Assembly: GCA_903913285.1 (NCBI GenBank)
Contig: CAIWKO010000061.1
Span: forward strand, 1-41,044
From: an uncultured Bacteroidales bacterium
Lineage (GTDB): Bacteria > Bacteroidota > Bacteroidia > Bacteroidales > CAIWKO01
Direction of reading: 5' to 3'
Length of the DNA: 41,044 bases
In this document: positions 1-41,044 of the stretch, piece after piece
Position numbering within the stretch: the stretch's first letter is position 1
How the letters are laid out: every line of letters starts with the position of its first letter
Notes under the pieces: generated by a model
Database searches by the model: none
Seen by the model: only the letters and a program-made list of their open reading frames with translations
Told to the model about the DNA's origin: nothing
Translations under genes and position numbers: made by a program

Positions 1-43
1 AAAATTAGTATTTACAAAAATATACTAAAAATTAGCTATCTAT

Positions 44-61
44 CTACCTATTTTTAGGTAG
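44..61. terminator. Short inverted repeat, possible terminator
   Basis: CTACCTA and TAGGTAG form a 7-bp stem around a four-T loop, followed on the plus strand by GTCTTGATTTTTTT. It may end a plus-strand gene lying left of the window. The stem is AT-rich and the T-run is displaced by several bases, so the call is tentative. Confidence 0.35.
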
Positions 62-110
62 GTCTTGATTTTTTTATAAACAATTTTTGTTCATAACTAT
101 ATAAAAACAA

Positions 111-139
111 AAAAAAAACCGGCGTAAGCCGGTTTTTTT
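111..139 (-). terminator. Rho-independent terminator
   Basis: AACCGGC and GCCGGTT pair around a GTAA loop and are flanked by an A-run on the left and a T-run on the right. It can act in both directions and lies about 20 bases past the stop codon of the minus-strand gene ending at 158. Confidence 0.85.
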
Positions 140-157
140 ATAACTATTCTCTATGTC

Positions 158-1069
158 TTAAACAGTAGCTTTCACCATCTTAACCTCAACCTGCACAGTC
201 CGTCCGCGTCTTATAAAAATTACCATCGTTTGTGTAACATAACCTTCTTTCGAAAACTCAACATTATAAGTTCCCGGCACTATTTTCGATATCCCGCACA
301 AACCATAAGCATTACTAGTAGCAATAAAACCTAACTCCACTATTTTCATTATCACGCCTGCCAGCAAAACTGTCAAAGCGCCGGGAGTAGCATCTTCACA
401 AAAACCTAAAATTCCGGTATGCCGTATACCACTTTTCTCAATTTCCAAACAATCTGCCAGTTTTTTCACCAGGGCAGGCTTCGTGTCCTGATAATAACCA
501 TAAATATAAGTATACATATTTTCAGCTGCCGCAACACCTCTCTTAAAAGCATCTATCATAGCATCGGTTCCGTCATTCTTCTTAGCTTCCCGTGCTTTTC
601 TCGGGTCAATTTTAGCATCATCATAATTTTTTATGCTCAATGCAACTTTCGCCAGATCCGCTGGCTTAATATTTGTCAAAACTGTCGGATTATCCGTAAG
701 CACTTTCAGTATAATTTTCGAACGTGTAACGGCATCCACCTTCGATGCCTGCATAATATACGAAATTTCTTTCGATAATTGTTCAACCAAATTCTTATCC
801 TTGGCTCTTTTTGCCAGTGCCAAAGGTTTATGTGCATACTGTATCACCGTTTCAGCCATAGTTCTCTTCAAATCCTTTGTACTGGTGGTCACACCTTTCG
901 AATCCACGCTCTGTTTCACTTCCGCAGCCTCAATATCTACAAAAGCGGCATCAAGGTCTGCAACTTCATCTGCATATTCTGGTATGGCGCCGGTTTCAGT
1001 AGCATTTTCATCATTAAAAGCTTTCACATCAACCAAACTCAGCAGCAAATTTTGATAATAATTTTCCAT
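158..1069 (-). CDS. Helical protein with C-terminal carboxypeptidase-regulatory-like domain
   Basis: A 303-residue protein with no signal peptide and no membrane segment. Residues 1 to about 215 are predicted to be largely helical and rich in Ala, Lys and Asp, with no family I recognise. Residues about 218-300 look like a divergent CarboxypepD_reg/peptidase-associated beta sandwich: the pattern ILGFCEDA, then IVPGTYNVEFSKEGYV, then a final Val-rich strand is the usual 'G.V.D..T..P...V..G.Y.l.....GY' layout. The gene at 31212-32171 has the same order of parts and a similar length, so the two are probably distant paralogs. Monocistronic on the minus strand, with a strong terminator just after the stop. 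Function unknown. Such beta sandwiches usually sit on secreted proteins, so the missing export signal is odd. Confidence 0.75.
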   Translation of the reverse strand: MENYYQNLLLSLVDVKAFNDENATETGAIPEYADEVADLDAAFVDIEAAEVKQSVDSKGVTTSTKDLKRTMAETVIQYAHKPLALAKRAKDKNLVEQLSKEISYIMQASKVDAVTRSKIILKVLTDNPTVLTNIKPADLAKVALSIKNYDDAKIDPRKAREAKKNDGTDAMIDAFKRGVAAAENMYTYIYGYYQDTKPALVKKLADCLEIEKSGIRHTGILGFCEDATPGALTVLLAGVIMKIVELGFIATSNAYGLCGISKIVPGTYNVEFSKEGYVTQTMVIFIRRGRTVQVEVKMVKATV

Positions 1070-1403
1070 GACAACGATTTTTTAAAGATTAATAATTTGT
1101 TTTCTATCTAAATCTAATATCGGCAGAAACTAATTAATCGTAAAAGTATAAAATTATTTTTTAATAAAATGCAAAAAAATAGAAAATAATTTTAAAAAAT
1201 AGTTTAGCAACAAAAAAAAACAATACTCTTAACCTTATAACATTACCTCTCAACATATCTATTTTGTAGCAATTCAACGCAAATTAGCATTACAACATAA
1301 CTAATCTACCATTCGAAAAAATAAAAATAAATTTTGTTCCAATAATTGTCCTTTTCTACTTTATTTATTAAAGCTAATTAATAACGAATTCAATTTTGTA
1401 TTT
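1070..1403. other. AT-rich spacer, no gene seen
   Basis: About 330 bases of A/T-rich sequence upstream of the minus-strand gene that starts at 1069. TAAAAGTA at 1141-1148 reads TACTTTTA on the minus strand, one base from the Bacteroidota -7 box TAnnTTTG, and could be its promoter, but no convincing -33 element accompanies it. I see no coding potential or RNA gene. Confidence 0.5.
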
Positions 1404-1802
1404 CTTGAATTTACTATCCGATATTTTCAATTTACAATCGAGCATCATCAATTCACTTTTCGAAAACATCAATTCACAAAAAGAAAACATCAATTCACCT
1501 TTCGAATACATCAATTTACAATCGGAACACGTCAATTCACAAAAAGAACTCATCAATTCACAAAAAGAACACGTTAATTCACATTTCGAACACGTAAATT
1601 TAAGCTCCGGACATCTTAATTCACAATCGGAACACGTTAATTTACAAGCCGGACACGTAAATTTAACCTCAAGGCATATAAATTTGCCTTAAACCCCCAT
1701 AAATTTATCCTAAAGAGTCATAAATTCACCCTCAACCCTCATAAATTTCCAAATGTCAACCAAAAATTTCAGATTGAACATCAAAAATAAGCAATTGAGT
1801 AG
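1404..1802. repeat. Degenerate 21-bp tandem repeat array 1 (about 18 units)
   Basis: Units start at 1404, 1425, 1446, 1467, 1488, 1509, 1530, 1551 and so on every 21 bases to about 1782. The best-preserved part is roughly 1446-1655. A typical unit is CATCAATTCAC, a variable word of four to five bases, then GAACA. The variable words recur: AAAAA (three units), a -TTTC form (three) and AATCG (three). Units decay towards both ends. The array is open in several frames on both strands only because 21 is a multiple of three. The conceptual products are pure heptads with no start context, so I regard it as non-coding. See also 19428-19761 and 30821-30988. Confidence 0.85.
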
Positions 1803-1891
1803 CGCTTTTTCGTCACGTTAATCTCCATTCTGACTTCTTACTTCTGAATTCTGAAATAACTTCTTGAATTAATAAAAATCAAAATAATCCC

Positions 1892-3940
1892 TTACTCCTT
1901 CACAAACTTTCCCAATCGTATCTGTTTCTCATTACTCACTTTCACCAGATAAATTCCACAGGCAAGCCCTGCAATGTCAATAGTATACTCTGCCGGCGTG
2001 GTATGGGCTGCCAGCGTTTGCGATAGCAATATCTGGCCCGTCAGGCTAACGATATTAAGTTGATAGTTGTTGCCTGTACCTGCTAAGTTCAAAGTAATAA
2101 ACTCGCTGGCAGGGTTCGGATACACCGCAATAAATTCGTTTGCAGGCATTTCTTCTATACCCGTTATTATCGTGTTGGCCGAAAATTCCGAAGTGTTGCC
2201 TGCGGCATCGGTGGCAGTGGCTGTAATACGATCGCCGCCCCAAACACCTGCAACCACCACCGCATTAAAATTGCCCGTAGCATCGGGAGTGGCCGAAGTC
2301 AGATACAATTCGCCCTGCCCGTAGCCCGCCGCGCAGTTATCCGACCTGAACAACTCTATAGTAAGCGTTTGCGGGTTCGGACTGTCGATAGTGCCATTGA
2401 TATCGAAATTGCCCGACAGGCTGTTGTAGGCAGCAGAAGTGATAACCGGAAAGTTCATGCCCATATTGGGGCCCGTGTCGCCGTCACCGGCATCGTTGGC
2501 CGTAACACCAATAGGATAGAGGTCGATGCCGAGCTGGCTGTTATAATGGATGGAGTTTTGCGATATCGTGTTGTAATAATCGCCGTCGTCCATAATGGTA
2601 ATACCGTTTCCGCCGTTGAAAGCAATGGTGTTTCCCATAAAAGCGCCCCCGATCATGTTGTGCTGCGGTCCTTCGCCGATGCGGATGCCGTCGAGCCCGT
2701 TGGGGATAGCATTGTTTCCGCTGATATCCGTCCCGATCTTGTTGCGGGTAATGCGGTTATAGTCCGTTCCGGTGGCATGTATCACGATGCCTTGCTGGAT
2801 GTTGCCCGAAACAACGTTGCTGTCAACAATATGGTATTTCGGAATACCGTCAATAACCACCCCGTTGGTGTTGGGAACGGCATTAGTACCGCTGGCATTG
2901 GTTCCGATAAGGTTGCCGGTAACTGTATCGCTGTTGGTAGAGTTGTTATAGATAAACACACCGTAGCCGCTGTTGCCCGAAAGCAGGTTGCCCGCGCCGG
3001 TTTTGCGTCCGCCGAGCAAATTATAACCGGCTCCGTCGTCGAACAAAACCCCGTAGGTATTCGGAATGGCAAAGCTTCCGCTGATATCGGTGCCGATATA
3101 ATTGCCTATAATGGTGTTGTTATCGCATCCGGCGCCAAAAACGGGTATGCCGTAAGCTACATTGCCCGAAACCAGATTGCGCCCGCCCGCGGTATAGCTT
3201 CCGATAATATTATATTTAGAAGTGCCTTCAACCGAAATGCCGTCGTAGTTGCGCAGGGCATAAGTGCCTGTGCGGTCAACCCCCACGTAGTTGCCCGCGA
3301 CGATATTGGAATCGCAACTGGCCAGACGAATACCTATATGATTGTTGCCCGAAACGATATTGCGCAAAGCAGCAGTGTTTCCGCCTATAAGGGTGTGTTT
3401 CGGTCCGCCCAGTATCTCGATGCCGATATAATTACCGAGGGTGTCTGAGGCATTGTAATTGGTGCCGATGTAGTTGCCCGTTATGGTGTTGTTGCGTGCC
3501 TGAAGGCCTGCTATCTGTATGCCGTAAATAAACTTGCTGATGATAAAGCCGTTGATAACGATGCCCGAAACATTGTAGATGTTGAAGGCAAAGTCGATGG
3601 TACCTGCGCCGTAGAGCATTATTTCGGGGCCGTAGGGGTTGGTATCTCCGTGAGCCAGGGTTTGAGTGTTGCCGTCGATGGTGATGTTGCCGCGGATAAT
3701 GTAAGGCAGGTCTGATAAGGGTGTGATGGTCCAGACGCCTGTTGTTGCGTTATAGCCGCCATCGGTGGTTGGGATGTTGAAGGAGATGATGTTGGTGGCA
3801 TCAACAGATGCATTTGCACTGTTAATAGCTTCACGCAAAGAACCCGTTCCGGCGTCCCCGGTTTTGGTTACCGTGAAGGTGTTTGCCGAAGCGCTATAAA
3901 ACAAATTAGCTAACAGAACTAAAATGCATAATCGTTTCAT
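1892..3940 (-). CDS. Secreted parallel beta-helix protein with T9SS type A sorting domain
   Basis: A 682-residue surface or secreted protein. Residues 1-19 are a Sec signal peptide (hydrophobic core LCILVLLANLFYSASA). A GSLREAINSAN motif at about 32-42 is the CSLREA-like opening often found on Bacteroidota beta-helix proteins. Residues about 110-480 contain repeated NxxxGNYIGTD and xNxVSGN coils, typical of a right-handed parallel beta-helix (pectate-lyase-like fold). A short beta-sandwich linker follows, then a C-terminal domain of about 75 residues opening with YPNPASEF and ending in KFVKE, the T9SS type A signal. No catalytic motif is evident, so it may be an adhesin or a glycan-binding or cleaving protein. 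It lies 6 bases downstream of its larger paralog (3947-6715) and is surely co-transcribed. The gene is visibly more GC-rich than its surroundings. Confidence 0.88.
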   Translation of the reverse strand: MKRLCILVLLANLFYSASANTFTVTKTGDAGTGSLREAINSANASVDATNIISFNIPTTDGGYNATTGVWTITPLSDLPYIIRGNITIDGNTQTLAHGDTNPYGPEIMLYGAGTIDFAFNIYNVSGIVINGFIISKFIYGIQIAGLQARNNTITGNYIGTNYNASDTLGNYIGIEILGGPKHTLIGGNTAALRNIVSGNNHIGIRLASCDSNIVAGNYVGVDRTGTYALRNYDGISVEGTSKYNIIGSYTAGGRNLVSGNVAYGIPVFGAGCDNNTIIGNYIGTDISGSFAIPNTYGVLFDDGAGYNLLGGRKTGAGNLLSGNSGYGVFIYNNSTNSDTVTGNLIGTNASGTNAVPNTNGVVIDGIPKYHIVDSNVVSGNIQQGIVIHATGTDYNRITRNKIGTDISGNNAIPNGLDGIRIGEGPQHNMIGGAFMGNTIAFNGGNGITIMDDGDYYNTISQNSIHYNSQLGIDLYPIGVTANDAGDGDTGPNMGMNFPVITSAAYNSLSGNFDINGTIDSPNPQTLTIELFRSDNCAAGYGQGELYLTSATPDATGNFNAVVVAGVWGGDRITATATDAAGNTSEFSANTIITGIEEMPANEFIAVYPNPASEFITLNLAGTGNNYQLNIVSLTGQILLSQTLAAHTTPAEYTIDIAGLACGIYLVKVSNEKQIRLGKFVKE

Positions 3941-3946
3941 AATACG

Positions 3947-6715
3947 TTATTTTGTGATGGTTAGTTTATGGGTTACTTTACTACCCGAAGCCGAAGTAAG
4001 GGTGATAAAATACAGCCCTGCAGTATAGGGTTCAAGGTCTATCTTTTCGGAATTATTGCCCTGAGAAAGGTTTCCTGAGAAGAGCGTTGCAATAAAGCGC
4101 CCGTCGATGGAATATAGCTCTACTGTTATTTGCTGTGGTGATTGTACACTGTATTCAAAATAACATTCGTCGGTGGCAGGATTCGGATAGATGCTGAAAT
4201 TGTTTGCTGTTGAAGAGTTTTCGTCAATTCCGGCTACAACAGACGAATTGGGCGAGAATTCCGAAGTGTTGCCAAAGATATCGGTAACCGTGGCAACGAG
4301 TTTGTCGCCTGCTGAAGCGCCTGTGAACGCATTAAACCAATGACCTGTGGCATCAACTGTGGCATTGCCCAGATATTGCAAGGCTTGTCCGTAGCCTAAG
4401 CTGTCGCCAACGCTTTTAAAGATCTCGACAATGATTCCGGCAGGGCTGATGTAGCTGTAGTCGATGGTTCCGTTAAGCCACAGATTTCCGTCAGCGGGAT
4501 TGTAGATGGTAGAAGTGAACACGGGGCTGTTCATCGATAAATTCGGACCTGTATCGCCATCGCCTGTATCGTTGGTGTTGAAACCGAAGGGAAAAATATC
4601 GATACCGATCATACCGTTATGATGAATGGCGTTCTGAGAAATAGTGTTGTAAAGGGTGGCATTGTCCATAACGATGATGCCTGCAGTGTCGTTATAAACA
4701 ATGTTGTTGGTTTTAATGACATTGTAGGATGAACCTTTCAAGATAACAATACCTGCACCTCCGTTACCGAAATCCGTGGTTCCATCTGTAGTTCCGATAT
4801 TATTGTTGAGTATCTGGTTGCTGTCGGCCGATTCGAACAGTATGATGCCTATGTATTTGTTGCTGCAAATGGTGTTGTATGATATCAGGTTGTTCTTCGG
4901 GTTGGTGGCAATGCCGATGCCGTTGTAGTTGCCCGGCATGCCTGCAATAACGGAGCCTATCTGGTTGCCGACAATTTGATTGTGGTCGGTGCCAAGGTCG
5001 GCAATTTCAATACCATCATACTGGTTTCCCGAAATGATGTTGGCTTCGCCCGAGGCGGTTCCGCCTATAGTATTGTATTTGGTTCCTGCAGCAACAATCA
5101 CCCCGATATAGTTGGGAATGGTGTCGGTAGCAGCAGCATTAGTACCCACACGATTGCCTTTGAAAACATTATAATAGGTGCCCGTTGTGACAAAGAAAAT
5201 GCCATAACTTTTATTGCCCGACAAAACATTGTTGTTGATAATATTATGATTCGAACCCCCGTCAACACAAATGCCGGTTGCATTGGATAATTTGACATTA
5301 CCGCTGACATCGGTGCCGATATAGTTGCCCGAAGTGTTGTTAAATGAACTGTTGCCATAATACACCAGACCATAAACCCGGTTGCCTGAAATGATGTTAC
5401 GTTCGCCGCTTCCGGTGCCACCAACAATATTGTGCTGCGACACGGTGTTCAGTTCAATTCCGTTGCCCTGAACTGCCGAATCGCCGATCATGAAAGAGCT
5501 TACACCTGTTATATCGGGACCAATATAATTGCCGTATACATAGTTGCTGTCGCTGGCTTCGCAATATACCCCGATCTCTAGATTACCGGAAATGATATTG
5601 CGAACAGTTGAATCGGTGCCGCCTATCAGATTGTGATTGCTTTTGCTTTTCAGCATAATGCCGGTATGATTGCTCAGATAATTAGTGCCCGTGATGTTGG
5701 TGCCTATATAATTTCCTTTAACGCTGTTATTTCGCGTTCCGGTTCCGTTCATAACAATGCCTGCCTGAAGGTTGCCCGAAATGACATTGCGTTTCAGAGC
5801 GGTGTTTCCGCCGATAACCGTGCTGTTGGCCCCGATAAGAATGATGCCGTTGGCGTTGGGAACGCTGTCGGTTCCGCTAACATTAGTTCCGATTAGGTTT
5901 CCCATGATCTGAGTTCCTGTTGATTTGGTTCCGTTGATAGCAATGCCGGCACTGGTATTACCCGAGATCAGGTTCTGAGTTCCTGATGTACTTCCCCCGA
6001 TAATGGTGTTGGCAGAAGTGTCGATAGCGATACCATAGTTATTGGGAAGCCTGTGGGTTCCGGTCCGGTCGGTTCCAATCCGGCAACCTGAAATAGTGTT
6101 CCCGTTCGAACCGTTGATAGCAACACCATATTGGATATTACCCGAAATAAGATCGTTAATTACATGGTTTGCCGTAGCTCCGTTCGTCAGTACAATTCCA
6201 TTTTGATTCGGGCTGCTTAGGGTTCCGTCGAAGTTATTACCAATATAATTGTCGCTAATTGTATTGCCTGTGCTGCCTACAATTACAATTCCATTTTGAA
6301 AGCCGTTTATACCCAAACCGCTTATTCTATTATTGGAAGATGCTAAAACAAAGCCTGCAAGTATGCTGTAGCTTCCGTGAATAAATACTTCTGGGCCGTT
6401 CAGATTGGTGTTTCCGTACAAGCTTTGCGATGCTCCGTTAATAAAGGTGCTGTTATCGGCAATAAAAGGAAGGACTGATGCAACGGTTATCGTCCAGGTT
6501 CCGTTCGTTGCATTATAAGCAGGGTCGGAGGTGAGCAGGTGAAAAACAATAGTATCGGCACCCGAATGGGTATTTGAGAAGTTTATTGCTTTTCTCAACG
6601 AACCGGCCGCCGTATCGCTGGCATTGGTAACGGTGATGGTGGTAGCGTACGTAAAGAACGGAAATGCCATAACAGCAAACCAGAGAGCGAATATAAAATG
6701 TAAATTTCTTATCAT
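3947..6715 (-). CDS. Secreted parallel beta-helix protein with T9SS type A sorting domain (larger paralog)
   Basis: A 922-residue paralog of the next gene with the same layout. Residues 1-24 are a signal peptide ending in FFTYA. A GSLRKAINFSN motif lies near residue 38. About 550 residues of beta-helix coils follow, marked by repeated GNYIGTD, NxISGN and IIGGT phrases. A sandwich segment (GDGDTGPNLSMNSPV to FGNTSEFSPNS) leads into a T9SS type A domain starting IYPNPATDE and ending THKLTITK. The conserved GDGDTGPN and GNTSEFS phrases occur in both paralogs, pointing to tandem duplication followed by gain or loss of helix coils. Export by Sec then T9SS is the family expectation. No active site is recognised. 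Confidence 0.88.
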   Translation of the reverse strand: MIRNLHFIFALWFAVMAFPFFTYATTITVTNASDTAAGSLRKAINFSNTHSGADTIVFHLLTSDPAYNATNGTWTITVASVLPFIADNSTFINGASQSLYGNTNLNGPEVFIHGSYSILAGFVLASSNNRISGLGINGFQNGIVIVGSTGNTISDNYIGNNFDGTLSSPNQNGIVLTNGATANHVINDLISGNIQYGVAINGSNGNTISGCRIGTDRTGTHRLPNNYGIAIDTSANTIIGGSTSGTQNLISGNTSAGIAINGTKSTGTQIMGNLIGTNVSGTDSVPNANGIILIGANSTVIGGNTALKRNVISGNLQAGIVMNGTGTRNNSVKGNYIGTNITGTNYLSNHTGIMLKSKSNHNLIGGTDSTVRNIISGNLEIGVYCEASDSNYVYGNYIGPDITGVSSFMIGDSAVQGNGIELNTVSQHNIVGGTGSGERNIISGNRVYGLVYYGNSSFNNTSGNYIGTDVSGNVKLSNATGICVDGGSNHNIINNNVLSGNKSYGIFFVTTGTYYNVFKGNRVGTNAAATDTIPNYIGVIVAAGTKYNTIGGTASGEANIISGNQYDGIEIADLGTDHNQIVGNQIGSVIAGMPGNYNGIGIATNPKNNLISYNTICSNKYIGIILFESADSNQILNNNIGTTDGTTDFGNGGAGIVILKGSSYNVIKTNNIVYNDTAGIIVMDNATLYNTISQNAIHHNGMIGIDIFPFGFNTNDTGDGDTGPNLSMNSPVFTSTIYNPADGNLWLNGTIDYSYISPAGIIVEIFKSVGDSLGYGQALQYLGNATVDATGHWFNAFTGASAGDKLVATVTDIFGNTSEFSPNSSVVAGIDENSSTANNFSIYPNPATDECYFEYSVQSPQQITVELYSIDGRFIATLFSGNLSQGNNSEKIDLEPYTAGLYFITLTSASGSKVTHKLTITK

Positions 6716-6797
6716 AAGAATAGGGTTAATTATATTTATTTACCAATATACTAGAGAATTGATGTAAAGATAAAACAAAATCGGAAAAGCATGCATC

Positions 6798-7481
6798 TCA
6801 GTATGTAGAAATAATAATTTGCTTAATGTCATTTTCGTTGAGATAGACCTTTCGTTTCATTTTTTTATACTTTTCGGAAGCTTTGGAACGATTCAACAAA
6901 AAATCCACATAATCGAACAATTGCCAACCAAATCCATGACTGATGGCTCGTTTGTCGGTATTAGCCTCGAATGTCCGGCGGTAGCTGGTAAACATATACG
7001 CAATACCGTTGCCGATCAACCGCATGGTGCTTTTATGCGAGTAGTCAACAATATGTGCCAGCTCATGGCCTATAACACCCGTTTGCTGATTGAAAGTGAG
7101 CGAACTTAAATACACACCTTTGAAGTCTTTATTGTTATTAGCGTAAACACGGTAGGTACGTTTGCTTCTGTTTTTAAATAATCCTTTTGCAGGGCGTGCA
7201 GCCATTGTTGTCCGTATGCTTTTAACCGCGAATTCGATATGAGTGAGCTGTAACTCCGGATATTTCGAAAGAGCGGTATAGAATGGAAGCTCGAATTGAA
7301 GGGGAATGTTCGAGCAATCGGGAAAATGATGTTTTATGGAATCGAGTTTAGAAGCATAAAAAGATGAATCAATTTTAGGCGGAAAATGTGTTTGTTGTGC
7401 AAAACCATTTGTATAAAAAAAGAAAACAAGTACTAACCCTAAAAGCCAGTACTTGTTTTTGCGAATTACACCGGATATCAT
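6798..7481 (-). CDS. Putative secreted zinc metalloprotease (HELAH zincin)
   Basis: A 227-residue protein whose hydrophobic N-terminus (about residues 11-28, YWLLGLVLVFFFYTNGFAQ) is a signal peptide or anchor. GVIGHELAHIVDY at about residues 136-148 is a gluzincin-type HExxH motif, with two zinc-binding His and the catalytic Glu. FEANTDKRAISHGFG about 30 residues later supplies a plausible third ligand (Glu) in an ExxxD setting like M48-type peptidases. The spacing and motifs fit a small metallopeptidase, but I cannot place it in a named family. Its start codon directly follows the stop codon of the YajG-like gene upstream, so the two are one transcription unit. Confidence 0.7.
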   Translation of the reverse strand: MISGVIRKNKYWLLGLVLVFFFYTNGFAQQTHFPPKIDSSFYASKLDSIKHHFPDCSNIPLQFELPFYTALSKYPELQLTHIEFAVKSIRTTMAARPAKGLFKNRSKRTYRVYANNNKDFKGVYLSSLTFNQQTGVIGHELAHIVDYSHKSTMRLIGNGIAYMFTSYRRTFEANTDKRAISHGFGWQLFDYVDFLLNRSKASEKYKKMKRKVYLNENDIKQIIISTY

Positions 7482-8069
7482 TTATTCAATAGCTTTAACT
7501 ACTTTTTCGGTATTCAGAAGTAGGTCGAGCTTAAGTTTTACGGCTTTCAGGGCGCCCAAACGAGCAGCTTTTTTTGGATTCCAAAAGCTGCCACCGTATG
7601 ACTCTGCGCTGGCCTTAACATCATTCTCAACTAAAATGATCCCGTTTTGATCATAAACATCAAGCGTCAGGTAGCAATACAGGTCAGCTTTCATGTATGT
7701 ATCCGTTTTCCACTCATGAATACAGATATATACCTGTTTTTGCGCCTTAGATTCGCTAAGCAGGCCTAATATGTCTTTTTTATGCAAACCCGAACGGGTT
7801 GCAACCTTAATGACATTATTACCGTTCTTTGCCAATGCATGATAAATAATATCGAGCATATCGTCTGCGACGGGTTTGTCTGATTTTGTGGTTATATCAT
7901 ACGGAATTCCGACACCTGAACGCATACTGCCGCAAAATGTGGCAGATTTTGAAGCATCAACAACATAATGCCTTTGATCGTGAACAGCGATAGCAATCGA
8001 TGAACTGCTTTTGATCGGAGTTGACAAAACAACTTCGTGATAGGGGTGTTTGTTACCAAATGCAAACAT
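7482..8069 (-). CDS. YajG-like protein, function unknown
   Basis: A 195-residue protein. The central pattern SIAIAVHDQRHYV, then GSMRSGVGIPYDITT, then KPVADDMLDIIYHALAKNG resembles YajG-family and related putative lipoproteins (a D-x-R strand, an R-x-G-x-G-x-P turn, then a helix). Unlike those it has no lipobox or signal peptide; the first Met is followed by FAFGNKHPYHEVVL. A longer start is unlikely because only 45 bases separate it from the ArsR gene upstream. The C-terminus is a beta strand (ADLYCYLTLDVYDQNG) followed by a Lys-rich helix. It directly abuts the zincin gene, so joint function is likely but unknown. Confidence 0.6.
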   Translation of the reverse strand: MFAFGNKHPYHEVVLSTPIKSSSSIAIAVHDQRHYVVDASKSATFCGSMRSGVGIPYDITTKSDKPVADDMLDIIYHALAKNGNNVIKVATRSGLHKKDILGLLSESKAQKQVYICIHEWKTDTYMKADLYCYLTLDVYDQNGIILVENDVKASAESYGGSFWNPKKAARLGALKAVKLKLDLLLNTEKVVKAIE

Positions 8070-8114
8070 GATGAATTTGTTTTAGGTTAATAATTATTAT
8101 CAGGAGAAAATACT

Positions 8115-8429
8115 TTATACGCTTTTAATTTCTTTTTTAAGTTTTTCCGAAAGTTTCAATATCTTTTCAAGATTTTCTTCATTTACAGAATACATAACAC
8201 TTTTTCCTTCTCTGACCCTGTTGAGAACTCCGCATTCATGAAGCATCATCAAATGGTGAGATGTTTCGGCTTGTATCAAATTTATTTTATTGAAAATTTG
8301 AGTCACATTCATCTTTCCGTTTTGGAGAAGCAATTCAATGATTTGCTTTCTTTTAGCGAGCTTGGTTACGAGAAGTTTACTCGCCAGAGTCGCAAATTGC
8401 TCAGGATTGATCTTGGTGTATAATTTCAT
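8115..8429 (-). CDS. ArsR-type winged-helix transcriptional regulator
   Basis: A 104-residue winged-helix protein. The helix-turn-helix spans about residues 38-65 (MNVTQIFNKINLIQAETSHHL), followed by the wing GVLNRVREGKSVMYSVNEE. It lacks the ELCVCDL cysteine motif and the C-terminal His/Asp metal sites of metal-sensing ArsR/SmtB proteins, so its signal is unknown. It heads the minus-strand series 8429-6798 and may control it. A perfect TAnnTTTG -7 box and an overlapping palindrome lie just upstream, consistent with autoregulation. The gene at 37273-37581 is a homolog of the same length, sharing the QAExSHHL and EGKxxxYxVxEE phrases. Confidence 0.85.
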   Translation of the reverse strand: MKLYTKINPEQFATLASKLLVTKLAKRKQIIELLLQNGKMNVTQIFNKINLIQAETSHHLMMLHECGVLNRVREGKSVMYSVNEENLEKILKLSEKLKKEIKSV

Positions 8430-8451
8430 CTTGTTAATTTTTGTGTAAGTG

Positions 8452-8475
8452 CAAATATAATAAAATTTTATAATA
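8452..8475 (-). promoter_or_regulatory. Promoter -7 box with overlapping palindrome (candidate operator)
   Basis: CAAATATA at 8452-8459 reads TATATTTG on the minus strand, a perfect Bacteroidota -7 box 22 bases upstream of the ArsR start. A 20-bp palindrome with one mismatched pair, centred on AAAATTTT, occupies 8456-8475 and overlaps the box, where a dimeric ArsR repressor would block transcription. Confidence 0.5.
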
Positions 8476-8599
8476 ATTACGATATCTGGTTTGTAATGAA
8501 ACTTAAAAATTAAAAAGAAGCGATGACAAATGATAAGCGTTTTTCATTTTTAGTAAAGGATTTATGTACATTTACACATTAATTTGAACATGTTGTATT

Positions 8600-11131
8600 A
8601 TGATGAAAAGACTATTCCTGAGTATTGTTACAACATTTTTGGTGGTCGGGTTAAAGGCACAAACTATTTCGGGTTTTATTACAAATAAGGAGAAGAATGC
8701 GTTGCCATTCGTTACCGTATATATCAAAAATACATCGAATGCCTGTTATTCAAATGAAAAGGGATACTATGAACTTAAAGTACCCAAACCGGGGATATAC
8801 GAGGTTATTTTCAGATATATAGGCTATAAACAGCTTACGATCACATTGCATGTGAAGCAAGACACAAAATATAATGCAAGCCTTGAGCAGAATGAACTTG
8901 TTTTAAAAGAAGCGGTGATCTATGGTAATGATGAAGATCCTGCGTATCGTATCATTCGTGAAGCAATAAAAAAGAAAAGTTATTATCTTGAGAATCCGAA
9001 TTCCTTCAAGTGTAATGTATATAACAAGAACATGGTTCGCATGAAACTTCCGGAAAAGATTCTGGGTTTTAAACGTTCCAACCTCGTAACAAATGAAAAA
9101 GATATACTTGATTCTGTCGGTAAGGGAGTAATCTATTTTTCCGAGTCGTATACCGAACTTTACGTTCAGAAACCCGATAAGATAAAAGAGATTATGGTTT
9201 CGTCGAAAGTGAGCGGCGATAAAAGTGCCTATAGTTTTAACACAGCCAGTATGATGCTTTTTAATCTATATGAAAACTCTATTGACGGATTTAGCAAACG
9301 GGGTATTATTTCGCCTTTATCGAACTCAGCCTTTTTTTATTACAAATTTAAGTTGGAAGGTACTTTTACTGAAAACGGTGAATTGATAAATAAAATAAAA
9401 ATTATACCCAAAAGGCAGAATGATCCTGTTTTTAGAGGATATATTTATATCGTCGAAAATGAATGGAACATTCATAGTACTGACCTGCTTCTTACAAAAG
9501 ATGCTCAGGTTGAATTTTTTGATTCTCTTAAGATCAAGCAGCAGTATGCAAAGATCGATACCAATACCTGGATGCCAATTTCAAACGTGTATGATTACCA
9601 GATCAAACTATTAGGTATTGACATTTATGGCTATTTTATCGGGGCACAGTCTGATTATGTGATAAAACCCGATCTGCCAAAGAATTTTTTCAATAACGAG
9701 GTTAGTGCAATAAAAGACAGCGCAAACACCAAAGACAGTATCTATTGGAACAAAGTAAGACCAATTGCTTTAACTCCAGAGGAACAAAAGGATTATCATA
9801 AAAAGGATAGTCTGGAGGTGAAATACGACAGCAAGAGTTATAAAGATTCCATTGACAGAAAAGACAACCGTTTCAGGTTTGGGCAGGTTATTTATAAAAA
9901 ATATACCTCGGAGCATACATACAAACAATGGAGTTTTAGTATATCACCCTTACTATACAATATTGAATTCAATACAGTGGAAGGGGTGGCGCTAAGTTCT
10001 ACTTTTACAGTCATTAAAAGATATAAGGGAGATTATGATTATTCCATAGCGGCAAAGATACGATACGGCTTTTCGAACGGTCGTTTGAATGGAATTTTAA
10101 GTTGGAATAAAATCATAAACAGATTGCATTTTAGTGAACTGAGTGTGACAGCAGGGAAGTATGTTTTTCAGTTTAATCCAAGCAATCCGATAGATGGATT
10201 GGTGAGTACATATTATACATTGTTCGAGAAACTGAATTATGAGAAACTTTACGAAAATATCTTTTTCAAGGCCAGATATAAGCAGGAAGTGAGCAACGGA
10301 ATTTATTTCAACGGAGGCTTGAGTTTGGAATATCGCAACCCGCTCAGTAATTCCGATACATTTTGTTTCAACAAACAAACCGTTAGAAGATACACTTCCA
10401 ATAACCCTGTGTTACCGGGTGATTATGAAGTTAATTTTCCTTCGCATCTAATGGCCAGTGTTGACGTTGGTTTTGTTTTTGTGATCGACCAGAAATACGA
10501 GGTGGAACCCGGTACTAAAACCGTTTTAGGCTCCAAATATCCCCAATTTAGTATTAATTATAAAAAGGGTTTTGGTGATGAAGATTTTGATTTCGTAAAA
10601 CTGGGCATGAACCAGCGTGTTGATCTAAAAATACTGGGATATTTTAAGTATAAAGTCGAATACGGTGTTTTTCTAAACAACCGCAAAATGTATTTTATGG
10701 ATTATCACCATAGTAATGGCAATCAAACGATATTCCTGAAAAAAGACCGTGAAACATCTGATGAAAATCAAAGCATTGTGATTGGCACTGGAGGTGTTAT
10801 GGGTGGACAAGCAATAACAGGTTTTAACTTATTGCCTTATTACAAGTATAGTACCAATTGTTATTATGTTGAAGCTCATGCCGAGCAGCATTTTTGCGGG
10901 TGGTTACTAAACAAAATACCAGTTATACGCAAACTCCGACTTCATGAGGTGGTTGGGATACATTATCTGCACAACGATTTGATCTCAAACTATTTTGAAG
11001 GTGATTTTGGTCTTGAACATATCGGTATCCCACGAATGAAAGTACCGATCTATTTCAGGATAGATTGGGTGATGGCTTTTACACCCGATTCGAAAATGGG
11101 AAACGGCATTCGAATTGGGATGGCATTTTAA
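8600..11131 (+). CDS. DUF5686 outer-membrane protein with carboxypeptidase-regulatory-like domain
   Basis: An 843-residue protein. Residues 1-20 are a signal peptide (hydrophobic LFLSIVTTFLVVG, ending LKAQ). Residues 21-105 are a CarboxypepD_reg-like domain (ISGFITN, ALPFVTVYI, SNEKGYYEL, VIFRYIGYK), like the N-terminal plug-adjacent domains of SusC-type proteins. The remainder matches the DUF5686 family: DEDPAYRIIREAIKKKSYY is its usual entry helix, followed by many amphipathic beta strands suggesting an outer-membrane barrel, and the chain ends in GIRIGMAF with a terminal Phe as in barrel proteins. Role unknown. Single gene, ending at a terminator shared with the convergent macroglobulin gene. 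Confidence 0.85.
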   Translation: MMKRLFLSIVTTFLVVGLKAQTISGFITNKEKNALPFVTVYIKNTSNACYSNEKGYYELKVPKPGIYEVIFRYIGYKQLTITLHVKQDTKYNASLEQNELVLKEAVIYGNDEDPAYRIIREAIKKKSYYLENPNSFKCNVYNKNMVRMKLPEKILGFKRSNLVTNEKDILDSVGKGVIYFSESYTELYVQKPDKIKEIMVSSKVSGDKSAYSFNTASMMLFNLYENSIDGFSKRGIISPLSNSAFFYYKFKLEGTFTENGELINKIKIIPKRQNDPVFRGYIYIVENEWNIHSTDLLLTKDAQVEFFDSLKIKQQYAKIDTNTWMPISNVYDYQIKLLGIDIYGYFIGAQSDYVIKPDLPKNFFNNEVSAIKDSANTKDSIYWNKVRPIALTPEEQKDYHKKDSLEVKYDSKSYKDSIDRKDNRFRFGQVIYKKYTSEHTYKQWSFSISPLLYNIEFNTVEGVALSSTFTVIKRYKGDYDYSIAAKIRYGFSNGRLNGILSWNKIINRLHFSELSVTAGKYVFQFNPSNPIDGLVSTYYTLFEKLNYEKLYENIFFKARYKQEVSNGIYFNGGLSLEYRNPLSNSDTFCFNKQTVRRYTSNNPVLPGDYEVNFPSHLMASVDVGFVFVIDQKYEVEPGTKTVLGSKYPQFSINYKKGFGDEDFDFVKLGMNQRVDLKILGYFKYKVEYGVFLNNRKMYFMDYHHSNGNQTIFLKKDRETSDENQSIVIGTGGVMGGQAITGFNLLPYYKYSTNCYYVEAHAEQHFCGWLLNKIPVIRKLRLHEVVGIHYLHNDLISNYFEGDFGLEHIGIPRMKVPIYFRIDWVMAFTPDSKMGNGIRIGMAF

Positions 11132-11141
11132 CCAATGAAAT

Positions 11142-11175
11142 ACCTAATATATTTATATATTTTATTAGGTTTTTC
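11142..11175. terminator. Terminator between convergent genes
   Basis: ACCTAATA (11142-11149) pairs with TATTAGGT (11163-11170) and is followed by TTTTC on the plus strand. It lies just after the DUF5686 stop at 11131 and just beyond the macroglobulin stop at 11211 on the other strand, so it probably ends the plus-strand transcript. Confidence 0.6.
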
Positions 11176-11210
11176 ATTAATCTGTGTTACATTATCCTGA
11201 ATGAACTTAA

Positions 11211-14200
11211 TTACCCGCTAACTTTTACTCTGATACCTTCTGAATGTGCACTAAATTCAGGGGCATACATGCATTGAATTGTTGTAACTCCATTGGAGAA
11301 GTCGCCTTTTTGTGACACTCTCAATGGATATTCAAACACGTAGGTGCCTTTTGTAAGTTTCGAGATAAAGAAGTTGGTGGCGGCATCGCCTGTACTTTCA
11401 TAATAACCCAATCCGCCCTGATATTTGTAAGATGATATCACGTTTATCGGTTCGAAACCCGAAGCGCGCATATCTTTCATTTGAACGTATTCCATGTCGC
11501 GGTCAACGCGCAGTTCGATGCGTACCTTAATCTTATCGCCGAGTTTCAGTTTCGTTTCATCAGTAACAGGTTCAATAATCGGTCCATGATCCGAGTGACG
11601 TTCAACAAATAATTTCTTCACGATCTTCAATGGGGTTTCAGCAGCGGTTATCTTATCCAGTTGCTCGAAATACTGCCAGTATAAAGCACCCCAGGCGACA
11701 CCGTCGTCTGTTTTGCTAATCTTCACTTTTCCCATTTCGGGCTTAATAGCTTCATCAAGCCAGGAAGTGCGGAAATACCCTGTTCCTGCCTGAACTTTTA
11801 CGTCGGGCATTTGTTTCGGATCGACTACCATATTGCCCAGCATGATATTAACCTGAGGATCTTTTGAAAGCCAGTCGGTGCCGCGCAACAATAAAGCATA
11901 GCATGCTTCGGCCGTTGCTTTGGTGCTCTTCCAGTTCTGAGTTTGCTTTTGTTTCAGCAGCCATACTTTCATTTCTTCAACAGATGCCTGATCATTGGCA
12001 ACTTCATCAAAACATTCGATAAGCAATGCCTGGGTTTCGACAGGAGCCTGATACCAATAATAGCCATAATCGGAGTTTTTCCAATACATGCCCATTTCGT
12101 CGCTGTGGATGGCATTTTCTTTCAGCGATTTCACGATATCTGCTGCTGTGACTTTGTCGTCCAGACGGTTTAATGCTAAAGCTATCATTCCCTGCAGATA
12201 GAAGTTGTTGGGCAGCCAGTATTTTTTTGCCTGTCCGAAATAGTATGAAAATGCTTTACTATTGTGGCTTTCAACAGGAATGTCTTTGATAAAATAACTG
12301 CGTGCATAGAGATATTGGATCTCAATTCCGCTCAGGTGGTTCTCGAACATGTGCGACGGGTCGTATCGTAATAGCCATTCATAATCTTCGCGTATGCGGT
12401 CGTCGAGATAATGCGAACCCCGTTTCACCATCGACCAAACACGCTGCTGTTCGCGAATATCGCGAACACCCAACTTATCGAGATGGCACATTCCTGTGAT
12501 GATATATTGTGTAATATATCGATCGTCGGGCATACCGGGAAACCAGGTCCAGCCTCCATTCGATACCTGCAATGTTTGCAACTTTTTCAATGCCCGCTCA
12601 ATTTCGTTTTGCATGCGTTTACTCTCGAACAACACAGCGATATTACGTTTCGACTGCGATTCGTCTTTGGCTTCCATCACCCAGGGAGTTTCCTGCAACA
12701 TCACCGATTTTAAATCCTGATTCTTTTCCAGATTCGATAATAAGGCATCAGGAGTAAAATTCTTCCAGCTTTCGAACACTTCTTTTATTTTAGGATTTGA
12801 ATTCACAATATGTGTTGCAATACTGTTGGCATAAAAACGGCTGAAGATCTGCTCGGTGCATTCGTAAGGGTATTCAACCAAATAGGGCAGCGCCTGAACT
12901 GCATACCACGAAGGATTAGATGTAAACTCGAGTGTGAGCTTATAGTTCTTCAGGGTGTTTGATTTATAAGCATTGATAAGCTTATCAAAATTAAAATCTT
13001 TCACCTGGTTTCCGCGGATCGGCAAAGGCATAGTTTCCGTAACCAGCATACGGTTTGTCAATACCGGAATTATCATTTCTTCACCATCGGAGAAATTGCC
13101 TGCTTTGGCAATCACTTTATATGAAATTGCTGACATTCCTTCTGGAACACTGAGAGTCCATTCAACCGAAGTGCTTTCGCCTTTATGGATGGCGAAGCAT
13201 TTTATCTGGTCGTTGTTCTTCATTAAAACATCGATGGGCTGTTGTGTTTCGGCGTTGAACATCATCAGCGAAACCTGTCCGTTGATCGAATCGGTCGAAA
13301 GGTTGGTGATCTTCGAAGAGAAAACGATCTTATCGCCTTCGCGGAAGAAACGTGGTGGGTTGGGCATTACCATCAGATCTTTTTGCGTTACGATATCTTT
13401 TTGGATCTGGGAATATTTCAGATCCTTGGTTTGTGCCAATCCCATAAATTTCCATTTGGTTAAAGCTTCCGGAACCGTGAATGAAATAACTATCTCGCCG
13501 TTTTCGTCGGTCAACAGGTGAGGGTAGAAGAAGGCGGTTTCGCTAAAATTAGTGCGTGTTTTTACATCTCCTAAATTAAAATTCTCACCGCTGCTTTCGT
13601 GCATAGGACCCAAAGCTCTGCTTTTGTCTTTAGCAATGTCAGAGATATTCTTTTCATCTTCTTCCAGATAATCACCTGCACTAGCTTTACCGGCTGCACC
13701 CGTTGCAACAACTTTAGTTTCGGCTTTTTTTAGAGCCATTTTTTCTTTACCGCCATAAAAACCTCTGCTCGCGGTGGTGGTTACTTCCGATTGTGCAACA
13801 GATTGGTCGGCTTGTTCAAAATCGTAGTTGCCGTCCATATCATCGTAATAGTATTTATAGCGATAATCATAAACATCGTATCCGAACCAGTTCAAATAAT
13901 TATAGGTGCGGGGATTATAATACACATACGGATTCCACAAATTGGAATAAATGCTCGTACTGACTACTGAAAACCCGTTATAAGCTTCCCAACTGCGTTG
14001 CATATAGTAATCGTTATATAAGTTCAACAGCCACGAATTGGGGCGGAATGCATCCAGCGAAGCATCATACATGGTAGCCAGCATTTCGGCTGCTACTTTT
14101 TCGCCGTTCTTGCCTTTTATCTTTATCTTCCATTCTTCCTTTTGTCCGGGCAGCAGTTTGTTTCTGAAAGTCTCGAAACTGATGTCGAGTTGTTTGTTGG

Positions 14201-17200
14201 TATAGGGCACTTCAACATTGACATCATGCTGATAAACCCTGCCGTGACAAATAAAAGTGAAATGAACCGAAAAATTGCCCCTGTAGTCTTCTTTAATGGG
14301 TACATCAATTCTCTTCAGTTCGTCGTTGATCTTGATGAGTTGTTTCTCAACGATCTGATTTTTTACTTCCACTTCCATCAGCACACTCACATTGGTTTCT
14401 TTGCTACCTATCAGGAATGAAGTTTGTTCGCCGGGTTCGCCCTTGGCTTTTATCACAGTAAACCAATCAAAGGTGTTCGACGGAATGCTCTTGTCGTTGT
14501 TCGAATACAGAGTGAAATAAGAATATGACTGCACATTTTCGCCGAATTTATCCGTTGATGTGATCTCAAGCATATATTGCCCCGATTGCCACGAAGCAAG
14601 GTTTTTGATGCTCAACAACGAATCTTTCTGTGTATCGAAGTTCATGTTCAGGGTTTCGCTTTCTTTTTCCCATTTCGAGGTGTTGTTCTCGTCGGCATAC
14701 AGATCATAAGGGAACAATTGATAATAATCGGCCTTTGATATCTGCGGCATATCGGGCTTGCTCCACAGACGGCTGCGGAAAGGCTTTTCGGGTTGTTTCA
14801 GCTTATACACGTGTATCTTGCCTTTGGCATATTCGTAGGTTCCGCTCAGGTTGGTGGTGGATATCACGTATTTTTCGTCCGAGCTTTTTTCTATTTCCTC
14901 AGGCAAATTAACATTAACCATCAGCGCTTTATAAGCAGCAGCAATATTGGTGGTCGACGAGCGGGTTTCTCCGTTCAGATCGGTAACATCGGCTATGATC
15001 TGATAATTAAAGGTGGGCTCGGTTTTTTTGCTGACCTTATAATCGGGCACCGCTTTGAAATCGATAGTAAATTCACCCATATCGTTGGTAGTGGTTTTGC
15101 CGTTGGCAATTTCCATCTGTGGCGAACTGGGATAATATCCGTACCAATAATACCACCAGTAGGGGAACGAAGCCGTGCGCACAACCCTGTAGCTCACCTG
15201 TGCGTTGTCGATATTCGAACCGGCATAAGCTTTGGCGATGCCTTTCACTGTCACTGTTTCACCCAGTTTATAACTCCCTTTCACGGGTTGAAAGTCCACT
15301 TCGAACTTCGGACGTTTGTATTCTTCAACCGAAAAATACAGGTTGCCCCAGGTGTCGCCGATATGCATCTGTCCGTTCAATGAGCCTGTAGGCAGCACGA
15401 ACGAACCGTCGAAAGTGCCGTATTCGTTGCTGGTAAGTTTTACATCCGAAACTTTCTGGTAATTCACATCATACAATACCACATCGGTTTCAACTCCTGG
15501 CTTAATCTCGGTGGTGGTGCCATCGGTTTCCATCAAAATACCCTTGAAATAAATGGTTTGTCCCGGTCGGTATATGGCCCTGTCGGCAAAATAAACCGTG
15601 TGCAGATACTTTTTGGCTTGATAATTATAGTTGCGGTATTGATAAAAATTGGCGGTCTTCAGTTCATCGTGGTTTATCACATCGTTGTTCAGCGAAAGTT
15701 CCACGTACGAGTTGTAATAATCGCCCGTGGCGGGTTCGGTTTCAAATATGCCGTTGGCATCGGTATAATAATGCCCGGCCTTATGATATTCGTATTTACG
15801 TGTGCTGTAGTTATAGGTTTGATGATACAATTGCGCCGAAACTCCGTTCAGAGGGCTGCCGTTTTCGCGGTTGGTTACCACAAACTGCACATTGCCGTTC
15901 TTCAGGTTGCGATGCAGATAGGCCATATTCGAAACCCAGAAGTCGGCATAACACACTGCATTTCTTTCCAGCGAGAAGTTCTTGTCGGTGCCAACCAAAA
16001 CGATATAAAAACCGGGACCTGTTTCGGGCATTTTTATTTCGGTGGTATGGTTCTGATAATCGTTCGGGTTGGTCAGATCAACCGTAAACTGAGTCATCGG
16101 GCTTAGTTTCAGGTATTGTTTCACCAGTTTGTCGCCATAATAATTATCTTCTTCCGTCAGGTGGTCGTTCCATTCGTAGTTCACTTTGCAGATGCGCACA
16201 TAAACCTGATTCAAATTCTTATACGTCAGCAAACCGCGGAAGGGCTTGTTCGGGGTGTTTATCTCTTCGGTTGTAAGCAACAGCGATTTTTCGGATATTT
16301 TACCCTGCAGAAACTGGCAGTTCTTGGTGCCGAATGCATCGGGAAACTTATCGATGGGGTTTTTGCACATTTCGTAAGCCTTTTTCAGCAGCCAGCGGGT
16401 GTTTTCGTCTTTATTGGTAGGGTAGGTGCTGCCCTGCTGATAATAATAGTTTGCTATGTCGTAGGTCACTTCCGACGAAGCCGGAAACGAGCCGAACTTT
16501 TTGTTCAGATTTTCCAGCGCGCTCACGTATAAAGTATCCTTATCGGGATTTATCGATTTCTGATGCACGAATTTCAGACGTTTCAGATCGTTATCGATCA
16601 AGATCTTCGGGTCGGCATCTGCGGCATGAAACTTCAGCAGTTCCTGATATATAGTGCTTGCATAATAAATAAGCGAAAAACTGTCGGCAGTGGCTATTTT
16701 TTCCTGCATAAACTTATCGTAAGGCTCAAAGAACATGTCCATGTCCAGTTCAAAACGGTTCACGGGGCTCACCAGCCCGGGTTCTTCGTTCATAAAAAAA
16801 TCAACGGCCCTGTGTGCCAGAAAATCATACAGCGTGGGGCGCATATCCAGCGAATTGGCATATTGATTCACCAAAATAGCCTCGTACGTGTACACCGATG
16901 TCTTCTTCAGGCTGTCGGCATTGGCCAGCGAAAGCTTATAGTTCAAAATAACCTGTTCAATTATCTTCCTCAGGTCCCACGTGCGTATGTCGGCTGGAAC
17001 AAAATCAACCGTCTCCGTTCGGTTCAGAAACTTATAGCGGTTCGTCTGATAATATTTCCAGTAAACTTCGGCTGTCATCGATTGCAAAATGGGTTTGGCC
17101 GGAAAATGCGCTTCGGCAGCTTCCTTGTTCAGGTCGCCGATCTCCTTCACATAATCGTCTTCGCTGATCTGCGACTCAAGCTTCAATTTGTAGATAACCG

Positions 17201-17453
17201 ATTTAATGAAATTATCCGTATTATTTTCCGCTTTTGCCTTATCGTAAATAACCTTCACTACTTCTATGGCCGACCGAGTCAGGCCTTTGCCCACCAGCGA
17301 ATCGGTTTTTGACCACAATTCCTTATAACTGTCTTTCACTGATACCATTTCCATGATGCTTCGCTGATGCGAAAACAGTGGTATCAATGTTTTAACGGCA
17401 GCTGCCGAAACCGATACTATCAGCACCAGAGCTAAAATTTTAAATGTTCTCAT
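11211..17453 (-). CDS. Alpha-2-macroglobulin family protein with CTEQ thioester motif
   Basis: About 2080 residues. I start it at 17453 (MRTFKILALVLIVSVSAAAV) because this gives a clean signal peptide or anchor; an in-frame ATG at 17564 would add 37 residues lacking that form. Domains: a helical N-terminal region to about 550; macroglobulin (MG) domains including the typical MG2 phrase YRPGQTIYFKG near 627; a Tyr-, Ala- and Lys-rich low-complexity segment about 1180-1285 where the protease bait region is expected; the conserved FTVPEALTKWKFMGLA near 1330; and a thioester domain with YECTEQ near 1530, keeping the Cys and Gln that form the thioester. By family knowledge it traps proteases in the periplasm or at the surface. 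No lipobox is present, and no penicillin-binding protein 1C gene is adjacent, unlike the proteobacterial pairing. Confidence 0.9.
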   Translation of the reverse strand: MRTFKILALVLIVSVSAAAVKTLIPLFSHQRSIMEMVSVKDSYKELWSKTDSLVGKGLTRSAIEVVKVIYDKAKAENNTDNFIKSVIYKLKLESQISEDDYVKEIGDLNKEAAEAHFPAKPILQSMTAEVYWKYYQTNRYKFLNRTETVDFVPADIRTWDLRKIIEQVILNYKLSLANADSLKKTSVYTYEAILVNQYANSLDMRPTLYDFLAHRAVDFFMNEEPGLVSPVNRFELDMDMFFEPYDKFMQEKIATADSFSLIYYASTIYQELLKFHAADADPKILIDNDLKRLKFVHQKSINPDKDTLYVSALENLNKKFGSFPASSEVTYDIANYYYQQGSTYPTNKDENTRWLLKKAYEMCKNPIDKFPDAFGTKNCQFLQGKISEKSLLLTTEEINTPNKPFRGLLTYKNLNQVYVRICKVNYEWNDHLTEEDNYYGDKLVKQYLKLSPMTQFTVDLTNPNDYQNHTTEIKMPETGPGFYIVLVGTDKNFSLERNAVCYADFWVSNMAYLHRNLKNGNVQFVVTNRENGSPLNGVSAQLYHQTYNYSTRKYEYHKAGHYYTDANGIFETEPATGDYYNSYVELSLNNDVINHDELKTANFYQYRNYNYQAKKYLHTVYFADRAIYRPGQTIYFKGILMETDGTTTEIKPGVETDVVLYDVNYQKVSDVKLTSNEYGTFDGSFVLPTGSLNGQMHIGDTWGNLYFSVEEYKRPKFEVDFQPVKGSYKLGETVTVKGIAKAYAGSNIDNAQVSYRVVRTASFPYWWYYWYGYYPSSPQMEIANGKTTTNDMGEFTIDFKAVPDYKVSKKTEPTFNYQIIADVTDLNGETRSSTTNIAAAYKALMVNVNLPEEIEKSSDEKYVISTTNLSGTYEYAKGKIHVYKLKQPEKPFRSRLWSKPDMPQISKADYYQLFPYDLYADENNTSKWEKESETLNMNFDTQKDSLLSIKNLASWQSGQYMLEITSTDKFGENVQSYSYFTLYSNNDKSIPSNTFDWFTVIKAKGEPGEQTSFLIGSKETNVSVLMEVEVKNQIVEKQLIKINDELKRIDVPIKEDYRGNFSVHFTFICHGRVYQHDVNVEVPYTNKQLDISFETFRNKLLPGQKEEWKIKIKGKNGEKVAAEMLATMYDASLDAFRPNSWLLNLYNDYYMQRSWEAYNGFSVVSTSIYSNLWNPYVYYNPRTYNYLNWFGYDVYDYRYKYYYDDMDGNYDFEQADQSVAQSEVTTTASRGFYGGKEKMALKKAETKVVATGAAGKASAGDYLEEDEKNISDIAKDKSRALGPMHESSGENFNLGDVKTRTNFSETAFFYPHLLTDENGEIVISFTVPEALTKWKFMGLAQTKDLKYSQIQKDIVTQKDLMVMPNPPRFFREGDKIVFSSKITNLSTDSINGQVSLMMFNAETQQPIDVLMKNNDQIKCFAIHKGESTSVEWTLSVPEGMSAISYKVIAKAGNFSDGEEMIIPVLTNRMLVTETMPLPIRGNQVKDFNFDKLINAYKSNTLKNYKLTLEFTSNPSWYAVQALPYLVEYPYECTEQIFSRFYANSIATHIVNSNPKIKEVFESWKNFTPDALLSNLEKNQDLKSVMLQETPWVMEAKDESQSKRNIAVLFESKRMQNEIERALKKLQTLQVSNGGWTWFPGMPDDRYITQYIITGMCHLDKLGVRDIREQQRVWSMVKRGSHYLDDRIREDYEWLLRYDPSHMFENHLSGIEIQYLYARSYFIKDIPVESHNSKAFSYYFGQAKKYWLPNNFYLQGMIALALNRLDDKVTAADIVKSLKENAIHSDEMGMYWKNSDYGYYWYQAPVETQALLIECFDEVANDQASVEEMKVWLLKQKQTQNWKSTKATAEACYALLLRGTDWLSKDPQVNIMLGNMVVDPKQMPDVKVQAGTGYFRTSWLDEAIKPEMGKVKISKTDDGVAWGALYWQYFEQLDKITAAETPLKIVKKLFVERHSDHGPIIEPVTDETKLKLGDKIKVRIELRVDRDMEYVQMKDMRASGFEPINVISSYKYQGGLGYYESTGDAATNFFISKLTKGTYVFEYPLRVSQKGDFSNGVTTIQCMYAPEFSAHSEGIRVKVSG

Positions 17454-17579
17454 AATTGGGGATATTTTTTGAATTTGCAATATAGATGCAATATCGTAAA
17501 AATTCCATAAAAAGGAATGATTTTTTATACAGAGAATATTTATTAGGAATAAAAAATTTCTCAACCATCCCTAAATTCT

Positions 17580-17690
17580 TTTCTGTATTTCTCAGCCTGT
17601 ATGGGCTATATATTGATAGTCAGGAGCAACGCCTCTGGTAAATATCACACACCAATCCTTCCAACCCCGTCAGGAGGTTGAACAAAATCA
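17580..17690. repeat. Spacer with short palindromes, probable dispersed intergenic repeat
   Basis: The spacer between the macroglobulin start and the T9SS gene end carries several small inverted repeats: AGCC/GGCT around TGTATG near 17593-17606, an imperfect one around GGAGCAACGCCTC near 17625, and CAACC/GGTTG (17662-17680) with an inner CC/GG pair. Such linked palindromes with CAACCCCGTCAGG-type tips resemble repeats scattered between genes in Bacteroidota genomes; that resemblance is from memory and cannot be tested here. On the minus strand the last hairpin follows the stop at 17702 and might assist termination. Confidence 0.4.
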
Positions 17691-17701
17691 TTCAAATCAA
17701 T

Positions 17702-19138
17702 TTAATTTTTTATTAATTTTTTTGTAATAATTTCTTTGTCAGTAGTTATTCTTACAAAATAAACCCCACTAGGCAAATTCTTTATATCAATTGTTGTTTC
17801 TTTATTGTTGTTATTGATAGTTTTAATAATTTGTCCCAGTATATCTAAAACTTCAATGTTTGCATCTTTATCTAATTCAATATTGATTACATCATTTGCC
17901 GGATTTGGATAAACACTCACATTAATATTATTTATTTCATCAACATCGGTTAAGGTATTTGGAGTAAATTTTACATTTAAACTTCCATAAATTGAAGTTA
18001 TGCCGGTGCCCCCTGTTAAAACATAATTCTGGGCAACTGCATAATAAGTATGGATTCCGGGAGTAACATCGTAGGATCTGGTATGAGAAAAATTTTTATC
18101 GGTATTGGATACTGAAACATTTCCATCATTTACACCCCAATTTTGGGAATTACTGGCTGCAAGTACAATTTCATCCCCATGGCTTGCATGACAATTTCCA
18201 TCAAAAGTAACCAGTACTTTGCCTGTAGTAGGTGCATTTATAGAAAGTTGTCCGCAGTTATACGGAGGAGTGACACGGACATTTATGTAGCTTTGTGAAA
18301 CTCCTGTAAATGCTACGAAATCATTAACTCCGGAAGGAAAAAACTCAGCAGTTAAACTGCCATAAAATCCAGCAAAACCGGTGCCACTTGTGGCACCAAT
18401 ATTTTGTGCAACAGCATAAAATATGTTGTTTCCGGCTGATACAGCATAATATCTGGTATGTGAAAAAGAAGAAGTATTGCTTAAAACGGAAGTACTACCA
18501 TCGTTAACTCCCCAGTTTGTTGTATTACTTGCGGCAAGCACAATATTATCACCGTTACTTGGGAAACATTGTCCGTCAAAACGAAGCAAAACATTGCCCG
18601 CACTGGGCGCATTGATAGTGACTTGTCCAACTGTAACAGGAGTGCCTCTAACATTAATATTGGTCTGAACAATACCGGTTTGAGTTACAAATGTATTGCC
18701 ACCACTTGGGAAAAACTCAACACTTAAATTTCCATAAATTGAGGCATAACCTGTTCCACTCTCATCAATATAATTCTCAGCAACTGCATAAAAAGTATTG
18801 CTGCCCGCGCTAACCATGTAGGTTCGGCTGTGTGAAAAGCTTCCTATGCTATCATAAACTGCAACACAACCGTCATTTCCAACCCAGTTTGTTGTACTGC
18901 TGGCAGCAAGTACAATTCTATCACCCAAGCTTGCTGTACATTGTCCGTCGAAATGAACCAGTACAGTGCCGGCGAGAGGTGCTACGATAGTGATTTGTCC
19001 GACAACAACGGGGGTGCCGCGAACATAAATGTTACCTTGGAGAATTCCGGTTGACCAAAATAACGGATAATTTTGTGCATAAACATTGCTTAAACCAAAA
19101 AAGGAAAGCAAAACAAAAATTTGTAAAATTTTCTTCAT
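17702..19138 (-). CDS. Secreted three-module repeat protein with T9SS type A sorting domain
   Basis: About 478 residues starting at the Met of MKKILQIFVLLSFFGLSNVYAQ, a clean signal peptide; an in-frame ATG eight codons upstream (19162) is less typical. The mature part has three consecutive modules of about 125 residues. Each contains INVRGTPVxVGQxTIxAP, VLVxFDGQC, DxIVLAASxTTNW, SFSHTRxYxVSAG and FYAVAxN phrases and then YGSLxxEFFPSG. These look like beta-sandwich, lectin- or adhesin-like modules; I do not recognise a named family. The C-terminal domain begins SVYPNPANDVINIELD and ends KKLIKN, a T9SS type A signal. It is a single gene with a long 5' leader containing hairpins. Confidence 0.85.
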   Translation of the reverse strand: MKKILQIFVLLSFFGLSNVYAQNYPLFWSTGILQGNIYVRGTPVVVGQITIVAPLAGTVLVHFDGQCTASLGDRIVLAASSTTNWVGNDGCVAVYDSIGSFSHSRTYMVSAGSNTFYAVAENYIDESGTGYASIYGNLSVEFFPSGGNTFVTQTGIVQTNINVRGTPVTVGQVTINAPSAGNVLLRFDGQCFPSNGDNIVLAASNTTNWGVNDGSTSVLSNTSSFSHTRYYAVSAGNNIFYAVAQNIGATSGTGFAGFYGSLTAEFFPSGVNDFVAFTGVSQSYINVRVTPPYNCGQLSINAPTTGKVLVTFDGNCHASHGDEIVLAASNSQNWGVNDGNVSVSNTDKNFSHTRSYDVTPGIHTYYAVAQNYVLTGGTGITSIYGSLNVKFTPNTLTDVDEINNINVSVYPNPANDVINIELDKDANIEVLDILGQIIKTINNNNKETTIDIKNLPSGVYFVRITTDKEIITKKLIKN

Positions 19139-19162
19139 ACATTTAATTATTTGTTGCTTCAT

Positions 19163-19427
19163 AGCCCTTATGAAGCTGGTTTATCAATAACTTATAACGA
19201 TGGGCAAATCGTATAAGTTCTTTTCAGAATTGTTAATATTAATCTCGATGCAAATAGAATCTGATTTCGTTTAGCAAACGATTTAATATTCTTTTTCATT
19301 TTGAAGGTTTAAAGATACAAAAAAAATTAAAACAATTTTATTTTTTTTTAATTCATTTATTCACTTAAAAATCAATATCAAAAAATATTGTTTACGCAAT
19401 CTAATTCATACAACCTTTTCTTAGCAA
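19163..19427 (-). promoter_or_regulatory. Long 5' leader with two hairpins and a candidate promoter
   Basis: Upstream of the T9SS gene, ACTTATAACGAT (19190-19201) pairs with ATCGTATAAGT (19208-19218) with one bulged base, and TCGTTT/AAACGA (19267-19281) form a perfect 6-bp stem with loop AGC. TAAAGATA at 19310-19317 reads TATCTTTA on the minus strand, one base off the -7 consensus, which would give a leader of about 170 bases holding both hairpins. They could be operator sites or leader RNA structures. No known riboswitch is recognised. Confidence 0.4.
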
Positions 19428-19761
19428 GTGTCTTCACATCCTTGTAAGTATCTTCGCATGATGATAATGTGTCTTCACATGCTCATAAAGTGTCTTCACA
19501 CGATGATAATGTACCTTCATATCATCATAATGTGTGTTCACAAGCTTATAATGTGTCTTCACAAACTTATAATGTGTCTTCACATGCTCATAAAGTGTCT
19601 TCGCATCCTCATAAAGTGTCAACTTTTTCTTATAAAGTGTCTTCACATGATTATAATGAACCTTCACACGATTATAATGTGTCTTCGCAAGCCTATAATG
19701 TATCTTCACACGATTATAATGTGTCTTCACAAGCCAATATCTGTCTTCACAAGCTTATAAT
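19428..19761. repeat. Degenerate 21-bp tandem repeat array 2 (16 units)
   Basis: Sixteen units start at 19428, 19448, 19469, 19490 and then every 21 bases; the first and one of the last two are 20 long. The best unit is GTGTCTTCACA, a four-base variable word, then TATAAT. The words recur non-adjacently: TGCT twice, TGAT twice, CGAT three times, AGCT twice, AGCC twice, TCCT twice. Changes between units do not favour third codon positions in any frame, and the 20-base units shift the frame, so the long open frames here are by-products of the 21-base period. The array lies between a T9SS gene start and the dihydropyrimidinase 3' end, both on the minus strand. Confidence 0.9.
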
Positions 19762-19952
19762 GTGCCAACATTTTTTTATTCTCAATGTACGACTCTTATT
19801 CTTTAATCTTTATCTTGTAATTTTTCCCTTTCATATTTTTACCCCTTTTCCTCCGCTTCATAATTTCTATTACAACTTTCCATTTGCCACATGCCGCTAT
19901 ATATAAACCCGTGTTCACAAATTGTAAATTGATACTCGCAACACGGTAACAC

Positions 19953-19971
19953 ACTTCCGCGAAATGGAAGT
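19953..19971. other. Small hairpin in spacer
   Basis: ACTTCC (19953-19958) and GGAAGT (19966-19971) pair around GCGAAAT. It lies between the repeat array and the 3' end of the dihydropyrimidinase gene. No T-run follows directly on either strand, so a terminator role is doubtful. Confidence 0.35.
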
Positions 19972-20009
19972 AAGTATATTTTAAAGTCTTTTTTTGATAT
20001 AGTTTTTAT

Positions 20010-20031
20010 AGCGATTCAGAATTTTATCGCT
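20010..20031 (-). terminator. Weak hairpin overlapping the hydA stop
   Basis: AGCGAT and ATCGCT pair across the stop codon of the dihydropyrimidinase gene; on the minus strand the sequence continues ATAAAAACT. The stem is short and the U-run poor, so termination here is only a possibility. Confidence 0.3.
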
Positions 20032-21394
20032 TCAAAAATCTTCCTCTGAGTTTGTCGGGAAACACTTTTCCGCTTTTAAAAGCAATCTCACCGCGGCAAA
20101 TTACATATTCGGGACTACCTGCAACAGCTATTCCTTCGTATATATTTGAATCGCACTGCTGAAACTGGCTTGTTTGCGATATGGTTGAAGTTGTGTTCGG
20201 GTTCCACAACACGATGTCGGCATCGGAGCCTTCAGCTATCAACCCTTTTTGCGGATACAATCCAAAGATCTTTGCTGCATGGGTTGATGTTAGCCCTACA
20301 AAGCGCTGAAGCGATATCTTGCGTTGCATTACACCGTAGGTATAAAGCAAAGGCAGACGATATTCTATGCCGCCTGCACCGTTGGGTATCTTGGTGAAAT
20401 CATTCAGGCCTGCATCCTTTTGCCCTTTAGTGTTGAACGGACAATGATCGGTGGCCACCACATCCACGGTGCCGTTTCCGATATGCTTCCACAAAGCATC
20501 CAAACTATCCTGGCTGCGCAAAGGCGGACTCATAACATATTTGAGCGAATCGGTCAGGGGTTTGCAGTAGTTCGCATCGTCGAGCATAAGGTATTGCGGG
20601 CAGGTTTCGGCAAAAACCACAGAGTTTTTTTTATAAGCGGCTATCAGTTCAATAGATTCCTTTGCCGACACATGCACCAGATACGCCAGGCATCCGCTTT
20701 GTTCCGACCGTTTCAGTACTTCGGCCACTGCATCGGCTTCAACCATGTTGGGACGCGATAATGCATGATATTCGGGCGAAGTATGACCATTCATAACAAA
20801 TTCATGCTGCAAACGGCTTATCTCATCACCGTCTTCGCAATGCACCGTCACCAATCCCTGATGATATCCAACCACCTGCATCACCTTGCCCAGTGTCTCG
20901 TAATCGATGCCGATGGTGTTGCGATAGGCCAGATAGGTTTTAAACGAGTTAATACCTTCTTCGGTGATGCAACGGAATATTTGGTTCTCGGTTTCCGCGT
21001 TGAACGATGTAATGCTCATGTGGAAGCTATGATCTATAAGCGAAGCTTCTGCTTCCTGTTTACGAAGTTTGAGCGCTTCAGATAAGGATTGATTGTGCGA
21101 GGCGGGTGTTACAAAATCGATAATGGTGGTGGTACCACCTGCCAGTGCTGCAATACTGCCGCTTCTGAAATCATCGCTTGAATTGCCTGCCGGAGTTGGC
21201 AATTGCAAATGCACGTGCGGATCAACACCCCCCGGAAAAGCATACAGACCTTTGGCATCGATAACAACCGTGTAATGATCGGGTTTTTCGATATCAGGAG
21301 CCATACGGATAATAAGGCCGTCTTCAACCAAAATATCTCCGGTAATGGTTTCGTTCGCGTTTACGATGACGGAGTCTTTTATAAGTAATCTCAT
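20024..21394 (-). CDS. hydA: Dihydropyrimidinase / D-hydantoinase
   Basis: A 456-residue cyclic amidohydrolase, the usual length for the family, which opens dihydrouracil or dihydrothymine (or hydantoins) to N-carbamoyl amino acids in the cytoplasm. The metal-site residues are all visible: DPHVHLQ near 58-64 (H-x-H), INSFKTYLAYR near 147-157 (the Lys that is carbamylated), HCEDGDEI near 183 (His), VHVSAKES near 240 (His) and VVATDHCPFN near 311-320 (Asp). It follows an SsnA-type amidohydrolase gene by 12 bases on the same strand, so the two are co-transcribed and probably act in one nucleobase-degradation route. No beta-ureidopropionase or dihydropyrimidine dehydrogenase gene is in the window, so the exact substrate is open. 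Confidence 0.9.
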   Translation of the reverse strand: MRLLIKDSVIVNANETITGDILVEDGLIIRMAPDIEKPDHYTVVIDAKGLYAFPGGVDPHVHLQLPTPAGNSSDDFRSGSIAALAGGTTTIIDFVTPASHNQSLSEALKLRKQEAEASLIDHSFHMSITSFNAETENQIFRCITEEGINSFKTYLAYRNTIGIDYETLGKVMQVVGYHQGLVTVHCEDGDEISRLQHEFVMNGHTSPEYHALSRPNMVEADAVAEVLKRSEQSGCLAYLVHVSAKESIELIAAYKKNSVVFAETCPQYLMLDDANYCKPLTDSLKYVMSPPLRSQDSLDALWKHIGNGTVDVVATDHCPFNTKGQKDAGLNDFTKIPNGAGGIEYRLPLLYTYGVMQRKISLQRFVGLTSTHAAKIFGLYPQKGLIAEGSDADIVLWNPNTTSTISQTSQFQQCDSNIYEGIAVAGSPEYVICRGEIAFKSGKVFPDKLRGRFLKR

Positions 21395-21406
21395 TTCAGG
21401 GATTAA

Positions 21407-22687
21407 TTAGCTTTTCTTTTCCATTCTTTGCCAAAGCTTGACGCTCAGTTTACGGCTTTGTACAAATACATCTTCCTCGCTCACATTAACAACTTTACGG
21501 TCGTTAACGATCAGCTTGCCGTTTGCGATCACATGTTGAATATGTTTCGATTCCAGACTAAACATAAAATGACCTAAGAAGTTTTGCTGATTGAATTCTG
21601 TATGCGGGTTGTAATCCAAAACCACAAGATTGTTTGCATCGTCGCCTGCAAAATTATTTTCGTCTATATAGCGATGCACATTTCGTAACCTTCGGTATGT
21701 ATCGCTATAGCTTGTTGTATCAAAGTTCTGACCTACAAAAAAAGCTGCTTTGGCGCTCTTCATCATATCGCTGTGCATGCCGTCGGTTCCGAGCATCACA
21801 TTCCGGGCAATTTGACCGGAATTAAAAAATCCAACCTTATTGTTCAAGTTGCTTTCTGTATTCTGAGCGATCCACACACCCGATTCGGCGATCATTTCCC
21901 GTTCAATTTCGCTAATATGCAAACAATGGCCCAAAATTGTTTTGGTAGAACTTAAAAAACCAAAATCTTCAAGCCGGTCAACTATTCTTTTATGGTATTT
22001 CTTAACACAATCGCGTTGGTCGGCCGAATCTTCTGCTATATGAATATGGATTCCTGTTTTATATTTCTGCATCAGCTCGGCTGCCTGATTCAATGTTTTG
22101 TCACTTAGTGTGAATGAAGCATGTAAGCCTATCAATGATTGTTTGCGCGACAGATAGTCTTCGGTTTCCTGAAACCCTTCAATAATGCCTTTACTTCCGT
22201 TACGATCGCTGTTCTCATAACACAGCAGATGAGCAATGCCAACCTTATCGAATGCTTTGGCAATGATATCGAGCGAACCCTTAATTGCTTTCGGAGAGGA
22301 GTGATGGTCGATAACAAAAGTAACGCCATTTCTGGCACAAGCAATAGCAGTGGCCATTGCGCTTATTTCTATCAGTTCCTGATCAAGGCATACATCCAAA
22401 GTCCACCAAATATAACGTAAAGTATCCATAAAATCAAAAGGTGTCTTCTTGGGTGAAGGCATTCCTGTTGCCAGCGCCGAATAAGCATGATGATGCCCGC
22501 AGGCAAACGATCTGGTGACAAATTTTTTCGAACAATCGATAACAGTATCTGCTTTCGGCAACTCTTTTGTAACTGATTTCAGTATCGAGAGTTTTCCTTT
22601 TAATGAATCTGAAACAAAAACATGACACGGAATGAATTCAAAGCTTTGATGATCTATAAAAGTGGTGTTTTTAAGCAGGATCGACAT
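21407..22687 (-). CDS. ssnA: SsnA-type amidohydrolase (putative aminohydrolase)
   Basis: A 426-residue member of the chlorohydrolase/guanine-deaminase branch of amidohydrolases. Metal-site motifs: GHHHAYSAL near 65-73 (H-x-H; most relatives have N-H-x-H), LHASFTLSD near 205 (His), GHCLHISE near 252 (His) and LGTDGMHSDM near 300 (Asp). The stretch VIDHHSSPKAIKGSLDII followed by GIAHLLCYENSDRNG closely resembles E. coli SsnA, whose gene lies in the same purine/pyrimidine catabolism cluster as the hydantoinase gene hyuA. Here too it sits directly upstream of a dihydropyrimidinase gene. The precise substrate of SsnA is not established. MTRS-like residues TRSFACGHHH replace the usual 'PGlvn.H.H', a mild oddity. 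Confidence 0.82.
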   Translation of the reverse strand: MSILLKNTTFIDHQSFEFIPCHVFVSDSLKGKLSILKSVTKELPKADTVIDCSKKFVTRSFACGHHHAYSALATGMPSPKKTPFDFMDTLRYIWWTLDVCLDQELIEISAMATAIACARNGVTFVIDHHSSPKAIKGSLDIIAKAFDKVGIAHLLCYENSDRNGSKGIIEGFQETEDYLSRKQSLIGLHASFTLSDKTLNQAAELMQKYKTGIHIHIAEDSADQRDCVKKYHKRIVDRLEDFGFLSSTKTILGHCLHISEIEREMIAESGVWIAQNTESNLNNKVGFFNSGQIARNVMLGTDGMHSDMMKSAKAAFFVGQNFDTTSYSDTYRRLRNVHRYIDENNFAGDDANNLVVLDYNPHTEFNQQNFLGHFMFSLESKHIQHVIANGKLIVNDRKVVNVSEEDVFVQSRKLSVKLWQRMEKKS

Positions 22688-22705
22688 AATTACTGGTTTT
22701 ATTAC

Positions 22706-23449
22706 TTATTGGTATAACAGAAAAACTGCAGGTCGTTTGTTGAAATCGTATTTGATATTTTTCCAATGGCTTACGGATGCAGAAATGATCTGTTGTGTCG
22801 GTAGGGTCAGATCGGCCGCAACACATAACCATGTTTCGCTTCGGCAGTTTTCGATAATAGATTGCAGCATTTGATTATTGCGGTAAGGTGTTTCGATAAA
22901 TATCTGGGTTTGATCTTGTGAGGCAATAGCGGCTTCAAGTTGTTTGAGTTTTTTAATACGCGGCATTTTTTCAACGGGAAGATAGCCGTTGAATGCAAAA
23001 TTCTGTCCGTTGAATCCTGAAGCTACCAGTGCTAATAGGATGGAAGATGGACCACTCAATGGTTTCACGGTAATATTATGTTGGTGGGCTTCATGCACTA
23101 TTTCTTTGCCGGGATCGGCAATGCAAGGCAGGCCCGCTTCGGACAATAGCCCCACATTATTACCATGGAGCAAAGGCTGAATATAGTGATCAATTTCAGT
23201 TTTTACAGTATGCTCATTAAAGATTAAAAATTCTATTGCATCAATATCTGTATCTTTGTTCAAACGTTTCAAAAAACGGCGGGCAGTTTTCAACTCTTCA
23301 ACAATGAAAATTCTTAGGTTTTCTACTATCTTTCGGTTGTTGTCGGGGATCACATCAGCAAGTTCCGATTCGGTTCCCAGAGTAGAAGGTATAAGGTAAA
23401 GTATTCCTTTACTGATTTTTGAGACAGTTTGATTGCTTGCTTTTGGCAT
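22706..23449 (-). CDS. RsmI-like SAM-dependent methyltransferase (tetrapyrrole methylase fold)
   Basis: About 247 residues. I choose the ATG at 23449 (MPKASNQT): the only upstream alternative is a TTG at 23485 that lies inside a perfect -7 promoter box. GILYLIPSTLG opens the SAM-binding domain and GLLSEAGLPCIADPG near 115-129 is the RsmI-type signature; PLSGPSSILLALVASGF follows at about 144-160 and IFIETPYRNN near 188. Family members methylate the ribose of 16S rRNA C1402, but Bacteroidota commonly carry this shorter, diverged second copy beside a true RsmI, so the target is uncertain. Same strand as ssnA, with an 18-base gap. Confidence 0.8.
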   Translation of the reverse strand: MPKASNQTVSKISKGILYLIPSTLGTESELADVIPDNNRKIVENLRIFIVEELKTARRFLKRLNKDTDIDAIEFLIFNEHTVKTEIDHYIQPLLHGNNVGLLSEAGLPCIADPGKEIVHEAHQHNITVKPLSGPSSILLALVASGFNGQNFAFNGYLPVEKMPRIKKLKQLEAAIASQDQTQIFIETPYRNNQMLQSIIENCRSETWLCVAADLTLPTQQIISASVSHWKNIKYDFNKRPAVFLLYQ

Positions 23450-23482
23450 AAGATTTGGTACTATATCATCTTTTTCTAAAAA

Positions 23483-23490
23483 CAAATATA
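23483..23490 (-). promoter_or_regulatory. Promoter -7 box for the methyltransferase gene
   Basis: CAAATATA reads TATATTTG on the minus strand, a perfect match to TAnnTTTG. It lies 34 bases upstream of the chosen ATG and probably drives the methyltransferase, ssnA and hydA genes. No clear -33 TTTG is visible. Confidence 0.45.
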
Positions 23491-23509
23491 AATTAAAACC
23501 ACTAATTTT

Positions 23510-25096
23510 ATGAAAAAAATTATTCTGTTATGTTGTCTTTTGTCTGTTTCAGCCTTGCTGTCAGCGCAAAGTGCCTTGAAACCTGTTTCGGTGAATGTTT
23601 TTAAGAACGGCACCTATTTTATTGCAAAAGAAGGAACTGTATCGGCCAGAAAAGGGTTTGCCGAACTTGAATTACCCAAAGACCCTTTGTTGGGAACCTA
23701 TTGGTTGAATACTACGAAAGAAGCCAAGATATCTAAAGTATACTTTTTGACAGATACCATTAAAAAAACCAAGACACCTCAGAACTTCAGCGATATCTTT
23801 AAAGGGTCTATCGGTAAGAAAGTAAGGTTTACCTATTACTACGGGGCTGATAAAAATACCAGAGAAATAAGTGGTTTGTTATCCGATTATTACGAAACAT
23901 CATCTATAGCTAAGATTAAACTTGCCGACAATAAAACAACCTATTGTCCGGTATCTTCTGTGGTCGATTTTACCATTGAAGATGCAGGCGTTGGAACCCT
24001 AACTGTTGATTCTATGGTTCGCGTTGCCAAGATATATTTCGATAAAAATGTAAACAGTACGGATTTGCATTTGGTTTATATGCAGAGCGGAATACAGTGG
24101 TTTCCTTCATACAATGTGAAGGTTATCAACGAAAATGATGTTCAGTTGGAAATGAAAGCTCTGGTTGAAAACTATTCTGAAGATATCGATGATGCTGAAC
24201 TGACACTTACTGTTGGCAATCCTCAGTTCTTTTATGGACAGACATTTGACCCGATCTATAACAATTACCTGACATCCTTATACGATATAAAAACAGCAAC
24301 GTTGACTTCCACACCAATGCAGCAAATGCAAACGTATTCAAATGAAAATTCTTATGTAGCTACCGATGCATCTGCAGCTAACAATCAGATTGAGCAGTAT
24401 TATGATTATTCAACTGAAGGCGAAAAGACTAATGATCTATACATGTATAAATTGGGCAGTGTAAGCCTTCCGAAGCAGAGTAAGACCAGTTTTCAAATAT
24501 TTTCCGTTAAGTTGCCTTATAAAGACGTATACGAAGTTTCTTTAGGAGATATAGTGAACTATTCTTATTACAGTTATATCAGCAATGATCCTGAAAAGAG
24601 ATTCGATGTGTTTCATTCACTACAGTTGCAAAACACAACAACCTATCCATTCACAACGGCCCCTGTTTTTGTTCAGAACGAAAATCTGCAGCCCTTAGCT
24701 CAGGACAGAATAAAATATACACCTACAGGGGCAAATGTATCAGTTCAACTTTCTAAAGCAGGAGATGTAGTTGTAAAGAACAAAGAAGAGGAAGTGAAGA
24801 AAGAAGAGAATGTAAAAAAGATCGGCAAAACATTTTATAACAAAGTAACCATTAGAGGCACAATATATATTGAAAATCTGCAGAATAAAAAGATCACGCT
24901 TAAAATTAAAAAAGAGCTGCTGGCTAATGTAATAAATGTAAGCGATGACGGAAAAATTGAAAAGAATGGCCGTTATAGCTATCTGAATCCATATGAAAGT
25001 GTGAATTGGGAGATTCCCTGTGGTTCGAAGGATAAGAAAACTGTAACATACGAGTACGAAGTATTTGCACCTTCCAATTCAAGCGGAAGCTATTAG
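23510..25096 (+). CDS. Secreted DUF4139 domain protein
   Basis: A 528-residue exported protein. Residues 1-20 are a signal peptide (KKIILLCCLLSVSALLSAQ). An N-terminal beta region to about 180 is followed by a DUF4139 domain from about 185 (LHLVYMQSGIQWFPSYNVKVIN, then ALVENYSEDIDDAELTLTVGNP), the signature of the mucoidy-inhibitor-A-like family. A Gln/Tyr/Thr-rich linker at about 275-310 precedes the C-terminal beta domain. It ends SGSY with no sorting domain, so it is probably periplasmic or surface-bound by other means. Function unknown in the family. It is divergent from the methyltransferase gene and followed by a strong terminator. Confidence 0.82.
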   Translation: MKKIILLCCLLSVSALLSAQSALKPVSVNVFKNGTYFIAKEGTVSARKGFAELELPKDPLLGTYWLNTTKEAKISKVYFLTDTIKKTKTPQNFSDIFKGSIGKKVRFTYYYGADKNTREISGLLSDYYETSSIAKIKLADNKTTYCPVSSVVDFTIEDAGVGTLTVDSMVRVAKIYFDKNVNSTDLHLVYMQSGIQWFPSYNVKVINENDVQLEMKALVENYSEDIDDAELTLTVGNPQFFYGQTFDPIYNNYLTSLYDIKTATLTSTPMQQMQTYSNENSYVATDASAANNQIEQYYDYSTEGEKTNDLYMYKLGSVSLPKQSKTSFQIFSVKLPYKDVYEVSLGDIVNYSYYSYISNDPEKRFDVFHSLQLQNTTTYPFTTAPVFVQNENLQPLAQDRIKYTPTGANVSVQLSKAGDVVVKNKEEEVKKEENVKKIGKTFYNKVTIRGTIYIENLQNKKITLKIKKELLANVINVSDDGKIEKNGRYSYLNPYESVNWEIPCGSKDKKTVTYEYEVFAPSNSSGSY

Positions 25097-25122
25097 GATT
25101 TTGGGTTGCGGATCGATCAAAA

Positions 25123-25157
25123 AAAAAACAGCTGAATTTTGTTCAGCTGTTTTTTTT
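25123..25157. terminator. Bidirectional rho-independent terminator
   Basis: CAGCTGAA and TTCAGCTG pair around TTTTG, with an A-run before and a T-run after, so it can end transcription from both the DUF4139 gene (stop at 25096) and the convergent SRPBCC gene (stop at 25173). Confidence 0.9.
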
Positions 25158-25172
25158 ATTCCATTTTGGATG

Positions 25173-26186
25173 TTATTTGACAGGATAAACGATCTCTGTT
25201 TTCCATTTACGCATATCAGGTTCCTTTTCAGGATCGGTGATATAGATCTCTCTGGGAATATCTTTTACAACGAACTTATTCTTCTGCAGGAACTTTTCAA
25301 TAAGCTCATGCGATTTATAAACGGTTTCGTACGATCCGTAATGAAAAGCAGTAACAATTTTTCCACCAGGAAATTCAATGAAGCTAATATTATTTTGACC
25401 GCTTACCATCTTGTTAATAAAAAAGCCTGCTTCAACTACTGTTTTATTGGCTTTATCGTTCCACGACAGATAACGGGCAAAAGGAGCGCCTACAATATCA
25501 ATTTTGTTTTCGCCCACATATTTCCCGATCTGGTCATAAAGTTTTGCAAACAGAAGGTCAACATCATCGCAGGTTGAAGAGTCTTTGATGATCAAAGCAT
25601 ATTGTTTTTCCACTTGTTTCACCTTGATATCGGAGGTTCTAAAAGTCATCAGCATTTTTGAGTATTCTTCGCTGACTTTCTTTAATGTGGCTAGGCCTTC
25701 CTTAAAGCTTTTATGTATCATGTTGGGCATAAACAAACCCATGATACGACCAACAGGATATCCGAGAACTTCAACATCGATGGACCAGGTAACCCTGGTC
25801 GATTTTTTGCTTTCTTCAAACAGCCAGGCACTATGCGATGTGCCTTGCTTTTCGAATTCAATGGTGGTCTTAATAGATTTATACTTCTGCACTTCATCTA
25901 TGGTCATCTTGCCATTGCCTTCCTTTTTGCTTTCCCAGCGCATGATGGCACCAACTCCTTTAGGAGCGCCTTCGTAGAAGTTTTTCATGGCCGAATCGCC
26001 TTTGGCAAAAGGACTCCATTTTTGCCAGTTCTTTAAATTCACAACCTGCTCATAAATATCTTTGGCAGGAGCATTGATGGTTATTGAATCTTCAATGTGC
26101 TTTTTCGAAGGTAAGAATACGGCGGCGATCAAAACAAAAGCAATGATCACCAGCAATGCTATTACAAGCTTTTTAATAAATTTCAT
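25173..26186 (-). CDS. SRPBCC (polyketide cyclase-like) plus GyrI-like effector-binding domain protein
   Basis: A 337-residue two-domain protein. Residues 5-27 form a membrane segment (VIALLVIIAFVLIAAVFL), probably an anchor. Residues about 33-175 are an SRPBCC/START-like ligand-binding domain (ITINAPAKDIYEQVVNLKNWQKWSPF is the diagnostic opening). Residues about 185-335 resemble a GyrI/AraC-type effector-binding domain (PFARYLSWN, VEAGFFINK, VTAFHYGSYETVYKSHELIEKFL). The combination is common in Bacteroidota and suggests a membrane-attached small-molecule-binding protein; the ligand is unknown. The C1 peptidase gene lies 17 bases upstream on the same strand, so they may be co-transcribed. 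Confidence 0.85.
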   Translation of the reverse strand: MKFIKKLVIALLVIIAFVLIAAVFLPSKKHIEDSITINAPAKDIYEQVVNLKNWQKWSPFAKGDSAMKNFYEGAPKGVGAIMRWESKKEGNGKMTIDEVQKYKSIKTTIEFEKQGTSHSAWLFEESKKSTRVTWSIDVEVLGYPVGRIMGLFMPNMIHKSFKEGLATLKKVSEEYSKMLMTFRTSDIKVKQVEKQYALIIKDSSTCDDVDLLFAKLYDQIGKYVGENKIDIVGAPFARYLSWNDKANKTVVEAGFFINKMVSGQNNISFIEFPGGKIVTAFHYGSYETVYKSHELIEKFLQKNKFVVKDIPREIYITDPEKEPDMRKWKTEIVYPVK

Positions 26187-26203
26187 GATAGAAGTCTAAT
26201 TGA

Positions 26204-27442
26204 TTATTTTTTGAACTTAGGCAGATAATCTTTAAGCATGTCTTTATGAATGATGAAATCCATAATTTTCAGTTTTACGTAATCTTCGCGGAAGAAATAA
26301 AAACCGAAACTTTTGCTTTGTTTGCCAACGTTTCTCGAACCCGAACCCGAATCTTTTACCAGATACCAATCTTTACCGTCTTTTTCATAATAACCTACGA
26401 TATGCAGGCCATGGTCGTCTGTGGTGGTTTGGTTGGTGAAACGGAACTGACGGGCATATTCATCAATATAATCTGATGGAATGTCGAAAGAAGGGATGAG
26501 AGCTACCTGAGCAAACGGATCGAAACCGGCTTCCGAAACATCACCGCCGATACCGATAGTATATCCTTTACGGATAGCATTTTTAATAACTTTCATATAA
26601 TCGTCCAACGGCAAATTATAATATTCAGCACTATGCCACCAGTTGTCGGGAACCTTGTATTCAACTTGTTCGAAATAGGGTTTTTCGAGTAAAGAAGTAA
26701 CATCCACATAATCGTTCAGGTTCAGTTTCAAAACATTGTTCAAATATTCCTGTGGTGTCATTTCTTTTCCGTTCACGGTAACTTTCGTCGGAGGAGTTCC
26801 CAAATACGAATTTAAAATGCTTCTTATGGTTGCCAGAACCACATCTTCGTTCCAGGCGTTGCTGGTTTTGATCGATTGCAGATAGCTGTTCATTTCTTCA
26901 TACAGTTTTGCATGATTGTGATAAACCTGTCCTGAAAGCAAACCGGTGTAAGCATCTTCGGGAACTATGCCATAGGTCGACCAGATGCGTGTAACGGCAT
27001 TGGATTCTGAACCTTCGGAGAAAGCTGTAACTCCTCTTGTTTTAACGAACGAACGGGCTTTTTCAACATACTCCCAATAAACAGTATAGATCTCCGAGAG
27101 TTTTACCTTTTGTTTCGAAAGACGATAAATTTCCGATTCGAAATAGGAGGTGGTTGAAAAACACCAGCAGGTTCCTGTGTTGCCTTGCGATACAGGCTCG
27201 TTATACCATTGTTTGGTATACAGATCGATATTGGTTGGCAGATCCATGCCCGAGAGGTCAATTTTATATTTCTTTTCAATTTTGGGAGTTTCCTGCTTTT
27301 GCTGATATTCGTCAATACCTTTCAAAATGTAGTTTTGGTAGTATCCCGGTTGATAATCTTTAAATACAGCTTTATCCTTATTTTGTGCGAACAGCGCTGT
27401 AGCTGCTGTGAATAATGCAATAGTTAATACGAACTTTTTCAT
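26204..27442 (-). CDS. Secreted C1-family cysteine peptidase (bleomycin-hydrolase-like)
   Basis: About 412 residues. The start is at MKKFVLTIALFTAATALFAQ (27442), a clean signal peptide; the longer frame to 27484 adds 14 unlikely residues and runs over a -7 box. PVSQGNTGTCWCFSTTSYFESE near 85-105 contains the oxyanion Gln and catalytic Cys of the papain superfamily, and DDHGLHIVGYYEKDGKDW near 345 the catalytic His. At the place where papain-like enzymes have the Asn of NSWG this one reads VKDSGSG, so Asp replaces Asn. The layout, with a long insert between Cys and His, fits the C1B bleomycin hydrolase/aminopeptidase C branch, here exported to the periplasm or beyond. Confidence 0.85.
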   Translation of the reverse strand: MKKFVLTIALFTAATALFAQNKDKAVFKDYQPGYYQNYILKGIDEYQQKQETPKIEKKYKIDLSGMDLPTNIDLYTKQWYNEPVSQGNTGTCWCFSTTSYFESEIYRLSKQKVKLSEIYTVYWEYVEKARSFVKTRGVTAFSEGSESNAVTRIWSTYGIVPEDAYTGLLSGQVYHNHAKLYEEMNSYLQSIKTSNAWNEDVVLATIRSILNSYLGTPPTKVTVNGKEMTPQEYLNNVLKLNLNDYVDVTSLLEKPYFEQVEYKVPDNWWHSAEYYNLPLDDYMKVIKNAIRKGYTIGIGGDVSEAGFDPFAQVALIPSFDIPSDYIDEYARQFRFTNQTTTDDHGLHIVGYYEKDGKDWYLVKDSGSGSRNVGKQSKSFGFYFFREDYVKLKIMDFIIHKDMLKDYLPKFKK

Positions 27443-27471
27443 GTTGGTTAAATTAATTTTTAAATAATACC

Positions 27472-27479
27472 CAAAATTA
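27472..27479 (-). promoter_or_regulatory. Promoter -7 box for the C1 peptidase gene
   Basis: CAAAATTA reads TAATTTTG on the minus strand, a perfect TAnnTTTG, 29 bases upstream of the peptidase ATG. No convincing -33 element was found. Confidence 0.4.
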
Positions 27480-27554
27480 AGCATTTGGTAATAAATAGGG
27501 AAGATTTTTTTTAAACAAGCTTTTTAATAACAAATCAACAAATCAAGTGGTCAA

Positions 27555-28352
27555 CTAAAACCCAAACGTGAGTTTAATTCCCGGTGAGGGTGGTCTGTTG
27601 TATGAAAGGGAGTTATAATACGAAATATTGGGTTCGATACGCATCGACAGATCGTCTGAGATATCGAACTTGAATAAATGCGCATCCACCGATGCATCGA
27701 TGATATTCAGCACATAAAGCAGGCTGCCGAATATGCATGTAAGTTCAAAATTTCGCCGGTTGTAGTTCCAGTTCTGATAGAGTATATCTGTGGAAGTGAT
27801 GTAGGGGTAATAGTCTGTTTTGGTACTGTCATAGCCACTTCTAAACATATATGTATCCTTGAACTGGTTGAATTTGTGATAATAGTTTATCCCCAAATAT
27901 ACGACAACTCCAAGACCAACATAAATGATAGGTACCTTCCAGTATTTCCGGTTATATATTTGTCCGGCTCCGGGAATTATTGCTGATAGATACGACGCTT
28001 TTGAGGGCGAATGTTTGAATTTCTTTATGGTATCACCGGCAAGATCAACATGCGGGATCTCAAAGAGATTTTTGACCGAATTGGATACGATATTAACCCC
28101 GACTACATCGGCAAACTTATTATAAACGACCAGAGTTTTTAACTTAACCTGATCTAAACAGCTTTTTTTGGGTAGGGTAGTGTCTGTCTTTCCTGCAATA
28201 CTCTTCGAAGTATCGGTTACTATGGGTTTGTTGTGATGTATCACAACGGAATCTTTTCGGATACTGTCCTGAACATTTGTTTGTGCCGAAACTGAATTGA
28301 CAATAAAGCAAACCAAAATAAAAATAAAGTACTGACAGAGCTTTCTTGTCAT
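27555..28352 (-). CDS. DUF5683 domain protein (secreted or membrane)
   Basis: A 265-residue protein with an N-terminal signal peptide (YFIFILVCFIVNSVSAQ, ending about residue 24). A Ser/Asp/Lys-rich stretch to about 70 is followed by the DUF5683 core: KFKHSPSKASYLSAIIPGAGQIYNRKYWKVPIIYVGLGVVVYLGINYY, with the SaiiPGaGQiYNrkYWK signature near 125-143 and a hydrophobic helix near 145-160. It lies 12 bases after parB; this order (parA, parB, DUF5683) recurs in Bacteroidota. Its role is not known; an envelope function unrelated to segregation is possible. Confidence 0.85.
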   Translation of the reverse strand: MTRKLCQYFIFILVCFIVNSVSAQTNVQDSIRKDSVVIHHNKPIVTDTSKSIAGKTDTTLPKKSCLDQVKLKTLVVYNKFADVVGVNIVSNSVKNLFEIPHVDLAGDTIKKFKHSPSKASYLSAIIPGAGQIYNRKYWKVPIIYVGLGVVVYLGINYYHKFNQFKDTYMFRSGYDSTKTDYYPYITSTDILYQNWNYNRRNFELTCIFGSLLYVLNIIDASVDAHLFKFDISDDLSMRIEPNISYYNSLSYNRPPSPGIKLTFGF

Positions 28353-28364
28353 TTCAAAAAAATA

Positions 28365-29255
28365 TTATTTCATCCTCGAGACGATCTTATTAAATTCTTC
28401 GTCCGAGTTAAAAGTAATAACGATACTTCCTTTGCCTTTATTTTTGTAAACGATATCAACTTTCGATGAAAAATGTTCGTTCAGATATTTTTTAGCTTCG
28501 ATATATTTGGTTGGAACAGCAGGTTTATAGCTTGTTTTGGTCTTGGTGAGCTTTGCATTTTCTTTCACCATTTTTTCTACTTCGCGCACCGAAAGTTCTT
28601 TTTCGATGATAGCATTAAATATCCCGATCTGTTTTTCAACATCTTCAATAGCAGCTATGGCCCGTGCATGACCCATGGTTAGTTTTTCTTCTTTCAGCGC
28701 CAATTGTATTATATCGGGCAGGCGCAGCAAACGCAGATAATTGGTCACGGTCGAACGTTTCGAATGCACTTTCTGGCTCAGTTCTTCCTGAGTTAACTTG
28801 CATTCATCAACCAGACGCTGATACGACAGCGCTATATCCATCGGGTTCAGGTCTTCGCGGTGAATGTTCTCTATCAGGGCCCATTCCAGCATTTGTTCGT
28901 CGTCGGCAATGCGGATGTAGGCAGGTATTTCGTCAAGACCTGCTAATTGCGTTGCTTTAAAACGGCGTTCGCCCGCTATCAGTTGATATTTATCGTAGCC
29001 CATTTTGCGCACCGTGATGGGTTGTATCACGCCGTGCAGTTTTATCGATTCGGCGAGCTGATTCAGCGATTCTTCATCAAATTTATCGCGCGGCTGAAAG
29101 GGGTTGGCTTCTATTTGTGCTATTTTGATAGTGCTTACCGAACCTACCACAAATTTGCCCGAGAGGTCGCTTCTGCTGGTTATATCTGTTTCGGGGCTTT
29201 CGAGAAGTGAACTTAATCCGCGTCCGATAACGCTGCTTCTTTTTTTAGTTGTCAT
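28365..29255 (-). CDS. parB: Chromosome-partitioning protein ParB
   Basis: A 296-residue ParB/Spo0J protein that binds parS sites and CTP and works with ParA to segregate the replication origin. The N-terminal domain carries IEANPFQPRDKFDEESLNQLAESI, VIQPITVRK and GERRFKA near 94-100 (CTP-binding motifs), then ENIHREDLNPMDIALSYQRL. The helix-turn-helix is LTQEELSQKVHSKRSTVTNYL near 152-172, followed by a Lys-rich dimerisation region. Its start overlaps the 3' end of parA by 11 bases, implying translational coupling. I saw no obvious 16-bp palindromic parS site in the window, though short degenerate sites could be missed. Confidence 0.93.
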   Translation of the reverse strand: MTTKKRSSVIGRGLSSLLESPETDITSRSDLSGKFVVGSVSTIKIAQIEANPFQPRDKFDEESLNQLAESIKLHGVIQPITVRKMGYDKYQLIAGERRFKATQLAGLDEIPAYIRIADDEQMLEWALIENIHREDLNPMDIALSYQRLVDECKLTQEELSQKVHSKRSTVTNYLRLLRLPDIIQLALKEEKLTMGHARAIAAIEDVEKQIGIFNAIIEKELSVREVEKMVKENAKLTKTKTSYKPAVPTKYIEAKKYLNEHFSSKVDIVYKNKGKGSIVITFNSDEEFNKIVSRMK

Positions 29256-30060
29256 TTTCGGGATAAATTATTTTGTCGCTTTGATTGATCTGGGTCATGT
29301 TGTTCTTCTGCAATATTTCGCGGGCCAGGTTCAAATAATTGATGGCTCCTTTGCTGTCGGCATCATACATAATGATGGTTTCGCCGAAGCTGGGGGCTTC
29401 TCCCAGTTTGGTGTTGCGTTGTATAATGGTGTCGAACACCATTTGCTGAAAATGGGTTTTCACTTCTTCAACCACCTGGTTCGACAGGCGCAGCCTTTGG
29501 TCGTACATCGTCAGCAATATGCCTTCAATATCCAGTTCGGGATTGATGTGCGACTGAACTATTTTTATGGTGTTCAGCAGTTTTCCCAGACCTTCCAACG
29601 CGAAATATTCGCACTGAACGGGTATAATAACCGAATCGGCGGCTGCCAGTGAGTTCACCACGATCAAACCCAGCGACGGAGAGCAGTCGATGATGATAAA
29701 ATCGTAGCTGTCTTTTATTTTGGCAATTACTTTCCGCATCATTTTTTCGCGGTTGGGCAAATTGATGAGTTCTATTTCGGCGCCAACAAGGTCGATATGA
29801 GCAGGAATAAGGTCGAGATTGGGTGTTTTGGTGTTGAGTATGATGTTGCGCGGTTCAACTTCCTCGATGATGCATTCGTAGATGCTTGTTTTGATGTTCT
29901 TCGGATCGAAACCCACACCGGAAGTAGCATTAGCCTGCGGGTCGGCATCAATCAGCAGGGTTTTATATTCCAGCACTGCCAAGCTTGCACTCAGATTGAT
30001 AGCTGTGGTGGTTTTGCCGACGCCTCCTTTTTGATTAGCGATTGCTATTACTTTTCCCAT
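29245..30060 (-). CDS. parA: Chromosome-partitioning ATPase ParA (Soj)
   Basis: A 271-residue ParA/MinD-type ATPase. The deviant Walker A motif KGGVGKTT is at residues 11-18, LLIDADPQANATSG near 36-49 is Walker A', and DFIIIDCSPSLG near 121-132 is Walker B. It lacks the extra N-terminal DNA-binding domain of plasmid ParA proteins, fitting the chromosomal Soj type. First gene of parA-parB-DUF5683. Chromosomal parAB usually lies near oriC, so the window may be origin-proximal; that is inference. Confidence 0.93.
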   Translation of the reverse strand: MGKVIAIANQKGGVGKTTTAINLSASLAVLEYKTLLIDADPQANATSGVGFDPKNIKTSIYECIIEEVEPRNIILNTKTPNLDLIPAHIDLVGAEIELINLPNREKMMRKVIAKIKDSYDFIIIDCSPSLGLIVVNSLAAADSVIIPVQCEYFALEGLGKLLNTIKIVQSHINPELDIEGILLTMYDQRLRLSNQVVEEVKTHFQQMVFDTIIQRNTKLGEAPSFGETIIMYDADSKGAINYLNLAREILQKNNMTQINQSDKIIYPENDN

Positions 30061-30091
30061 AAAAAGTTTCGGTTATTGATCTGTTTTTTTG

Positions 30092-30099
30092 CAAAATTA
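30092..30099 (-). promoter_or_regulatory. Promoter -7 box for parA
   Basis: CAAAATTA reads TAATTTTG on the minus strand, a perfect TAnnTTTG, 31 bases upstream of the parA ATG. The -33 region lacks a clear TTTG. Confidence 0.4.
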
Positions 30100-30217
30100 A
30101 TGTCTTTTCCGTTACATACAGAATAATGTTTTTACCAAAAATGATAAAAGCGTCGAATTCAATTTTTAAGAAGTAATAAATTATTGAATTTCAATTTTTC
30201 TGAGCAGGACGAAAGCT

Positions 30218-30580
30218 TTATTCCAATGAATCGGGCTGCCTGTCAAGGTCTTCGAAATTAACATCCGAAAACTCGTCGCGGGGCTGCATTTCTTCCGGAT
30301 CTGCCTCGGGAATTTCGCCTGTATCGATAAAATGTATCACGTCGTTCAGGCCGCTGATAAATTTATCGAAGTCTTCTTTATACAAAAACAGCTTGTGCTT
30401 TTCGTAAAAGAACTTGCCTTGCTCTTCGCTGAAACGTCGTTTGCTTTCCGTAATCGTGATATAAAAATCTTCGCTACGGGTTGATTTAACATCAAAAAAA
30501 TAGGTTCTTTTGCCTGCTCTAACTGCCTTTGAGAAAATTTCGCCGTGATCGCTTCTTTCTTTAAATTCTTTCTCTTCCAT
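30218..30580 (-). CDS. PUR-family nucleic-acid-binding protein (DUF3276)
   Basis: A 120-residue protein of the bacterial PUR-alpha-like family. Residues about 10-88 form one PUR repeat: GEIFSKAVRAGKRTYFFDVKST, then DFYITITESKRRF, then a helix ending KFISGLNDVIHFI. The C-terminal 30 residues are acidic (DPEEMQPRDEFSDVNFEDLD). The Borrelia relative BpuR binds DNA and RNA; a conserved housekeeping role in nucleoid or RNA binding is likely here. It is single and minus-strand, upstream of parA by about 160 bases, with a perfect -7 box of its own. Confidence 0.88.
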   Translation of the reverse strand: MEEKEFKERSDHGEIFSKAVRAGKRTYFFDVKSTRSEDFYITITESKRRFSEEQGKFFYEKHKLFLYKEDFDKFISGLNDVIHFIDTGEIPEADPEEMQPRDEFSDVNFEDLDRQPDSLE

Positions 30581-30609
30581 ATAAAATTGCTTGTTTTTAT
30601 AAATACCAA

Positions 30610-30617
30610 TACAAACA
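30610..30617 (-). promoter_or_regulatory. Promoter -7 box for the PUR-family gene
   Basis: CAAACATA reads TATGTTTG on the minus strand, a perfect TAnnTTTG, 29 bases upstream of the ATG at 30580. Confidence 0.45.
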
Positions 30618-30820
30618 TACGAAAAAAAATATTGATTGATGCGGCTTTAACAAAAAAATAATTTACAGCGGGTGAATTATTATAAATGCAGAGGTCGATA
30701 CGCTTTATTTGACTTTGCACAGATAGTACCGGTTGTTTTATTTGCCGGAAACATTTTGCTAGAAGTGGCGAAAGAGGGTAATGTGTTGGAGATGGCTGTG
30801 GGAGCGGTGGAAATGAAATG

Positions 30821-30988
30821 TGAGGATTTGGTAAAAGGCTTGTAAGGTGTGGTAATATCACTGTAAGGTGTGGTAATGACTTTGTAAGCATTGGTAATGA
30901 CATTGTAAACTGTGGTAATGACACCGTAAGCTGTGGTAATGGAAATGTAAGGTGTGGAAATGGTTCTGTAAGGTGTGGTAATTGAAAT
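30821..30988. repeat. Degenerate 21-bp tandem repeat array 3 (about 8 units)
   Basis: Units start at 30842, 30863, 30884, 30905, 30926, 30947 and 30968, exactly every 21 bases, with a weaker unit before. A unit is about 16 conserved bases, GTAAGGTGTGGTAATG, followed by a variable word of five (ACTTT, ACATT, ACACC, GAAAT, GTTCT). It lies between two divergent genes (PUR-family, minus; the gene at 31212, plus). A minus-strand frame reads heptads such as SLPHLTV, but it merges into the antisense of the PUR gene and has no support as a gene. Same period as the arrays at 1404 and 19428, different consensus. Confidence 0.85.
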
Positions 30989-31211
30989 GTTGTATCTGGT
31001 ATCGGGTAGTGGGTAAGTGGTAATTATTCGGAAATGTTAAATAATGTTAATTTAGTGTTTGGATGCAATAAAATGTTTATAGGAGTGCAATAATCGTTTT
31101 TATGTATCGTTTTTATATTAAACTAAATAATTGAAAAGCCTATGCAGCAATTTTACACGAGTTATATATAGATAATTCGGTAAATTAATTATTAATTAAA
31201 TTTTTAAAGCA

Positions 31212-32171
31212 ATGAGAAGAGGTAGAAGTAACGAAATTCAGATGATGAAAGTCGTTAGAGCTATTTTGCTCAAGTTTGCAACCATTGTTGCAGGAATTCC
31301 GGCATTAGCATTGCTGGTAGTTTCTTTCGGGAACCTGCTGGATGAAATTGATGCCACCACCCTAAAGACCGAAGCCATTAAAATTGGCATGCGGAAGAAT
31401 AAAAAGAATAATAAGCTGGCGCTTGGTATTATCGGGTCGAAAGTGGCGAATGCACTTTTTGCCTACGGTGTTGCCATTGGCGACCTGGAGTTAAGCTATG
31501 AAGCAAATTATCCTTTGTATAAGCTTAAGAGAATGAAGGATATTAAGCTGGTGAGTGTATGCAGAGATATACTATTGTTGGGACAGACGAACAAAACGGA
31601 ATTGGCAGATTATGGTATTTTGCCTGCCGACCTTACAAGTCTGGATGCAGCTATTACGGTTTTTAATGCTATTATAACGGCCTCGCAAGCAGAAATTGAT
31701 GAGCACAAGAATTTGTTGGAACAAGTTGATGTGCTTGTGGTGGAAGGCCTGAGCCTGCTGAAAATGAAAATGGACAAAGTGGTTAGGGTTGCTGCCGATG
31801 CCAATCCGGAATTTGCCCAATTGTATTTTAAGGCACGCGCTATTGATGATTTTGTGGGAAAACGCAGAAAGCCAAAGAAAGAGGAAGGAAGCGGAATTCT
31901 TTCGGGAGTTGTTACGAACAGTGTGGACGGGAGTGTGATTGAGGATGCCACTGTTATTATAGTGGAGCTGAATTTGATCGTGACAACGGATGAAGACGGA
32001 GCATATTATTTTGAAAGTGTGCCTGTAGGAATTTACACTCTGAGGGTGATAGCGGTTACTTATCTGGAAAAAGCTGTTACGGATGTTGAAATTACGAAGG
32101 ACAGTGAGGTTAGCCAGGATGTTGCATTGGACCCGGACCTGAGTTCGCCAGTTGTGCCATTGGGAAGCTAG
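31212..32171 (+). CDS. Helical protein with C-terminal carboxypeptidase-regulatory-like domain
   Basis: A 319-residue protein with the same plan as the gene at 158-1069. Residues 20-42 hold a hydrophobic stretch (IVAGIPALALLVVSF) that could be a weak membrane segment, but no cleavage site follows. Residues about 50-225 are helical and rich in Lys and Ala. A basic linker GKRRKPKKEEG (about 226-236) leads to a well-formed CarboxypepD_reg domain: SGVVTNSVDGSVIEDATVII, TDEDGAYYFESVPVGIYTL, then VEITKDSEVSQDVAL. Likely a structural or scaffolding protein; no enzyme motif is visible. It reads rightwards from the 21-bp array 3 spacer and ends at a terminator. Confidence 0.78.
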   Translation: MRRGRSNEIQMMKVVRAILLKFATIVAGIPALALLVVSFGNLLDEIDATTLKTEAIKIGMRKNKKNNKLALGIIGSKVANALFAYGVAIGDLELSYEANYPLYKLKRMKDIKLVSVCRDILLLGQTNKTELADYGILPADLTSLDAAITVFNAIITASQAEIDEHKNLLEQVDVLVVEGLSLLKMKMDKVVRVAADANPEFAQLYFKARAIDDFVGKRRKPKKEEGSGILSGVVTNSVDGSVIEDATVIIVELNLIVTTDEDGAYYFESVPVGIYTLRVIAVTYLEKAVTDVEITKDSEVSQDVALDPDLSSPVVPLGS

Positions 32172-32197
32172 TTAGAGGAGAGGTGATTAATGTGATT

Positions 32198-32230
32198 AAA
32201 GACCTGAACGAGAGTTTGGGTCTTTTTTTT
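32198..32230 (+). terminator. Rho-independent terminator
   Basis: AAAGACC (32198-32204) pairs with GGTCTTT (32219-32225) and runs into eight T residues. It ends the gene finishing at 32171 and separates it from the AT-rich RiPP island. Confidence 0.85.
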
Positions 32231-32802
32231 GGCATGAGCCAAGAATTAGGTTGTAGGCTTTTAGGCTTTAGGCTGTAAGAGGGTGGAAGAATGGATTAAT
32301 GGAAGTTTTGAATGGCAGAATGATTTTTTTTTAATTTTTTTATAAAGCGAATACATAAATATGTATCTTTACAATTGCAAATATGTAAAAATTGATTTTG
32401 CGACAAGTTTATGGTACATATACACCCAAAAATGGACGGGTTTGTACTATTCTAGGGTACCTATAAACGAGTAACCAGCAAGCATTTTAAAACATCTGAA
32501 TAAGCCTTGACAACGAATGAGAAATAAAAAAACAGAAATGATTAATCTTATAACAGCCGACCGCACTAATCGACCTAAAGAATTATATTTTTGCCCTCAC
32601 GCATTTTTTGTTTTTGGCTCACGCACATTGCACACATTGTCAAGCCCCACGAGCCATCGCACATACCAACGCTTGCCCAAAAGTGCAATCTTGCTGCCGC
32701 TCTATTTAGTAAATTTGAAGTTTAAAATAATTTGTGCATATAGAAAATTTAATAATTTTTTAGCAACAGATATAAGAATAAAAATAAAAAACAAAAAAAT
32801 TT
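32231..32802. other. Spacer with a compositional island, no supported gene
   Basis: TATCTTTA at 32364-32371, preceded by T-rich sequence, is a promoter-like box. GTAC/ACCC and GGGT/GTAC partners near 32413-32442 can fold. About 32560-32705 is clearly richer in G and C, and in GCACA/CGCAC-type words, than the AT-rich sequence on either side, and looks like the remnant of a repeat or inserted element. A plus-strand frame at 32517-32858 covers it, but the product has no recognisable domain, and its Cys/Phe/His-rich middle and Lys/Asn-rich tail differ in composition, so I do not call it a gene. Confidence 0.4.
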
Positions 32803-32831
32803 CTTGCTTTTTAAAAAATTATGTATTTTTG
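32803..32831 (+). promoter_or_regulatory. Promoter of the RiPP precursor gene
   Basis: TATTTTTG at 32824-32831 is a perfect Bacteroidota -7 box (TAnnTTTG), with CTTG at 32803-32806 as a near-match -33 box 17 bases upstream. Transcription would begin about 70 bases before the precursor ATG. Confidence 0.5.
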
Positions 32832-32895
32832 AATAAAAATAATAGCCAGATTGTTTAAAAAAATAATAAAATAATTAATGTTTAACTAAAAAATT

Positions 32896-32901
32896 GGAGG
32901 T
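32896..32901 (+). promoter_or_regulatory. Strong Shine-Dalgarno site of the precursor
   Basis: GGAGGT lies 8 bases before the ATG at 32910. Bacteroidota genes usually lack such a site, and none of the radical SAM genes downstream has one, so it implies high translation of the precursor relative to its enzymes. It also fixes the start codon. Confidence 0.7.
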
Positions 32902-32909
32902 AACAAATT

Positions 32910-33287
32910 ATGAACAAGAAAAAAGAAGCACTAAAAAGAATGGCATTATGTGCAACTACAATTGCTGGTTTTGGATTAATGTCAAATAGCGCTAATGCAA
33001 ATTCTAATTCTATTCCCAATAATAGTATAAAATTTGAAAAAAATAAATTTGAGAATAGTATTTTAATAGATAAAAATAATTTAAAAGAAGGGTTTAAACC
33101 GCTTAAAAATTTTTATTGTAATCATAATTATTATGATAATTATGGAAAATATACTAATTATATGAATTTTTATCATAATTATGGCGAATATACTAACAAA
33201 GGTTATAATTCTGATGGTTACTCAAATTATAGTCAATATTCGCAATATAATGAATATTCTAATTATGGCAGATATGTGAATTGTTAA
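32910..33287 (+). CDS. Candidate RiPP precursor with tandem Tyr-x-x repeats
   Basis: A 125-residue peptide. Residues 1-30 look like a Sec signal peptide: KKK start, hydrophobic MALCATTIAGFGLM, then ANA at 28-30. Residues 31-68 are Asn- and Lys-rich. From residue 75 to the C-terminus nearly every third residue is Tyr: Y75, 78, 81, 84; then 88, 91, 94; then 99; then 104, 107, 110, 113, 116, 119 and 122, ending in Cys125. The third position of each triplet is Asn, Gln, Glu, Lys or Arg in all but one. A 13-residue step repeats YxNYGxYTN at 75-83 and 88-96, an internal duplication also visible in the DNA. Cys70 and Cys125 frame the repeat. Two radical SAM genes follow, so this is most likely their substrate. 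The family is not one I recognise. Confidence 0.75.
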   Translation: MNKKKEALKRMALCATTIAGFGLMSNSANANSNSIPNNSIKFEKNKFENSILIDKNNLKEGFKPLKNFYCNHNYYDNYGKYTNYMNFYHNYGEYTNKGYNSDGYSNYSQYSQYNEYSNYGRYVNC

Positions 33288-33580
33288 TCATAATATTTGA
33301 TTTTTTTTAGTTAAATAAATTGCTCTTATTGGGTATCAACTGATATTAGGTAAAAAATATCTAATCCGATAAATAGTTTATTTTTTAATAATTGGGAGTT
33401 AATAATATTTTATTGATATCATCTTAGGTAATATACACTCGTGATGTTACATTTATTTCGTGTTAATTTTCAGGCAAATATACATACAATGAATTGGTTA
33501 ACAATGATTTAAATAATAAAAGACCTCTTATTACAATGAATTAAAAAAATGTTGCTTATGTTGCATAAATAATTTTAATT
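33288..33580 (+). other. Spacer between precursor and first radical SAM gene
   Basis: About 290 bases, very AT-rich. No strong terminator hairpin was found after the precursor, so read-through into the enzyme genes is possible. TACATTTA near 33455 is one base off a -7 box and could be a second promoter. Only very short open frames are present. Confidence 0.4.
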
Positions 33581-34555
33581 ATGGCTAATGTTTTATTAAC
33601 TGAAAAATGTGTACGTTCTTGCCCATATTGTTTTGCAAAAGAATACATGACAAATTCTTCGGTTGAAGAAATTTTGAAATGGGAAGATTTGATTTATATT
33701 GCTGATCTATTTGAATCATCTAATGAAAAACACATCTCACTCCTTGGTGGTGAGCCGTCCTTACATCCAAATTTTACAGAGTTTATTTTATACTTATTAA
33801 AACGCAATTTTCATGTTAATGTTTTCACAAGTGGTATTATGAGTGAAAAAATATTACTTAAAGCAAAAGAAAATCTGAGAACAATAGATCCTGAACAATT
33901 ATCTTTTGTATGCAACATAAATAACCCTAAAGATTCACTAAAAAATGAATTCCAAAAAGTGAAAAAATTTCTTAAGGTTTTTAATAAACAGACTTCCACA
34001 AGTTTTAATATTTATAAATCAGATTTTGATTTGAATTTTTTAATAGATATAATAAAAGAATATCAGCTAAAACCTCATATAAGATTAGGACTAGCTCATC
34101 CAATACCCGGTGCTAATAATTTTTTTTTAAAGATAAATGAGTTTAAAGTTTTTGCAAAAAGACTTATGAGTTTTTTTAATAACCTTGAAAATAACGAAAT
34201 TAGTATTGGTCTTGATTGTGGATTTGTGATGTGTATTTTTTCGGATACACAATTAGGGAAACTATTTAAATTAACAAATAACAGGTTAGGTTTCTCTTGT
34301 GGACCTGCAATTGATTTTGGCCCTGATATGTCAGTATGGTCATGTTTTCCGTTATCTAATATACATAAAAAATCAATTTATGATTTTAATTCACTAAAAG
34401 AAATTTATGATTTTTATTTTAATATGAATAAAGAAATTAGAGGTGACAAAATAGGAATTTTAAAAAAATGTTCATCTTGTAGTTTTAATAAAAGAAATTT
34501 GTGTGCTGGTGGTTGCACTGCTCATTTAGTTGATATCAAAAACTTTATTGTCTAA
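33581..34555 (+). CDS. Radical SAM enzyme with SPASM-like C-terminus (peptide maturase)
   Basis: A 324-residue enzyme. C10-x3-C14-x2-C17 (CVRSCPYC) is the radical SAM 4Fe-4S motif right at the N-terminus, and LLGGEPS at 54-60 is the GGE SAM-binding motif. The C-terminus has SCGPAIDFGPDMSVWSC followed by C297-x2-C300-x7-C308-x3-C312, a SPASM-like set for auxiliary clusters, though the x7 spacing is longer than the usual x5. Such enzymes modify precursor peptides by radical chemistry, here probably the Tyr-rich peptide encoded upstream. The next gene starts 3 bases after its stop. Low GC and Lys/Asn/Ile-rich coding suggest recent acquisition. A separate peptide-recognition (RRE) domain is not evident at the N-terminus. 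Confidence 0.85.
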   Translation: MANVLLTEKCVRSCPYCFAKEYMTNSSVEEILKWEDLIYIADLFESSNEKHISLLGGEPSLHPNFTEFILYLLKRNFHVNVFTSGIMSEKILLKAKENLRTIDPEQLSFVCNINNPKDSLKNEFQKVKKFLKVFNKQTSTSFNIYKSDFDLNFLIDIIKEYQLKPHIRLGLAHPIPGANNFFLKINEFKVFAKRLMSFFNNLENNEISIGLDCGFVMCIFSDTQLGKLFKLTNNRLGFSCGPAIDFGPDMSVWSCFPLSNIHKKSIYDFNSLKEIYDFYFNMNKEIRGDKIGILKKCSSCSFNKRNLCAGGCTAHLVDIKNFIV

Positions 34556-34558
34556 AGT

Positions 34559-35407
34559 ATGGATAAGTATATAATAGTTTCTCCTTATAGCACAACAGTA
34601 ATTGATAAATTTCGTGAAAGACAATTTGTCATTTTAGTTAATGATTTTGATAATATTAATGAGATATTAGAATGTGTTAATAGAAATAATTTTTTGGTTT
34701 CTATACAGGTAAATTTGAATAGTAGTTTGTCATCAATAGATTTTAATGAGAAGTGGGATAATGTTCCTTTACGTATTGTTGTTTCTGATTTAGGAGATTA
34801 TTTGACATTTCATAAAAAAATTGATCTCATTAGAAAATTAAATATTTTGTTTTATTTTCCTATTAATAAAATAGATAATTTTCTAAATATTCAAATATTG
34901 TCTTCTCTGGGTATTAATTGCGGATTTATAATTTCTGATGGTCAATTGTTAGATTGGGGAAAATTAAGTGAATTGTTATATTATTATATGTATTCCAAAT
35001 CAAAACATTCAATTATTGAACCATTCGATTATATAATTCAAAACAATAATAAAAATGACATTTTTAATAATTTTGTTGACTATAATAATGTTTATTTTAA
35101 TGACCCTGATTATTATATACATATTGATAGCGAACAAAATATTTCATTGTCATTTGAAAATAGTAAAAGAAATATATTTTTAGATATAGGTATTGATAAT
35201 ATTGATAGTGCCAAAGAAACTAAGCAATACAAGAATATTATTGAAGACAGACACAAGCATTTCATTATTAATCATCCATGTTCATATTGCCCAGGATGGA
35301 GAATATGTTTAGGTAAATTTTCTTATTGTTTAAGGAGTAGCAATGGTTGTATTGAATTCTTTACTGAATTATTTAATTCTAAGTACATATTAAATAATAT
35401 TTTATGA
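34559..35407 (+). CDS. Pseudo-radical-SAM protein with SPASM-like cysteine tail
   Basis: A 282-residue protein lacking any CxxxCxxC motif. Residues 1-235 have alternating strands and helices (FVILVNDFDNINEILECVN, PLRIVVSDLGDY, ILFYFPINKIDNFL, GFIISDG), like a degenerate TIM-barrel. The tail has C241-x2-C244-x5-C250, the start of a SPASM motif, but Phe254 stands where the fourth Cys is expected; further Cys are at 257 and 264. Pseudo-rSAM partners are known beside maturases in other Bacteroidota peptide systems (the GG-Bacteroidales type), where they may bind substrate or help the true enzyme. Its 3' end overlaps the next gene by 4 bases (ATGA), implying coupled translation and a stoichiometric complex. 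Function inferred from context only. Confidence 0.7.
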   Translation: MDKYIIVSPYSTTVIDKFRERQFVILVNDFDNINEILECVNRNNFLVSIQVNLNSSLSSIDFNEKWDNVPLRIVVSDLGDYLTFHKKIDLIRKLNILFYFPINKIDNFLNIQILSSLGINCGFIISDGQLLDWGKLSELLYYYMYSKSKHSIIEPFDYIIQNNNKNDIFNNFVDYNNVYFNDPDYYIHIDSEQNISLSFENSKRNIFLDIGIDNIDSAKETKQYKNIIEDRHKHFIINHPCSYCPGWRICLGKFSYCLRSSNGCIEFFTELFNSKYILNNIL

Positions 35408-36558
35408 CAACAATAATATTTAAAGCAATTGAAAAGTGTATTGCTAATTGTGTTTATTGTGAAGTAATAAAAAGAAAACAAAATATCGTCATGTCTTATG
35501 AATTACTTGAGATTATATTTGATAGAATTAATGAGTTTTTAGAAGCAAATCCTCAAGAGAATATTGATTTTACATGGCATGGTGGAGAAATTACAATGCT
35601 TGGAGTTGATTATTTTAATAAAGTATTAGAAATTCAAGAAAAATGCTGTAAAAATACAAAAATAAGAATAAAACATTTAGCGCAATCAAATCTTTTGAAA
35701 ATTTCTCAGGAGATAATAGACGTTTTTAATAAACTTGGAATTACCTCAATTGGAAGTAGTTATGATCCGATATCTAATATTAGAGGATTAGGGAAAAATC
35801 GTAATTCATTAAAGTATAATACTTTGTTTTTTCATGGTATTGAATTACTAAATAAAAATAAAATACCATTTGGTATTATCAATGTGGTTCATAAGAAACA
35901 ATTAGAAAATCCTCTAAGTATTTATTATTTTTTATCAAACATGGTAGATAATTTTGCTTTTAATAAAGTATATTTTTTTTCTGAAGACAGATATGGATTA
36001 AATGTAACTCAAGAAGAATATGCAGACTTTTTAGGAGCAATATTTCCAATATGGTTAAAACAAAGGGATAGATATCATGTTCGCCCTTTTGAATCATTTT
36101 ATGATATAATTATTAAAAATAAAGGTGATTTGGTTTGTGAAAATGCTGGTCTTTGTGCTTATAGATGGTTATATATTGGTCCGGAGGGTAATACTTCTCA
36201 TTGCGGAAGGTCTGGTGATAATGAAATGCTTTCTTATGGTAACATAAAAAAAAGAAAGCTTAATGATATTTTACATGATACACAAAGAAGTCAAATAGAG
36301 AAAAGACAAGATGTTTTAATATCAACAGAGTGTAAAGGCTGTCGTTTTTGGGGTTTATGTCATGGTGGATGTATGATTGATGCTTACGATATTCATCATG
36401 ATTTTATACATAAATCACCTAACTGTGAATGGTTAAAAATATTTATAGAAAAATACTTTGAACCGATTTTAAATGTTAAGTTGGATTTAACATCTGATAA
36501 AGAATATACAAATCTTATGAGGTGTACAACAAATAAAAATAAAATAATTTGTGAATAA
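35404..36558 (+). CDS. Radical SAM/SPASM peptide maturase
   Basis: A 384-residue anSME-like enzyme. C12-x3-C16-x2-C19 (CIANCVYC) binds the SAM-cleaving cluster; WHGGE at 58-62 is the SPASM-subfamily form of the GGE motif. The C-terminal SPASM domain is complete: CAYRWLYIGPEGNTSHC, then C-x2-C-x5-C-x3-C (CKGCRFWGLCHGGC) and a final Cys in KSPNCEW. This is the domain set of three-residue-cyclophane-forming and thioether-forming maturases. With the Tyr-x-x precursor nearby it is the best candidate for the crosslinking enzyme. Last gene of the island's operon. No transporter, protease or immunity gene follows. Confidence 0.88.
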   Translation: MTTIIFKAIEKCIANCVYCEVIKRKQNIVMSYELLEIIFDRINEFLEANPQENIDFTWHGGEITMLGVDYFNKVLEIQEKCCKNTKIRIKHLAQSNLLKISQEIIDVFNKLGITSIGSSYDPISNIRGLGKNRNSLKYNTLFFHGIELLNKNKIPFGIINVVHKKQLENPLSIYYFLSNMVDNFAFNKVYFFSEDRYGLNVTQEEYADFLGAIFPIWLKQRDRYHVRPFESFYDIIIKNKGDLVCENAGLCAYRWLYIGPEGNTSHCGRSGDNEMLSYGNIKKRKLNDILHDTQRSQIEKRQDVLISTECKGCRFWGLCHGGCMIDAYDIHHDFIHKSPNCEWLKIFIEKYFEPILNVKLDLTSDKEYTNLMRCTTNKNKIICE

Positions 36559-36577
36559 AAATTCTCACACAGTCGTA

Positions 36578-36641
36578 AGCAAATTTGCTGCTTTTATTTT
36601 AAAGGAATAAAGTGTTTGGCTGCAAAACAGCTTACTCCTTT
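36578..36641. other. Palindrome and long hairpin after the RiPP operon
   Basis: AGCAAATTTGCT (36578-36589) is a perfect 12-bp palindrome. AAAGGAATAA (36601-36610) pairs with TTACTCCTTT (36632-36641) with one A-C mismatch, and inside it GCTG/CAGC (36619-36631) pair around CAAAA. This could end the radical SAM transcript or be a REP-like element linked to the adjacent transposase. No T-run follows immediately. Confidence 0.45.
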
Positions 36642-36670
36642 GCCTCGCAAAAAAAATAAAATTTGCATTT

Positions 36671-37270
36671 ATGAACTTCGAAAACGGGCATATTTACCAC
36701 ATATTTAATCAGGGCAATAACAGGCAGCCTATTTTTTTAAGAAATGAAAATTATCATTTCTTTTTTAAAAAGATAGCTACTTATATTTTTCCATTCGCCG
36801 ATATTCTGGCTTGGTGCCTTATGCCTAACCATTTTCATTTGATGGTGTTAGTTAATGATATTAGTGGGGGCGCGACTTTGAGTCGCACTCCCACTCAACT
36901 GCCTGATAATTTCAACAAATCAATAGGAATAATGTTAGCCTCATACACACGGGCTATAAATAATCAGCAATTTCAATCAGGCTCATTATTCAGAGACAAA
37001 ACAAAAGCAGAATGCCTCTCAAAAGCCGAAGGAGTTCAGCCGTCTTTTTTCAATACATCTTCCGGTACTTTTATCAACCTGCCAAATCACGAAAAAGAAT
37101 ATCCGCAGATTTGTTTTAACTATATTCACAATAATCCGGTAAAGGCAGGATTGGTAAACCGATGCGAAGATTGGGAATTTTCTTCTTATCGCGAATACTG
37201 CGGCCTGAGAAATGAAAAATTAATTAATGAGATTAAAGCAAATGAGCTTGAACTAAAAATCAAATATTAA
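36671..37270 (+). CDS. REP-associated tyrosine transposase (RAYT, IS200-like Y1 family)
   Basis: A 199-residue single-strand transposase. MPNHFHLMV at 51-59 contains the HUH metal motif (H54, H56); SYTRAINNQ at 91-99 carries the probable catalytic Tyr92; FRDK near 107 and the C-terminal YIHNNPVKAGLVNRCEDWEFSSYREY are the family signature. RAYTs are domesticated relatives of IS200/IS605 transposases that act on REP hairpins. Residues 65-75 (GGATLSRTPT region) are encoded by a 33-base hairpin of REP type, an insertion relative to the usual HFHLMV...F spacing. Another hairpin with the same tip lies 400 bases past the stop. The gene looks intact. It is more GC-rich than the RiPP island it borders. 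Confidence 0.88.
   Translation: MNFENGHIYHIFNQGNNRQPIFLRNENYHFFFKKIATYIFPFADILAWCLMPNHFHLMVLVNDISGGATLSRTPTQLPDNFNKSIGIMLASYTRAINNQQFQSGSLFRDKTKAECLSKAEGVQPSFFNTSSGTFINLPNHEKEYPQICFNYIHNNPVKAGLVNRCEDWEFSSYREYCGLRNEKLINEIKANELELKIKY
36863..36895. repeat. REP-like hairpin inside the RAYT coding sequence
   Basis: A 15-bp stem (36863-36877 with 36881-36895) around loop TTG, broken only by one G-T and one C-A pair. The tip CGACTTTGAGTCG matches that of the hairpin at 37668-37698. It is in frame with the transposase gene, adding about 11 residues. Confidence 0.75.
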
Positions 37271-37272
37271 TT

Positions 37273-37581
37273 CTATTTTTTGCCTTCAGCTAAAAGTTTT
37301 ACACCTGCCATTAAGCTATTAAAGCATTCCTCGTCTACATAGTAAAGGGTTTTTTTACCTTCTTTTATCCGTTTCAATACACCAAAATCATTTAAAAGAT
37401 TGAGGTGGTGAGAGGCTTCTGCCTGTAATATAGTAAGTTTTTGTTGAATTTCTGTAACTGACAGATTTTTGTGTTCGAGTAACAACATGATAATTTCAGC
37501 ACGCATTGGGTTTGTAATTATGCTGAGTTTTCTAAATGCTCTGTCAATTTTATAGCAGTCTATTCGTTCGTTTAAAAACAT
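37273..37581 (-). CDS. ArsR-type winged-helix transcriptional regulator
   Basis: A 102-residue winged-helix protein: recognition region NLSVTEIQQKLTILQAEASHHL about 39-60, wing GVLKRIKEGKKTLYYVDEE about 67-85. Like its homolog at 8115-8429 it lacks the metal-binding cysteines of classical ArsR proteins, and its signal is unknown. It converges on the RAYT gene with a 2-base gap between stops. It has one of the best promoters in the window. Whether it controls the nearby RiPP operon or itself cannot be told from the sequence. Confidence 0.83.
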   Translation of the reverse strand: MFLNERIDCYKIDRAFRKLSIITNPMRAEIIMLLLEHKNLSVTEIQQKLTILQAEASHHLNLLNDFGVLKRIKEGKKTLYYVDEECFNSLMAGVKLLAEGKK

Positions 37582-37608
37582 AAAAAATATTTTAGGTTAT
37601 CTTTTTTA

Positions 37609-37639
37609 CAAAAATAATAATACTATTAGAAATTACAAA
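37609..37639 (-). promoter_or_regulatory. Near-ideal Bacteroidota promoter
   Basis: On the minus strand TTTG (CAAA at 37636-37639) is followed by 19 bases and TATTTTTG (CAAAAATA at 37609-37616), matching both the -33 and -7 consensus. It lies 27 bases upstream of the ArsR-type gene start. Confidence 0.7.
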
Positions 37640-38348
37640 ATTTTCACTAAGCGTTATTTTTGTAGTAGTCGTAGCACGACTTCGAGTCGTACTATGACAA
37701 GTTATCAGCGATGCGAAAAAGCGAGTAGCTTTATGGATTAATAATAGAAATTGAACCCGTTTGGGCAAAGACGTGCCTAAGTCTATTATAAGTGTAAAGG
37801 CTTTGTTTTTTCGTTAAACCATCATAAACATATTTAATCAGCCCAATCAATACAATATTGGAATGGGCTGGGGGAGAAGGTAGGTTTATAAAATCTTAAA
37901 TTTATATCTAAAAAAATGTCCGATGATATGTCCGGATCAATATTTTATTAAAAAAATTATGCTTAAAAAATTTTATTATTAAACCCAGTTTTTTTTTAAA
38001 AAAAGAGTTATTAAATAAAAGAATAAAAGTTAATGTAAAAATGTACTCAAATTTATGGCGCAAAACTTTAAAGATTTGATTTTTAGGTCGGCAGGAATAG
38101 TAAGGATACTAACGAATACAGAGCTAAGAAACCTACATATTCTCTCATTAGTTTGAAATAAATCCAGAGACTTAATTTCTAAAAAAAACATCATGTATTT
38201 ATAGTTAATCGTTTAGATGTAAAAAAAAGTAATAAAAAAAAATTGGAATTATCTTTTATTGTTAAAAAAAAATTAAATTTGGAAAATTTTTTAGGAATAA
38301 ATTGTTAAAAATTAATGCACTTAGCTTTATAAATAATTAAAAAATAAA
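37640..38348. other. Long spacer with hairpins, no supported gene
   Basis: Besides the REP-like hairpin, CAGCCCA (37839-37845) pairs with TGGGCTG (37864-37870), with CCAAT/ATTGG inside, a stable hairpin of unknown role without a following T-run. TGTCCGATGATATGTCCGG near 37918 is a short direct repeat. The rest to 38348 is very AT-rich. A 33-codon frame at 38055-38156 has no ribosome site and is not called. TAGCTTTA at 38322-38329 with TTG 17 bases upstream is a plausible promoter for the next gene. Confidence 0.45.
37668..37698. repeat. REP-like hairpin downstream of RAYT
   Basis: A 14-bp imperfect stem (37668-37681 with 37685-37698) around loop TCG, with one G-T and one C-A pair. GTAG at 37662-37665 lies near its 5' foot, as in the REP elements served by RAYTs. 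The tip CGACTTCGAGTCG is nearly identical to that of the hairpin inside the transposase gene. Confidence 0.7.
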
Positions 38349-38723
38349 ATGAAAAAGCTTTATCTTTTATGTATTCTTACAATTTTTGTAAGTGGTAGTT
38401 TTGCAGCAACTCCCAAATATCCAATAAAAATTAATCATCAATTTTCATATTATTCAACATCATTCATTGGAAATCAGAATAAAGGAACTTTTGTTCTGGT
38501 ATTTAAAATTACCGGTATGCATTCTGAAAAAGATGCGCTTTTAGTTGATGATATTTTGAAGAAAAGAAGCTATGTTAAATCTGTTTCAACTGATTTTATA
38601 ACAGGTTTATGTACAGTAGAAACAGATAATATTGAATATATTGACAAAATTAAAGAATCAATTTGCAGTGCAAGGCGGCAAATTGGGAATAAAATAACCG
38701 TAGAATACATTAAAGGTAATTAG
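38349..38723 (+). CDS. Secreted HMA-fold-like protein without metal cysteines
   Basis: A 124-residue protein with a signal peptide (residues 1-20, LYLLCILTIFVSGSFAA). Residues about 46-115 follow the beta-alpha-beta-beta-alpha-beta plan of heavy-metal-associated domains: GTFVLVFKITGM, a helix with LLVDDILKKRSYVKSV, strands SVSTDFITGLCTVET, then a helix and a last strand. Where metal-binding members have GMxCxxC this one has GMHSEKDA (56-63), so it should not bind copper in the usual way; it may have become a protein-binding module. Its stop lies 30 bases before a very large secreted protein gene, so the two are probably co-transcribed. Confidence 0.65.
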   Translation: MKKLYLLCILTIFVSGSFAATPKYPIKINHQFSYYSTSFIGNQNKGTFVLVFKITGMHSEKDALLVDDILKKRSYVKSVSTDFITGLCTVETDNIEYIDKIKESICSARRQIGNKITVEYIKGN

Positions 38724-38753
38724 AAAACTATTTAAAGATTAACTAATCCTATT

Positions 38754-41044
38754 ATGAATAAAACTATATGTTTATTTAAGATCAAAAATAATTTTAGAAA
38801 AATCTATATTTTTCTATTTGCTGCATTAATTTCGATGCAATTGTTTGCGCAACCTGCGAACGACAACTGTTCTGGTGCAATACCGTATACTCCCACAGCA
38901 TTATGTAATTATCTTACATACACTACAGTTGGAGCCACAGCATCACCCGGAGTACCAGCACCCACGTGCGGAAATTATACAGGCGGTGATGTTTGGTTTC
39001 AGACGACAGTACCTTCAACAGGGCATCTTACTTTTGATACTTATACTACTAACAGTAGTTATGATGGCAGTATGGCTATTTATTCAGGCACCTGCGCTTC
39101 ATTAACGCAAATAGCATGTGCTACAGGTGGTAGCGCCTATGGATTAATGCCTATGATCGATAATTCATCACTCACACCCGGATCAACTGTTTATGTTCGT
39201 TTTTGGGGAGGAAACAGCGGAGCCGATTTCGGACTTTGTATTTATGATCCTGTAGTTCCTTCTTGCCTTAATAATACACCAGCCGGTGATTATTGCTCTA
39301 CAGCTGTACCTATCTGTAATTTTAACGGATATTGCGGCAACACAAGTGCTACTTATGGTTATACGGTAAGCCCTACAAATAGTACTGATGAGAATACATC
39401 TCCTCTGGGTGCTATTTTCTGTGGATCAATTGAAAATAACTCCTGGTTATCATTTGTTGCATCTGCAACAACGGCTACATTAAATGTTTTTGTAATGAAT
39501 TGTGCAGATGGGTATGGTATTCAAATGGAAATTTATTCAACCACAGATTGTTATAATTACACATCCGTTTCAAATTGTTGGAATCCAGGAACTCCAGTTA
39601 CTGGTGTTATAAGTGCTACAGGACTTACTATCGGGAATACATACTATTTGATGATTGACGGTCAGGCAGGAGATATATGTGATTACGTTATTTCAGCAAA
39701 TGCAGGAGTTTTTGCAGTGAGTGCAGGAGCCGATGTGACAATTTGTCCGGGTCAGAGCACAACTTTAAGTGGTTCAGGTGGTACTAATTATTCATGGTCA
39801 CCAACTACTAATCTATCAAATCCTAATATAGCGAATCCAGTTGCAACGCCTGCTGTTACTACAACTTATACTTTAACTGCCACGGGAGGCAGTGCATCAT
39901 GTTCAGGTACCGATGCTGTTACGGTTACAGTTGGTTCTCCCACAGCAACTGCAAGTGCTAATAGTCCTTGTTCAGGTCAGACATTAAATCTTTCTTCTAC
40001 TCCAGCAGGAGGAACATCATACACATGGGCAGGTCCAAACAGTTTTTCAAGTGCAGTTCAGAATCCAACAATTACCAATGTAACACCTGCAGCCTCGGGA
40101 ATATATACCGTTACAGTCACCAATAACGGATGTACAGCTTCTGCAACAACTAATGTTACTATCGGTTCTGCAGCTTCAGTAACTGCTTCCAGTAATAGTC
40201 CGATATGTACCGGCACTGCGCTCAATCTTACATCCACTGCCGGTGGAACTTCGTATAGCTGGACCGGTCCGAATGGTTTTTCAAGTGCAGTTCAAAATCC
40301 TTCTATAACATCTGCAACACCTGCAGCTTCGGGCATCTATACTGTTACTATTAATTTTGCAGGTGGTTGTACAGGATCCGACACAATGATGGTTGTTGTT
40401 AATTCAAGTCTTGTTATTACGCCAACAGCAACACCTGCGGCTATATGTACGGGCGCTTCATCTACATTAAGTGCTTCAAGCACTGTTGTGGGATCAACTT
40501 TTTCGTGGATGCCCGGAAGTTTGCCCGGAACACCTGTTACTGTTACCCCTGCATCAACCACGGTATATACTGTTACCGGAACAGCCGCCACCTGTACAGG
40601 ATCTGCAACAGTTACCGTAACGGTGAATCCTATACCAACGGTTACAGCTGTTGCATCGCCTGCATCTATTTGCAGCGGAGCTTCATCTTCGTTAAGTGCC
40701 ACAAGCACTGTTGCGGGATCAACTTTTTTGTGGATGCCTGGAAGTATGGCAGTAACACCTGTTACTGTTAGCCCGGCAACAACAACAACATATACCGTTA
40801 CTGGTACAGCTGCAGGCTGTACCGGATCTGCTTCTGTAACCCTTACAGTGAACCCAACTCCAACAGTCACGGTACCATCCAATATAATTGTGTGCAACGG
40901 AGGTGCTATAGCTGGAACAACATTTACCAGTTCTGCTCCAGGAACTACATTTGCCTGGACGAATTCGAATACAACTATTGGTATTGCAGCAAATGGTAAC
41001 GGCAACATTGCCGGATTTACGGCTACCAACACCACCACAACTCC
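38754..41044 (+). CDS. Large secreted repeat protein with Ig/PKD-like modules (partial, runs off window)
   Basis: Open from ATG 38754 to the window edge, more than 763 residues, with no stop. Residues 1 to about 33 form a signal peptide (FLFAALISMQLFAQ). PANDNCSGAIPYT begins a module with GGDVWFQTTVPSTGHLTFDTY, followed by a related one (STAVPICNFNGYCGNT, then NNSWLSFVASATT); both are common at the start of Bacteroidota surface proteins. From about residue 325 come repeated Ig/PKD-like modules of about 75-80 residues opening with CxGxxxxLS and ending TVTVN, rich in Ser and Thr (for example VTICPGQSTTLSGSG and SICSGASSSLSATS). A T9SS sorting domain is expected at the missing C-terminus. Likely an adhesin or gliding/matrix protein. 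Confidence 0.85.
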   Translation, partial: MNKTICLFKIKNNFRKIYIFLFAALISMQLFAQPANDNCSGAIPYTPTALCNYLTYTTVGATASPGVPAPTCGNYTGGDVWFQTTVPSTGHLTFDTYTTNSSYDGSMAIYSGTCASLTQIACATGGSAYGLMPMIDNSSLTPGSTVYVRFWGGNSGADFGLCIYDPVVPSCLNNTPAGDYCSTAVPICNFNGYCGNTSATYGYTVSPTNSTDENTSPLGAIFCGSIENNSWLSFVASATTATLNVFVMNCADGYGIQMEIYSTTDCYNYTSVSNCWNPGTPVTGVISATGLTIGNTYYLMIDGQAGDICDYVISANAGVFAVSAGADVTICPGQSTTLSGSGGTNYSWSPTTNLSNPNIANPVATPAVTTTYTLTATGGSASCSGTDAVTVTVGSPTATASANSPCSGQTLNLSSTPAGGTSYTWAGPNSFSSAVQNPTITNVTPAASGIYTVTVTNNGCTASATTNVTIGSAASVTASSNSPICTGTALNLTSTAGGTSYSWTGPNGFSSAVQNPSITSATPAASGIYTVTINFAGGCTGSDTMMVVVNSSLVITPTATPAAICTGASSTLSASSTVVGSTFSWMPGSLPGTPVTVTPASTTVYTVTGTAATCTGSATVTVTVNPIPTVTAVASPASICSGASSSLSATSTVAGSTFLWMPGSMAVTPVTVSPATTTTYTVTGTAAGCTGSASVTLTVNPTPTVTVPSNIIVCNGGAIAGTTFTSSAPGTTFAWTNSNTTIGIAANGNGNIAGFTATNTTTT

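Follow-up and report, generated by a model that had tools for sequence, protein, structure and literature searches.

A tyrosine-repeat peptide gene beside two radical SAM enzymes and a predicted pseudo-enzyme in a Bacteroidales genome

A tyrosine-repeat peptide in a low-GC gene block

We analysed a window of 41,044 nucleotides from an uncultured Bacteroidales bacterium (contig CAIWKO010000061.1), in which the gene for a 125-residue peptide, P, is followed by genes for three larger proteins, A, B, and C (Table 1). The sequence-only reading had begun the locus at 32803, which is ~107 bp ahead of the P start codon, and had called it a tight operon, a description that suits A, B, and C, where a 3-bp gap is followed by an overlap, but not P, which ends 293 bp upstream of A. 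No terminator-like site was seen between P and A, promoter-like sites were no commoner than in shuffles (42 versus 36.7, sd 6.0), and an Rfam scan of the whole window gave 0 matches at gathering scores. The genes lie in a block of lower GC content than positions 26000–32400 (0.396); the stretch on the right (36600–38900) is also low, at 0.296. Given its composition and its absence from the same-genus genomes, the block was likely acquired; its gene set is rare and was probably taken up from elsewhere.

Table 1. Coordinates of the features within the window
Feature	Position	Strand	Remarks
P, precursor, 125 aa	32910–33287	+	ORF with upstream GGAGG ribosome-binding site
Leader motif KKKEALKRM, residues 3–11 of P	32916–32942	+	Equivalent of RRxA[ILM]KR in 10 other precursors
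P core, 17 Tyr, mostly Tyr-x-[N/Q/E/K/R/D]	33114–33284	+	
A, radical SAM enzyme, CX3CX2C at residue 10, SPASM-like C-terminal Cys set	33581–34555	+	PF04055 53.4 bits, Cys list, structure model
B, predicted pseudo-radical-SAM protein	34559–35407	+	No CX3CX2C; CX2CX5C...C kept (C241, C244, C250, C264)
C, radical SAM/SPASM peptide maturase, CX3CX2C and 8 SPASM Cys	35404–36558	+	Nearest DynA/anSME/DarW/DarE
Low-GC block	32500–36560	.	GC 0.250; not in three same-genus genomes

P can be divided into a signal or leader region (residues 1–30), a spacer (31–68), and a core (69–125) flanked by Cys70 and Cys125. In the leader, the lysine-rich motif is followed by a hydrophobic stretch and ANA, which we read by eye as a signal. 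Tyrosines occupy positions 69, 74, 75, 78, 81, 84, 88, 91, 94, 99, 104, 107, 110, 113, 116, 119, and 122; the earlier description of a Tyr at about every third residue from 75 to 122 was borne out, with 15 tyrosines in that interval and 11 Y-x-x-Y pairs in the 58-aa core, compared with a mean of 4.5 in 5000 residue shuffles (p = 0.0002). Aromatic-x-[N/D] was also enriched in the 58-aa core (10 versus 4.5, p = 0.0004; 5000 residue shuffles). Among 170 window ORFs of at least 45 aa, a single one, 2117 aa and 17 times as long, held more Y-x-x-Y pairs (14). The third position of the motif had been described as nearly always Asn, Gln, Glu, Lys, or Arg, and 14 of the 15 motifs between residues 75 and 122 agree, with Q, E, K, and R used besides N and with YNS at 99 as the exception. 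Tyr-Gly is a minority in this core (3 of 17 Tyr). The core has the aromatic-x-x motif of triceptides, and neither P nor B belongs to a family in NCBIfam or Pfam.

The three accompanying proteins

A and C both carry CX3CX2C, in agreement with the two radical SAM enzymes counted earlier; B, which had been taken for a SPASM-tailed partner, is instead predicted to be a whole pseudo-radical-SAM fold. A scores against viperin/QueE/MoaA-like families, lies outside the curated families, and reached 21.1 bits with the HxsC model (cut-off 267.9). Structure models of A and B were built on 5 and 6 sequences, with a mean pLDDT of 76–77 and parts under 50. The closest folds to the A model were SuiB (Z 21.0) and SkfB (Z 18.8), at 12–18% identity. 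SuiB, the streptide enzyme, forms Lys-Trp crosslinks, and the substrates of SuiB and SkfB both differ from P.

CX3CX2C was absent from all 8 of the B proteins checked. The B model aligned with anSME over 260 residues (Z 14.2, VIA-align), and the 12 best VIA-align rows (Z 8.8–14.2) were radical SAM proteins, AbmM included; the first unrelated row had Z 6.4. Foldseek gave nothing at an E-value of 0.001 or better and placed unrelated folds at the top by E-value, with SuiB having the highest TM-score (0.51) among the best 50 rows. The radical SAM reading of B follows from this TM-score and the VIA-align result, and on its model B is a pseudo-enzyme with a radical SAM/SPASM fold that lacks the catalytic CX3CX2C.

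C scored above the cut-offs for SPASM (PF13186, 25.8 versus 21.5) and TIGR04085 (45.4 bits over 27) and below that for Radical_SAM (PF04055, 19.0 versus 29.5), and it has the full cysteine set. Its curated matches ranked in the order DynA, sulfatase maturase, DarW, DarE, GrrM, a methanogen family, YhhB, and AmcB. C fell under the NCBIfam cut-offs for the daropeptide maturases (DynA 137.3/450, DarE 122.9/650, DarW 124.2/650), the cyclophane enzymes (GrrM/OscB 98.2/310, YhhB 84.7/445, AmcB 82/425, FxsB 65.3/370, XyeB 45.4/450), the anaerobic sulfatase maturase (132.2/349.45), and HxsB (37.8/370). Since no curated cut-off for a specific enzyme is approached by C, family membership does not reveal its reaction. 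The SPASM cysteines of C align with those of anSME, its closest solved relatives by sequence, and the residue after the third is Gly in C and Asp in anSME, where it has a catalytic role.

Related cassettes in other genomes, phages, and plasmids

B and C were found together in 12 loci, the window included, with a full-strength A in 11 of them; one locus (L006) has only a distant A, so that A and C co-occur in 12 of 12. The first genome scan relied on exact short peptide matches, and the number of loci is therefore at least 12. The profiles for A, B, and C were made from the window, L002–L005, L011, and L012 (with L006 also for B and C), and matches to these loci are thus built in, while L104, L105, L121, and L122 lie outside this set. 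Two further candidates were left out of the count, G058 at 19.9 bits, where the ORF looks by eye like an ATP-binding protein, and G557 at 35.8 bits. Relatives of the gene set occur in unrelated bacteria. Counting as precursors peptides with the leader pattern and at least five Tyr or Trp, 10 of the 12 loci have one nearby, and the claim of a peptide-modifying radical SAM system is supported by this retention of the unit in distant bacteria alongside aromatic precursors. As in triceptides, a SPASM radical SAM maturase stands beside the precursor in these 10 loci, the window's own PF04055 score being sub-cut-off. Enzyme homologues without any Tyr-x-x peptide had been named as a refutation; among the full-strength A+B+C cassettes, an aromatic peptide with the leader lies close by in 10 of 11, and the remaining one (L122) is cut off by the end of its contig. 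In L003, L005, and L105, however, this peptide is short and has a weak pattern.

The leader [RK][RK]xA[ILM]KR is common to 11 of 11 precursors, some of which were recognised by that very pattern (those of L005, L104, and L105 were first noticed through a leader pattern), and occurs in 0 of 5323 short ORFs from 96 other, mostly viral, loci. Ten of the 11 have a twin arginine, and the leaders outside the window look like Tat signals, although the Tat model TIGR01409 exceeded its cut-off for 1 of 10 non-window peptides scanned (L002, 17.9 over 16.7). Tat is the pathway that accepts folded cargo. Where a Tat substrate has its twin arginine, the window P carries KK, which does not fit Tat export. 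A GT9 glycosyltransferase is encoded in 9 of the 12 loci, and the window's genome has none; given the KK and the missing GT9, the window version may use Sec. The L121 cassette includes tatA, its TatA and GT9 both being matched in Pfam.

The cores share a looser pattern than the one first proposed: Tyr-x-x describes the window, but the common motif is better given as aromatic-x-Asn/Asp, in which Trp may stand for Tyr. Of 11 cores, 7 had more of this motif than their shuffles (p below 0.005); it was not enriched in L003 (p = 0.13), L005 (p = 1.0), L105 (p = 0.15), or L121 (p = 0.97). The L121 core is chiefly Tyr-Tyr-Ser and became enriched (p = 0.0006) only when the set was widened post hoc to include Ser, a result that slightly lowered our confidence in the crosslinking scheme proposed below. 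Y-x-x-Y spacing was not significant in L002, L003, L005, or L105. The residue two places after Tyr is Asn or Asp for 22 of 25 tyrosines in L004, a 158-aa precursor with regular Tyr-x-Asn, and for 22 of 24 in L104; in L004, Trp occurs in register with Tyr (YVN-WRD-YIN). The arrays run from about 15 to 77 Tyr, with up to 72–77 per core.

A viral scan with A, which matched at least 600 stretches and covered the best 80 of 155 relatives, found phage contigs in which A-like enzymes adjoin aromatic-rich, fibre-like repeat proteins; in one case the A-like enzyme and a C-like one are both part of a tail module. In phage L022 a [YHW]-x-[N/D] repeat protein is flanked by an A-like enzyme scoring 165 bits and a C-like enzyme scoring 136 bits; L025 resembles it, its C-like gene being judged by eye; L023 and L024 have an A-like enzyme and no C-like enzyme within the stretch examined (16.3 and 8.2 bits). 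The A-like proteins of L022 and L023 were not found in named phages. The L022 C-like protein matched 15 records at 22–30%, of which H3, H4, and H9 had no aromatic-repeat neighbour; by eye, H3 and H4 adjoin sulfatase-like genes. In plasmids, C had no match at 1e-30 and A had two by tblastn (32% and 23%), in stretches (L015, L016) holding no short ORF with the leader or with at least five Y-x-x-Y. The L015 A-like protein (223.7 bits) adjoins RR-signal proteins with Cys-rich ends, so the subfamily of A extends beyond this system.

Proposed chemistry and alternatives

On balance, we favour a cassette for a RiPP (ribosomally synthesised and post-translationally modified peptide) of triceptide-like architecture, in which Tyr would be crosslinked to residue i+2 to yield a rigid secreted rod. 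P would be made with an N-terminal leader doubling as a secretion signal. C, together with A, would act in the cytoplasm, using SAM-derived radicals to bond the Tyr or Trp ring to residue i+2 (Asn, Asp, and similar) at the beta carbon of its side chain, repeating this along the core with 2 Da lost per link, while B most likely serves both enzymes by holding the leader or core. For the majority of relatives, GT9 would next glycosylate the product, which, stiff and folded by then, would exit through Tat, the window version perhaps going by Sec, and signal peptidase would release a rigid extracellular rod. The conserved gene set and leader, the aromatic-x-[N/D] enrichment, and the separate pairing of A-like and C-like enzymes in phage L022 speak for this scheme; the cores lacking that enrichment, the Q, E, K, and R used besides N in the window core, the window's KK leader, and the occurrence of an A-like enzyme in plasmid L015 with no Tyr-repeat peptide in view speak against it.

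The triceptide-type maturases invoked earlier remain an apt precedent, as the best curated matches of C include dynobactin, darobactin, and cyclophane maturases. Among the triceptide enzymes XncB, OscB/GrrM, MscB, YxdB, and YhhB, which likewise adjoin aromatic-x-x precursors, YxdB and YhhB are reported in a review to make Tyr-Asp and Tyr-Arg links, respectively, between a Tyr and the residue two places on (PMC11002830). The present loci differ in having two radical SAM enzymes and a predicted pseudo-enzyme, a Tat-like leader, GT9 in most cases, longer Tyr arrays, and scores short of the curated cut-offs, YxdB being set beside them by description. To our knowledge, each triceptide described so far has only a few crosslinks. 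DarE, DarW, and DynA are among the highest curated scores of C (123–137 bits against cut-offs of 450–650), and the darobactin and dynobactin maturases work on short Trp-containing cores. The His-Xaa-Ser (HxsA/B/C/D) system also combines three-residue repeats with two radical SAM enzymes, but its repeat is His-x-Ser rather than aromatic-x-Asn and its HxsB and HxsC models are not approached. The kind of cassette seen here is not named in the libraries searched, and the earlier statement that no such family had been described also agrees with the open full-text literature searched, which did not cover the 2022 triceptide survey or Haft and Basu 2011.

Another radical reaction of A and C on P is a rather unlikely but serious alternative: the product could contain Tyr-Tyr or Tyr ether links or thioethers to the two Cys, residues could be epimerised, or tyramine units could be excised in the manner of spliceases. 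It draws on SuiB as A's best structural neighbour, on the position of A and C outside curated families, on the pair of Cys at either side of the core in L004, L104, and the window, and on the Tyr-Tyr-rich cores of L011, L012, and L121, the last without the Asn/Asp pattern. These points are set against the Asn or Asp fixed two places after the aromatic residue in the cleanest cores (L004, L104), where Trp can replace Tyr, against the lack of any Cys in 6 of the 10 precursors compared, and against the low share of Tyr-Gly in the window. A division of labour, which would refine the crosslinking scheme rather than exclude it, has not quite an even chance in our estimation: C would make the cyclophanes, and A a second change, or A would act on the x residue later glycosylated by GT9. 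The dissimilar affinities of A (viperin/QueE/MoaA-like) and C (DynA/anSME-like) and their constant co-occurrence would fit, as would their pairing in phage L022 and, by eye, L025; the role of A is a proposal, however, and in L023 and L024 the A-like enzyme has no C-like partner within the stretch examined.

It is very improbable that P is just a secreted protein of low complexity, rich in Tyr and Asn, beside unrelated radical SAM genes. AT-rich DNA favours Tyr, Asn, and Lys codons, and 293 bp separate P from A, but the leader and aromatic core recur near these enzymes in 10 of 12 loci and the leader is absent from the background ORFs; this conservation largely refutes it. An origin of the Tyr-rich low complexity in AT-rich DNA was rejected, as six relatives in stretches of GC 0.55–0.64 (L002–L005, L104, L105) keep the peptide. 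Least probable of all is that A, B, and C serve anaerobic sulfatase maturation or other enzyme activation with P as a by-product: C resembles anSME structures and scores 132 bits with the model for sulfatase maturases, but it misses the cut-off of 349, has Gly for Asp after the third SPASM Cys, and, on reading the ORFs by eye, has no recognised sulfatase beside its cassettes. The substrate would be a peptide here, in contrast to the sulfatase of anSME.

Beyond the crosslinked rod, we tentatively raise a wider possibility, itself doubtful, that radical SAM crosslinking builds structural fibres as well as small antibiotics: aromatic-x-Asn/Asp arrays would become stapled rods, exported pre-folded through Tat in several phyla, sometimes glycosylated and served by a dead radical SAM holder, and phages would stiffen tail-fibre shafts with related enzyme pairs. 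Arrays of 15 to 77 Tyr, if crosslinked, would constitute a ribosomally made, covalently stiffened rod of encoded length. With this cassette, the idea of a pseudo-radical-SAM partner becomes open to testing, and the tatA inside one cassette (L121) ties RiPP maturation to Tat export. The phage loci point to a possible role of this chemistry in shaping virus fibres as well, which would surprise a specialist.

The precursor and its tyrosine arrays

The final 57 residues of the precursor peptide P hold 17 Tyr, 15 of them at positions 75-122, and the residue two places after Tyr in this stretch is N, Q, E, K or R in 14 of 15 cases. In its core, the aromatic-rich C-terminal part, we counted 11 Y-x-x-Y pairs and 10 aromatic-x-[N/D] motifs, as compared with ~4.5 of each in shuffles of the same core (p = 0.0002 and 0.0004, respectively). 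The Tyr-x-x peptide proposed in the sequence-only reading was thus borne out. The genes and motifs of the four-gene layout were also as described, but the tight packing claimed for it does not extend to P, which sits 293 bp upstream of the radical SAM gene A.

Features of the window and of related loci
Locus	Feature	Coordinates	Strand	Remarks
window	P	32910-33287	+	precursor peptide, 125 aa; no Pfam or NCBIfam match
window	A	33581-34555	+	CX3CX2C at start; PF04055 53.4 bits
window	B	34559-35407	+	no Pfam or NCBIfam match
window	C	35404-36558	+	SPASM models above cut-off; PF04055 19.0 bits, below cut-off of 29.5
window	SPASM cysteines of C	residues 245, 251, 267, 310, 313, 319, 323, 341
window	REP-associated tyrosine transposase-like gene	36671-37270		just downstream of cassette; 58.7 bits, below cut-off of 80
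window	intergenic array	30800-31022		21-nt period, GTAAGGTGTGGTAATGACATT-like; near parA/parB
window	start of large repeat-rich ORF	38754-41042		signal-like N-terminus (by eye); exits window
window	antisense ORF	40337-41038		probably a shadow of the repeat-rich ORF
L115 (same genus)	transposase-like fragment	2255-2446		near DUF3276
L006 (Rikenellaceae)	cassette variant	6485-14071		B, C, S41 peptidase, S8 peptidase, distant A
L022 (viral)	tail module	483-9322		baseplate wedge protein through endolysin
L023 (viral)	gene group	6652-10383		Tyr-rich protein, A-like radical SAM enzyme, GT8 glycosyltransferase
L024 (viral)	gene group	4847-8223		Tyr-rich protein, A-like radical SAM enzyme, GT8 glycosyltransferase
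L025 (phage contig)	aromatic repeat locus	7998-12460		open only with TGA=W
L111 (viral)	[HWY]-x-[D/N] array	2272-4724		beside C-like enzyme; L112 and L113 alike
L015 (Chloroflexota plasmid)	radical SAM genes	7339-13898		A-like and two others

Among the related cassettes, L004 and L104 have almost perfectly regular Tyr-x-Asn cores with a Trp in register. The residue two places after Tyr is N or D in 22 of 25 cases in L004 and in 22 of 24 in L104, and both cores are flanked by two Cys, as is the window's. The three cores of L011 and L012 carry extreme numbers of Tyr (54, 48 and 72) and are built from Tyr-Tyr-Asn/Asp/Ser units; in L012 a 33-bp unit is present in 8.2 copies at 97%, indicating that recent duplication changes array length. 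L121 has 77 Tyr within 131 residues, and L002 carries the motifs YVD, YVD, YVN and YKD. Against shuffles, aromatic-x-[N/D] was enriched (p < 0.005) in 7 of 11 cores, namely those of the window, L002, L004, L011, L012 (both) and L104, but not in L003 (p = 0.13), L005 (p = 1.0), L105 (p = 0.15) or L121 (5 vs 7.6, p = 0.97). Only widening the set to Ser post hoc gave enrichment in L121 (33 vs 24.0, p = 0.0006). Y-x-x-Y was likewise enriched in 7 of 11 cores (p <= 0.011), the exceptions being L002, L003, L005 and L105.

A motif, [RK][RK]xA[ILM]KR, lies near the N-terminus of all 11 precursors (two from L012), those of L005, L104 and L105 having first been spotted by such a pattern. It is absent from all 5323 ORFs of 45-250 aa in 96 background loci (mostly viral, 1.24 Mb). 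Together with a hydrophobic stretch, this leader resembles a Tat signal, although only one of the ten non-window peptides scanned (L002) scored above the Tat model's cut-off. TatC is encoded in all 13 genomes tested, the window's included, so that its presence by itself says little; more telling for a Tat link is a tatA gene (PF02416, 61.8 bits) inside the L121 cassette, between P and the glycosyltransferase gene GT9. The window's leader has KK in place of RR yet retains ALKRM, which suggests that ALKR may serve recognition by the enzymes in addition to export.

The enzymes A, B and C

C carries CX3CX2C and SPASM cysteines that are invariant in 8/8 sequences, the latter aligning with those of anSME. 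Its best scores against curated families all fell far under the cut-offs: DynA (137 bits), sulfatase maturase (132), DarW (124), DarE (123), GrrM (98), TIGR04083 (85), YhhB (85) and AmcB (82), with FxsB (65) and XyeB (45) lower in the ranking. A has CX3CX2C and C-terminal cysteines in 7/7, and its model (five sequences; pLDDT 76, last 18 residues < 50) was nearest to SuiB (Z 21.0 over 279 residues, 3.4 A), SkfB and anSME.

The pseudo-radical-SAM protein B lacks CX3CX2C in 8/8 sequences and has four invariant cysteines (C241, C244, C250, C264) whose spacing resembles that of a single SPASM cluster. It was modelled from six sequences (pLDDT 77), and the model aligned with peptide-bound anSME (Z 14.2, 260 residues, 3.6 A). 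Radical SAM proteins made up the 12 best structural matches (Z >= 8.8), AbmM being taken as one; the next five were also radical SAM, but at Z 6.5-7.1, close to the first unrelated match (6.4). Across seven loci, the pairwise identities of the three proteins are correlated (r = 0.75 to 0.82; 21 pairs, of which related ones are not independent). P is very probably the substrate of A-B-C.

Distribution and origin of the cassette

Scanning 84,980 species genomes for C by exact short peptide patterns gave at least five loci, two of them in Deltaproteobacteria and one each in Armatimonadetes, Elusimicrobia and Rikenellaceae (MAG labels). Searches with B, as a single sequence or profile, yielded three cassettes among 148 relatives and five among 393 genomes of the order (window's own counted in both), the window itself in a class sample of 395, two in the class of L004's genome (42 genomes, with G557 a weak third match), two in the phylum of L003's genome (198), and the starting genome only in two other searches (55 and 149 genomes). 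A fourth match among the 148 relatives, G058 (19.9 bits), was not a cassette. The cassette is rare, with a scattered distribution.

In one uniform profile scan of all 12 loci, B and C were present in every locus, A reached at least 494 bits in 11 (142 bits, distant only, in L006), and 10 had a precursor with leader and at least five Tyr/Trp. No leader-bearing precursor was detected in L006 or in L122, whose contig ends 145 bp past C. L006 also encodes a leaderless 54-aa Tyr-x-Asp/Asn peptide and, read by eye, an acyl-carrier-like protein. GT9 occurs in nine loci, fused to C in L002, L004, L005 and L104 and as a separate neighbour in L003, L011, L012, L105 and L121; it is missing from L006, L122 and the window, whose genome gave a best match of only 22.7 bits, on a different contig.

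GC content is 0.250 in the window's cassette block vs 0.396 on its left, and the 2.3 kb to its right are likewise low (0.296). Three same-genus genomes (81-96% complete) contain parB-parA-DUF3276 at ~78-81% DNA identity, and the cassette was not found in them. From its low GC and this absence, the block was probably acquired.

Related enzymes on phages and the proposed chemistry

Searching IMG/VR with A and C gave 84 viral loci (the best 80 of 155 for A, four for C), most of them merely distant radical SAM proteins. With the A profile, five scored 100 bits or more, of which two are identical stretches, and in all four distinct loci an aromatic-rich protein adjoins the A-like enzyme. In L022, a baseplate wedge protein, a Gp48-like protein and a 450-aa repeat protein precede the A-like enzyme, which scores 165 bits. 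Two further radical SAM enzymes follow, at 90 and 136 bits with the C profile and with SPASM scores slightly below and slightly above cut-off, respectively, and an endolysin comes last. The repeat protein combines an Ig-like part with [YHW]-x-[N/D] units such as YSDHTNTGYGVYSDWANTGY (12 aromatic-x-[N/D] per 60 residues, z 5.2, His counted), and a radical-SAM-crosslinked tail fibre is possible. In L025 the A-like enzyme is accompanied by a 411-aa protein with repeated [YH]-x-N and by two additional radical SAM genes, which were assigned by eye. The Tyr-rich proteins of L023 and L024 lack the Asn/Asp pattern (<8 aromatic-x-[N/D] per any 60 residues); in L023 a weak UPF0489 match falls between the genes of the group. 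As background, an equally aromatic ORF (Y, H, W >= 0.30 of 60 residues) lay nearby in 4 of 76 loci with A < 60 bits; L025 reached only 0.23 in this test, which translated ORFs with table 11.

The mutually related L111-L113 arrays hold 17 [HWY]-x-[D/N] per 60 residues (z 5.2-5.9), their C-like enzyme scoring 65 bits in L111 and 60 bits in L113 with the C profile. By eye, the L111 enzyme itself ends in a similar repeat tail. The viral loci are outside evidence that such enzymes accompany aromatic repeats, with the aromatic-x-Asn/Asp pattern in three of five distinct cases, and they point to a structural role. The radical SAM genes of plasmid L015 adjoin RR-signal proteins whose Cys-rich tails contain HYW; together they may form a further system for modified proteins exported by Tat.

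In studies reviewed in PMC11002830, SPASM enzymes link an aromatic ring to residue i+2 at its beta carbon, with Tyr-Asp (YxdB) and Tyr-Arg (YhhB) among the examples, and PMC9062424 describes unexplored clusters with Aro-Xaa-Asn motifs. The same ring-to-beta-carbon joining would act on P, i+2 crosslinking being the simplest reading by analogy. We lean modestly towards a cyclophane mechanism, slightly less than before because the L121 core lacks aromatic-x-[N/D] enrichment. With its two radical SAM enzymes, pseudo-enzyme, Tat-like leader, GT9 and very long arrays, the architecture exceeded the specific cut-off of no curated family, and searches of an open-access library did not turn it up. Since the chemistry is probably of an already known kind and the architecture is unmatched, we place the novelty in the architecture, as a variant.
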